Shown here in pieces: positions 1-37,098 of a stretch of 37,098 nt of DNA. The stretch covers positions 1 through 37,098 of the IMG/VR virus record IMGVR_UViG_3300037852_000148. The stretch is one strand, 5' to 3'. Positions within the stretch are counted from its first letter, which is position 1; every line of letters starts with the position of its first letter. Both the position numbers and the translations under genes were made by a program. The notes under the pieces are model-generated. The model made no database searches. It was not told the DNA's origin and saw only the letters and a program-made list of their open reading frames with translations. This DNA is from a virus.

Positions 1-1
1 A

Positions 2-298
2 TATGCAGATCGTGCGGATGAACATCCGGGGCGCGCTGCACGTGGGCTATCTACGGCAGAGCAGAAAATCCGACAGGAAAAGATTCTTGCCGGCCAGAAA
101 GAGCATGATGACAAGGTAAGAAATATCAATAACGGCGTAGCTATGTGCGACTCTATTAAGGGGAAACTTCGTGTTCTTAGGTCTATGGTTGGACAGTTTG
201 AAATAGTTTCTCCATCCCCTGAAAATCCTATGGGATTATCCAACGGCGAGCAAGACCGCTGGTCAGATAATGGCGGCGCCAATGCCGCTAACCTGTAG
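2..298 (+). CDS. C-terminal part of an unidentified virion-region protein (5' end outside window)
   Basis: An open frame enters at base 2 and runs to TAG at 296-298, giving about 98 residues. The visible part is hydrophilic and Lys/Gln/Glu rich (helical, possibly coiled) in its first half, and contains no motif I recognise. Its stop overlaps the start of the gp4-like gene by 29 bases, so it belongs to the same rightward operon. In P22-like phages the gene before gp4 is a coat, scaffold or portal-region gene; I cannot tell which from this tail. The frame is the one that would result if the right end of the window joined its left end, but that agreement has a one-in-three chance of being accidental. 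Confidence 0.55.
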   Translation, partial: YADRADEHPGRAARGLSTAEQKIRQEKILAGQKEHDDKVRNINNGVAMCDSIKGKLRVLRSMVGQFEIVSPSPENPMGLSNGEQDRWSDNGGANAANL

Positions 299-1025
299 TC
301 AAATCATCACTCTCGCTTTACAGGACGCTCGCAAGAATGCCCCCTTCGCGTCCAGCGGCGGGTTCTCATTGCAGGCCGGCCAGCTCTTTCAAATGATCCT
401 CGACGATCTATGCTATAAGTATGATCTCAAGATCAACATACAGCCGGCGCTAGTTGTTCTTACCGGCATCCCAACCCCGCCTCAGTTCATCGGTCAAACT
501 CCTGGCGTTGGTCCTTACCCGCTGCCGGTAGATTATCTCCGTATGGCGCAAGACGAGGTTGTGTTTGCCTCGGCCGGCGGGTCGCCGCACAAGATGGTCA
601 ATGATGATCTTTCGAGTATCGATCTTGTTGGACTCTTACCTACCACGACAAGCTATCCTGAGATTTTTGCAACAGACTTTTCGACGGAGCCTCCGTCGCT
701 TTATGTATGGCCGCCTCCAATTTCAGTTATCAATCTCGATATTCGATATTTCAAGCTTCAAGCAGCAATCACGAGTCCCCAAAGCTCGCTAACCATTCCG
801 TGGTTTGACGATGCAATGTATCTCAAGTCGAGACTTACTGGCGAGCTACTCAAGCCGGGCGCCGCCGCTAAACCGTTCCTTGAGGAATCTCAGTTACTCC
901 TTGGTCAGTATCTTAAGCTTGAAGATGATTCCGAAGGTCGAGCAATCATCATGAAAATGGATGAACGTCAGTTCCCGAGAGGGCGCAACTCAAAGCTACC
1001 CCGAACGAAGGGGCAGGATTTCTAG
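270..1025 (+). CDS. P22 gp4-like head-tail adaptor / head completion protein
   Basis: Predicted 251 aa. After a start region with a second possible Met at 282, the protein reads like the head-completion or tail-adaptor proteins of short-tailed phages: an N-terminal helix with alternating hydrophobics (about residues 10-25), a central beta region with PPxxYVWPPP, and a C-terminal module with IPWFDDAMYLKSRL and a helix up to residue 225. The W-(F/Y)-DDA-x-YLK-x-RL signature is typical of the gp4-type adaptor family. It is followed at once by a small gene and by the gp10-like hub, the order expected for P22-type tails. Neither possible start has a clear Shine-Dalgarno, so translation is probably coupled to the upstream gene. 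Family assignment comes from motif memory and synteny, not from a search. Confidence 0.6.
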   Translation: MAAPMPLTCSQIITLALQDARKNAPFASSGGFSLQAGQLFQMILDDLCYKYDLKINIQPALVVLTGIPTPPQFIGQTPGVGPYPLPVDYLRMAQDEVVFASAGGSPHKMVNDDLSSIDLVGLLPTTTSYPEIFATDFSTEPPSLYVWPPPISVINLDIRYFKLQAAITSPQSSLTIPWFDDAMYLKSRLTGELLKPGAAAKPFLEESQLLLGQYLKLEDDSEGRAIIMKMDERQFPRGRNSKLPRTKGQDF

Positions 1026-1027
1026 TT

Positions 1028-1228
1028 ATGCTTTATCGCGGCACAATTGCGTTTGATGATCCCGATGAGATTCCTCGTGTTGTAAAATCGCGAGAGACGA
1101 AAAATTTGGAAGAGCGAGCGCGGATGAGACGAAACAGGTCTGACTACCCTGAATATTATAGAGAGCTTACTCGTCAATCGATGCGTCGTTTTAGGTTGAG
1201 AAAAATGGCTAGGCAGGCTCTTGTCTGA
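1028..1228 (+). CDS. Small basic protein between tail adaptor and hub
   Basis: 66 aa, with more Arg and Lys than acidic residues, notably in the second half (RERARMRRNR type segments and a basic C-terminus). An AGGA sits about 10 bases before the ATG. The stop overlaps the next start as TGATG at 1226-1230, so it is translationally coupled to the gp10-like gene. No recognised domain. Its place in the tail-assembly operon suggests a minor virion or assembly protein, which is inference only. Confidence 0.6.
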   Translation: MLYRGTIAFDDPDEIPRVVKSRETKNLEERARMRRNRSDYPEYYRELTRQSMRRFRLRKMARQALV

Positions 1229-2847
1229 TGCCCACAGGAAGCAAACCTATTAAGATCGTTCCAAGCGGGTGTGGAGACGCCTCTCCTGACGACATGCCGC
1301 CTGGCATCATGTCGGCACTTACAAATCTTGTACCGGACCCGGCGAATCAGGGAATTTGGGTTCCTCGTCCAGCGGCTTCTGTCTTCACGGCTACACAAGC
1401 GGCATTCTCTCCGGGGTTCATCTCGGCGCTGTTCATCACCGGTCAGTATGCCTATGGAATGGTGTCAAGCGCGCTCAATTCCGGCAAGGACCAACCGTTT
1501 GCCTATGATCTCATAGGTGGTGCATTCATTTCGATTTCCGGAATAACGTCGGCCAACGTACCGACAAGCCCACTAACGTCTGGTGCTTGGCAACCACCAA
1601 CCATGGACCAAGTAGGTATCTATATACTTGTTACTCATCCGGGGTTCAACGGCTCTGGAAACGGTTATTTTGGATGGATTAATGTTTCGAATCCTCTCGC
1701 TCCAGTATGGGCGTCTGGTAACACGGCAGTGAATCCACTCCCATCTCCAGCGACATTCGTGAAGCAGTTTAACCAGAGAGCATTTTTTGTTGTCGCTCCA
1801 CTTGGCTTACAGCCGGCTACCTATGCAAGTGATGTGTTAGCTCCGCTTACTGTGACAAATCCTCTCATTTTGACATATGGTGACAACCGGCCCTTAGTTG
1901 CTCTAGGCGTGCTTGGGCAGCAAAATATTTTTGGGGGGATCACGCAAGCTCTTTTGATTTTCAAGGATAACAATATTTTTCAACTTACAGGAGATTGGGG
2001 GCCGGGCGGTGCTATAGGAACGATTTTGCTTAACTCGCTTAATATAGCTGTTGGGACCATTGCCCCATTGTCTATTGTTCCCACTCCTCGCGGAGTTGCG
2101 TTCCTCTCTCAAGACGGATTTAGGATTATAGATTGGAGCATGAAGATTTCAGACCCTTTAGGTCTGGGGGGCGTTGGTGTGGTTGTGCCGTTCACCCAGG
2201 CTCTAGTGCCGTCTCGTGTGGTTGCGGCTTGTAATGGTCAAACTATCCGAGCGACGACGCAAAACAATGCAGCTCTCGGCCAGCCGTTTCAAGAATGGGT
2301 GTATGATCTTGAGCGCAAAGTCTGGCACGGGCCGCACACCTTCACTGCAAATCAGATTCAGCGTTACGGTAACAGCTATGTGGTTGCTCCGATTGGATTG
2401 ACAGGTCTGTGGCAGTCAGACATTTTCCCTAGCGTAAGTTCCCAATATACGGAAAATGGAGTTTTGCTTTCATGGTTGTGGGCGTCAGCGTTGATATCAA
2501 ACGATGGTATGTATGAGAAGGCTATCGTAAATTCTACTATTTATTGCTCTGCCGGCATTGCTCAACAATTTACCATGTCGGCGCAGAGCGCATCAGGAGC
2601 ATCACTTTCATCCGTTCCGGTATCTCCTCCAGTGACGGCAGGATCACAATGGGGATCGCTGACATGGGGAATCGGGTCATGGGGGTCGGCGATTCAACAA
2701 ATGTCTCATGCGGTTGTACCTTGGGATCAACCACTTGTGTTTGACAGATTACGATTTACAATGCAGGGGTTTAGTTCGGCTGGAATCGCAATTGGGAAAA
2801 TGACAATAATAGCCGAAGAGCTGGAATATTTGGCGGTGCTTTCATGA
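1228..2847 (+). CDS. P22 gp10-like tail hub / packaged-DNA stabilization protein
   Basis: 539 aa, rich in beta strand, Gly, Ser and aromatic residues, without signal peptide or membrane segment. Repeated blade-like patterns such as LLIFKDNNIFQLTGDW, GVAFLSQDGFRIIDW and EWVYDLERKVWHGPH are characteristic of the beta-propeller-like gp10 family (P22 gp10 is about 470 aa), which seals packaged DNA and carries the needle and tail. The N-terminus (residues 5-45) has the usual lead-in with an ENG/NLVPDP-like segment. It lies two genes after the gp4-like adaptor, matching the P22 order 4-10. Overlaps on both sides (TGATG upstream, ATGA downstream) place it in one operon. The family call is good; fine function is inferred. 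Confidence 0.65.
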   Translation: MPTGSKPIKIVPSGCGDASPDDMPPGIMSALTNLVPDPANQGIWVPRPAASVFTATQAAFSPGFISALFITGQYAYGMVSSALNSGKDQPFAYDLIGGAFISISGITSANVPTSPLTSGAWQPPTMDQVGIYILVTHPGFNGSGNGYFGWINVSNPLAPVWASGNTAVNPLPSPATFVKQFNQRAFFVVAPLGLQPATYASDVLAPLTVTNPLILTYGDNRPLVALGVLGQQNIFGGITQALLIFKDNNIFQLTGDWGPGGAIGTILLNSLNIAVGTIAPLSIVPTPRGVAFLSQDGFRIIDWSMKISDPLGLGGVGVVVPFTQALVPSRVVAACNGQTIRATTQNNAALGQPFQEWVYDLERKVWHGPHTFTANQIQRYGNSYVVAPIGLTGLWQSDIFPSVSSQYTENGVLLSWLWASALISNDGMYEKAIVNSTIYCSAGIAQQFTMSAQSASGASLSSVPVSPPVTAGSQWGSLTWGIGSWGSAIQQMSHAVVPWDQPLVFDRLRFTMQGFSSAGIAIGKMTIIAEELEYLAVLS

Positions 2848-3428
2848 GTTCAAGAAAAGAGATGCATTGGTTTTGGCGTGGCGGTGTTTTTGGTGCGGCA
2901 TTTGGAATTTCGTTTCTCGTTACCGCCGTTGTTGCCGCTATTATCAATCCGCTTCCTTATATTTTTCAAAATGGAACGACGGCGGACGCGACTCAGGTAA
3001 ATGCGGATTTATCTCAAATCGTTTCCAATGTTAATTCAAACGCAGTTCCTATAGTTGGAGGGTCTACAGTTCCCACTGGAGCTGTCGTACCGTTCAATTT
3101 ATCATCCTGTCCATCGGGGTGGTTACCTCTAGATGGTATCTCTGCTACTCCTGACATGAGGGGATATTTTGTTAGGGGTCTTGATACTGGAGGGTCTGTC
3201 GATCCTGGTAGAACACTTGCGACCTTGCAACAAGACCAGTTTCAAAATCATGCTCACGGTGTTGCAGGAGGGACTCTTGGTGGGACAAGTGCAGGGACCT
3301 CGGGAGGCTCAGGAACGAATACGCCTACCGGAACATCTGGTATCATTGTTGGTGGAGCTAGCTCCGGAAACCCAGGGTCCGAAACTCGTCCGAAGAATGT
3401 ATCTCTTCTCTATTGTGTAAAGAGCTGA
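2844..3428 (+). CDS. Phage tail collar-domain protein with hydrophobic N-terminus
   Basis: 194 aa. Residues 12-36 form a hydrophobic helix (WRGGVFGAAFGISFLVTAVV) that looks like an uncleaved membrane or signal segment, unusual for a virion fibre. From about residue 75 there is a tail-collar (microcystin-dependent-type) domain: PxGAVVPF, CPSGWLPLDG, TPDMRGYFVRGLD, DQFQNHAHG and a terminal RPKNVSLLYCVKS, the last being the standard ending of this family. A Gly/Ser/Thr-rich linker (residues 140-180) separates them. ATGA overlap with the hub gene. In tail fibres this fold usually forms the distal trimer or collar; here it probably decorates the short tail. The start is fixed by the overlap. Confidence 0.8.
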   Translation: MSSRKEMHWFWRGGVFGAAFGISFLVTAVVAAIINPLPYIFQNGTTADATQVNADLSQIVSNVNSNAVPIVGGSTVPTGAVVPFNLSSCPSGWLPLDGISATPDMRGYFVRGLDTGGSVDPGRTLATLQQDQFQNHAHGVAGGTLGGTSAGTSGGSGTNTPTGTSGIIVGGASSGNPGSETRPKNVSLLYCVKS

Positions 3429-3432
3429 TTCG

Positions 3433-5250
3433 ATGCCATCAGGATGGAATCCGATTGATCTTTTCAATGTCAAACCATCGGTTGCGTCGGCCGCCGCAAT
3501 CGTTGGCGCTCCCCTTTTTGATCCGTTCCAAGTCATAGATGACAGGCCAGCTAATCCTGCCTACTACACGTCTATCGTTTTGTCTGGAATTTTCGGCGCT
3601 ACTATGCTGCGAGGATACACGGCTCGTAATCGTCGGAGAGCGTGTTTTTCCACTTCTCGTCTCAAGTTGGTATTTGGTAATTGGTGTGCATCCACAAGCG
3701 GCACCGGGACGATGGTTCCAGGTCCTAACCCATTCGAGGTCCAAGCATGTTTCCAGCATTTTGGAACATCGATTCTGGATTACACCCCTACTAGAGTTAA
3801 TGTCACTTGGAACAACGGGCAGAAGTTTGGAACCGTTTTCCCTGGTCAATTGCTTGTTTCCGACCCTTGCCCATTTCAGGTCGAGGCAGGAGAGGCTTAT
3901 TTTCTGATCTACTCAATCTCGGTTCCTGGCCCGAATTGGAGTTTCGTTCAGGGCCATGGGCAAGCTGGCGGCGCGACGCAAACTCAGTATGCATTGAACA
4001 ATGGGGACGCTAACCATTCCGAGATAGGAGTTGAGGCTTCTGTCGGATTCTCGGCAACTCCGTTTAACAATGCGACTGGGCCTATGACGATACTAGGGTC
4101 CAGCAATATCAAGCAGAGAACGGTCGCATTGATCGGAGACAGCGTGATCGGGGTTAGCAATGATGGAGGAGGAGGAGCGGCCGGGTATGCATGGGGAAGA
4201 CGCCTCATGATGAATCAGACCGGACTAGCCCTTACATCGTCAGGGTGGACCGGAACGACTCCAAATTTCCCTTTTATAATTTGCGCGAAGGGAGGAGACA
4301 CCTCGCAAACTTTTGCGTCAGAATTGAATTCTCAGCCTGGTGTTACATTGGCTGAAATGTGCACAACCGTTTTATGGGATTACGGGATCAATGACGTGAC
4401 GGCGGCTACGGCGCTGTTGCCACTCCAGTCTTACACATTGACCGCAGCGCGTTGGTTTATCGAAAAGGGAATCAAGTTCATTGCGGCAACTCTGACACCA
4501 TACACGACTACCACGGACAGCTATTCTACTGTTGCAAACCAGACAGTGACGGCGAACGAGGTAGTCCGCACCGGCTATAATACCTGGCTGCGCGACCCTA
4601 GCTCAAATGGCTTTGTGGCTATGGCGGCCGGGATTGGCGCACCTGCCTGGCTCCCTAGTACATCCTACGCGACAGTCGGGTATATCGTCCAAAATGGTGC
4701 ACAGTGTTACCAGGTGATGGCAACGGGCACATCAGGGTCTATAGGTCCGTCCGGGCAGGGTGCCAACATCATCGATGGCACTGTAACGTGGAGAGCAATC
4801 GCCAGCCTACCTGGGCTTTCAGATTTCATAGACCCTTGTGTGCCGGTCGAGGTCAACTCTGCCGGGGCTCCTACTTTGAACGGAGGGTTTTACGGTCCCC
4901 CTCCCGTTGCATCCGACGCAACAGGGACATTGACTTCGGCGGCTAGCTCGACGGCGTTTGGAGATACCGGGCTTGCCAATACGGAGGCTCAGTACAATGG
5001 ATACAGCATATCCATGACGACAGGGACTAGGGTTGACAATACTCAGAATTTTCAGCTCTCGTATACTCCGTCAGGCCTGGCATCGAACCTACTTCTTTAT
5101 CAGGTTTCCCTTTCTGGAACTCCAAGCATTGGTGACCAGTACAAAATTTTTCGCCCTATTGGGTCGAGCGCGGCGCACCTAAGCGGATATGGTTGTATGC
5201 TGGTTGCTAATTATCTAAATACTCCATCCATTCTTGCGAAGTTTATCTGA
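3433..5250 (+). CDS. Tailspike with SGNH/GDSL esterase domain
   Basis: 605 aa. An N-terminal region of about 225 residues (virion attachment and beta domains) precedes an SGNH-hydrolase core: block I VALIGDSVIG with nucleophile Ser237, block II Gly287/Gly288 in AKGGDTSQTF, block III GIND at 318-321, and His582 in HLSGYG near the C-terminus. Between block III and the final His lies a 250-residue insertion holding a W-x-P-x-T-x-Y...NGAQCYQV...DGTVTW module (about 404-455), a carbohydrate-binding-like unit common in phage fibres. Such spikes usually O-deacetylate surface polysaccharide. The residue three before His582 is Ser579 instead of the usual Asp, so the triad may be a Ser-His dyad or use another acid. 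It follows the collar gene after a 4-base gap. Confidence 0.75.
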   Translation: MPSGWNPIDLFNVKPSVASAAAIVGAPLFDPFQVIDDRPANPAYYTSIVLSGIFGATMLRGYTARNRRRACFSTSRLKLVFGNWCASTSGTGTMVPGPNPFEVQACFQHFGTSILDYTPTRVNVTWNNGQKFGTVFPGQLLVSDPCPFQVEAGEAYFLIYSISVPGPNWSFVQGHGQAGGATQTQYALNNGDANHSEIGVEASVGFSATPFNNATGPMTILGSSNIKQRTVALIGDSVIGVSNDGGGGAAGYAWGRRLMMNQTGLALTSSGWTGTTPNFPFIICAKGGDTSQTFASELNSQPGVTLAEMCTTVLWDYGINDVTAATALLPLQSYTLTAARWFIEKGIKFIAATLTPYTTTTDSYSTVANQTVTANEVVRTGYNTWLRDPSSNGFVAMAAGIGAPAWLPSTSYATVGYIVQNGAQCYQVMATGTSGSIGPSGQGANIIDGTVTWRAIASLPGLSDFIDPCVPVEVNSAGAPTLNGGFYGPPPVASDATGTLTSAASSTAFGDTGLANTEAQYNGYSISMTTGTRVDNTQNFQLSYTPSGLASNLLLYQVSLSGTPSIGDQYKIFRPIGSSAAHLSGYGCMLVANYLNTPSILAKFI

Positions 5251-5251
5251 C

Positions 5252-5821
5252 ATGGGATACCGACTTCTTCTTGCCGAGAACACCGTCCAAGCAACCAACG
5301 TGATCGCTAACACGGTTTCCGCGACAGCGTTTGCTAGCGCGATTCCGGTTTTGCAAAATCTAGATGGGATTGGAAATGCCGCGTCGCCTGGCACAAATGC
5401 CGGAAGAATGATCAAGATCAAGTGTCATGGGTATATTTCGTCGCTTGTGACAACGCCGGGGACCCTGACTCTCACTTGGAAATGGGGAGCCGTGACAATC
5501 GGTGCAACAGCGGCCATTCAGCTACCGGCCGCCGCCATGGTCAATAATCATTGGGAGTGTGAGTTCATTATCCTGATCGTCGAGGCTTGGACATCAGGGC
5601 GAGTGGCTTGTCAGGGTGGCGGATGGATGGACATGGGGCTGAACAGCGGCGCGGCCGCTATGCTGCCATTTGGATTCGTGAACACTGGAACCGTGAAGAC
5701 CGGACAGATTGTGGTAAATACGACTCTTGCCTCCAGCATCACTTTGACCGCCCAGTTCTCCATCGCAAACGCGGCGAACAGCATTGCTCTTGCTCAAATG
5801 ATTGTCGAGGAGGTTTCTTGA
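5252..5821 (+). CDS. Virion structural protein, beta-sandwich type, function unknown
   Basis: I place the start at ATG 5252, one base after the previous stop, although the frame is open further upstream at 5234. The 189-aa product is rich in Ala, Thr, Val and Ile with alternating beta-strand patterns (TLTLTWKWGAVTIGATAAIQL; SITLTAQFSIANAANSIALAQ) and lacks a signal peptide. Its ending in a hydrophobic strand plus EEVS resembles phage decoration or spike-tip proteins I have seen annotated only as hypothetical. It sits between two tailspike genes, so a role as a spike-associated or decoration protein is likely but unproven. Confidence 0.65.
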   Translation: MGYRLLLAENTVQATNVIANTVSATAFASAIPVLQNLDGIGNAASPGTNAGRMIKIKCHGYISSLVTTPGTLTLTWKWGAVTIGATAAIQLPAAAMVNNHWECEFIILIVEAWTSGRVACQGGGWMDMGLNSGAAAMLPFGFVNTGTVKTGQIVVNTTLASSITLTAQFSIANAANSIALAQMIVEEVS

Positions 5822-6702
5822 TTTACATGGCTGCTCTCGCCGCGATTGCGTGCACCGGAGTTCATGATGAATTTGTCATTCAGCCAGCCCTCGATGCAGG
5901 CGGGACTGTCGTAATTTCTGACACTCAAACATGCCAAGTAAGCTCACAACTAAAGATAAACAACGTCGGAACGAGCCTAATAGGCGGGTCATCGAGAGCA
6001 TCCATAAAGTACGTTGGAACGTTACCGATCTCCGCGGTTATCGAAATGTCGTCTGCGAGCTCTCAGAGGATAGCAAATCTCTCGATCTACGGTAATGACA
6101 TGACGTCATTTTCGATTGAGTCTAACCATGTTGGAAGATCAAATTTCGAGAATCTTTTTTTGGTAGGCTCCGGGTTTCACGGAACACAGGGGGTCGCTAA
6201 CTCATACTCGAACATTAGAGTGGTTGGGGCAAAAGGAAATGGGTTGCAGTTCGATGGGACCTTTGGGTGTTACTATTGTGATTTCACAGATATTATGTCA
6301 GAAGGCAACTCCGGGACAGGAATAGTTCTCATAAACTCTCGCGGTAATGTATTACATGGCGGGACATCCGAAAGAAACGGAATAGGCGTTCAGGTATTTA
6401 ACGAGACGATGCCTGGTTATGCACAAGGCGGACTAAACACCTTTATTGGAATGTCATTTGAATCTAATTCAGAAGGAGATATAGTTATTGATAATGATCA
6501 AAATATTTTCCAGTCGATAAATTTTGAAGGAGCGTCCGTTGTTTCCGGAATCGGAAACAGATTTTTGAATGACTATGTAGGCGGCCGTGCATCCTTGACT
6601 ATCTCTTCGGCCGCGAGAAAAACCACTCTAGATGGTGTTGACTTGGTAGGAACTTTGACAGACAACGGAATCGGAACGGTAAAGCTAAATATGCTTCCAT
6701 AA
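5818..6702 (+). CDS. Right-handed beta-helix tailspike / pectate-lyase-like protein
   Basis: I choose TTG 5818 as start because GAGGAGG ends five bases upstream; the first ATG (5827) would leave it 14 bases away. The start overlaps the previous stop (TTGA). The 294-aa product begins with ALDAGGTVVISDTQTC, then shows the repetitive Asn/Gly/Ser ladder of a parallel beta-helix: RIANLSIYGNDM, NVLHGGTSERNGIGVQVF, NTFIGMSFESNSEGDIVI, NIFQSINFEG. Spikes of this fold bind and often depolymerise bacterial polysaccharide. It lacks a long virion-binding head domain, so it may attach through one of the two preceding spike proteins. No catalytic residues can be named from sequence alone. Confidence 0.7.
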   Translation: MIYMAALAAIACTGVHDEFVIQPALDAGGTVVISDTQTCQVSSQLKINNVGTSLIGGSSRASIKYVGTLPISAVIEMSSASSQRIANLSIYGNDMTSFSIESNHVGRSNFENLFLVGSGFHGTQGVANSYSNIRVVGAKGNGLQFDGTFGCYYCDFTDIMSEGNSGTGIVLINSRGNVLHGGTSERNGIGVQVFNETMPGYAQGGLNTFIGMSFESNSEGDIVIDNDQNIFQSINFEGASVVSGIGNRFLNDYVGGRASLTISSAARKTTLDGVDLVGTLTDNGIGTVKLNMLP

Positions 6703-6719
6703 CGAAGAGGACTAGGACA

Positions 6720-6881
6720 ATGGCTAAGACGAAATCAATGCACAAAACCGCAATGGTAGGAAAGAAGCACGGCTCGCCCATGTCCAAGGGTGGCGCGCAT
6801 CAGGTTGCGCCGATGGCGAAGAAGACTCGCGGCGATCGTAAGGGGACCAAGGGCGGCGGCGGAAAAATGACGGCGATGTGA
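6720..6881 (+). CDS. Very basic 53-aa protein, Lys/Gly-rich
   Basis: A short gene with a good ribosome site (GAAGAGG ending about ten bases before ATG 6720). The product has 13 Lys, few acidic residues, five or more Met and a KGTKGGGGKM ending, so it should bind nucleic acid or be a minor head or internal protein. The stop overlaps the next start as GTGA at 6878-6881, which supports it as a real, coupled gene. I do not recognise the family. Confidence 0.6.
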   Translation: MAKTKSMHKTAMVGKKHGSPMSKGGAHQVAPMAKKTRGDRKGTKGGGGKMTAM

Positions 6882-7345
6882 TCTCGTTTCAGTGGGAGTC
6901 GTGGCCGTCTATCATTGACGAATCCATGCCCATGTTGCGGTTGTACTGGAACACTGGAGGGGAGATTCATGGCAAAGAATTTCCTCTTGACCCTGATCTC
7001 GATCTTGCAATGGCTCTGCATAGCAGCGGGCGTCTACGTATTTTTACGGCCCGTCGTGATGGGTTTTTGATCGGGCTTAACTCGTTCAATGTTGGGGCGA
7101 CTCTATATCGCCGCAACACGATGACGGCTATTGCTTTGATCCTCTACGTGCTGCCTTCGGAACGTCGAGGTTCTATGGGGTATCGGTTTTTGCGAGAGAC
7201 TGATGTGGGTCTCGCAGAAATGGGTGTGAAGCTTGTGCAATACGTTCCAGGCTCGACCGTTGATATTTCTCCGCTTCTAATTAGACTGGGATATAAGAGA
7301 GCTCAGGGAACTTTTGAAAAAATTCTATGCAAGGGAGAGGATTAA
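6878..7345 (+). CDS. GNAT-like internal virion protein (T7 gp13-like)
   Basis: 155 aa starting at GTG 6878 inside the preceding stop. The central and C-terminal part follows the acetyltransferase fold: a strand with GFLIGLNSF, then RRGSMGYRFLRETDVGLAEMGVK (the GNAT motif A region, here with R-x-G-x-x-GYRFLR, about residues 95-117) and a last segment PLLIRLGYKRAQGTFEKIL typical of GNAT C-termini. T7 gp13 and similar small podovirus proteins encoded just before the ejection proteins share this fold and may be assembly factors, not enzymes. Synteny fits: the next genes are ejection proteins. Whether it binds acetyl-CoA cannot be judged here. Confidence 0.65.
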   Translation: MISFQWESWPSIIDESMPMLRLYWNTGGEIHGKEFPLDPDLDLAMALHSSGRLRIFTARRDGFLIGLNSFNVGATLYRRNTMTAIALILYVLPSERRGSMGYRFLRETDVGLAEMGVKLVQYVPGSTVDISPLLIRLGYKRAQGTFEKILCKGED

Positions 7346-7466
7346 GCGCGCTTGGCGACGGCTGTGCCGAGAGTGGGCGGATTGGGAGTCGATGGCGGCG
7401 GAAATGGCGCTGTTGTCTATGAGAGATAAGAAAGACGAAAAATATGGGCGGCGGCGGCGGAACTAA
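7314..7466 (+). CDS. Possible small basic ORF spanning the gap before the ejection protein
   Basis: The 98-base space between the GNAT-like gene and the next gene is spanned by an open frame from TTG 7314 (AGGGA seven bases upstream) to TAA 7464. It would give 50 aa with many Arg, Lys and Trp (FYARERIKRAWRRLCREW) and an RRRRN end. It overlaps both neighbours by 23-32 bases. Its size, composition and unusual start make this tentative; the gap may simply be untranslated. Confidence 0.3.
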   Translation: MKKFYARERIKRAWRRLCREWADWESMAAEMALLSMRDKKDEKYGRRRRN

Positions 7467-8016
7467 CCCGGCGGCAGGCAACACGCAAGCTTTCGGTCAG
7501 GCCATTGGCACGGTCGGAACCGGCTTGACGGATTGGTTTGGGCAACTCAAGGGCGAAGACCTGACTGCCATGAATCAGCTAAATCCGGATATTACTCAGA
7601 TGCTCGGTCAGGCATTTGATCCACAACAAGCTCTTTATAATCGCACTCTCCAGCAAGTCACGGATCAAACCCGATCCGGCGAAGTGGCGCGCGGAGTTGG
7701 CGACACCCCATACGGCGCTGCGGTTGAGGGAAACGCGCTATCCAACTTCAACATCGACTGGCAAAATAATGAGCTTTCCCGAATGGAATCCGGGCTTGGC
7801 TCGGCTGCTAACACTTATGGGCAAATTATCCAGGGCGGTGCGACGGCTGCTCAGCCAGCCGAGGCGGCATTGCAAGCCTATACGGGTGCATACAACACAT
7901 CGAGCCAAGCGCAGACCGCCCAGAATGCTCAACAGCAACAAGCGCAACAATTCGGGATGAGCCAACTTTCCGGTTTAGGAGGCTCTCTTGGTAGCATGAT
8001 GGGGAAGGGCGGGTGA
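7444..8016 (+). CDS. Internal virion / ejection protein (T7 gp14-like)
   Basis: 190 aa. It opens with a Gly-rich stretch (GGGGGTNPAAG), continues with Ala, Gln and Asn rich amphipathic helices and ends GSLGSMMGKGG. The middle has NRTLQQVTDQTRSG, where many podovirus ejection proteins have a similar conserved segment, and a poly-Gln/Ala coil (AQNAQQQQAQQFG, around residues 158-172). Small Gly/Ala/Gln-rich proteins of this size lead the ejection-protein set (T7 gp14, P22 gp7). It is followed by a terminator and then, past a leftward insert, by the other two ejection proteins, so the ejection block is split. Confidence 0.6.
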   Translation: MGGGGGTNPAAGNTQAFGQAIGTVGTGLTDWFGQLKGEDLTAMNQLNPDITQMLGQAFDPQQALYNRTLQQVTDQTRSGEVARGVGDTPYGAAVEGNALSNFNIDWQNNELSRMESGLGSAANTYGQIIQGGATAAQPAEAALQAYTGAYNTSSQAQTAQNAQQQQAQQFGMSQLSGLGGSLGSMMGKGG

Positions 8017-8028
8017 CCTAGAGATTAA

Positions 8029-8050
8029 AGGGGCGCCGTGAAGCGCCCCT
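8029..8050. terminator. Bidirectional hairpin between convergent genes
   Basis: A perfect 8-bp G+C-rich stem (AGGGGCGC pairing with GCGCCCCT) with a 6-base loop lies between the stop of the rightward ejection gene (8016) and the stop of the leftward gene (8056). The flanks are A+T rich (GATTAAA on one side, CATATTTAT on the other) but lack a long T tract, so termination strength in either direction is uncertain. Confidence 0.6.
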
Positions 8051-8055
8051 CATAT

Positions 8056-8304
8056 TTATCGGAGTTGTCCGTTGCGGTAAGATGGAAGCTTAGGTGCAGT
8101 AAGCCAAGTCAGCTTTTCACAGTGTTTAGCATATAGGGTGCCGTCTATTTCAGAGATAGACCAGATCCCAACTATACGGTAAAGATCGTATCTATCTCCG
8201 GTACGCGCTCCGGCAGTTAATACTTTCTTTATCGCCTTTTTCTCAGTGTCGCCTGATCCCCAATAGTTAGGGGAGATAGCGACGTAGCTAACGTCGTCAG
8301 TCAT
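8056..8304 (-). CDS. Leftward single-gene unit (moron candidate), unknown protein
   Basis: 82 aa, soluble, read opposite to the surrounding virion genes. A ribosome site AAGGT lies eight bases before the ATG. The sequence has no recognised domain: a short YVAISPNYWGSGD start, a Lys/Ala helix (EKKAIKKVLTAGA), then aromatic strands (YDLYRIVGIWSISEIDG; LYAKHCEKLTW). The first 120 bases I counted by hand within it are about 46% G+C, below the neighbours. Together with the consensus promoter upstream and the hairpin downstream it has the anatomy of a phage moron, a gene expressed from the prophage. A host-protective or immunity function is a guess from this context, not from the protein. Confidence 0.75.
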   Translation of the reverse strand: MTDDVSYVAISPNYWGSGDTEKKAIKKVLTAGARTGDRYDLYRIVGIWSISEIDGTLYAKHCEKLTWLTAPKLPSYRNGQLR

Positions 8305-8334
8305 GTTGAGTTACCTTTTCAAACAGCTTGTAAT

Positions 8335-8348
8335 ACAGCTTTCGCTGT
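8335..8348 (-). other. 5-bp stem with GAAA tetraloop in the leader of the leftward gene
   Basis: The minus-strand transcript would begin at or beside ACAGC-GAAA-GCTGT, a perfect stem closed by a GNRA tetraloop. A 5'-terminal hairpin of this kind typically stabilises mRNA; that role here is inferred. Confidence 0.4.
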
Positions 8349-8354
8349 GTTGCT

Positions 8355-8383
8355 ATTATAACACACTTCAAAAAATTTGTCAA
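8355..8383 (-). promoter_or_regulatory. Perfect consensus sigma70 promoter, leftward
   Basis: On the minus strand TTGACA (8378-8383) and TATAAT (8355-8360) are separated by exactly 17 bases (8361-8377), and the -10 is preceded by TGT, giving an extended -10. This is the best promoter in the window. It points at the 82-aa leftward gene; the expected start near 8348 gives a leader of about 45 bases. No operator-like palindrome overlaps it, so expression should be constitutive in host cells. Confidence 0.85.
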
Positions 8384-8435
8384 GTTCTAATTTTAGAGGG
8401 TACTTAAGAACACTTACTTTCAGGCATGGTGATCT

Positions 8436-10496
8436 ATGGCAATAGGCGGACCTGCCGGCTTTGGAGCCGGATTTATTGAGGGCTTCTCCAGAAGCCGCCA
8501 ACACGCGAAGTCGCGCGTAACCCAGCAACTCAACGAAGCCTTGCGACTCCAGAAAGAGGATCGTGAGTCGAAAGAGGCGATAGCCAAAGAGGGGCTGGCC
8601 TATGAGAGAGCCAAAGCCGAAGCATCTCTCGCTCAGAGTGAGCTTGCACTAGTCGAGCAGCGCCGTTCTCAGGTCATGGCCGAGCCCGGTAAGCCATTCA
8701 GAGATTCTGCTCTGGAGGGTCATCTTGAAGCCGCCAAGGAGCGCATGGCCGACGCTCATGCGGAACTGCAAGATAGGCAGGGCAAGCTCCAAGACCTGAT
8801 TGAGGACAGAGACGCGAGGGTCAGGGGTGCTATCCAACCTACCAAGACCGGCGGATTTCTTGGCATGGGGCAATCCGAGGTCCCGCCAGAGAAGCGTACG
8901 CCAGAGCAGGTCGCCGCGTATAAGGCGGAAGTCGTCAAGGGCGAGCGCGAACAGGGTGCGGAATTCAACAAAGCGGTTACTCCCGTCGAGCGTGAGATAA
9001 GGCAGGCGCAAGCCAGCGAAAGCCGCGAACGCGGTAATGTTGGCGGTGCTGAGAAAGCTCTTGAGGTCGGGAGGGCCGAGCAAGGCCCGGTAAACGAGGA
9101 AGCCCGTAACACCAAGTTATTTCCGCTTGACGAGCAGTCTGCAAAGCTTCGCGCCAAGCAGCTAGAGTCGCAGTCCGCCATGGCGGCGGCGGCTCAGGAA
9201 ATCCAAGCTCGGCAGCAACAGCAACAGCAATTGCAGGCCACGCCAGGGTATGCCAACGCCATGCGGGGCGGTGCCGCTACCGGTAAAGGCGGTGGCGGCG
9301 GGGGAGGGCTGCTAGGGTCCATCACGGGTAAGGGCGGGGGTAGCGGCTCTCCAGCGCCGCAAGGCCAGCCAGCGGCCGGCGCGACGCCGCCTGGTGGTGT
9401 TCCAACGGTAGGCCAGGCGATCAGCCCAATTTTAGGCAAGGTTGCACAAATGCCGGTAAACCAGGTCGCGCAAGCGGCCAGACAGTTGCTTGGCGGCGCG
9501 ATGGGCGGCGCATCTTTGCCTCGGCCAGGAGGCGCCCCCCTACCTCCACAGCGCCCAGACTTAGGCCAGCAACAATCATTTTCCGGCCCACGCCAACCTC
9601 AGCGCGTCCCACCTCCGTCTGTCGCTATGCAGGGGCAAGGCGGCGGGCTTTTCCCAGAGTTGGTGAAAGCCTATCAGGGTCATGGATGGTCACCACAAGA
9701 GGCTATAAATATTGCCTCGGTTCAGACACGTGGCGAAGGAGGAAAGCTTGGGAGCGGGGGAATGGACTCAGCGACAGGCGGCAGCAACGGAATATCTCAA
9801 TGGTCGGCCGATCGCTGGGCCAGGGGCGTCAATTGGATGAAGGCGAACGGCTATAATCCGCGCAGCGCCGAGGGACAAGCGGCATGGACTACCCAAGAGC
9901 TTAGAAGCACGTACAAGAACGCCAACCCAAACTCTGTTGTATCGCTCGTCAATGATTATGAAAGCCCCCGCAAAGACCTTCGTGCCGGCGAAATAGCAAG
10001 GTCTCAGAGAGCCGCTTCTTCGGCCGGCGCCGGCGGCCCGGTTCAGTCCGGCAATTACAAAGGCCAGGATTACACTTATCAGACTCAGCCTGCTTTAAGC
10101 TCTAATTTACATACCCAAACAAATCAGGAACAGGGGGTAGGGAAAGAGACTTCCACACAGGGAATGAAACAGAAACAAGGCTCGCAAGCTCCACAAGCCC
10201 CTCCGGTTCCAGGGCTCGACGCGCAAAATGAGCCGCCGCCCCCGCCGATCGATGTCAAGCCGTTTGCTGGGAACCCTCAAAATATGCATCAACCTCCACA
10301 AAATATGCAACAACCTACACAAAATATGCAACAAACTCCGGAATCGATGCGGGCCGACAACATGAACCAAGGAGTGCAGGCCGGAGTTCCGATGATTCAC
10401 AGTCCTGATCAGCTCAAGGGAATGAAGCCCGGCTCTTTGTTCCGCGCTCCTGACGGAAGACTCAAGATCGTTCCGCTGATAGAAGCGCAGCAATAA
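8436..10496 (+). CDS. Ejection protein with phage tail lysozyme-like domain
   Basis: 686 aa. Residues 20-260 are charged, Ala/Glu/Gln/Arg-rich coiled coil. A low-complexity Gly/Pro/Gln region follows (265-400, including GKGGGGGGGLL). At about 404-500 sits a tail-lysozyme-like domain: ELVKAYQGHGWSPQEAINIA, TRGEGG with a candidate catalytic Glu, then GGSNGISQWSADRW, the G-I-x-QW-x-x-R motif of that family. The rest is disordered and holds a short tandem QNMxQxP repeat (about 612-635) before a compact GSLFRAPDGRLKIVPL end. Such proteins are ejected with the DNA and locally open peptidoglycan, like T7 gp16. No strong Shine-Dalgarno precedes ATG 8436; AGG lies 11 bases away. Confidence 0.7.
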   Translation: MAIGGPAGFGAGFIEGFSRSRQHAKSRVTQQLNEALRLQKEDRESKEAIAKEGLAYERAKAEASLAQSELALVEQRRSQVMAEPGKPFRDSALEGHLEAAKERMADAHAELQDRQGKLQDLIEDRDARVRGAIQPTKTGGFLGMGQSEVPPEKRTPEQVAAYKAEVVKGEREQGAEFNKAVTPVEREIRQAQASESRERGNVGGAEKALEVGRAEQGPVNEEARNTKLFPLDEQSAKLRAKQLESQSAMAAAAQEIQARQQQQQQLQATPGYANAMRGGAATGKGGGGGGGLLGSITGKGGGSGSPAPQGQPAAGATPPGGVPTVGQAISPILGKVAQMPVNQVAQAARQLLGGAMGGASLPRPGGAPLPPQRPDLGQQQSFSGPRQPQRVPPPSVAMQGQGGGLFPELVKAYQGHGWSPQEAINIASVQTRGEGGKLGSGGMDSATGGSNGISQWSADRWARGVNWMKANGYNPRSAEGQAAWTTQELRSTYKNANPNSVVSLVNDYESPRKDLRAGEIARSQRAASSAGAGGPVQSGNYKGQDYTYQTQPALSSNLHTQTNQEQGVGKETSTQGMKQKQGSQAPQAPPVPGLDAQNEPPPPPIDVKPFAGNPQNMHQPPQNMQQPTQNMQQTPESMRADNMNQGVQAGVPMIHSPDQLKGMKPGSLFRAPDGRLKIVPLIEAQQ

Positions 10497-13400
10497 TGGC
10501 ATGGTGGGACTCATTTCAGGATGCGCCGCCTCGCCCTGGAGGCGGTTGGTGGGATAAGTTTCCGGACGCCCCAAAGCAACAAGCAGCCGAGAGAAATTGG
10601 TGGGATCATCCAAAATATGCCCCTCCAGTGGCGCACGATCGTTTCAGCCAAGGAACTCCGGGCTCAGGGGGTCGCCCGCCGCCGCGCGACGATCAAAAAC
10701 AACTACCTCCATATCTTGAGGGGAGCGTTGAGGGGATTTCACGGATTCCTCGCGGCGTCATGGAAGGAGCACGCGAGACGATCTCAGGAGCGCCGGAGCG
10801 ATACGCGGCCGGCTATGGAAGCGTTGATCGCGACGCGGGTGCTTTCAATCGTGTCATCGGAGCCCCGCTTGCAGGTGCATACAATGTTGTGGCCGGTAGT
10901 CCTGCCGGTCAGGCAGCGGCGGACATCGGATTGTCAGGCGCGCCGCTAACGAGAGGAATGTCAAATGAACGCTCCGCTAGGCCCGTTGTTGCTGGTCATG
11001 ATGTGGATTTACGGGTGGACGAGGGCCGCCCTAGAGTACCGGAGAGTCAAGCAGGGCGCGGAGTGGCACCGCAGGAAGTTCGATCGGACGTTCCTCGGGA
11101 AGGAGTAGTCCTTCCTCCAAAGCAAAGTATTTTGGAACTCGCTGAGTCTAGGCCAGAAACTCTCCCGTATCATTCCAGTGACAATCCTGTTCATTTAGAG
11201 CATTTAGGCGAAGAAGGCGGAACGTCCGTTTTCAGTGTGAAGGATGATTATGCAGGCGATCACGGAGTCGTCAACGCTTCTTATAATCCAGCCGTCAAAG
11301 ATGTCCGCGTTATCTCTATGGACATGCGTAACCTCGATCGAGGAATGACGAGGGCTCACGCAGAATCGCTCCTGTCTGATATCAAAAAACACTACCCAGA
11401 AGCTGAAACCATTTCCGGGATGAGAATAACGGGTTCTCGTTCGGAAATGCGGCCAAATGTGAAAATGAGGCTTCCTAATACCCAAGCTACCGCCACAGGG
11501 AAGCCCGCTGAGGGGGGTGGGCGCATAGTGGCACCGCAGGAAGTTCTGGAAGAGGTAAAGGGCTTCGGGCCATATCCTTATAATCCGGCATTCGAGCAAG
11601 AGCCGTTTAAGTATCGACCTGGCGAGGCTGAGTCGGCTCGCGATAACCGCGGATGGAGTGATGCCTATGAGGCAGAGCTAGATAGAAACGACGGGAGACC
11701 ACCGGCTAGGGAAGCGGGCGCCGGCGGCTTGGGTCCTGGGAAAGTAGATCGCAGCACATCACTTAAGCATATTCCATATTCTGGTGGTGATGACTTTGAA
11801 AATACTTCTCTATTCGAAATAAACAAAGAAGGTAATCACATTGGTAATATATATATCAACCATGATGACCCAAAGAACTTACGTATAGATCATATGGAGT
11901 CAACTACTGCTAAGGGACACGATAGACTAAATTCATTAGGACCATCAGTTGTTAAAAATATATTGTTAGAAGTCAGAAATCTCTATCCAGAGGCAGAGAC
12001 AATATCAGGCCATAGAATTTCTGGTGCTTCTCGTTCTCGTCTCACTGGCGAGGATTTGAAGGTCAACCTTCCACAACGCCAAGCTACCGCCACAGGGAAG
12101 CCCGCTGAGGGGGGTGTAGAGGGTGCCGAGCTACCTACATCGCCCCCTTATGAGTCTCCGCGCATTGCCGGGCGCGCGCCTGTTGGGAATAGATTCCCTG
12201 AGACTCTTTTCTCCGGAGAGATGACGCCAAGGGATAGGCTTGAGGCTGCCAACGTGTTCATGGCTGAGTCTGGAGATTATGCCGGGGCGGCGGTTGCCCA
12301 TGAGGGCCATCTTCGTAATCTGATAGCCGATGCTAGATCGGGCGGCGGGAGCGCGCTTTCTGGAAAGGGGAGAATCAGCGGAGCTTATGTTGATGGCATA
12401 GAGGCTGAGTTAGAGAGGTCCATAAAACCTACAGGCAATCGCAGCGCGCTTGAGCCCGGTTCTCTTGGTGCCGCGTCGAGTCCGACTCGGCCGGCGCCAG
12501 CCATGATCACCGAACAGACCGGCTCTCGTCCTTTGATCTCTCAACAAATTGGGCTCGCCAATCGTCGCTCGGCTCAGATGAACGAATCGATCGAAGAGAC
12601 GATCAAGCACGAATTCGCCGCGACTCCAGAGCAACGAAAGGCTTATCGGGACTACATCGAAAAAAGATCAACTGACAAGAGCGTTCCGAAGATTTTGACG
12701 CCAGAGCTTTTGGCGGCCGCCGATCTCGTCAAGTCTCAAGCAGGCGACATCCGATATGAGCTTGAACGCCTAGACCCTGAATCCAAGCAGGGGTTCATCG
12801 ATGACTATCTGTCTCATATGTACAAGGACACGCCACGACTCCGTGAAATGATCGGGGAGAAAGCTCGCGGCGGCAGCGGCGGCGGGGCGTCTGGTCATCT
12901 CAAGCAACGTACGATTCCTACTTACTCCGAGGCGGAACGGCTTGGTCTTACGCCAAAATACGACACGATCGGAGAGACGGTCCAAGCCTCAAACAAAATG
13001 ATGAACCGCTTTATTGCGGCGCGCGATATTGAAGATGAGTTGAAGGCGCAAGGCTTTATTCACGAGGGCGCCAGCGGCGACAAGGTTCCTCTTGGGTGGA
13101 AGCGCATCGACTCCGGACGATTTGCAAACAGGCCAGTTTTCGCGCCGCCTAATATCGCACGAGACTACAATCGCTTTTACAAGCATCCTGATGCGCCATG
13201 GGCGCATACCGTTATGGAGGTCAACAATGCTTTGCGTGGCGTCAAGTTCTTCGGCCCTCCGTATCACTTGCTGACGGAGCTTGTTGAGACGGCGACTCAC
13301 GATTGGTCAAGCGCGCTTGAGAATATTCGTAATGCCCAGTTTGGGCGAGCAGCGGCCAACACGTCGAAGGCTCTCACCCATACGGGTTTGCCCGCCAATT

Positions 13401-14797
13401 ACTGGCGCGGGGGCCGGGCTTACCGTGATTACCTCGGGCTCCGTACCGGACCGGAGCCAGGGCAAGGCATGTTCCGCAAGATGCTTGAGACGATTCGCGG
13501 AGAAATTTCTCCCGAGGATAGTGAGCTTGTGAACATTTTGGCGCAGGTGAATGCGCCTCAAGCGCGTAGTTCGATCGATCTTTTTTACGGCGATATATCG
13601 GCGGCTCGCTGGGCTGGGCGACGTGGATGGCTCAAGGGATTCAAAAACGGAGTGTATAGGGTCGAGGTCGGCAAAGCCGGGCAGGCGGCCAAGGATTTCG
13701 TCAAAGGAATCCCAGGGGCGCCGCTGTCATCCGCTGGCACTCTCGTCATGGCGCCGTTCCGTGGCATGGCAAAGATCACTTCGGAAATCATGGCCCCGCT
13801 TTTCAGCGAGCTTATTCCGAAAGCGAAGTTCGGCGCATCGATGCAGAAGTTGCAAGATTGGATTGCGGCCAATCCTGGCGCATCAATGGATCAAAAGCGG
13901 ATGGCGGCCGCGAAGATCAGGCAGAATTCCGACAATCTTTTTGGTGAAATGCAGGAAGACAATCAGTTCATGAATCGAACCGTGATGCTAGCGGCTCGCA
14001 TGACGTTCCTTTCTCCATCATGGAATATTGGAACTGCACGCTGGGCTGGCGGCGGACTCAAGGCGACAGCGCAAGCAATCGGCAAAACGGCAATCGGCAA
14101 ATATCGTGAAGCCCCTGGCATCAGCAAGGTAGGCTCGACATGGAATCCGGCAATTGCCACGACGTACGGGGCGATATTGGAAACCGTCATGGCAGGATCG
14201 ATCACGACGTACCTGCTTACAGGCCGAAAGCCAAATGACTTGCGCGATATCGTTGCCCCTCCAAGTGGAGGCGTAAATGAGCGCGGCGAGCCTGACCGGA
14301 TACGGCCGTTTGCTGACGCCTCTTTCATTGCGGACATATCGAAGGGGCTGGGTTACCCTGGTCTCGGCGCTGCCGGGTATGTGCCGCAAGATGTTGGCCC
14401 GCTTGGCGCGCTCAAAGGAAAGCTCAACACGATCCCGTCCATTGCGATTGACGAGCTTATCACGGGACGCGATTACAAGAACAAGCCGATATTCGGCGAT
14501 CATCCAATAGAGCAGGGCATCATGTATGCCTTAAAGAATGCTCTGACGCCAATCTCGTTCGGGGAGAAAGGCGCGGTTGGGGCGCCTGACAAAACCAATA
14601 TCCCATTATGGGCTCGCGTCATCGGCATGGGCGAGGCGGGAATGCAGTTCACCAATCCTCAAGGGTGGAAGGGATTGCGCGCAAGAGACGGGAAGCCAAC
14701 AAGCGTGACGAGCACGCCAGAATATAAAGCTGCTCACCCTCGTAAGCCGAACAAGCCTATGGTTCGGCACGAAGACTCGGCGGCTTACCCACGGTGA
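10496..14797 (+). CDS. Giant multi-domain ejection (internal core) protein, 1433 aa
   Basis: Coupled to the previous gene (TAATG at 10494). Residues 1-40 carry three WWDxF/HPxxAPP-like repeats. Two related modules follow (about 195-341 and 350-540): each starts VAPQEV, contains a strand-helix domain ending YPEAETISGxRI(T/S)G, and closes with QATATGKPAEGG. At DNA level the closing 38 bases are identical. Module 2 is AT-rich, unlike its surroundings. The remaining 850 residues are a helical core resembling the large polyvalent or core proteins of podoviruses (LANRRSAQMNESIEE, FFGPPYHLLTELVE, RMTFLSPSWNIGTARW), with hydrophobic segments near 1215-1235 that could line the ejection channel. The module domain loosely recalls a GNAT fold; that is a weak impression. 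Expected role: DNA translocation across the envelope. Confidence 0.65.
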   Translation: MAWWDSFQDAPPRPGGGWWDKFPDAPKQQAAERNWWDHPKYAPPVAHDRFSQGTPGSGGRPPPRDDQKQLPPYLEGSVEGISRIPRGVMEGARETISGAPERYAAGYGSVDRDAGAFNRVIGAPLAGAYNVVAGSPAGQAAADIGLSGAPLTRGMSNERSARPVVAGHDVDLRVDEGRPRVPESQAGRGVAPQEVRSDVPREGVVLPPKQSILELAESRPETLPYHSSDNPVHLEHLGEEGGTSVFSVKDDYAGDHGVVNASYNPAVKDVRVISMDMRNLDRGMTRAHAESLLSDIKKHYPEAETISGMRITGSRSEMRPNVKMRLPNTQATATGKPAEGGGRIVAPQEVLEEVKGFGPYPYNPAFEQEPFKYRPGEAESARDNRGWSDAYEAELDRNDGRPPAREAGAGGLGPGKVDRSTSLKHIPYSGGDDFENTSLFEINKEGNHIGNIYINHDDPKNLRIDHMESTTAKGHDRLNSLGPSVVKNILLEVRNLYPEAETISGHRISGASRSRLTGEDLKVNLPQRQATATGKPAEGGVEGAELPTSPPYESPRIAGRAPVGNRFPETLFSGEMTPRDRLEAANVFMAESGDYAGAAVAHEGHLRNLIADARSGGGSALSGKGRISGAYVDGIEAELERSIKPTGNRSALEPGSLGAASSPTRPAPAMITEQTGSRPLISQQIGLANRRSAQMNESIEETIKHEFAATPEQRKAYRDYIEKRSTDKSVPKILTPELLAAADLVKSQAGDIRYELERLDPESKQGFIDDYLSHMYKDTPRLREMIGEKARGGSGGGASGHLKQRTIPTYSEAERLGLTPKYDTIGETVQASNKMMNRFIAARDIEDELKAQGFIHEGASGDKVPLGWKRIDSGRFANRPVFAPPNIARDYNRFYKHPDAPWAHTVMEVNNALRGVKFFGPPYHLLTELVETATHDWSSALENIRNAQFGRAAANTSKALTHTGLPANYWRGGRAYRDYLGLRTGPEPGQGMFRKMLETIRGEISPEDSELVNILAQVNAPQARSSIDLFYGDISAARWAGRRGWLKGFKNGVYRVEVGKAGQAAKDFVKGIPGAPLSSAGTLVMAPFRGMAKITSEIMAPLFSELIPKAKFGASMQKLQDWIAANPGASMDQKRMAAAKIRQNSDNLFGEMQEDNQFMNRTVMLAARMTFLSPSWNIGTARWAGGGLKATAQAIGKTAIGKYREAPGISKVGSTWNPAIATTYGAILETVMAGSITTYLLTGRKPNDLRDIVAPPSGGVNERGEPDRIRPFADASFIADISKGLGYPGLGAAGYVPQDVGPLGALKGKLNTIPSIAIDELITGRDYKNKPIFGDHPIEQGIMYALKNALTPISFGEKGAVGAPDKTNIPLWARVIGMGEAGMQFTNPQGWKGLRARDGKPTSVTSTPEYKAAHPRKPNKPMVRHEDSAAYPR
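11054..11081 (+). repeat. 28-bp direct repeat, copy 1 (start of module 1)
   Basis: Matches 11519-11546 at 26 of 28 positions, exactly 465 bases apart, so the frame is kept. It encodes GR(G/I)VAPQEV and marks the beginning of each duplicated module in the 1433-aa protein. Confidence 0.85.
11482..11519 (+). repeat. 38-bp perfect direct repeat, copy A (end of module 1)
   Basis: Identical over 38 bases to 12079-12116, 597 bases downstream and in the same frame. It encodes QATATGKPAEGG. A diverged third copy lies in the primase-helicase gene. Confidence 0.9.
11519..11546 (+). repeat. 28-bp direct repeat, copy 2 (start of module 2)
   Basis: Second copy of the VAPQEV-coding repeat, abutting the 38-bp repeat that closes module 1. 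Confidence 0.85.
12079..12146 (+). repeat. Direct repeat copy B, longer form shared with the primase gene
   Basis: The first 38 bases equal copy A. From 12081 to 12146 it aligns without gaps to 31617-31682 with 55 of 66 identical bases by my count, in the same reading frame, encoding A(T/I)ATGKxAExG...LPTSP. Confidence 0.85.
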
Positions 14798-16089
14798 GAT
14801 TTCTTGTCATAGACCCTCATGGCGATGCCCTCGACGTTGCTCTGCGCGCGCAAGAGCACGACCACGACGTGCGTCTATTTATCCGCGATACCCCTAAAAC
14901 CTGCCACATAGGAACGGGTATGGCGCCAATTATACGGGACTTCACTACGTCGCTCGTTTGGGCGGACCTGATTTTCATGGCGGACAACTCTCTCTACCTC
15001 CGTCAGATCGACTCGTTCCGGGCATTCAGGCCCAAGGCTCTCATCATCGGTCCTACGTGGGAATCCGCACAGTGGGAGCTTGACCGCAGAGTAGGCTTCA
15101 AGACCCTCGAAGATCACGGGATCAACGTTGCTCCCTATCGCGAATTTGATTCCTATGACACCGCCATTTCGTTCGTGAAGAAAGAAGACCGCCGGTTCGT
15201 ATCCAAGCCATTTGGCGACGGTGATAAAGCCATGACGTACGCGGCGAGCGGTCCCGACCCTACAGCCGATATGGTCTACATGCTTACGAAGTGGAAGAAG
15301 AAATTCGGCAAGCCTAAAGACCATTTCATTCTCCAGGATTTCATCGAAGGAATCGAGATGGGATCGGATGGATGGTTTGGTCCAGGCGGGTTTGACCAAG
15401 GGTGGAGCGAGTCGTTTGAATTCAAGAAATTAATGAGCAGCGACTACGGCATGAACACCGGCGAAATGGGATCAGTTTTGCGGTTCACAAAGACCTCTAA
15501 GCTCGCGCGCAAGGTTCTCCAGCCCTTGACAGATCGTCTCGCCAGCATGGGCTATGTTGGGTACATTTCCGTTAATTGTATAATCGACGGAAAAGGAACC
15601 CCCTGGCCCCTCGAATTCACTATGCGGCCCGGCTATCCAACAATCAACATTGAGGCGGCCGTGCACAATACCATGGACCCGGCTGAGCGTCTTTATTCGC
15701 TCGCAAAAGGAGAGGATTGCAAGTCGGCCATCCTTGATCGAGTCGCGCTCGGCGTTGTCATCGCGTTGCCCAGTTTCCCTCATTCACATAGCCTTGCAAA
15801 AGAGATTGATGGAATTCCGATTCACGGTATCACGTCTCGGCTTTGGCCGCATATTCATCCGGCGCAAATTCGTAGCACAAAAGGAAATCTTGAGACGGCG
15901 GGTGATTATGTGATGGTGTGTACAGGATCGTCGCAAACCGTTTCGGATGCTCGACGTATTGCTTACCGGCGAGCCGAGCAAGTTCACATTCCTGGAGGCA
16001 TTGCGGTGCGTGACGACATTGGAGAAAGGCTCTCAAAGCAACTCCCTATTTTGCACGATCAAGGCTATGCGACGGGGATGGTGTATTGA
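14794..16089 (+). CDS. PurD-like ATP-grasp ligase
   Basis: 431 aa from GTG 14794, overlapping the previous stop (GTGA). Residues 1-100 form a Rossmann-like N-domain; the ATP-grasp part follows with RRFVSKPFGDGDKAMTYA (nucleotide-binding Lys, about 136-152), FILQDFIEGIEMGSDGWF (about 183-200) and PLEFTMRPGYPTINIE (about 272-287), close to the PurD metal-binding signature EFNxRxGDPE. PurD joins glycine to phosphoribosylamine; this protein is similar in length (PurD is about 425 aa) but departs in the substrate end, and no other purine gene is present. Ligation of an amino acid to a nucleotide, base or protein is possible. It is the last gene of the ejection block and converges with a leftward operon one base later. 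Confidence 0.75.
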   Translation: MRFLVIDPHGDALDVALRAQEHDHDVRLFIRDTPKTCHIGTGMAPIIRDFTTSLVWADLIFMADNSLYLRQIDSFRAFRPKALIIGPTWESAQWELDRRVGFKTLEDHGINVAPYREFDSYDTAISFVKKEDRRFVSKPFGDGDKAMTYAASGPDPTADMVYMLTKWKKKFGKPKDHFILQDFIEGIEMGSDGWFGPGGFDQGWSESFEFKKLMSSDYGMNTGEMGSVLRFTKTSKLARKVLQPLTDRLASMGYVGYISVNCIIDGKGTPWPLEFTMRPGYPTINIEAAVHNTMDPAERLYSLAKGEDCKSAILDRVALGVVIALPSFPHSHSLAKEIDGIPIHGITSRLWPHIHPAQIRSTKGNLETAGDYVMVCTGSSQTVSDARRIAYRRAEQVHIPGGIAVRDDIGERLSKQLPILHDQGYATGMVY

Positions 16090-16090
16090 A

Positions 16091-16360
16091 TCACTCCGGT
16101 TTCCATGCCGGCGGCTGGTCATATGACCAGGTGACTTTTGGGCATTTCAAATCCAAAGCATCTGACGCCTTGAGAGCCTTGTCGCCGTCCTCGATTGCCT
16201 TTGTGCAGACCTCGGCCATAGAATCGTCTTTGCAGGCTTTCATCATGCGAGAAGTCGCTGCCTGCATCGCCTTGGTGTCTTCGGCAACCAGGCGATCGCA
16301 AGATTTTGCGAAAGCTGGAGAGGAGGACAAGACAATGATTGCCGTTATGGTCTTCAACAT
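16091..16360 (-). CDS. Small secreted protein with four cysteines
   Basis: 89 aa. The N-terminus MLKTITAIIVLSSSPAFA is a clear Sec signal peptide with a cleavage site after AFA. The mature part of about 71 residues is helical, with AMQAATSRMMKACKDD and Cys at about positions 21, 43, 52 and 74, probably two disulfides in the periplasm. Last gene of the leftward operon; its ATG lies within the last codons of the preceding gene. No family recognised. Confidence 0.75.
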   Translation of the reverse strand: MLKTITAIIVLSSSPAFAKSCDRLVAEDTKAMQAATSRMMKACKDDSMAEVCTKAIEDGDKALKASDALDLKCPKVTWSYDQPPAWKPE

Positions 16361-16614
16361 AAGTCCAACTCCGAATCGAGTTTGAGAGCAGCGGACATCA
16401 GCTTGCTTGCAAGCCAGCGTCTAACATGTCGGCGCTGTGCTTGTCCGTAGAGAGGTCGGGGATTCGCCAATCCGTCGTAGAAAATGTTGAACGTGTTGCG
16501 CTCTATGATCTCTCGGGTTTTACGGAACGTTTCAGGCTCATGATAATAGGTGAAACGATTGAGATTTCCCCATTTTGGGGAAACCGCTATAGAACCTCCC
16601 CATTCCTGTGTCAT
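16354..16614 (-). CDS. Leftward operon protein of unknown function
   Basis: I start at ATG 16614, which overlaps the previous stop (TGATG); a GTG two codons upstream is also possible. The 86-aa product has no signal peptide and contains an aromatic N-terminal half (LNRFTYYHEPETFRKTREI) and a basic helix (AQRRHVRRWLASKLMSAAL). It overlaps the next gene by seven bases. Not recognised. Confidence 0.6.
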   Translation of the reverse strand: MTQEWGGSIAVSPKWGNLNRFTYYHEPETFRKTREIIERNTFNIFYDGLANPRPLYGQAQRRHVRRWLASKLMSAALKLDSELDLC

Positions 16615-16895
16615 CAGCACATCGGTCTCCCATCACTTGCAGACATGAGCGCGCCGAGAATCCCGTAGTGGCAACGCGGCAACCCATGAGCCTCTCGGTA
16701 GGCGTTCACCATGGCGTATTGAGACGCGATGTGAAGACCTCCAAGATAGCCTCGCGTGAAGGACTCCCCAACGGCTGGTCCTGCCGGCGACCCGTTGCAG
16801 AAAGTCTGTCCGCTCGCCGTGTAGCAGGAAAAAGATTGGGCGTGCGCTTGAGCCAATCCAAGCGAGAGCATAAAGGCGATTGCGGTCTTTCTCAT
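16614..16895 (-). CDS. Small secreted Cys-containing protein
   Basis: The frame is open further upstream but ATG 16895 has AAGGGA upstream and overlaps the preceding stop (ATGA). The 93-aa product starts with a Sec signal peptide (MRKTAIAFMLSLGLAQAHA, cut after AHA). The mature part begins QSFSCYTASGQTFCNG, continues with GESFTRGYLGGLHIASQY and ends in PMC, so it holds four Cys and is probably periplasmic and disulfide-bonded. It follows the RHH regulator directly. The family is unknown to me; in prophages, secreted small proteins encoded in this way often alter the host surface or exclude other phages. Confidence 0.7.
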   Translation of the reverse strand: MRKTAIAFMLSLGLAQAHAQSFSCYTASGQTFCNGSPAGPAVGESFTRGYLGGLHIASQYAMVNAYREAHGLPRCHYGILGALMSASDGRPMC

Positions 16896-17035
16896 TTGCG
16901 TTTCCCTTCCATACGTTCGGCAATGATCCACCTGATTACGTCTGCAACGGTTGTGCCACGCCGCTCAGCAATCTCTCTGAGATATTCGAGCAGCGGGTCT
17001 GGAATCGCTAGCGTGATGCGAGATGTCCTTGCCAT
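16892..17035 (-). CDS. 47-aa ribbon-helix-helix regulator
   Basis: Not long enough for routine ORF calling but clearly real: MARTSRITLAIPDPLLEYL is an RHH beta strand leading into helix A, then EIAERRGTTVADVIRWII is helix B with the typical G-T-T-V-A-D-V turn, and a basic tail follows. Arc/CopG-type proteins bind palindromes as dimers and usually repress their own promoter. Here a perfect 12-bp palindrome lies one base upstream of the start codon, over the -10. First gene of the leftward operon; ATGA overlap with the secreted-protein gene. Confidence 0.8.
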   Translation of the reverse strand: MARTSRITLAIPDPLLEYLREIAERRGTTVADVIRWIIAERMEGKRK

Positions 17036-17036
17036 G

Positions 17037-17072
17037 ATGGACGTCCATACGCTTCCAAGAGCATCCTGTCAA
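17037..17072 (-). promoter_or_regulatory. Leftward promoter with overlapping palindromic operator
   Basis: Minus-strand TTGACA (17067-17072) and a weaker TATGGA (17044-17049) are 17 bases apart. The palindrome ATGGACGTCCAT (17037-17048) covers the -10 and the transcription start area and ends one base before the RHH start codon. Transcription would start almost at the ATG, suggesting a leaderless or very short leader mRNA, repressed by the RHH protein itself. Confidence 0.6.
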
Positions 17073-17156
17073 TAGTACCTTTTTTGGTTCATGCCGAATA
17101 TTATCACTTGATATAGGGTTGGACCTTGTAAGCTTCTCCAGCCTTGATGGTCCAAA

Positions 17157-17417
17157 ATGGCTTTGACCCTGAATATCACTACGGCTACAGCCCTTAAGTC
17201 TCAGCCTGGCCAAGTTATATCGTTTGCGGTCCTTGTGGCTGGCGCCGCTGGAACCATCAACGATTGCACCACGACGGGCGCGGCCGCCGCCTCCAATGCG
17301 GTCTGTGCCATGCCGGCGGCCGTCACGGCCGGGTTTGTCCCTGTCAACGTGAACACCACGGCCGGGATCGTTGTGGCTCCCGGCGCTGCGCAAGTCGTGG
17401 CGGTCCAGTGGCAATGA
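17157..17417 (+). CDS. Small virion protein, decoration or fibre-associated
   Basis: 86 aa, rich in Ala, Val, Thr and Gly with beta-strand character (LTLNITTATALKSQPGQVIS; GIVVAPGAAQVVAVQWQ) and two Cys. It precedes and overlaps the tail-fibre gene (ATGA at 17414-17417), so it is likely a fibre partner or capsid decoration protein. No named family. Confidence 0.6.
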   Translation: MALTLNITTATALKSQPGQVISFAVLVAGAAGTINDCTTTGAAAASNAVCAMPAAVTAGFVPVNVNTTAGIVVAPGAAQVVAVQWQ

Positions 17418-19195
17418 GAATGGGCTGTTACCTCCTAAGCGTCATCGGGTCTGCAATCATTTCGATGATGGCGGCGGACCCCGCCTTGTGCCAGGGGGCT
17501 GCTCTTCCGGGCAGCTATGTGATGATCTCGCCGGTTGGGGGAGGCAATCTCGCGCCGCGCCCGCTTGTTTCGGCTGATCTATTTCAGGGCGGGTCATGCC
17601 CGAGCGGGCAGTTTTTCCAAAACAACTCCGGCACAATTGCGTGCTCGCCTGCCGGCACCGGCAGCGTTACCAGTGTCGGTCTTACGGTCCCGCCGTTCCT
17701 GACTGTTGGCGGTTCTCCAGTAACGACAAGTGGAACGCTTGCCGTCACGGCGACAAGCGAAGCGCAAAACCTTTTCCTAGCATCTCCAAACGGATCGGCT
17801 GGGCCGATGACGCCTAGGGCTATCTTTCCTCCCGACATAACCACGGCTCTCACCACACCGCCGTCCATCGGGGCCACGACACCTAACTCCGGAAATTTCA
17901 CGACGCTTGCGGATAACGCTGAGACGATCACGGCACTGACAAACACCAATGCCACGTTGACTATGGCCGGACTCAGCGGGTCGATAGCCGGAACCTCAAT
18001 CATAATGCAGAAGGTTGCCGGCGCGCAGTTCAATGCAATCACGGGGGAGGTTGGGTCGAGCGTTCGATGGAACATGCTTATAGGCGACAACTCTACGGAA
18101 AGCGGCTCGAACGCTGGCAGCAATTTTTCTCTGGATCGATATTCCGATGCCTCGGCCTTCATCGACTCCGTGATCATAGCGAATCGAAAGACCGGTCAAA
18201 TCATCATGGGCAATTCGTCAGGATGGTTGACGGCTCTGACAGGCCTGTCGGCAACCGAAGTTCTTGCAAACGTTGATGCGCTCTCCCGCATTGGCGGAAT
18301 GGGTCTTCTTGGTGCGTCACGGTCCAGCGACACGGCGATTGTCGGCGGCAATGGAACGTTTGGCGTCGGTGCGTTCGGGATCAACGATAACGGCTCCGTC
18401 GCGGAAACGGTTCATGGCATCTATTCGGAAGGTCGACAGAATTCCACCATTGCCACGGCAACCATTGGGCTTGAGATTTCGATTCTCAGCTATAACACCC
18501 TGGCTGCAATCAATCCTTACACCATGATCGCAACCGGCCAGACCATGGGGCTATGGATCGGCGCCGGTCGGCCTGATGTGCCGCTGGCGAACAAGAATGT
18601 CTCAGCCGCAATCGGCATTATCACGGCTGGGTCAAGCGTTCTTTTCAATGAAGGAATTATTTTTGGAACCGCATCGATTGTTTCCACTGGCATCGGGGCA
18701 ATCGCCATCGACCTGCCTATCAACTACGCTATTTCACAGCGCAACCCAACGAATGCCGCGACGCAATCGTTCATTCAGTTCAACGAAGCAAGCGGAAACG
18801 ATGTCCTTGGGCTAGTCTTCACGGGAGGCTTTGCCTTCATTCAAGACGTGACGACAACCACAAACCCGATGCAGGTGTCCAAGATCGGGGTGCAATCTCC
18901 AGCCTTTGGCGGCAGCGGCGCGGCCCCGACAAACACAGGGACATGCGCGATAAACACAATCACGCCCAGCAACACAATTGGCTCGTTCAAATATAACGGA
19001 GCCTGCTCATCTCCAGGTAGTGTCATATTGAATTTTGCTGAGACTGCACCAAATGGATGGACGTGCAAATTCAATAATATAACTCAAGCCGTGACGTACA
19101 ACCAGAATCAGCTTAACACCACGGCGGCCGGATATGCGACAACGCCTTCCGCAAATGCTTCTGATCTAGTCAGCTACCACTGTTTCTTCTATTGA
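17414..19195 (+). CDS. Tail fibre / receptor-binding protein with N-terminal hydrophobic leader
   Basis: Start fixed at ATG 17414 by the ATGA overlap. The 593-aa product opens with MRMGCYLLSVIGSAIISMM and ALCQG, which looks like a secretion signal. Residues 65-115 hold the very common fibre module GSVTSVGLTVPPFLTVGG...TTSGTLAVTA...NLFLASPNG. A long beta-rich shaft with Gly/Ser/Asn repeats follows. The C-terminal 80 residues are the widespread fibre tip with GTCAINTITPSNTIGSFKYN, FAETAPNGWTCKF and a final SYHCFFY. It probably contacts the host receptor. The second adsorption cluster lies at 2844-6702, so this phage encodes fibres in two places. Confidence 0.75.
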   Translation: MRMGCYLLSVIGSAIISMMAADPALCQGAALPGSYVMISPVGGGNLAPRPLVSADLFQGGSCPSGQFFQNNSGTIACSPAGTGSVTSVGLTVPPFLTVGGSPVTTSGTLAVTATSEAQNLFLASPNGSAGPMTPRAIFPPDITTALTTPPSIGATTPNSGNFTTLADNAETITALTNTNATLTMAGLSGSIAGTSIIMQKVAGAQFNAITGEVGSSVRWNMLIGDNSTESGSNAGSNFSLDRYSDASAFIDSVIIANRKTGQIIMGNSSGWLTALTGLSATEVLANVDALSRIGGMGLLGASRSSDTAIVGGNGTFGVGAFGINDNGSVAETVHGIYSEGRQNSTIATATIGLEISILSYNTLAAINPYTMIATGQTMGLWIGAGRPDVPLANKNVSAAIGIITAGSSVLFNEGIIFGTASIVSTGIGAIAIDLPINYAISQRNPTNAATQSFIQFNEASGNDVLGLVFTGGFAFIQDVTTTTNPMQVSKIGVQSPAFGGSGAAPTNTGTCAINTITPSNTIGSFKYNGACSSPGSVILNFAETAPNGWTCKFNNITQAVTYNQNQLNTTAAGYATTPSANASDLVSYHCFFY

Positions 19196-19207
19196 AAGTC
19201 AGGTTTC

Positions 19208-19594
19208 ATGCTAAAATGGGTTTCTATATGTTTCATGCTTGGTGTGTCGTGTCCTGCTTTGGCTCTCGATTGGTCTCAGCCGATCTTTGACGAGCAAGGA
19301 AAGACGATCCCAGATTGCCCGTTGGCCGGCAATGTTCCAGAGCCGGGTTGCTCCAAGTTTTTGACTCTCGGTTCCATGACGGCGCGCGCGCTCTTTGCGC
19401 CTGACCCGCAAGGAACTTCCACTCTTCCTGAGCAAAAGGCGCAAGCCGGAAAACTCGGGCTCGAAATCATCGAACACCCGGACATGACGCCAACCCCCGA
19501 TCAGTTGAAAATGGCTCGTGATGCGATCGGCAAAATGGGCTCACCACTCGCCGTCGCGCGTGGTTGGGAAATCTTGGACAAGGCGGTTAAATGA
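19208..19594 (+). CDS. Secreted protein of unknown function in fibre-lysis operon
   Basis: 128 aa with signal peptide MLKWVSICFMLGVSCPALA. The mature part has DWSQPIFDEQGKTIPDCPLAG, a second Cys in PGCSKFLTLGS and a helical C-terminus (PTPDQLKMARDAIGKMG). I have an impression of similar proteins next to fibre genes in alphaproteobacterial phages, but no function. GTCAGG lies five bases before the ATG. Coupled to the next gene by ATGA. Confidence 0.65.
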   Translation: MLKWVSICFMLGVSCPALALDWSQPIFDEQGKTIPDCPLAGNVPEPGCSKFLTLGSMTARALFAPDPQGTSTLPEQKAQAGKLGLEIIEHPDMTPTPDQLKMARDAIGKMGSPLAVARGWEILDKAVK

Positions 19595-19740
19595 GTCCAG
19601 CTTACGTATGGTGCGTTATTGCCGGGATCGTTCTTGGGATCATGGCAGCTCATCTTCGTAATTCGGCGAACTCAAACCGATCCGAAGAAGCCTATTATTG
19701 CGAAAGAGACGGGAGCAATTGTGAACTTTTTCGGCATTGA
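19591..19740 (+). CDS. 49-aa membrane peptide
   Basis: Starts in the stop of the preceding gene (ATGA) and has one N-terminal membrane helix (YVWCVIAGIVLGIMAAHL), then a polar tail with two Cys. Single-helix peptides in this position of late operons can be lysis accessory or spanin-like proteins; that remains a guess. Confidence 0.55.
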   Translation: MSPAYVWCVIAGIVLGIMAAHLRNSANSNRSEEAYYCERDGSNCELFRH

Positions 19741-19939
19741 AATCAGCGATGTGCGGTTCGAGGCGGCGATGACGGCGGCGAGAGCGGGAATTTTTCCACG
19801 TGTTCTTGTGAACATAGACGGAAGGACACTTAGGAATTCCCTTGGTTTTGAAACGGGCGACGTTGCAGCGCCGCCCGTTTGGAGTGTGTACGATGTTAGT
19901 CGTGAGTCGTTACCGCGACGGACCCGCCCGCGAATCTGA
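19721..19939 (+). CDS. Small unknown protein overlapping the membrane peptide
   Basis: GTG 19721 has GGGAG six bases upstream. The 72-aa product (NFFGIEISDVRFEAAMTAARAG...) is soluble and mixed helix/strand. It overlaps the previous gene by 20 bases and the convergent leftward gene by 44 bases at its end, so its last 15 codons share DNA with that gene. Not recognised. Confidence 0.5.
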   Translation: MNFFGIEISDVRFEAAMTAARAGIFPRVLVNIDGRTLRNSLGFETGDVAAPPVWSVYDVSRESLPRRTRPRI

Positions 19940-20162
19940 CAGTGGTGTGGGCGTCGCGGACAAATCCGGAAAGTTTACCGGAGTCGATGACGATATGGCC
20001 GCTTGCGCCCTGGCCGTTGCTAATTCGGCCCTCGTGATCGGCCATGATCTTCGCCGCGTTCGCCTCCAAGCTTGCAATGTCTCCAGCCGTATAGCCTGGA
20101 AGCACGGTAGGTGAAAGCCTAGATGAAACCGCAAGAGCTTGACGTTGATGATGTTTTGCCAT
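19896..20162 (-). CDS. Leftward gene with its own regulated promoter, unknown protein
   Basis: 88 aa, soluble. GGAG lies eight bases before ATG 20162. The product is Ala/Gly/Ser/His rich: a basic start (MAKHHQRQAL), an Ala-rich helix (SLEANAAKIMADHEG) and a strand-rich end. It is transcribed against the lysis genes from a promoter overlapped by a 15-bp palindrome. Function unknown; as the third leftward unit in the late region it may be expressed from the prophage. Confidence 0.55.
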   Translation of the reverse strand: MAKHHQRQALAVSSRLSPTVLPGYTAGDIASLEANAAKIMADHEGRISNGQGASGHIVIDSGKLSGFVRDAHTTVRFAGGSVAVTTHD

Positions 20163-20196
20163 TTTCTACTTCTCCATGTTCGGTATGAACGAAGTA

Positions 20197-20225
20197 GATA
20201 TACAGTATATCCACCAGTAAGTCAA
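20197..20225 (-). promoter_or_regulatory. Leftward promoter with palindromic operator
   Basis: Minus-strand TTGACT (20220-20225) and TATATC (20197-20202) with a 17-base spacer. The near-perfect palindrome GATATACAGTATATC (20197-20211) covers the -10. The same 80-base gap holds the ribosome site (AGGAAAG) of the divergent holin-like gene, so a protein bound here could affect both directions. Confidence 0.6.
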
Positions 20226-20242
20226 TAGGAAAGAAATAAAAA

Positions 20243-20560
20243 ATGTTTGGTACAAACTACAAGACTACAATGGGAGGGATAGGAGCGATCCTTACGGCTT
20301 TAGGAAGCGCCGCTCATGGCTTTAGTACCGGGGATATGCCCGAGGTCTATGCCAGCATACCGTCTCTTGTTACTGGGATTGGCTTGCTCATGGCAAAAGA
20401 CAACAATGTTACCGGCGGCTCTGTCGGCCAGACTGACGAGGCAAAGATAAGGGTTATAGCTCCCGAGGTTATTACTAATTCTGTTGTCCCTTTAAATCAG
20501 GGTCCCCCGTCACGCGAAGACAGAGCACCGGGGTTGCCGTTAAAAAGGCCAAACTTTTGA
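20243..20560 (+). CDS. Holin-like small membrane protein
   Basis: 105 aa. Two hydrophobic stretches (about residues 9-26, TTMGGIGAILTALGSAAHGF, and 37-52, ASIPSLVTGIGLLMAK) are followed by the DNNVTGG motif, a pattern common in small phage membrane proteins placed before the endolysin. The C-terminal half is polar and Pro-rich. AGGAAAG lies nine bases before the ATG, and the endolysin gene starts in its stop (TTGA). The holin role is from context. Confidence 0.6.
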   Translation: MFGTNYKTTMGGIGAILTALGSAAHGFSTGDMPEVYASIPSLVTGIGLLMAKDNNVTGGSVGQTDEAKIRVIAPEVITNSVVPLNQGPPSREDRAPGLPLKRPNF

Positions 20561-21339
20561 CCACGCTTGCCGAACGCCAAGCAGAGTTTTGCTCATATTT
20601 CTCACCGACTTATCCGATGCGGGCAGCGGCGTCGATCGGCGGTAATGCGACGCAAGAGAACCTGTGTCAGCCCGTCACGGCCGGCGCCAAGGACCATGGG
20701 TCTGACGGTACGCTGCAATGGCGAGCCGAGCGCCTAACCGGCCCTGACGGTCTACAGCCATGGTGTGCGGCTCAAGGCATACCGTGGGATACACTTAAGT
20801 CTCAAGCTCTCTTCACTATGCACGAGCTTGAGCAATCACAATATGCTACGCTCAAGGGAGATTTACGGCTTGGCTTGAAATCTCTTGAGACGATGACCCT
20901 CAATTTCTGTGATGCGTTCGAGCGGCCGAGCGCCGCCGGTCGAGAACCCGACAAGCGAATCGCCTACGCTCGTGACTGCCTTGCGATCTTGATGCGCGAT
21001 GCGCCGTCACCGTTACCTACAGCCGTTACGGGCCGCCCCAGCACGGCGCCGATCGCCGTTCCACCGATACCCTCCATGTCCTCTCTAGGAGCCTGCCAGA
21101 TGCCTATCGAATTGATCCTTCAACTTGTTGCCCCCTTGGCCGAAAATCTCGTCAGCGGACTTCTCAAGGGCGTCTTGACCCATGTGCAGGCAAACGGCCT
21201 GCCGGCATCGCCGGCCCTCCCGGCGGCGGTCCACCCTGTCCCGGCGCCAGCGGCTCCCGGACTCACGGCGGCCGATTTCGTCGCAATTGCAAAAATGATC
21301 GAGGATGCGATTTCGAAGCTACAAACAGCAAAGCAATGA
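20557..21339 (+). CDS. Endolysin with phage tail lysozyme-type domain
   Basis: 260 aa from TTG 20557, which overlaps the previous stop. Residues 1-150 match the tail-lysozyme family: SIGGNATQENLCQP with the candidate catalytic Glu34 and GSDGTLQWRAERL with the QW-x-x-R signature. The second part (from about 182) is separate: a hydrophobic amphipathic helix (MPIELILQLVAPLAENLVSGLL), a Pro/Ala linker and a terminal helix. An AGGAG eight bases before the in-frame ATG 21100 could start a separate 79-aa product. No signal peptide, so release needs the holin. It cleaves peptidoglycan at lysis. Confidence 0.75.
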   Translation: MTTLAERQAEFCSYFSPTYPMRAAASIGGNATQENLCQPVTAGAKDHGSDGTLQWRAERLTGPDGLQPWCAAQGIPWDTLKSQALFTMHELEQSQYATLKGDLRLGLKSLETMTLNFCDAFERPSAAGREPDKRIAYARDCLAILMRDAPSPLPTAVTGRPSTAPIAVPPIPSMSSLGACQMPIELILQLVAPLAENLVSGLLKGVLTHVQANGLPASPALPAAVHPVPAPAAPGLTAADFVAIAKMIEDAISKLQTAKQ

Positions 21340-21689
21340 ATCTATTGGAGCACGCTCGCGCCGTTCGCCGAAAATGGACCGAGGACCGAATTGCCAGGCT
21401 TGGCTTTCTTGTTGGGTTGGGCTGGGATGCTCAGAGGGTTGCGGACGATCCTGTTATAGCGTCCAATCGCAACAATGTATTTAGGCAGGTTCAAAGGTTT
21501 GGTTTAGGATTTCGTGCTGCCGCAAACGCAATAGCGGAGGAATTGCCGGAGAAGGTAAATTCTTGTTTAGATAAAGCAGCCTTGAAACGAGGAATTACTA
21601 GAGAAGCGATGATAAAATCATTGCTTTTTGAAATATCTTCCGACACTACCCTACTAGACAATATCTTAGATGATGGGATTAACACATGA
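21336..21689 (+). CDS. GcrA-like DNA-binding protein
   Basis: 117 aa. Residues 12-62 follow the GcrA N-terminal helix-turn-helix: WTEDRIARLGFLVGLGWDAQRVADD, then SNRNNVFRQVQRFGLGFR, equivalent to W-x-x-(E/D)R-(V/I)...G-x-S-A-x-Q-I-A...(R/S)NAVIGKxxRLGL in GcrA. Cellular GcrA is an alphaproteobacterial regulator that works with CcrM methylation at GANTC sites. The C-terminal half is helical and ends DNILDDGIN and lacks the RNA-polymerase-contact region I would expect in full GcrA. ATGA overlap with the endolysin gene. It may control late genes or redirect host cell-cycle transcription. Confidence 0.65.
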   Translation: MNLLEHARAVRRKWTEDRIARLGFLVGLGWDAQRVADDPVIASNRNNVFRQVQRFGLGFRAAANAIAEELPEKVNSCLDKAALKRGITREAMIKSLLFEISSDTTLLDNILDDGINT

Positions 21690-21867
21690 AAATGTCTTAG
21701 GGTTCTATTTGATAAAGGACCCCGACAACTCCACTCTTACACCGCGCGACCTCATGTTTCCTAGAGTCATCGGGGCAATATTTTGTTGCTATATCGTATT
21801 ATTTTTGTTTAGAAAATGGCGATCGTTCGCGATGTTTGTGGTTCTTAATTTTAGAGATGCTCGATGA
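21670..21867 (+). CDS. 65-aa single-helix membrane protein
   Basis: Start at ATG 21670 or 21673, overlapping the previous gene by about 20 bases. One membrane helix (VIGAIFCCYIVLFLF, about residues 33-47) between a polar N-terminus and a basic stretch (RKWRSF). Its place in the lysis block suggests a holin partner or inner-membrane lysis factor. Coupled to the next gene by ATGA. Confidence 0.55.
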   Translation: MMGLTHENVLGFYLIKDPDNSTLTPRDLMFPRVIGAIFCCYIVLFLFRKWRSFAMFVVLNFRDAR

Positions 21868-22361
21868 ATTGGGTGCGGCATACAGTTGAGACTCTTCACG
21901 AGCTTTTAGACCGCGAGAATGGATTCATTCGTGGCGAAATCGATGCTGAGAGAAGAATCGTAATCGAGAGATTTAATGCGATAGGCAAGGCCACAGAGCT
22001 TGAGACAAGTGAGCTTGCCCGCCGCCTTGGTGAGCTAAACCATGCGCACGAGATTGCCAGACAGAAAGAGGTAGATTTCATCGGGCGAGAGGCATTCAAC
22101 ACCCATGTCTCTCGAACCGCTGACGATTTCGAAAGACTGAGAAAAGAGATTCAGGCGGCCGCATCGGCTTTGAATCTTGTCAAGGAACAAGCCGCCCAAG
22201 CTCTTGCTAATGCACTATCTGAGCAGTCTAAGCTCGGCGAGGCGAGATTCTCAAGGCTTGAGAAATCTCAATCCATGATGCTAGGTGGGCTGATACTCGT
22301 AGGGGTCTGCATTCCGGTTATTACAACGGTTGTCGTTCATTTTATGAGTAGCGCTCCTTGA
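21864..22361 (+). CDS. Coiled-coil protein with C-terminal membrane anchor
   Basis: 165 aa: a long charged coiled coil (about residues 5-135), then one C-terminal transmembrane helix (MLGGLILVGVCIPVITTVVVHF) and a short tail. The topology, tail anchor plus cytoplasmic coil, is frequent in phage lysis regions and could be a holin-like or antiholin-like factor. It is the last gene before attP and the terminator. Confidence 0.6.
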   Translation: MNWVRHTVETLHELLDRENGFIRGEIDAERRIVIERFNAIGKATELETSELARRLGELNHAHEIARQKEVDFIGREAFNTHVSRTADDFERLRKEIQAAASALNLVKEQAAQALANALSEQSKLGEARFSRLEKSQSMMLGGLILVGVCIPVITTVVVHFMSSAP

Positions 22362-22402
22362 TCGTTGAAAAGTTCATTTTGCCTCGATTATGATCTTATG
22401 TT

Positions 22403-22469
22403 TGATGATTTCCTTGGCGCCATGTTTTTCCGTTAATCAATTGATTTTCTTATCAATAATGATGATTTC
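22403..22469. repeat. 10-bp direct repeats beside attP (possible integrase arm sites)
   Basis: TGATGATTTC occurs at 22403-22412 and again at 22460-22469, in the 112-base gap between the last lysis gene and the att core. Integrase arm-type sites are short direct repeats of this kind; the assignment is tentative. Confidence 0.35.
22434..22446 (-). promoter_or_regulatory. IHF-type site in the attP arm
   Basis: TAATCAATTGATT fits the reverse form of the IHF consensus (YAANNNNTTGATW) at every position and includes a 12-bp palindrome. It lies about 28 bases from the attP core, as expected for an integrase complex bent by IHF. Confidence 0.5.
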
Positions 22470-22473
22470 TCTC

Positions 22474-22523
22474 TGGTGCTGCGGGCCGGGATCGGACCGG
22501 CGACCCCTCCCTTACCAAGGGAG
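22474..22523 (-). other. attP: attP core: 3' 50 bases of tRNA-Thr (GGT)
   Basis: Read on the minus strand these 50 bases form the 3' part of a tRNA: anticodon arm CTCCC-TTGGTAA-GGGAG with anticodon GGT (Thr), variable region, T arm GCCGG-TCCGATC-CCGGC, then acceptor strand CCGCAGC, discriminator A and CCA. The 5' half (D arm and acceptor 5' strand) is absent, so it is not a tRNA gene. It lies 200 bases from the integrase stop. Tyrosine-integrase phages use such tRNA 3' ends to restore the tRNA on integration, so the host site is predicted to be tRNA-Thr(GGT). Confidence 0.85.
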
Positions 22524-22547
22524 TTCCCGCCATGGAATCTAAGTGCT

Positions 22548-22572
22548 TATAAGGAAACCTCCTTATATTTTT
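22548..22572 (+). terminator. Rho-independent terminator at end of late operon
   Basis: A 7-bp stem TATAAGG/CCTTATA with a 6-base loop, followed directly by TTTTT. It would stop rightward late transcription just past attP and before it enters the convergent integrase operon. Confidence 0.65.
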
Positions 22573-22754
22573 CCGGCATTTGGGTCCGTTTCGGGCACGA
22601 TGCGTTCTTTTGGTGAGGCAGTTTTGCTACAAGGGAACTCCGCAAAACGCCTCTCCAATTCGTCAACGCGCTTGTTGACCGCGTCTATGCGTCGATGAAG
22701 GAAACTGTTTTTGTTTTCGTCTAACGTGTCAAACCATCTTACTTGATCGGCCAC
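22563..22754 (-). CDS. 63-aa coiled-coil protein after int
   Basis: GTG 22754 with AAGGGAG upstream, starting inside the end of the integrase gene (26-base overlap). The product has a helical core NSFLHRRIDAVNKRVDELERRF and a polar tail. It is the last gene of the leftward early operon. Small coiled-coil proteins follow int in other phages; function unknown. Confidence 0.5.
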   Translation of the reverse strand: MADQVRWFDTLDENKNSFLHRRIDAVNKRVDELERRFAEFPCSKTASPKERIVPETDPNAGKI

Positions 22755-23766
22755 TTATGGCTCCCTTCAACAGATCGATCTCCAGCGCATCGGCCGCGTC
22801 CCGCAAGAAGTCTGGTGCGAACTTGGCATAAACGCGGGAGGTCACCCGGCTATCGGAATGCCCGAGCATTGCCGCGATCCGATCCATGCTCACGCCGCGC
22901 TCCGCCATGAGGCAGGCAGCGGTGTGGCGCAGCACATTCGCCGTCACCCAAGGTAGGCCACAACTCCGCCCGGCGCTCGCCAGGCTTCGTTTGACACTCT
23001 TGACCGGCCTACCTGCCCATTCGATCACAAAGGGCGTCAGCGCGCCCGCGCGGGCTTCCTGTAGGGCAGCGGCGGCCGTGCGGTTCATTGGCACCGTGGG
23101 CCTGCCTTTGTGCGTCCTGGCGAGAGTTGGGTCATGCAGGTCAATGGTTTTGCCATCGAAGTCCACACGGACCCACTCCAGACTCAAGATCGCGCCAGAC
23201 CGGGCGCCAGTCGTCATGGCTAAAATCACAAAAAGCCGAACATGGGGCATATGACAAGCAGCTAGGAAACGTGCAGCCTCGTCTCTCGTTAGCCTCAAGT
23301 CTCTCGGCGGCGGGATCGGCGGCCGGTAAATCGCCGGGGCTTTGACGATCAGGTTTCGCTTCGCGGCCCATTTCAGCGCCGACCTGAGCCGGCCGAGTTC
23401 GGTCCAGATCGTTCCATCCTTACGATTATCTTGACGCCGTTTCGCCATGTAACAAATGAACTCACACTCTGACAATCCATCCGCGACAAGCGATCCAAAG
23501 AACGGAATAATGGCCTTTGCTTCATAGCCCATAGTAATAAACGAAGGTCGGCCCACAAGTGTCTCACGATATCCATTCCAGCAAAACTCCACAGTGACAG
23601 GATAGGGACGGTTGGCGATCTCGAATGCGGAGGCGAAGGATTTTAGCGTTTGCTCGGCAACACCACGACATTGGGTGCGTAGTGCTTTGCGGCGCTGGAC
23701 ACCGTTTTCACGCCACTCGGCGTACATCCAGCCACGATATTTGACGACACGGAATTTTGATGGCAT
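22729..23766 (-). CDS. int: Tyrosine-type site-specific integrase
   Basis: 345 aa. An N-terminal arm-binding part (1-70) and a core-binding SAM-like part (75-145) precede the catalytic domain. Visible catalytic residues: Arg189 (TTGARSGAI), Lys220 (HKGRP), Arg280 in VLRHTAACL, His303 in LGHSDSRVTS and Tyr313 in RVYAKF. The first His of the H-x-x-R box is Asn277 (NVLR), where related integrases have PHVLRHT. It recombines attP with the tRNA-Thr attB. The 5' end overlaps the excisionase gene by 124 bases, a lambda-like int/xis overlap that balances integration and excision. Confidence 0.9.
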   Translation of the reverse strand: MPSKFRVVKYRGWMYAEWRENGVQRRKALRTQCRGVAEQTLKSFASAFEIANRPYPVTVEFCWNGYRETLVGRPSFITMGYEAKAIIPFFGSLVADGLSECEFICYMAKRRQDNRKDGTIWTELGRLRSALKWAAKRNLIVKAPAIYRPPIPPPRDLRLTRDEAARFLAACHMPHVRLFVILAMTTGARSGAILSLEWVRVDFDGKTIDLHDPTLARTHKGRPTVPMNRTAAAALQEARAGALTPFVIEWAGRPVKSVKRSLASAGRSCGLPWVTANVLRHTAACLMAERGVSMDRIAAMLGHSDSRVTSRVYAKFAPDFLRDAADALEIDLLKGAISGRSSKMV

Positions 23767-23927
23767 TTTTCAAATGCCTCAATGTCTTCTAGCTTGATGC
23801 GGAAATCCTTACCTCCTAAACGCCAAGCGGGCAATTCACCTTTATTTATGAGATTGGTTACGGTCTTAGGGCTGCACCCCCAACGCGCAGCGACATCGCG
23901 CGGGCGAATCGAGAGGACTAGCGTCAT
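23643..23927 (-). CDS. xis: Excisionase / MerR-type HTH protein
   Basis: 94 aa. Residues 8-55 form a winged HTH of the HTH_17 / excisionase type: RPRDVAARWGCSPKTVTNLINKG, then LPAWRLGGKDFRIKLEDIEAF. The remaining 40 residues have no visible domain and are encoded in DNA shared with the int N-terminus. AAGGAT lies before the ATG and the start overlaps the previous stop (ATGA). It should direct excision and can repress int. Placement directly upstream of int supports the call. Confidence 0.75.
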   Translation of the reverse strand: MTLVLSIRPRDVAARWGCSPKTVTNLINKGELPAWRLGGKDFRIKLEDIEAFEKCHQNSVSSNIVAGCTPSGVKTVSSAAKHYAPNVVVLPSKR

Positions 23928-24034
23928 GGCTTATCCTTAGGAGGGTGCCATTTTTCAGCCCACGTTATCGCCGCGATCCCAAGAAGCACGCATAGGATAA
24001 AAAGCGGCATTCCTATTGCTTCTGGCCAAGTCAT
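23924..24034 (-). CDS. 36-aa membrane peptide
   Basis: ATG 24034 to TGA 23924, with ATGA overlaps at both ends. The product has one membrane helix (GMPLFILCVLLGIAAITWA) and a Lys/Pro tail. First of three tiny coupled genes leading into xis. Function unknown. Confidence 0.55.
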   Translation of the reverse strand: MTWPEAIGMPLFILCVLLGIAAITWAEKWHPPKDKP

Positions 24035-24186
24035 GGTCTTTCATCCCTTATGGCTTTCGAGATTCGGTAGGCTTCCTCTTCGCGAAAGAACGGGCTAGGC
24101 TGAAACGGGCCGCGAGGATCGCCGTGCCAACGTTCCCACCATCGACGATATCGCCATGCATAGAACGCTTTTAGAAGCGGTTTCAT
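24031..24186 (-). CDS. 51-aa Trp/Arg-rich protein
   Basis: Very aromatic and basic start (KPLLKAFYAWRYRRWWERWHG) followed by PFFREEEAYRISKAIRDE. Overlaps both neighbours by ATGA. No known family; possibly a membrane-surface or nucleic-acid binding peptide. Confidence 0.55.
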   Translation of the reverse strand: MKPLLKAFYAWRYRRWWERWHGDPRGPFQPSPFFREEEAYRISKAIRDERP

Positions 24187-24278
24187 TTGACCATCCAAAT
24201 TATTAACTCACCAATCAGTAGACCAACAAGGCCAGAGAGCCATCCACACCAAAATCCTCTAAACCAGTCGCTGGTCAT
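24183..24278 (-). CDS. 31-aa membrane peptide
   Basis: ATG 24278 to TGA 24183, linked to both neighbours by ATGA. Nearly all hydrophobic (FRGFWCGWLSGLVGLLIGEL), so a minimal membrane protein. Its start sits in the last codons of the 65-aa gene upstream. Confidence 0.5.
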   Translation of the reverse strand: MTSDWFRGFWCGWLSGLVGLLIGELIIWMVK

Positions 24279-24472
24279 GGCTTTTGCTCCGGCGGGTTGG
24301 TGAGGTCTCCCAAAATCGCATCAACAAGAGTCTGTTCCTGCGTGGCTCCTCGTGGATTTTCGCATTCTTCGCGCGCAGCATCTTCAAGAGTCAAATTAGG
24401 CCTTCCGCAGTTCATGCAGGTGCCGATGAACGGGCCGCCCTTTTTAGATGTCCGTTGAAGGGCATGATTCAC
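24275..24472 (-). CDS. 65-aa small protein with Cys motif
   Basis: Contains TCMNCGRP and, 14 residues on, EEC, a possible small zinc site. It ends GDLTNPPEQKP, a tail shared with the gene upstream, at DNA level too. ATGA overlaps on both sides. Unknown function. Confidence 0.6.
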   Translation of the reverse strand: MNHALQRTSKKGGPFIGTCMNCGRPNLTLEDAAREECENPRGATQEQTLVDAILGDLTNPPEQKP

Positions 24473-24879
24473 GTATTAGACTCCAGCGGGTTGGTGAGGT
24501 CGCCAGCGGCGGACATGGCGCGCCACGCGCTTGTCAGTTGACGGAATATTCTCCATTCCGTTTGTCCGGCAGCTATCATCTCCTCCGTCGCTTCGACCGG
24601 CACGACGCGCGCGCCAGTGCCGTGAAGGGAGTCGAGGATGGAGAATGCTGCAATCCATTTGCCAGGCGAGTCTTTCCAATTCATACAACGCATAATCGCC
24701 AATCCGCACGCCTTACGGCTCTCTTCTCGGGTCACGTTTTCTGCTTCGCTGTACGCAGCGACTACAGCGCTCGCAATGTCGGCCCACAAATCATGATCCT
24801 CCGGAATTGAAACCAGGTAATTTTGATCGTGACATGCGGCTCTAGCTGCCAACGCTGCGCGCGCAATTTTCTCGTTCAT
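24469..24879 (-). CDS. Early-operon protein of a common phage family, unknown function
   Basis: 136 aa, soluble. The second half has the recurring phage pattern VVPVEATEEMIAAGQTEW followed by WRAM, found in many small proteins of early operons of alpha- and gammaproteobacterial phages and never functionally assigned to my knowledge. It ends GDLTNPLESNT. Between neighbours by ATGA overlaps. Confidence 0.65.
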   Translation of the reverse strand: MNEKIARAALAARAACHDQNYLVSIPEDHDLWADIASAVVAAYSEAENVTREESRKACGLAIMRCMNWKDSPGKWIAAFSILDSLHGTGARVVPVEATEEMIAAGQTEWRIFRQLTSAWRAMSAAGDLTNPLESNT

Positions 24880-25196
24880 GGGCGAATTGTTTTTTGCTTA
24901 TCAGGCTTGCCAGTTTTTTCGGAGTTGCCGGCAAGTGGCTTTACGGCCGCTTCTGGCTTTTTGCTTTTTGCTCGTTTCAAGCCGCCGCTTTGCCGGCGCC
25001 TTTCGGCAATGATGTTGCCGATGCGCTCAAAGGCATCGGCAAGTGGGATGTTGGTTCTTTGGAGGGCTTCGTTGATGTCCTCCGGCGAAAGACGCTCCAG
25101 GAGAGCAAGAGACGAGATTTCCTCGTGCTTCTTGCATTCATCGGAAGTCGAGAATTTCGTCCCGTCATTGGCTTCGTATACCTGTGTGCGTTTCAT
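24876..25196 (-). CDS. 106-aa early protein
   Basis: Starts MKRTQVYEANDGTKFSTSDEC with a CxxH-like KKHE and continues as a charged helical protein with a basic disordered tail (KRAKSKKPEAAVKPL). GAGGTAAC precedes the ATG. Similar openings (a YEAxDGxxF...EC...HE pattern) occur in small phage proteins of unknown function. Confidence 0.65.
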   Translation of the reverse strand: MKRTQVYEANDGTKFSTSDECKKHEEISSLALLERLSPEDINEALQRTNIPLADAFERIGNIIAERRRQSGGLKRAKSKKPEAAVKPLAGNSEKTGKPDKQKTIRP

Positions 25197-25207
25197 GGTT
25201 TGTTACC

Positions 25208-25576
25208 TCAAAAAGGAATGTCGTCATTGATGGTTTCAGCGGTAGTCTTTGGAGGCTTGTTGCGCGGCACTTGTTTGACACGGATCGCCGCAACCGTGTC
25301 ACCTTGAAACTCAACCATCGCCTCGAACAGGGCGATTTGTTCGCCGGTCCAGTTGTCGGTATCGTCTCCGAATAGTTCGGCAATTTTCTTGGAGTTGGTC
25401 TTGTTCAATACCAACCCCTTGTCCTTGCCATCAAAATAGAGGACAGGAAGGACTTTTTTGTCACCTCCAAACCCGATGTCCTCCATTAATACGCTCTTCA
25501 TAGTGAGAGACACTATCCGCCCGTCGAGGTCGGCCGCGCTCAGATATTTAGTTGGAAATGCTGCGCTGATTTTCAT
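25208..25576 (-). CDS. Recombination-module protein, SSB-like tail
   Basis: 122 aa, beta-rich (DLDGRIVSLTMKSVLMEDIG; KVLPVLYFDGKDKGLVLNKTN), followed by a helix with WTGEQIALFEAMVEF and a C-terminal INDDIPF. The acidic DD-I-P-F tip is like that of single-stranded DNA binding proteins. It is encoded directly after the exonuclease with ATGA overlap, so it may bind ssDNA or assist recombination. This family is usually annotated hypothetical. Confidence 0.65.
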   Translation of the reverse strand: MKISAAFPTKYLSAADLDGRIVSLTMKSVLMEDIGFGGDKKVLPVLYFDGKDKGLVLNKTNSKKIAELFGDDTDNWTGEQIALFEAMVEFQGDTVAAIRVKQVPRNKPPKTTAETINDDIPF

Positions 25577-26247
25577 AGGGATGCTCCAGATTTTTTCAGT
25601 GCAGTCATCAAGGCTTCTTGATGACCATGTTCAAGAATGTCGATTTTATGCGCTAGCTCGTCAAGGAAATCTCTCGTGCATTTTTCGAGGTATGCGATTT
25701 TGTCTTCGTCACGCCAAACTCGCTTGATGAAAAGCCGCATCCGCTCTGGGACTCTAGGATCATAAGACACGTAGTCGCACCATTGGCGGCCGGTACAGGC
25801 GAGCCCGAATTGAATTTGCTTCACATATTTGTCTGGGACTTCCGGCGGTCTTCCGAGCAGAGTTTCGACATGTGTTGATGTATTTGGACATTTGATTTGT
25901 AGTTCGCCGTCGTCGCCTATCAGACCATCCGGGCTACATCCGGCCATTTCGATAGACGGATGATCCACAAAGCCGACACAATCAACGATACAGCCCTCGC
26001 GAGTCTCATACTCTTTGCGGGCTTCGGGCTCCGTGAATCTCCCCCATTCCATTGGGCCGCTCATGTATGAGTCAGTTGGAATTCCCGTGAGCCGTTCACA
26101 AAGTAGATCAGACATATAGTTGGCGCGCGACGCTCCCCAACCAGTTTTGGTCTTCGCGGTCAAGTCATGCATACGAGACGCAGTCGCTTTCCCGCATCGA
26201 TAAACGCGCCATTCCATAGTTCCTTGGATTAGATCGATGGCGTTCAT
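25573..26247 (-). CDS. Lambda-exonuclease / YqaJ-type recombination nuclease
   Basis: 224 aa, close to lambda Exo (226 aa). N-terminus QGTMEWRVYRCGKATASR is the usual W-x-x-x-R-x-G-x-(V/A)TAS motif; the active-site region has AGCSPDGLIG (Asp107) and GELQIKCPNTSTH (Lys119). Where lambda Exo has Glu two before this Lys, here it is Gln117, with Glu115 two residues earlier. The enzyme degrades the 5' strand of DNA ends for annealing recombination. No clear Beta/RecT/Erf annealing protein is seen next to it; neighbours of 92 and 122 aa could fill that role. Confidence 0.8.
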   Translation of the reverse strand: MNAIDLIQGTMEWRVYRCGKATASRMHDLTAKTKTGWGASRANYMSDLLCERLTGIPTDSYMSGPMEWGRFTEPEARKEYETREGCIVDCVGFVDHPSIEMAGCSPDGLIGDDGELQIKCPNTSTHVETLLGRPPEVPDKYVKQIQFGLACTGRQWCDYVSYDPRVPERMRLFIKRVWRDEDKIAYLEKCTRDFLDELAHKIDILEHGHQEALMTALKKSGASL

Positions 26248-26522
26248 TTTTGACTCTCAGAATATTTGACTATCTCAAGAAAGCTGCCCTTGGCAACAAT
26301 CCCGTGTCGTTCTAACTCAAGTCCCTGAAAAGCTAAAATCGTCATCATGATCGAAACCGTCTCTTGTGGCCCGATAGAGTCAATCATTATCGAAGTTGAG
26401 CGAGCAAGGAGGGTGTTGATGTCATCATTGAACTTCCTCGCAAGATCGGCGCACATTTGATTGGGCGGCCTTTGTTGAATTTCCATCATTGACGATCCAT
26501 TTTTTGTGAAGCGCCGGTTCAC
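26244..26522 (-). CDS. 92-aa helical protein upstream of exonuclease
   Basis: GTG 26522 has GGAGG ten bases upstream, better than the internal ATGs 11 codons on. A helical protein: CADLARKFNDDINTLLARST and ETVSIMMTILAFQGLELERHG. ATGA overlap with the exonuclease gene. Not recognised; probably part of the recombination module. Confidence 0.6.
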   Translation of the reverse strand: MNRRFTKNGSSMMEIQQRPPNQMCADLARKFNDDINTLLARSTSIMIDSIGPQETVSIMMTILAFQGLELERHGIVAKGSFLEIVKYSESQK

Positions 26523-26620
26523 ATTCGCCCTACCTCCGAGGCGTGGTAGCCCGGCAGGACTTTAGGGAGTTCGGCCGGCGCTTCGGTGACGCGGCCCGTG
26601 AGAGCCGCGATTCTAAAGCG

Positions 26621-26830
26621 TCAGTCACATACCCAATGCATCCGGCCGTGCCAGTTGGTCCAGTAGCAACCGCCGTCGTCATAATCGCCGCCGCCCCAAT
26701 GGCCGCCGTGATGATGGCTCCAGCCGCCTCCCTTCCAGCCTCCTCCACCCTTTCCGCCCTTGGCATCAGCTTGCGTGAATGAAGACATGGCCGCAACGAT
26801 CAGTGCAAAAAGAAATATACGTAGTCTCAT
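26621..26830 (-). CDS. Secreted Gly/His/Trp-rich protein
   Basis: 69 aa: signal peptide MRLRIFLFALIVAAMSSFTQADA, then a low-complexity mature part of 46 residues with KGGKGGGGWKGGG, WSHHHGGHWGGG, DYDDGG and a CYWTNWHGRMHWVC end. The His cluster and two Cys suggest metal binding or a disulfide loop in the periplasm. AAGGGAAC precedes the ATG. It stands apart from its neighbours by 98 and 73 bases of noncoding DNA (a hairpin GAAGCG/CGCTTC at about 26862-26878), unlike the otherwise gap-free operon, so it may be an inserted unit. Confidence 0.65.
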   Translation of the reverse strand: MRLRIFLFALIVAAMSSFTQADAKGGKGGGGWKGGGWSHHHGGHWGGGDYDDGGCYWTNWHGRMHWVCD

Positions 26831-26903
26831 TGTGTTTTGTTCCCTTGTTTAAGCAGGTGAAGCGTTTGGCGCTTCGCGATGCCTCGACGAGCATGGCGAA
26901 AGG

Positions 26904-27119
26904 TCAGTCTTGAGTAGCATCCGCTGCGGCGATGGAGATAGCTTCTTTGGTTGCTGCTACAGCTTTCGGCCAACCGTAGTCTGGAGCGGACGCAAGTCCG
27001 CTTTCCTGGACCTCGCGGTAGAGTAATTTAAGCGCCGTGAGTATCCGATCATGCGAGGCGCGAAGACGAGCGTTAATCGCATACTGCTCGCGTTCTGCGT
27101 CGGTTGCGATGCGAGTCAC
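26904..27119 (-). CDS. 71-aa early protein, paralog of its upstream neighbour
   Basis: Contains RLRASHDRILTALKLLYREVQESG and GWPKAVAATKEAISIAAAD, which line up with RLRASHDRLLAVLAAARRIRDSG and AWTELKAAIAAAEE of the next gene. Helical, soluble. ATGA overlap. Function unknown. Confidence 0.6.
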   Translation of the reverse strand: MTRIATDAEREQYAINARLRASHDRILTALKLLYREVQESGLASAPDYGWPKAVAATKEAISIAAADATQD

Positions 27120-27493
27120 GTCTCGCTCTCCTCGGCGGCGGCAATCGCGGCTTTCAATTCCGTCCAGGCTCCAGCGTCAACAAATCCTCTATTTTCAAGA
27201 AAGTTTTCGCCACTATCGCGAATGCGTCGAGCCGCCGCGAGCACCGCGAGCAACCGGTCATGCGATGCGCGGAGTCTAGTTGCTCTTTCGATGGAGCGCG
27301 TAAGAGATGCATCAATCATTTTCCGCTGCGCATCCAGGTCCGTAGCCAACGTCTGTTGCTGCGGACGTAGCTCATCGCTATGCGCCGCGCGCCTTGCGTC
27401 TATCGGCCATTCTGGGATCATGTCGCCTCCCAAGGTATAGCGCGAGAGAGCGACGCAGATTTCATCCGTGCGCCGAGATCGTTCCTGCGCCAT
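27116..27493 (-). CDS. 125-aa helical early protein
   Basis: An N-terminal part (RRTDEICVALSRYTLGG, WPIDARRAA) followed by a long helix and the RLRASHDR module shared with the downstream gene. ATG 27493 has no visible ribosome site and the frame is open for another 43 codons upstream, so translation may depend on the overlapping upstream gene. Unknown function. Confidence 0.55.
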   Translation of the reverse strand: MAQERSRRTDEICVALSRYTLGGDMIPEWPIDARRAAHSDELRPQQQTLATDLDAQRKMIDASLTRSIERATRLRASHDRLLAVLAAARRIRDSGENFLENRGFVDAGAWTELKAAIAAAEESET

Positions 27494-27705
27494 CGCCCGG
27501 CGACGATCGCGACGGATGGCGGCTCTCGCGCGGGCCAGGAGTCGGCGGACGCTGTTGGAGTAAAGAAGTTTTCTCGAACGACGGCGGCAACTTTCTTTTG
27601 CGTTCCGCGCGTCGGTGCCACGCCGTTTTTTTTATCGACATGCTCAGCCATCTCTTTGACGAAACGCACGGCCGCCATTTCTGTCGGGGTAGGGCGGGGG
27701 ATCAT
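27418..27705 (-). CDS. 95-aa early ORF, overlapping the next gene by 76 bases
   Basis: MIPRPTPTEMAAVRFVKEMA and a Lys-rich middle look like real protein; the last 30 residues are encoded in DNA shared with the next gene and are less convincing. At codons 25-27 there is an A-AAA-AAC heptamer, a classical -1 slippery site, and the -1 frame is open into the next gene. It may therefore be the front part of a frameshift fusion. Its start overlaps the previous stop (ATGA). Confidence 0.45.
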   Translation of the reverse strand: MIPRPTPTEMAAVRFVKEMAEHVDKKNGVAPTRGTQKKVAAVVRENFFTPTASADSWPAREPPSVAIVAGRWRRNDLGARMKSASLSRAIPWEAT

Positions 27706-28109
27706 GGGCTTATAATTCGCAAGTGTTTGAGGTCGCGTTTAAGTTGATCAATTTCCTCTTGAGCGCGCGTTAGTTGCCGCGCCAGCACAACAATGTCGCT
27801 GTCCGGATTGTCCAATATAGACGAGGCTATTATGAGGGCTCGCCCTCTTTCGGAAATGAGGGATTCTTGGAGGGCGATCCAGGGGCGGGGGGTCATGGCA
27901 GGTCTGGCTTCTTCCGACTGAGCCGCCCTGATATGATCAGCGTCGAACACAGCGCGCGTGCCGTCTGGGAATTGGACTTGCGCATAGCCGTACCCGTGGC
28001 GATCAACACTGACGATCTTCGCCATGCGCCATGCGCCATGCGACTCGTTTAGTCCAGGAGGCGTGACATGAACCTCGACGTCCTGGCCTTCGTGAAACTG
28101 CTTGGTCAT
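27702..28109 (-). CDS. Small protein with SH3/Tudor-like barrel
   Basis: I start at ATG 28109, overlapped by the previous gene stop (ATGA); the frame is open further upstream. The 135-aa product has a barrel-like N-half (HEGQDVEVHVTPPGL; WRMAKIVSVDRHGYG; AQVQFPDGTRAVFDADHIR) and a helical C-half ending EEIDQLKRDLKHLRI (coiled coil). The strand pattern of WxxAKI(V)...Y..VQFPDG...D..HIR is common to small nucleic-acid or protein binding barrels. Unknown phage role. Confidence 0.6.
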   Translation of the reverse strand: MTKQFHEGQDVEVHVTPPGLNESHGAWRMAKIVSVDRHGYGYAQVQFPDGTRAVFDADHIRAAQSEEARPAMTPRPWIALQESLISERGRALIIASSILDNPDSDIVVLARQLTRAQEEIDQLKRDLKHLRIISP

Positions 28110-28333
28110 GGCACGCTTCTTTGAATTGCCCAGCATGTCTTGAGTGGGCCGATACCAAACGAGGCTCCGGCAATCGGGAACCAATGACCTCGCCACTTGT
28201 CAGCGTCGCCATTGCGGACAAAGCGGTCCATAACGCGGCGATCCTGAATTGAAACTTGTCCAATGTCGCAAATCACTTCGCCGGCCATGAAAGACTCGAT
28301 GACGTGGGAATAAGCTAGCGATTGTATGGTCAT
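28106..28333 (-). CDS. 74-aa early protein
   Basis: Start at ATG 28333, coupled to the previous stop. Helix-turn pattern MAGEVICDIGQVSIQDRRVMDRFVRNGDADKWRG... with WFPIAGASFGIGPLKTCW; the ending resembles small phage proteins of early operons. Not recognised. Confidence 0.55.
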   Translation of the reverse strand: MTIQSLAYSHVIESFMAGEVICDIGQVSIQDRRVMDRFVRNGDADKWRGHWFPIAGASFGIGPLKTCWAIQRSVP

Positions 28334-28515
28334 GGTTGTCGCTCCATTCGACTCGCTACCATGTCGGTAAGGATGTCGATCTGAACACAATCGAGGTCTC
28401 CCTGCGTCCAGCCGTCAATGAAGTCACGAAGAGCCTCACCTTCCGGCGCTGGACGCGCGGAGCGGTTAAGAAACGCCGCCGCCGCATCCGCTTCGGCTGT
28501 TAGGTTCTTTGCCAT
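28330..28515 (-). CDS. First gene of the leftward early operon
   Basis: Start chosen at ATG 28515, five bases after GGAGAG. The 61-aa product is Ala/Asp-rich and helical (NLTAEADAAAAFLNRSAR; ALRDFIDGWTQGDLD). About 150 bases of leader separate it from the leftward promoter. Function unknown. Confidence 0.55.
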   Translation of the reverse strand: MAKNLTAEADAAAAFLNRSARPAPEGEALRDFIDGWTQGDLDCVQIDILTDMVASRMERQP

Positions 28516-28672
28516 TTCGCTCTCCATCCTGCTTCGCGAGAGTCCCTTTGGCCGCCACGGCTGCTACTTGCCGCGCTTGTCGCCGCTGTCCTACTACGCC
28601 GCGAATGTGAAGGCGCCAGGGTCGCAACTGCCTGGAGGTGCCGAGCTTAACGGAATTCGCCCTCACTTACAG

Positions 28673-28701
28673 AGTATCCAATATGGAAACATGGAAGTCA
28701 A
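28673..28701 (-). promoter_or_regulatory. Leftward early promoter (PL-like)
   Basis: Minus-strand TTGACT (28696-28701) and GATACT (28673-28678) with a 17-base spacer that is filled by an operator copy. A second GGAAAC site sits just upstream of the -35. The transcript would begin near 28666 and run into the recombination, xis and int genes. Confidence 0.65.
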
Positions 28702-28725
28702 CAAAAAAGTTGCAAAAATGGAAAC
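28677..28725. promoter_or_regulatory. Left operator cluster (two GGAAAC sites)
   Basis: TCCAATATGGAAACATGG at 28677-28694 is identical over 18 bases to a copy at 29127-29144 on the far side of the repressor gene. A second site, AAAATGGAAACTTTT, centres on 28720-28725, 35 bases from the first. They overlap or flank the leftward promoter. Confidence 0.65.
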
Positions 28726-28730
28726 TTTTC

Positions 28731-29054
28731 CTATTTGTTTGATTTTATGAACGCTTCGGCCATGTCCTGAAAACGCTTTTGGTCTTGCGGACTCGCGTCC
28801 CTCATAATGTCGTCAATCGATCGTGGCGCGTTCGGCGGTCCGGACAATTCTTGAGGTGTCACGCGCAGCGCAACGCAGTATCGTCCAAGCCATTCGTCAT
28901 TGAGCTTTTGTCGGCCCTTACCGGGACCCTTTAATTGATATCGTTCAAGCTTGCTGATCGTGGCTTTTGTGGTTTTCATTTTTTCCGCAAGCGCATCTTG
29001 AGTTAGCCTTCGAAAGGCCCGCCATGCTTTTAAATACCAACGCTGGACATGCAT
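28731..29054 (-). CDS. Lysogeny repressor, XRE-type HTH
   Basis: I start at ATG 29054; the frame continues upstream through the operators but that part is unlikely to be coding. The 107-aa product has an XRE-type HTH at about residues 12-50 (FRRLTQDALAEKMKTTKATISKLER), an extension YQLKGPGKGRQKLNDEW and LRVTPQEL, then a helical tail (PQDQKRFQDMAEAF). There is no LexA-like autoprotease domain, so induction is not by self-cleavage. A possible -10 (TACTAA on the minus strand, 29062-29067) would place transcription start at the ATG, a leaderless message like lambda cI. Operators lie on both sides. Confidence 0.75.
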   Translation of the reverse strand: MHVQRWYLKAWRAFRRLTQDALAEKMKTTKATISKLERYQLKGPGKGRQKLNDEWLGRYCVALRVTPQELSGPPNAPRSIDDIMRDASPQDQKRFQDMAEAFIKSNK

Positions 29055-29074
29055 CCTTAAATTAGTAACCGTTC

Positions 29075-29144
29075 CGGAAACCAAAGTCGTGACCCAAACT
29101 GGAAACTTTTTTCTTGACGAGAAGTGTCCAATATGGAAACATGG
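29075..29144. promoter_or_regulatory. Right operator cluster (three GGAAAC sites) and rightward promoter region
   Basis: GGAAAC occurs at 29076-29081 (in TTCCGGAAACCA), 29101-29106 (AACTGGAAACTT) and 29135-29140 (ATATGGAAACAT). The last is within the 18-bp repeat 29127-29144. A rightward -35 TTGACG (29114-29119) has a poor -10 (AAACAT) 17 bases on, overlapping the third operator. Three graded sites between divergent repressor and Cro-like genes mirror a lambda right operator. Confidence 0.65.
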
Positions 29145-29149
29145 CCTGT

Positions 29150-29371
29150 ATGGCTCATCCGATGAAGGCATATCGCGAGCGTCACGGTCTAACGCTCGCG
29201 CAGCTTGGCGATTTCCTTGGCGTCACGAAGCCGGCTGTCTTCAAATGGGAGCGCGGGTTAGGGCCGAGCCCAGCAATGGCAATCGAGATCGAGAAACTGA
29301 CGGGCGGTGAGCTGCCGCGTTGGGAGCTTCGCCCTGATCTGTGGTCCGCGCCGCAAGAGGTTGCTGAATGA
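29150..29371 (+). CDS. Cro-like HTH protein
   Basis: Start uncertain: ATG 29150 or 29162, neither with a ribosome site, so the message may be leaderless. The product of 69-73 aa is a YdaS/Cro-type HTH: MKAYRERHGLTLAQLGDFLGV, then TKPAVFKWERG and PSPAMAIEIEKLTGGELPRWELRPDLW, the usual end of small Cro proteins with R-x-E-L-R-P-D-L. It is divergent from the repressor and first in the rightward operon, so it should switch off the repressor and both early promoters. Confidence 0.75.
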   Translation: MAHPMKAYRERHGLTLAQLGDFLGVTKPAVFKWERGLGPSPAMAIEIEKLTGGELPRWELRPDLWSAPQEVAE

Positions 29372-29469
29372 CGATTCTCGCGGGGTTTGCCTTTTTCCCC
29401 CGCGAGTACGTGGCCGCGCCGTTTCCTCCTTCCGGTTGCCGGCGCGGCCACAACGAGGGAGTCGCCTAA
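29368..29469 (+). CDS. Possible 33-aa ORF across the two hairpins
   Basis: ATG 29368 overlaps the cro stop (ATGA) and TAA 29469 overlaps the next start (TAATG), which fits the packing style here. However the whole ORF is occupied by the two hairpins, and its product (a Pro/Phe/Arg-rich peptide) is unconvincing. It may exist only to carry ribosomes through, or may not be translated. Confidence 0.35.
   Translation: MTILAGFAFFPREYVAAPFPPSGCRRGHNEGVA
29377..29406 (+). other. Strong RNA hairpin 1 downstream of cro
   Basis: Perfect 9-bp stem CTCGCGGGG/CCCCGCGAG with a 12-base pyrimidine-rich loop. No T tract follows. It is three bases from hairpin 2. Confidence 0.75.
29410..29451 (+). other. Strong RNA hairpin 2 downstream of cro
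   Basis: Perfect 12-bp stem GTGGCCGCGCCG/CGGCGCGGCCAC with an 18-base loop that contains CCTCCTT, identical to the core anti-Shine-Dalgarno of 16S rRNA. The ribosome site GAGGGAG of the next gene follows two to eight bases later. No T tract, so it is not an ordinary intrinsic terminator. Confidence 0.75.
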
Positions 29470-29588
29470 TGCTATACGATTTGTTGAATTGGTTCCCTGG
29501 ATGGTCAGCCGAAGAATTGATCACCCTTTATGAAAGCGCGTTCAGCGCAGCCTCGATCATTTGCGCGTGCTTCGTAGTGGGCCGGTGA
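29469..29588 (+). CDS. 39-aa protein with hydrophobic C-terminus
   Basis: GAGGGAG seven bases before ATG 29469. Product: LYDLLNWFPGWSAEELITLYESAF followed by a short hydrophobic stretch (ASIICACFVVG). Followed by a GTGA overlap. Function unknown. Confidence 0.5.
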   Translation: MLYDLLNWFPGWSAEELITLYESAFSAASIICACFVVGR

Positions 29589-29761
29589 GCTTTAAGACCG
29601 CTCAGCAGCAACATGCATACTGGAAAATTTGGTATGCCAGGCATCGCGATGAAGTGCTCTCAAAAAGGAGAGCGTGGCGAGCGGCTCACTTAGAAGTTTC
29701 CCGAGCAGCCGAGAGGGAATGGTCTCGCGGAAACAGAGCAAAAAAAAAGGAGAAAGCCTAA
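29585..29761 (+). CDS. 58-aa very basic protein
   Basis: GTG 29585 overlaps the previous stop. The product is rich in Arg, Lys, His and Trp: QQHAYWKIWYARHRDEVLSK, RRAWRAAHLE and a terminal RGNRAKKKEKA. Similar basic leaders occur before HNH motifs but none is present here. Likely nucleic-acid binding. Confidence 0.55.
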   Translation: MSFKTAQQQHAYWKIWYARHRDEVLSKRRAWRAAHLEVSRAAEREWSRGNRAKKKEKA

Positions 29762-29898
29762 TGGACCCAAGACAATTATCCGATAGCGAATTGATTCGCC
29801 TAGTGCGGGAATCGGCGGCCCATTGGTTCGCCAATCGATCACTTGAGCAGCTTGAAGAATTGATCAGGCGGTCCGGTCTCGAATCGCAAAAAAGATGA
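29761..29898 (+). CDS. 45-aa helical protein
   Basis: TAATG overlap with the previous gene and AAGGAG nine bases upstream decide the start. Product is an amphipathic two-helix peptide (LSDSELIRLVRESAAHWF; SLEQLEELIRRSG). Unknown. Confidence 0.55.
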   Translation: MDPRQLSDSELIRLVRESAAHWFANRSLEQLEELIRRSGLESQKR

Positions 29899-30155
29899 CG
29901 GCTCTCAAAAAGGCTATCGATCTCACTACGTGCAATCGCTTGCTTACGTTGGTAAGCATGGGAAAAGCCAGGATCATCAAAGAGCACGGCGGCCCCGATG
30001 GGGTCTCTTTTATCGTACGGTCTTCCTCTGGAACCATGCTCGGAATTGCGGGCAAAAGATACCAATATCTATTCGAGTCTGAATTAGAGCGACAATCATC
30101 AAACGATGGTCTTTTCACGGACATGCCGCAAACCACAAGGCCGGTATCACCATGA
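29895..30155 (+). CDS. 86-aa early protein
   Basis: ATGA overlap. Mixed helix/strand with TTCNRLLTLVSMGKARIIKEHG and VRSSSGTMLGIAGKRYQYLF. Not recognised. Immediately precedes the resolvase gene (4-base overlap). Confidence 0.55.
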   Translation: MTALKKAIDLTTCNRLLTLVSMGKARIIKEHGGPDGVSFIVRSSSGTMLGIAGKRYQYLFESELERQSSNDGLFTDMPQTTRPVSP

Positions 30156-30616
30156 TCGTGCTTGGAATCGACATTGGAGTTTCCGGCGCAATCGCGGTTT
30201 TAAAACCGGCTCTTGTTGAAGTTCACGACATGCCGGTGCTTAAAGACGGTCCGGCCGGCCGCCGCGCAATCAATGCACCGCTCCTATCCTCGATCATTTT
30301 TGCCAGCCATGCAGATTGGGCCTTCGTTGAGTACGTTGGCGCGCGCCCTGGGGAGGGTGCTGTAGGGGCTTTCTCATTCGGGCGGGCACGCGGTGTCATC
30401 GAAGGCGTTTTGGCCGCTGCCGGAGTTCCCTGCACGTTTCTGACACCTCCAAGTTGGAAGCGCGCAATTGGGTTGCCGGCGGGCCGTGACAAGGATGCAT
30501 CGCGGGGCGAAGCCATCAGGAGATGGCCTAACCATGCTGCGCTCTTTGCGCGAAAATGCGATGACGGGCGCGCCGAGGCGTGTTTGATCGCGGTTGCGGG
30601 CATCATGAAATCATGA
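30152..30616 (+). CDS. RuvC-like Holliday junction resolvase
   Basis: 154 aa, near the usual size. RNase H-fold signature residues: Asp7 in LGIDIGVSGA, Glu60 in AFVEYVGARPGEGA, and Asp138 and Glu142 in DDGRAEACLIA at the end. PPSWKRAIGLPAGRDKDASR is the family's substrate-binding segment. Phage RuvC proteins resolve recombination or replication branches before packaging. It sits in the rightward replication operon, between small genes, with ATGA overlaps. Confidence 0.8.
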   Translation: MIVLGIDIGVSGAIAVLKPALVEVHDMPVLKDGPAGRRAINAPLLSSIIFASHADWAFVEYVGARPGEGAVGAFSFGRARGVIEGVLAAAGVPCTFLTPPSWKRAIGLPAGRDKDASRGEAIRRWPNHAALFARKCDDGRAEACLIAVAGIMKS

Positions 30617-30870
30617 AACGGGATAGACGGCTTGAGACGATTCGTGCGCCTCGTCCTTCCGAGCATCGCGATAATGTGGTCCTAACCCCTCGCCTAGCTG
30701 AAATATTGCCATTGGTTGCTGACGGGAAAACAGATCGTGAAATTGGAATTATCATAGGCATCAGCCTTAGTGGAGCCGACATGCTCTTACGTAGGCTTAG
30801 ACAGGTATTTGGAGTCTCGACACGATCTCAGGTTGTGGCAGAAGCTTTTAGGCGAGGGTTGGTGAAATGA
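30613..30870 (+). CDS. LuxR/GerE-type HTH regulator
   Basis: Start at ATG 30613, coupled to the resolvase stop. 85 aa: a basic leader and a LuxR-type HTH (about 33-82) with LTPRLAEILPLVADGKTDRE and IGIIIGISLSGADMLLRRLR, ending in a VSTRSQVVAEAFRRGLV helix. The usual N-terminal sensor is missing, so it is a stand-alone DNA-binding module, possibly regulating packaging or late genes. Confidence 0.7.
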   Translation: MKRDRRLETIRAPRPSEHRDNVVLTPRLAEILPLVADGKTDREIGIIIGISLSGADMLLRRLRQVFGVSTRSQVVAEAFRRGLVK

Positions 30871-31046
30871 AACGAGGCAGGCCAAATATTATCAGTTACC
30901 CAAAAAGATTTTCCACCACACTTTCGACTGATGAATATTTGGCATTGAACGAGCTTGCGGTTTTTGAAGAATGTTCAATGGCTCACATAATCCGTAAGGC
31001 TTGCTATGAATTTCTTACACGCAATGGACGCGGTATCGTAAAATGA
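30867..31046 (+). CDS. 59-aa ribbon-helix-helix-like protein
   Basis: ATGA overlaps at both ends. The product has a basic start (KRGRPN), a strand (YPKRFSTTLSTDEYLALNEL) and a helix with ECSMAHIIRKACYEFL, a CopG-like RHH layout. Second small regulator in a row. Target unknown. Confidence 0.6.
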   Translation: MKRGRPNIISYPKRFSTTLSTDEYLALNELAVFEECSMAHIIRKACYEFLTRNGRGIVK

Positions 31047-31378
31047 TCAGGCGGTCAATCATCGATGACCCTGAAAGAACGATCAGCGTCGTAGACGACG
31101 TAAAGATTTTAAAACTATCATATCGACTTGACGTTGCGCTGAGAGCCATTAGGCAGCTCAAAAAAGAAGCCGTAGGAAGAAAAATCCTAAACGATCGATG
31201 GATAGAGATGGCCGGCGGCGTTCCAATTCAGACATGCGGACCAACGTCTCCCGCGTCCGGAACGATGCTGTGGAAAGACGACAATTTCGCGCTCGTTTGG
31301 TTTTATGAATGCGACAGGCCAGTGGTGTGGCCGGTCAATTGTCTTGAAGTGGTCAATATTCCAGCCGCCGCAGAATGA
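31043..31378 (+). CDS. 111-aa unknown protein before primase-helicase
   Basis: Starts MIRRSIIDDPERTISVVDDV, contains a helix with LRAIRQLKKEAVGRKIL and a beta-rich end with FALVWFYECDRPVVWP. Not recognised. It is coupled upstream by ATGA and precedes the primase-helicase by 12 bases. Confidence 0.55.
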   Translation: MIRRSIIDDPERTISVVDDVKILKLSYRLDVALRAIRQLKKEAVGRKILNDRWIEMAGGVPIQTCGPTSPASGTMLWKDDNFALVWFYECDRPVVWPVNCLEVVNIPAAAE

Positions 31379-31390
31379 CGGTGTGCGCCT

Positions 31391-33211
31391 ATGGGCATTT
31401 TGCAGTCATGGGCGCGTTTGCTTGGCGGCGAGGTTCGAGGCGATGCGGTTGTCTGTCCTGGTCCTGGGCATAGCCCTAAAGACCGATCTCTTTCCGTAAA
31501 AGTCGGAAAAGACGGCGAGCCGATTTGCTTTTCACATTGTGGCGACGATCCCTTCGTGTGCAAGGACTTTGCGCGGTCCTTGCTCGGTTTTCCGAAGTTT
31601 GGATCATCCAATAGCAAAGCTATCGCCACAGGGAAGGCCGCTGAGAGGGGTTCAGCGAGTCCCGCGCTACCTACGTCACCCCGCAAAATATACGAGTTCC
31701 GCGACCCAGCTACCGGCGCCGTTCGATACCGCAAGGAGCGCATCGAGTCTCATGACGGCAGCAAGTCGTTTGCCTTTAAGCCGGCGGGCCGAAATGGTAG
31801 CGAACCTCTGCTTTATGGCGGCGAGCGGTTGGCCGATATGTCCGAAGGACAGCCGGTCTTTGTGGTCGAGGGCGAGAAGAAGGTCGATAGGCTTTTCGAG
31901 CTTGGATCGATCGCCGTGTCTCTGGACAACGGGGCGTCGTCAAAATGGCTCACGTCTCACGCAGATGCTCTGCGCGGTCTGAATATCGTGTTGTGGCCGG
32001 ACAGCGACGACCCCGGCGAGAAATACGTCGCCGCTGCCGCCGCGTGCATCAAGGACGTGGCCGCGAGCATCAAGATCGTGCGGCCGTTTGGATTGCCAAA
32101 CGGTGTCAAAGGCCGTGATGTATGCGATTGGTCCGGTGATCTCAGTGCTCTCATAGCCAGTGCAGAAACCTACTCCACCGATCTGCAAATCACGGTTTTC
32201 AAAAATGGAGACGATCTCTTTATGGAGACGATCGAGTGGCTTTGGCTGCATTGGATTGCGAAAGGTAAGCTGCATTTGATCGCTGGGGCTCCGGAGGCGG
32301 GAAAGACAACTCTGGCTCTTATGTTCGCCGCAACGATCTCGGCCGGCGAGAGATGGCCTGATGGTAGAAAGGCGCCGGTCGGCAATGTCGTGATGTGGAC
32401 GAGTGAAGACAACCTTGCCGACACTATAAAGCCTCGCCTCGTTCGCATGGGAGCAGACCTGACTCGGATAAAGTTCATCGTTGGTCAACGCGATGCTGAT
32501 GGAAAGACGCGCCCGTTCAATCCGTCGATTGACATGGCATCTTTGGCTGAGTCGGTTGCCCGCCTCAACGGCGGTGTACAGCTTTTGATCATTGATCCGA
32601 TCGTTGCGGCAATCGGAAGTAAGACGAATTCTCACAACAACGCCGAGACGCGGAACTCACTACAGCCTGTCGTTGATTTTGCCGAGACGGCTTCGTGCGC
32701 CGTGCTTGGTATAAGCCACTTCACGAAAGGAACTGGTGGCAAGGACCCGGTTGAGAGGATCACGGGATCGCTGGCGTTTGGTGCATTGCCTCGCATCGTG
32801 TTTGCTGCCTCTAAATCGGATGAAGGGAACAACCAGCGCATCTTTGTTCGAGCAAAGAGCAACATTGGACCTAGCGGAGGCGGGTTTGGATATGAGCTTG
32901 AGGCGGCGACACTGATGGAAAGACCCGATATCATCGCGACGCGCGTTGTTTGGGGAGAGCCGCTAGAAGGGACCGCGAAGGAGCTTCTGGACGATGCCGA
33001 GCCTCAAACGGAAAGTAGAGGCTCCCGTAAAAGGGATGCTGAGCTTTTTCTTACGGCGATCCTTCAAGGCGGGCAAAAAAAGTTTCAAGCCATGATCCTC
33101 GAAGAGGCTAGGGCTAACGGAATTTCGGAAGAAACTCTCAAGAGAGCCAAGAAGTCCTTAGGTGTGAAATCAAGCCAAGCTCAAGGGAAATGGCTGTGGA
33201 GCTTATGCTAA
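31391..33211 (+). CDS. Fused primase-helicase (TOPRIM plus RepA-like AAA)
   Basis: 606 aa. N-terminal zinc-binding part with CPGPGHSPKDRSLS and CFSHCGDD (Cys22, His27, Cys46, His49 or Cys50). TOPRIM follows: VFVVEGEKKVD with Glu160 and the DSDD region at about 204-207. A RecA-like helicase occupies about 270-520: Walker A GAPEAGKTT (299-307), WTSEDN, Walker B LLIIDP (Asp402), and the GISHFTKG sensor. A C-terminal HTH-like segment ends EGKWLWSL-like. Such fusions prime and unwind phage DNA. Residues 77-97 are an in-frame repeat also found in the 1433-aa ejection protein. The candidate origin follows at once. Confidence 0.8.
   Translation: MGILQSWARLLGGEVRGDAVVCPGPGHSPKDRSLSVKVGKDGEPICFSHCGDDPFVCKDFARSLLGFPKFGSSNSKAIATGKAAERGSASPALPTSPRKIYEFRDPATGAVRYRKERIESHDGSKSFAFKPAGRNGSEPLLYGGERLADMSEGQPVFVVEGEKKVDRLFELGSIAVSLDNGASSKWLTSHADALRGLNIVLWPDSDDPGEKYVAAAAACIKDVAASIKIVRPFGLPNGVKGRDVCDWSGDLSALIASAETYSTDLQITVFKNGDDLFMETIEWLWLHWIAKGKLHLIAGAPEAGKTTLALMFAATISAGERWPDGRKAPVGNVVMWTSEDNLADTIKPRLVRMGADLTRIKFIVGQRDADGKTRPFNPSIDMASLAESVARLNGGVQLLIIDPIVAAIGSKTNSHNNAETRNSLQPVVDFAETASCAVLGISHFTKGTGGKDPVERITGSLAFGALPRIVFAASKSDEGNNQRIFVRAKSNIGPSGGGFGYELEAATLMERPDIIATRVVWGEPLEGTAKELLDDAEPQTESRGSRKRDAELFLTAILQGGQKKFQAMILEEARANGISEETLKRAKKSLGVKSSQAQGKWLWSLC
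31617..31682 (+). repeat. In-frame repeat copy C, inside the primase-helicase gene
   Basis: Gap-free match to 12081-12146 (55 of 66). It encodes residues 77-97 of the primase-helicase, in the linker between the zinc-binding and TOPRIM parts. It also contains a small inverted repeat, CGCTGA and TCAGCG separated by seven bases, which copy B has lost. Confidence 0.85.
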
Positions 33212-33461
33212 TCGATTTGACCCCCTGAGAGGGGTCAGAGGGTCATACCCCCCCCTTACTTTTCGTGACCCCCTGACCCCCTTCTTTAGAATCATATAGT
33301 TATATATATATCAGAGGGTCATGGGTTTTGACCAGGTGGTCAGGGGGTCACCAGGTCATGGCCGGGAAGTTGACCCCCTGACTATTATTAACTATTGGTA
33401 ATGTAGCTTAAGCTTTTGTGGAACTATTGACGAAAAATCCCAGTAGTGCTGTGGTGTTTGG
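33212..33461. other. Candidate replication origin with TGACCCCCTGA iterons
   Basis: This 250-base noncoding gap contains the 11-mer TGACCCCCTGA four times (33218, 33266 and 33371 on the plus strand; 33340 on the minus strand) plus variants at 33274-33281, 33311-33321 and 33329-33336. The first copy is part of a hairpin with GGGGTCA at 33231-33237. Between the copies, 33290-33312 is almost pure A+T (ATATAGTTATATATATAT). Clustered iterons, direct and inverted, around an A+T-rich unwinding stretch directly after the primase-helicase gene fit a replication origin. A regulatory or packaging role is an alternative. Confidence 0.6.
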
Positions 33462-33794
33462 ATGAACGAAAATTTGAATTTCGAGCGGTCCCCGACAGGC
33501 CAGTTTTTATTGGGCCATACTAATGTTGGTGGCCGGCCTAAAGGTTCACGGCCAAAACTTGCTGCGCTGTTTTGGGATGATCTCTATGACGTTTGGAAAA
33601 CCAAAGGCAAAAAAGTTCTTGAGCGCATGATCATTGAAGACCCCGTATCGTTTGCAAAGATTGCTGCGCTGCTCGTTTCAAAATGCGAAGACTCTCGCGT
33701 TGATGATTCACGGCAAGCAGAATTGCTGCAGGTGATCGAGGAACGCAGACAAGCGGCGGCTTTGAGAATCGCACAAATGAGGTCGAGTGAATGA
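33462..33794 (+). CDS. Small terminase subunit candidate (GGRPKGSR-type)
   Basis: 110 aa. An N-terminal GHTNVGGRPKGSRPKL motif, common in phage proteins at the head of packaging modules, precedes a helical part with FWDDLYDVWKTKGKKVLERM and EDPVSFAKIAALLVSK, like DUF5681 or small-terminase-associated proteins. It stands between the origin and the large terminase four genes later. No clear Shine-Dalgarno. The terminase role is inference by position and composition. Confidence 0.5.
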   Translation: MNENLNFERSPTGQFLLGHTNVGGRPKGSRPKLAALFWDDLYDVWKTKGKKVLERMIIEDPVSFAKIAALLVSKCEDSRVDDSRQAELLQVIEERRQAAALRIAQMRSSE

Positions 33795-33898
33795 CTGGAG
33801 CATTTTGTGTTATGGTTTTAGTAGTGGCGCCGATAGCCGTCATCGCGGTCACCATCATGGTGCTCGTCAACTGGGCTTATGATCGTTGGGGGTTTTGA
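33791..33898 (+). CDS. 35-aa membrane peptide
   Basis: Starts in the preceding stop (ATGA) and its stop overlaps the next start (TGATG). One long membrane helix (AFCVMVLVVAPIAVIAVTIM and more) then WAYDRWGF. Function unknown. Confidence 0.55.
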   Translation: MTGAFCVMVLVVAPIAVIAVTIMVLVNWAYDRWGF

Positions 33899-34215
33899 TG
33901 CCTGGGCCAAAGCGCTCTCCAAACATTGGGTTTCCAATTCGGGTGTTTGTCGATATTCCGAGTGCAGACACGCTCGACGCATTCACGGCTCTGATCAACG
34001 ATGTGAACCTATACCTGCAACAATTTGCAGGTGGGCTGCAGCCAAACGTTTCGACGGTAGCCGCATTACCGGCGAGCGCTCCGGAAGGAGCAACATGGTA
34101 TGCGAGCAATGGACGCAAGATTGGTGAAGGGCCGGGTTCAGGAACTGGAGTCGAGGTCTATTGGTCACTTGCATCATGGCGGGTGAAGAGCACGGACGCG
34201 CCGGTGTTGGCATGA
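33898..34215 (+). CDS. Small virion-type protein with ASNGRKIGEG module
   Basis: Start at ATG 33898 (TGATG overlap; GGGGG run just upstream). 105 aa. The second half carries WYASNGRKIGEGPGSGTGVE and WRVKST, a motif block found in many phage structural or fibre-related proteins (A-S-N-G-R-K-x-G-E-G-x-G-x-G-T-G). The first half is a helix (IPSADTLDAFTALINDVN). A minor virion or assembly role is likely. Coupled to the next gene (ATGA). Confidence 0.6.
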   Translation: MPGPKRSPNIGFPIRVFVDIPSADTLDAFTALINDVNLYLQQFAGGLQPNVSTVAALPASAPEGATWYASNGRKIGEGPGSGTGVEVYWSLASWRVKSTDAPVLA

Positions 34216-34421
34216 AAAGCATCGATGATTATTGCGAAGAGCGAAGAGACATTTTGCTCGCGTGTGGCGACACGGATGAGTGCTGGAAAATGCTTGGTGT
34301 TGCGAATCGCCATATAGAGCGCGCGATAAATGGAACTCTACCTCTTGTGCAGGGGGTTAGGGATGAAATCGAAGCTTGCTTTGATCGAACGTTAAGGGCA
34401 CACGATAAGAGATGGCTGTAA
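34212..34421 (+). CDS. 69-aa HTH-like protein before terminase
   Basis: ATGA start. Helical with DDYCEERRDILLACGDTDEC and MLGVANRHIERAINGTLPL, where NRHIERAINGT resembles a helix-turn-helix. It overlaps the terminase start by 10 bases. Possibly a DNA-recognition partner of the terminase; weakly supported. Confidence 0.5.
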   Translation: MKSIDDYCEERRDILLACGDTDECWKMLGVANRHIERAINGTLPLVQGVRDEIEACFDRTLRAHDKRWL

Positions 34422-36388
34422 GTCGGTCTGATTTAGTTAGAAATTTGTTTAACGATCCGGTTGAAGCTCACTTCGCGATATTTCCAAAACGACACGCGTT
34501 CGCCTCTCCGTCATTCCATGAAAAGATGATCTCTCTTTATTGGGGCGATGATCCAAAGGTTGCCATACTTTCGTTTCGTGGCTCCGCAAAATCGACGTTG
34601 GGTGAAGAGTGCATTGCACTCAAGGCTCTCATTCACGATTTTGATTATGCCGTAATCGTTTGCGCGACGGTCGATCGTGCTGCGCAACGACTCGGGTCGA
34701 TTAGGAAAGAGATTGAGACCAACGAAGACATCGAGCTAGTGTTTGGAAATATGGTGGGTAAGGTATGGCAGGAGACGAGGCTCGTGCTATCGAACGGCGT
34801 CTGCATCGATGCAGTCGGGGCCGGGCAAAATACTCGCGGTATGAAGTATCTCTCGGCCCGCCCGAGTTTCGCTTTAATAGACGACATCGAAGAAAACACG
34901 GCTCAAAACGACAACGTATCGACTCCCGAAAAGCGTGACGTGTTGAGAGCTTGGTTTCGAGGAACGTTTCTCCCGGCTCTTGCACAGCCATCACCGATCG
35001 TTAGACTGTGCGGGACCATGCTGCACGAAGAAAGCCTGATTGGCCGGTATTCGAAAGCAGACGGATGGACGAGCCTGACGGTGCCGGTCGAGCACAAGGG
35101 GATCGATGGGGAACGTGTTGCGTCATGGCCTGCATTGTTTCCAATTTCATGGATCGACAAGGAGCGAGAGCATTATGTCGATGACGGACAAGCCGAGACG
35201 TTCGAACAGGAATATATGTGTCGTGCGACGGCACCGGAGACGCGATCTTTTCGGGAGGGCATGTTTTGCTTTGAACCTAAGATTAGGACATGGGAACCAG
35301 TTTATGTTATTTACGATCCGGCGCGCACGGTTGGCCCGCAAAGTTGCGCCACGGGGAAAGTGGTCGCTTCGTGGCTCGGTGAACGCCTTCTTGTTTGGGA
35401 GGCGACGCAAGCTTTTTGGCAACCTGATGAGCTGATCGATGATATTTTTGATAGTGACGACAGGTGGAATCCGCTCAATATCGGAGTCGAGGTCACGGGG
35501 CTCAATCAGTTTGTCGAGCAGCCTCTTAGAGTTGAGCAAGCTAAACGTGGACATCCGTTGCCGCTTATCTCGATCAACCCGCCACGAGGGCCTGGTAAGG
35601 AAAAGTTTTTGCTTCGCCTTCAACCCTTTTTTGCTAGCAGGAGTGTCGTGTTTTGCGGCGAACGAAAACAATTTAAAAAACTCATAGACGAGCTTCTTGG
35701 ATTCCCGTATGGGCTCAATGACACGATCAATGCGTTGGCTTACATGTTAGAGATCAAACCTGGAGAGCCGGTCTATGCGAGATTTCGGAACGATCACGTT
35801 TTTGAGCATTTCCAGCCGTCACGTCGAGGAAGCTTTTATCTTCTGCTCAATAGCGATGGTCTGTGGTCTTGCAGTGTTCTTATTGAAACGATCGACGAAG
35901 GGGTGAGGGTGATTGCCGATTGGTGTGAGAGAGGCGGGCTTGCCGAAGTCGTGCCGGCGTCGATCCGTTCCGCAAGGGCTCGCGCCGGGAGAGAGCTGAT
36001 AGCCTACTGCCCTCCAGTCCATTTCAAGCCATATGACCCTATCGGGCTCCGTCCGGCCGCCCAGTCAGCCTCCCAGGCCGTTTTGCAGGGAGGCGATCTT
36101 ACATCCGGACAATCCGAGATCAGGCGCTTGTTACAGTTCAAGCTTGGCGACGCTCCGCTGTTTCAGGTCTCCAGGGAGGCGTCATGGACCTTGAGGGCTA
36201 TGTCAGGGGGGTATGCGAGAAAAGCGGGCGAGACGGCGGCTATGGCCGGACCTTACAGAGTTGTAGGGGAAGCCTTGGAGAGTTTCGCGGCGATCTTGGC
36301 AGGCTTGACGATTGATGAAGACAAGCTATTATATTCTTTGACAAAAGAGGGGCGAAAGTATCATAGCTCCGTTCCAGTTAGACAATAG
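34412..36388 (+). CDS. terL: Large terminase subunit
   Basis: 658 aa. The packaging ATPase has Walker A SFRGSAKST (54-62), Walker B FALIDDIEEN (Asp157, Asp158, Glu160) and VRLCGTMLHEES as the coupling segment. The C-terminal RNase H-like nuclease starts with VYVIYDPARTVG (Asp302), then GVEVTGLNQF and NDTINALAYM near residue 440. About 200 further residues extend beyond the usual nuclease end (typical length 450-550), including a beta-rich part FYLLLNSDGLWSCSVLIE. It cuts and pumps concatemeric DNA into proheads. It is preceded by small packaging-region genes; the portal gene would be expected soon after but is not in the window. Confidence 0.85.
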   Translation: MAVSRSDLVRNLFNDPVEAHFAIFPKRHAFASPSFHEKMISLYWGDDPKVAILSFRGSAKSTLGEECIALKALIHDFDYAVIVCATVDRAAQRLGSIRKEIETNEDIELVFGNMVGKVWQETRLVLSNGVCIDAVGAGQNTRGMKYLSARPSFALIDDIEENTAQNDNVSTPEKRDVLRAWFRGTFLPALAQPSPIVRLCGTMLHEESLIGRYSKADGWTSLTVPVEHKGIDGERVASWPALFPISWIDKEREHYVDDGQAETFEQEYMCRATAPETRSFREGMFCFEPKIRTWEPVYVIYDPARTVGPQSCATGKVVASWLGERLLVWEATQAFWQPDELIDDIFDSDDRWNPLNIGVEVTGLNQFVEQPLRVEQAKRGHPLPLISINPPRGPGKEKFLLRLQPFFASRSVVFCGERKQFKKLIDELLGFPYGLNDTINALAYMLEIKPGEPVYARFRNDHVFEHFQPSRRGSFYLLLNSDGLWSCSVLIETIDEGVRVIADWCERGGLAEVVPASIRSARARAGRELIAYCPPVHFKPYDPIGLRPAAQSASQAVLQGGDLTSGQSEIRRLLQFKLGDAPLFQVSREASWTLRAMSGGYARKAGETAAMAGPYRVVGEALESFAAILAGLTIDEDKLLYSLTKEGRKYHSSVPVRQ

Positions 36389-36399
36389 GAATTAAATTT

Positions 36400-36804
36400 A
36401 TGACCGACGATCCGCAGACCGCGAAAGAGATTGATCCAAATACCGGCACAGGAACAACTGTCGCTACCACCAACGCGCCCATTATGAGTGACGCTCTTAA
36501 GGCGAAAGCCGAGAAGGCTGCGGCTGACAAATCCGCCGCTGACAAGATTCTTGCCGACCAGGAGCACGGGGCCAAAGTCCTTGGCGACATGGAAGCCGGG
36601 ATCAGGGATCGCCTCGTGAAAATGAGCGAAGAGTTTGGCGGTGAGTATGCCAAGCTGCACGCTGCTTACATCGACATGCCGGACGAGGTGAAGGCGCACA
36701 CGATGTACAAGCCTCTTGGCGATCGTATCTCGACCGTCGAGGCTCTCGTGAACACGTTATGGCATACGGCTGCATCGTTCCCGGCGCCGCCGGCTGCCTT
36801 ATGA
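36400..36804 (+). CDS. 134-aa unknown protein, helical
   Basis: AGGA nine bases before the ATG. Polar disordered start (TDDPQTAKEIDPNTGTGTT), then an Ala/Lys-rich helix (DALKAKAEKAAADKSAADK) and a helical C-half. Located where a scaffold or head-assembly gene could lie after terL, but it is too short for the usual scaffold and is not recognised. Coupled to the next gene (ATGA). Confidence 0.55.
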   Translation: MTDDPQTAKEIDPNTGTGTTVATTNAPIMSDALKAKAEKAAADKSAADKILADQEHGAKVLGDMEAGIRDRLVKMSEEFGGEYAKLHAAYIDMPDEVKAHTMYKPLGDRISTVEALVNTLWHTAASFPAPPAAL

Positions 36805-36881
36805 CGCCGCTCGAATTTGACGAAACGTTCGTTGCTCTCTCATGGGAGTGGACGATGGATGCAGAAGGTGAATCGAAGTGA
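36801..36881 (+). CDS. 26-aa acidic ORF
   Basis: ATG 36801 overlaps the previous stop, and its own TGA overlaps the next start (GTGA). The acidic product (TPLEFDETFVALSWEWTMDA) may be a real micro-gene or only a coupling reading frame. Confidence 0.4.
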   Translation: MTPLEFDETFVALSWEWTMDAEGESK

Positions 36882-37098
36882 ACATCAACATCATTCAGGC
36901 CATGGATGGAGTGGCCCGCGCGGCGGCTGCTCTCAAGGACACAAACACGGTGTCTCTTTTGCAAGAAGCTATTTGCATGATTCAGAAAGCCGGGACCGCC
37001 TATGACGCAGCGGCGATCAGCGCGAACCCGTTTCTGAATCCGAACATCACTCCGTACAGCGGGCAGATATTCGACGCCAACGCGAAGGTTGCCGCTCT
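36878..37098 (+). CDS. Unknown protein, 5' part (runs off window)
   Basis: GTG 36878 is coupled to the micro-gene. At least 73 codons are visible: a helical start MNINIIQAMDGVARAAAALKD, LLQEAICMIQKAG, and then an Asn/Pro-rich stretch (ISANPFLNPNITPYSG). Not recognised; it could be a head or portal-region gene. Confidence 0.5.
   Translation, partial: MNINIIQAMDGVARAAAALKDTNTVSLLQEAICMIQKAGTAYDAAAISANPFLNPNITPYSGQIFDANAKVAA

Follow-up and report, generated by a model that had tools for sequence, protein, structure and literature searches.

A candidate RHH-controlled accessory operon read against the late genes of a temperate tailed phage

Between two plus-strand late genes of the phage analysed here there is a gap of 1067 bp, which is exactly filled by four small ORFs on the minus strand. 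This raises the question whether these ORFs are genuine genes and, if so, how they are controlled and what their products might do. We consider it about an even chance (a probability of roughly 0.5) that they form a real, self-contained and autorepressed accessory operon of the moron-like kind, by which a temperate phage exports small disulfide proteins to the envelope of its host.

The window, i.e. the whole stretch of 37,098 bases that was analysed, corresponds to an entire IMG/VR record. As end repeats are absent, it may represent a fragment only. The phage is temperate and tailed, and its main landmarks are listed in Table 1 together with the features of the operon. The host is probably an alphaproteobacterium, since the nearest integrase relatives found belong to Mesorhizobium, Phyllobacterium, Limibaculum, Pseudovibrio and one unclassified alphaproteobacterium. 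Near relatives of the whole phage were not detected in the collections searched, and queries with a 1433-aa protein and the terminase returned distant terminases only. A small plus-strand gene adjoining the lysozyme gene (21336-21689) shows a weak match (18.9 bits, cut-off 26.9) to GcrA, a cell-cycle regulator of alphaproteobacteria.

Table 1. Features of the operon, its control region and the surrounding phage genome (positions in the window)
Feature	Position	Strand	Evidence or remark
47-aa RHH regulator, operon gene 1	16892..17035	-	Pfam RHH_1, PHROG
93-aa protein, signal-peptide-like N-terminus	16614..16895	-	hydropathy, Cys, export screen, Shine-Dalgarno site
86-aa protein without export signal	16354..16614	-	overlaps both neighbours, Shine-Dalgarno site
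89-aa protein, signal-peptide-like N-terminus	16091..16360	-	hydropathy, Cys, export screen, structure model
Perfect palindrome ATGGACGTCCAT, candidate RHH operator	17037..17048	.	exact; over candidate -10
Candidate promoter TTGACA-17 nt-TATGGA	17044..17072	-	predicted transcript start about at the start codon
Inverted pair TTGGACC / GGTCCAA	17119..17155	.	inverted-repeat search; halves at 17119/17150
16-nt perfect palindrome CTGGTCATATGACCAG, then GTGACTTTTG	16115..16130	+	resembles, weakly, a terminator for rightward transcription into the operon
Tail collar fibre	2844-3428		
Tail-lysozyme domains	8436-10496		weak
Tail-lysozyme domains	20557-21339		strong
Integrase	22729-23766		
RecE-like exonuclease	25573-26247		
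Cro/CI-type HTH regulator	28731-29171		
RuvC-like resolvase	30152-30616		
Primase/helicase	31391-33211		
Terminase	34412-36388		

The original prediction described four overlapping leftward ORFs, headed by the regulator and read against the surrounding late genes, and this layout is found exactly as described. The upstream flank on the plus strand is a PurD-like ATP-grasp gene that ends at 16089, and the next plus-strand late gene starts at 17157. All four ORFs begin with ATG, and in operon order the three junctions show overlaps of 4, 1 and 7 nt. The PurD-like protein itself (14794-16089, 431 aa) lies amid virion genes and reaches 95 bits with TIGR00877 (cut-off 288); a full-length copy with 42% identity is present in the spring-water phage record MW202796.1.

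It could be argued that such ORFs arise by chance opposite a non-coding or an unrecognised rightward sequence, given that three of the four have no homologues and that some rightward frames are open as well. However, when a stretch of 1.3 kb was shuffled with dinucleotides preserved, chains of at least four ORFs (ATG start, at least 40 aa, overlap of at most 8 nt or gap of at most 3 nt) occurred in only 4 of 2000 shuffles. The codon scores of the four minus-strand frames are 0.09-0.21 bits per codon each, compared to 0.20 +/- 0.09 for the known genes of the phage and -0.06 +/- 0.11 for wrong frames, whereas the longest rightward alternative, an ORF of 155 aa opposite the operon, scores -0.10 and lacks a Shine-Dalgarno site. 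Overall, codon usage favours the minus-strand frames. The picture is less clear where a rightward ORF of 99 aa lies under the 89-aa gene, since the former scores 0.14 and the latter 0.21, so that codon usage alone does not settle this end of the operon. Compared with random sites, Shine-Dalgarno pairing ranks in the best 5% for the 86-aa and 89-aa genes and in about the best 10% for the 93-aa gene, while the RHH gene shows little pairing. As these sites coincide with an RHH domain and two export signals, an origin of the ORFs by chance appears to be the least probable of the explanations considered here. No Rfam RNA was detected in the operon region, and its GC content of about 0.53 equals that of the flanks, so that the odd composition which is typical of morons, if not required of them, is not seen.

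The identity of the first gene product as an RHH regulator holds. It exceeds the curated cut-off of the Pfam family RHH_1 (26.0 bits, cut-off 20.5), with residues 6-41 aligned to positions 1-36 of the 39 positions of the profile, and it also matches an Arc-like repressor in PHROG (3.8e-4). A DNA-pattern scan of IMG/VR for the RHH motif pointed to three contigs, but none of the frames that matched encodes a small RHH protein. In the early operon of the phage, a second small protein of 59 aa (30867-31046, plus strand) looks RHH-like by eye and has no Pfam or PHROG match.

The two predicted secreted cysteine proteins likewise bear closer inspection. Both the 93-aa and the 89-aa protein combine a basic start with a hydrophobic stretch, whose mean hydropathy is about 2.2, and with cleavage sites of the A-x-A type, and each contains four cysteines. 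These are located at positions 24, 33, 75 and 93 of the former, with probable cleavage after AHA or HAQ, and at positions 21, 43, 52 and 73 of the latter, with probable cleavage after AFA. Our export screen, which is a rough, home-made one and not SignalP, assigned such N-termini to 9 of 510 start sites in the window, two of which are those of the 93-aa and the 89-aa gene. No such signal is seen in the 86-aa protein, which contains a single cysteine. None of the three proteins has a credible family match in Pfam, PHROG, NCBIfam or PADLOC or a credible match in sequence searches of the PDB; a match of the 89-aa protein to phrog_27183 (E 0.007) is weak and was not relied on. The structure model of the 89-aa protein is helical and of low confidence (mean pLDDT 58), and fold searches with the single-sequence AlphaFold models, which are poor and of low confidence, gave no match at E<=0.001.

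Signal-like N-termini are also found elsewhere in this phage, which seems to be rich in export signals. They occur in a 593-aa late protein (17408-19195, plus strand, start at 17414) that appears tail-fibre-like by eye and in the next late protein of 128 aa (19208-19594, plus strand), and are odd for virion-type proteins. In the early region, a Gly/His-rich protein of 69 aa (26621-26830, minus strand) has a strong export-type N-terminus and no PHROG match.

Two further explanations can be weighed against these properties. The small proteins might be accessory factors of lysis or release, which weaken the envelope or set the timing of lysis, instead of serving the conversion of a lysogen. This would fit their predicted envelope destination and the fact that the operon belongs to the late region and precedes the strong tail-lysozyme-type gene (Table 1) by a few kb. 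However, the operon is transcribed against the late genes and has its own regulator, and the small proteins show no similarity to spanins, holins or endolysins in Pfam or PHROG, which makes this role unlikely. It is even less likely that the operon is a type II toxin-antitoxin system, in which the RHH protein would be the antitoxin and one of its small neighbours the toxin. The RHH gene does head an operon made up of small genes and its product resembles the BrnA antitoxin weakly, but the score of 21.1 bits falls well short of the cut-off for BrnA, which is 60. Moreover, such systems comprise an antitoxin with a toxin-binding tail and a recognised toxin. Here, the 47-aa protein ends at its RHH domain and leaves no tail to bind a toxin, no toxin family was matched in Pfam, NCBIfam or PADLOC, and the product of the next gene is predicted to be exported, i.e. 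to be moved away from its supposed antitoxin.

The control region has been described as a promoter with a -10 element covered by a palindrome that stops one base short of the start codon of the RHH gene. The palindrome ATGGACGTCCAT is exact, a single base (17036) separates it from the ATG, and it overlies five of the six bases of the candidate -10. The -35 element TTGACA (17067-17072) is perfect, whereas the -10 element TATGGA (17044-17049) is poor with three of six consensus bases, and a standard promoter scan did not report this combination. Since the predicted transcript start lies about at the ATG and the Shine-Dalgarno pairing is poor, the RHH protein may be translated from a leaderless message. 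The palindrome alone is weak evidence for an operator, because by a simple count about nine perfect 12-nt palindromes are expected per 37 kb. However, its half-site TGGAC recurs in the inverted pair upstream, which ends one base ahead of the point where the divergent late gene starts (17157). Counting both strands, the window contains 69 copies of TGGAC, and the only cluster of four sites within 121 bp is the gap between the two divergent genes (about 17034-17158). This cluster is moderate evidence, as about 0.2 further sites are expected per such gap and the motif was taken from the palindrome, with the count made afterwards. The arrangement is suggestive of several candidate RHH sites serving both divergent genes, so that the RHH protein may control both sides, and the operator position together with the extra half-sites makes autoregulation plausible.

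One could even assume that control of the divergent late gene (17157 onward) is the main task of the RHH protein, that leftward transcription provides an antisense RNA against late read-through and that the small proteins are secondary. An inverted TGGAC pair directly before the start at 17157 and a palindrome at the RHH start, giving four half-sites in one gap, would be in line with this. Yet the cluster was seen post hoc, the gap contains no good rightward promoter, and three more coding genes with Shine-Dalgarno sites and two export signals would be left unexplained; we regard this possibility as improbable, to the same extent as a role in lysis. No clear leftward terminator was found on the minus strand after the last operon gene, and sites like the terminator-like palindrome facing rightward transcripts are about as frequent in shuffled sequences.

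The search for the same gene set elsewhere, which had been proposed as a check on the original prediction, did not recover it. For the 93-aa, 86-aa and 89-aa proteins, no credible relatives were found by tblastn in the phage collection, none in searches of sets of 367-398 alphaproteobacterial genomes each (two sets for the 93-aa protein), and none by pattern scans of IMG/VR, which reach close relatives only; plasmids yielded no credible tblastn relative of the 93-aa protein. Three borderline matches were discarded, two as long unrelated proteins (L016, L017) and one as an overlapping frame (L015). Absence of the set together with frameshifts in relatives had been named as evidence against the operon; the absence is what we found, with no relatives to show frameshifts. 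It is no proof of uniqueness, because of the short reach of the pattern scans and because the genome sets are samples. A literature search at the level of titles and abstracts yielded nothing evident on RHH-controlled exported phage operons.

In contrast to the operon genes, the late gene at 17157 has relatives. Its product (17157-17417, plus strand) is a small late protein with a GTINDC motif and no family name, and homologs with 50-58% identity are present in four otherwise unlike IMG/VR viral contigs (L018-L021). In all four, the homolog directly follows an ORF on the same strand, with gaps of 3 to 95 bases (mechanical ORF ends), and the leftward operon is absent in front of it. This supports, but does not prove, that the operon was inserted, since the nearby genes are otherwise not homologous to those of the window and the contigs do not provide a clean "empty site".

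Taken together, the interpretation as an accessory operon is based on an ORF chain that is rare by chance, on codon and Shine-Dalgarno signals, on an RHH domain above the cut-off, on two export-type N-termini and on the operator-like cluster in the 121-bp gap. It is further based on the presence of an integrase with alphaproteobacterial relatives, a Cro/CI-type HTH regulator and a RecE-like exonuclease, and on the four contigs without the operon. The lack of relatives of three genes, the poor -10, the lack of a clear leftward terminator, the GC content shared with the neighbours and the low-confidence models without a fold match count against it. Placed against the late genes, the operon would likely be transcribed independently of them. 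An RHH dimer might bind the palindrome over the -10 and the start codon and thereby repress its own operon, and it possibly also touches the divergent late gene via the upstream TGGAC pair. The overlaps and Shine-Dalgarno sites suggest that the three downstream genes are probably translated by coupling. Judging by their N-termini and cysteines, the 93-aa and 89-aa proteins would use the Sec route of export and acquire disulfides in the periplasm, where their most likely effect would be a change in the envelope of the lysogen or of the infected cell, for instance in superinfection exclusion or protection.

It is tempting to go further and to propose that alphaproteobacterial phages share a new family of operons under RHH control, with two exported disulfide proteins remodelling the lysogen envelope (exclusion or receptor masking) and a repressor that also gates the divergent late genes, but this extended scenario is improbable. 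At present, the operon is a single example. If it is real and expressed in lysogens, it would provide two phage proteins of the periplasm that resemble none in the libraries searched, together with a minimal repressor, which would be useful for understanding how the surface of alphaproteobacterial cells is altered by temperate phages.

The RHH protein resembles CopG- and Arc-type repressors in that it stands alone, is about the size of CopG or Arc, matches the Pfam family and has a candidate operator at its own promoter, but it is only weakly similar to any named repressor. The core GGACGTCC of the candidate operator resembles, by eye, a MetJ box. With operons such as BrnTA, RelBE and VapBC, the operon shares an RHH gene in first position of a small overlapping gene set, but it differs by the missing toxin-binding tail and toxin family and by two partners that look exported. 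In plan, the operon resembles morons or lysogenic-conversion genes, of which bor and lom of phage lambda are examples, since accessory genes for small envelope-directed products are placed between late genes. It is set apart from them by its four genes, which overlap and include a dedicated RHH regulator, by having no sequence relative and by the lack of a clear terminator and of a GC difference. We do not claim strict membership, since the promoter has a poor -10, a terminator was not found, the composition is not unusual and expression is only predicted. Nevertheless, moron or lysogenic-conversion cassettes usually look like this, with a few leftward genes for envelope-directed products amid late genes that run rightward, and the earlier view that the operon differs from every standard phage module is an overstatement. 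The feature is ordinary in kind, and its novelty lies in the orphan proteins and not in the type of module.

Follow-up and report, generated by a model that had tools for sequence, protein, structure and literature searches.

The alphaproteobacterial small RNAs (sRNAs) with anti-Shine-Dalgarno (anti-SD) loops are regulators of host stress and nutrition, and put RNA brings about protein-independent antitermination through the β′ zinc-binding domain. The cuckoo RNAs are described in the available text of PMC4504443, PMC3927594 and PMC10746234 as 2–4 hairpins, with helices lacking sequence conservation and a conserved loop motif, CCUCCUCCC; for NfeR1, the same portion of PMC10746234 describes mRNAs being silenced at the start site by the aSD loops. 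CcsR is present in four copies downstream of the small gene ccaF1, and these are cut by RNase E from the shared message, as described in the accessible part of PMC10253847. According to the excerpted text of PMC9378689, put stems carry indents and bulges, put sites lie at both PL and PR, and putR is located ∼270 nt from PR. In the literature searched, with the founding cuckoo paper outside the scope, no report of phage-borne cuckoo RNAs was found, and priority is uncertain.

Results

A perfect tandem hairpin directly follows cro in a phage immunity region

The DNA analysed, hereafter the window, is the whole 37,098-nt stretch of IMG/VR virus record IMGVR_UViG_3300037852_000148, in which the following immunity-region features were located.

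29141..29371, + strand, Cro-like repressor, HTH_3/YdaS_toxin families (by domain families)
28731..29057, − strand, CI-like HTH repressor, divergent from cro (by domain match)
29127..29144, + strand, operator-like 18-mer at PR, with an identical copy at PL (28677-28694)
28701-28673, promoter-like site at PL
29469..29588, + strand, next early gene, 39 aa, no assigned function

Small genes lie further downstream, as do genes for a RuvC-like resolvase and a primase/helicase. Judging from protein matches, the phage host is probably an alphaproteobacterium, because the integrase has three plasmid matches, from the alphaproteobacteria Sulfitobacter, Azospirillum and Ruegeria, and because Caulobacter or Brevundimonas phages make up 46 of the 91 phage records matched by the RuvC-like protein. 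Separately, GACCCCCTGA/TCAGGGGGTCA repeats cluster at 33210-33390, between the gene for the primase/helicase and the one that follows it; the other perfect 12-bp inverted repeat of the window (33339-33382) belongs to this cluster, which could represent origin iterons or an array of operators.

Six nucleotides past the cro stop, the first of two adjacent hairpins begins.

29377..29406, + strand, hairpin 1, 9-bp stem, all Watson-Crick (29377-29385 with 29398-29406), 12-nt loop TTTGCCTTTTTC (29386-29397)
29407-29409, 3-nt spacer TAC between hairpins 1 and 2
29410..29451, + strand, hairpin 2, perfect 12-bp stem (29410-29421 with 29440-29451), 18-nt loop

A preliminary description of this DNA had claimed perfect 9-bp and 12-bp stems set 3 nt apart and devoid of T tracts, and exactly these positions and pairings were recovered, with no T tract after either stem. 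When folded in 261 nt of context, the pairs of hairpin 1 were predicted with probabilities of 0.94–1.0 and those of hairpin 2 with 0.83–1.0. Compared with 300 block-wise dinucleotide shuffles of the whole window, in which the local dinucleotide content was kept, the window contained 9 hairpins of at least 9 bp versus 3.2 in the shuffled ones; a 12-bp stem was present in 10/300 shuffled windows, and none of the 300 had two hairpins of at least 9 bp lying 10 nt or less apart. Fold z-scores of −2.9 (+ strand) and −4.4 (− strand) were determined for 121 nt at the site (0/200 shuffles each). The hairpins have a high probability of being a real, selected RNA structure. The hairpin region is single copy within its own record (37098 bases); searching 2 kb of the region against phage records yielded no close relative, and searching 121 nt of the site against plasmid records no match. 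Two loci with RuvC relatives (L007 and L008) carry another cro-like gene directly upstream, with no such hairpins seen in the intervening sequence.

Anti-SD motifs in the loops and likeness to two Rfam families of anti-SD-loop sRNAs

Each of the two hairpins presents a C/U-rich motif.

29390..29398, + strand, degenerate anti-SD motif in loop 1, CCTTTTTCC, 6/9 positions of CCTCCTCCC, three differences, all C to T
29425..29433, + strand, anti-SD motif in loop 2, CCTCCTTCC, 8/9 positions of CCTCCTCCC

Loop 2 includes CCTCCTT at 29425-29431. In a scan for tandem hairpins the motif sum at the site was 14, versus at most 12 in 120 shuffled strands, and over the whole window a strict detector reported a single further site besides this one, located on the minus strand (plus coordinates 4278-4311).

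No match was found at the site in Rfam with the curated cut-offs. By E-value, searching 161 nt against all 4227 families, exactly two families matched.

29373..29453, + strand, CcsR1 (RF02791) match, full length, 19.4 bits, E 0.0083, cut-off 65.3
29370-29486, + strand, ar14 (RF02344) match, full length, 19.5 bits, E 0.056, cut-off 58.8

Both alignments run from the first to the last model position, with both hairpins and the C/U loops in register, and in a whole-window scan CcsR1 at this site was the top match of the 4227 families, but with an E of 1.9. The locus agrees with the description of cuckoo RNAs in having adjacent hairpins, within the range of 2–4, and helices that are not conserved, its stems sharing no sequence with other phage copies; it departs from that description in that CCUCCUCCC is not found in every loop (8/9 in loop 2 and 6/9 in loop 1) and in scoring below the curated cut-offs (19.4 versus 65.3 and 19.5 versus 58.8). 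Since the loops reach only 8/9 and 6/9, the Rfam likeness is suggestive and not enough for membership among the cuckoo RNAs. An ar14 search gave 0/94 in the class of an Acidithiobacillus genome, a count that carries no information because the control genomes gave 0/14; in the Acidithiobacillus genome itself a weak ar14 match was seen on a contig other than that of cro. In an Acidithiobacillus prophage with a related Cro (L011), a C4 antisense RNA and its targets follow cro (3559-3761).

Cuckoo-type hairpin pairs recur in phage loci, some directly after cro

Scanning IMG/VR for two motif copies 25–55 nt apart returned at least 120 stretches, and the matches listed comprise 142 motif pairs in 121 loci (L150 being the second piece of the L143 record). 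Among the matches listed, 45 of the 142 pairs (33 loci) had both motifs in loops closed by stems of 7 bp or more, compared with 0/710 by the same stem criterion with shuffled flanks. Across twelve copies of the same geometry (15 found, near-duplicates dropped), each of the 10 pairs had changes in both partner positions around a fixed loop, the 100% pairing being by construction because the rows were chosen for a stem of at least 10 bp. Seven phage loci with perfect loop motifs were scanned, and those copies that matched CcsR1/ar14 scored 25.8–50.3 bits, all below the cut-offs. Among the neighbours of the IMG/VR copies are genes for a Mu-like major head protein (Mu gpT), a Pam3 gp34-like protein, a KilAC/Rha antirepressor, a GapR-domain protein and YdaS/Cro repressors, which marks these as phage loci, although host flanks of proviruses may hold some of the copies.

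At L128 (1728-1804), a cuckoo-type double hairpin is located 3′ of the Mu-like major head gene, with 16 nt from the gene end to the first motif, so the phage copies are not confined to early regions. In eight further loci (L105, L083, L133, L045, L046, L071, L112 and L038), a double hairpin was observed ∼210–300 nt downstream of a gene for a GapR-domain or similar-looking protein, the domain having been identified by scan for the L105 protein only and the distances given where the upstream ORF was seen; some contigs of this group also have a YdaS/Cro gene ∼1 kb away. One contig bearing a cuckoo-type hairpin pair also bears a diversity-generating retroelement RNA (L089, 883-1007).

At L143, where a YdaS/P22-Cro gene and a CI-like repressor face each other, the double hairpin begins 24 nt past the stop of the former. 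A first set was scored over the 300 nt that follow each Cro stop; it consisted of 23 phage relatives of the L143 Cro fetched irrespective of RNA, of the window and of the eight loci whose Cro is nearest to that of the window. In this set, 8/32 stretches (the L143 bait and the window counted) had a hairpin with an anti-SD-like loop, versus 2/1270 control stretches of the same loci. None was found at the eight loci nearest to the window by Cro (0/8; L002-L006 and L011-L013), nor in the annotated phages with a YdaS Cro (0/4; L176-L179). A larger set, which partly coincides with the first, was formed from the best 80 of 270 relatives; here 7/65 non-redundant stretches had such a hairpin versus 5/1369 controls (p 2e-7), a count that leans upward and is not independent of the first set because the alignment query consisted mostly of hairpin-bearing phages (6/8 rows); four of the five control matches lay 0.9–1.6 kb downstream of the same Cro. 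A pattern search for the Cro C-terminus plus the anti-SD motif returned one stretch.

The stems are mostly unrelated between these phages (L158/L207 and L161/L210 share theirs), and the loop motif falls into differing reading frames, encoding Pro-Pro-Pro in L152 and Ser-Ser-Ser in L155, which points to an RNA rather than a peptide signal. Between L152 and L153, whose Cro proteins are 91% identical, the anti-SD hairpin (24-52 after the stop) keeps its paired bases unchanged, the changes falling in the loop and the surroundings. L207 and L210, with a 9-bp hairpin of degenerate loop followed by a 13-bp hairpin of anti-SD-like loop, have the anatomy closest to that of the window. A tRNA-Met(CAT)-like gene was observed after the post-cro anti-SD hairpin in the immunity regions of L152 (3440-3519), L153 (3440-3519) and L155 (3359-3438). 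The anti-SD loop that had been proposed from the sequence of the window therefore finds support in both its two closest Rfam families and the recurrence of such hairpins after Cro/YdaS genes in other phages.

Translational gating and termination as possible alternative roles in cis

The hairpins are embedded in a short ORF and stand close to the ribosome site of the next gene.

29368..29469, + strand, 33-aa ORF holding both hairpins, 4-nt overlap with the cro stop (ATGA), 1-nt overlap with the next start (TAATG)
29355..29360, + strand, possible ribosome site AAGAGG of the 33-aa ORF (from the sequence)
29455..29461, + strand, ribosome site GAGGGAG of the next gene, 7 nt before the ATG at 29469

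This arrangement would suit a translation gate in cis: the hairpins would form when the 33-aa ORF is not translated, with loop 2 or the folded leader masking GAGGGAG, and ribosomes on the ORF would open them, coupling the 39-aa gene to it. By sequence, CUCCUUC in loop 2 (29426-29432) can form 7 bp with GAGGGAG, one of them G-U, and a duplex of −13.3 kcal/mol was predicted between loop 2 and 29448-29472; the SD is predicted to be almost fully paired, and the 4-nt and 1-nt junction overlaps are typical of coupling, as in the early genes to ruvC and its neighbour. However, when 261 nt around the site are folded, the SD is predicted to pair with sequence further downstream instead of with loop 2. 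The site lies 3 nt beyond the foot of the stem, and because loop 2 sits atop a rigid 12-bp helix, their pairing would need a strained pseudoknot. Such a gate also leaves hairpin 1 unexplained, as well as the anti-SD-loop hairpins found elsewhere without a nearby SD, and we regard it as unlikely, though it is the foremost competitor of a role in trans.

The pair could instead be a U-less tandem-hairpin terminator or attenuator after cro, in place of lambda tR1. Two strong hairpins 3 nt apart directly past a stop codon would fit this role, and a terminator without U is conceivable because hairpin clusters lacking U trails are common at termination sites and occur at many ends, according to the accessible text of PMC8355165. 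However, the GC stem followed by a U tract of an intrinsic terminator was not seen here, and 0 terminator-like sites were detected in 28500-30000; moreover, the hairpins lie within an operon of overlapping genes, <20 nt before the next gene, and termination does not predict anti-SD loops. We consider this role distinctly unlikely.

The encoded peptide does not explain the pairing

The 33-aa ORF may be real, since its junctions overlap on both sides, AAGAGG stands upstream and the following early genes, to ruvC and its neighbour, are packed with the same kind of overlaps. No Pfam family was found for the peptide, and tblastn on phage records gave only matches of E 7–9, with no relative found. 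A comparable ORF arises in 11583 of 200000 shuffled gaps, and this one is plausible and unproven. If it were coding sequence only, or chance, the pairing would be a by-product of a small GC-rich gene with an SD. Against this, the real sequence has an MFE of −49.9 kcal/mol compared with a mean of −30.4 (sd 4.3) for 2000 synonymous recodings of the ORF with phage codon usage, of which none reached the real value, so the peptide does not explain the hairpins; tandem hairpins were likewise absent from the shuffled windows. This explanation is highly improbable.

Comparison with put antiterminators

Two adjacent stem-loops after cro had been likened to the put RNAs of HK022. A covariance model was built from eight put sequences of HK022, HK639, O276 and relatives, and it yielded 12 put-like matches of 47–93 bits in eight lambdoid phage loci, recovering the known puts and two putR-like sites absent from its building set. 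At the window hairpins it reached 1.2 bits on the minus and 0.7 bits on the plus strand, the put sequence core being absent, and its best score in the window, 15.3 bits, fell away from the hairpins (15933-15976, minus strand); neither a tandem hairpin nor a put match was detected in the PL leader. Of the proposed likeness, the position just after cro holds, as the hairpins lie ∼230 nt from the likely PR start and putR of phage O276 is annotated directly after cro, between cro and cII; every other put feature tested, i.e. the sequence core, the bulges and the PL partner, is lacking. Despite this position, comparable to the ∼270 nt of putR (available text of PMC9378689), a put-type antiterminator RNA is extremely improbable here, and put identity was rejected on its score of 1.2/0.7 versus 47–93 bits, its perfect, unbulged stems and the PL partner not found. 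Two put-like sites were seen in phages in which no put is annotated, both in the model-building set: CobraSix, an Enterobacter phage (L026 3002-3064, 88 bits), and PdC23, a Pantoea phage (L028 2979-3032, 57 bits).

Discussion

We favour, at slightly short of an even chance, the reading that this region is a divergent cuckoo-like anti-SD structured RNA, degenerate in its first loop, that belongs to the early rightward (PR) operon and would block ribosome sites in trans. It is supported by the two closest Rfam families both being anti-SD-loop hairpin sRNAs matched over their full length, by a motif sum above that of the shuffled strands, by pairing in excess of what the peptide demands, by the probably alphaproteobacterial host and by the reappearance of this arrangement in other phages, some of which have it immediately behind cro. 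It is weakened by scores that fall well short of the Rfam cut-offs and are also lower than those of the matching phage copies with perfect loops, by a loop 1 of only 6/9 together with the 0/8 among the nearest Cro relatives and 0/4 among annotated YdaS-Cro phages, and by the position of the element inside a plausible ORF, as translating ribosomes would open the hairpins.

Transcription from PR, processing, trans action and targets are what we infer for such an RNA. It would be transcribed together with cro from PR and then cut out or stabilised by its own stems, by analogy with CcsR, for which RNase E is named in the accessible part of PMC10253847. The stable double hairpin would then persist, and a loop, mainly loop 2, would, by analogy with the aSD loops of NfeR1, pair with purine-rich ribosome sites of other mRNAs, of host or phage, blocking their translation while Cro is made.

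A broader and more tentative proposal, which we rate as rather doubtful, is that cuckoo-type anti-SD RNAs are recurrent in the early region of alphaproteobacterial temperate phages, often immediately behind cro; transcribed from PR at the lytic switch, they would silence host messages led by an SD, or else lysogenic messages of the phage itself, and the window would represent a divergent form threaded through a small reading frame, in which translation and RNA action are mutually exclusive. If phages do carry anti-SD RNAs beside cro, the family would gain a mobile source and a possible role in the takeover of host translation, the phage immunity region would gain an RNA regulator overlooked by ordinary gene annotation, and the overlap with the reading frame would be a simple switch between peptide synthesis and RNA action.

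Compared with known systems, the setting is that of lambdoid immunity regions, where CI-like and Cro genes likewise stand face to face with a repeated operator-like word. HK022 putR also consists of two stem-loops directly after cro, but the window differs from it in lacking the put core, in its perfect stems and in having no PL partner. The post-cro IMG/VR phages (L143/L152, L154, L155, L156, L158/L207 and L161/L210) share the order of YdaS/Cro and then a hairpin with an anti-SD-like loop, although their Cro belongs to another subgroup (28–32% identity to the window's Cro), and in L152, L153 and L155 the tRNA-Met-like gene comes next, where the window has its overlapping operon. ar14/NfeR1 has variable stems and anti-SD loops as here, and two of its hairpins align to the window, whereas it comprises three hairpins with an identical ultraconserved CCUCCUCCC in each, as described in the available portion of PMC10746234, and has its own promoter. 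CcsR1-4 of Rhodobacter sphaeroides have two adjacent hairpins whose C/U-rich anti-SD loops are in register with those of the window, and they follow the host gene ccaF1 (DUF1127), whereas the window has cro, a reading frame through the hairpins and a degenerate loop 1. At about even odds, then, the element is a divergent form of a known kind of RNA in an unexpected place.
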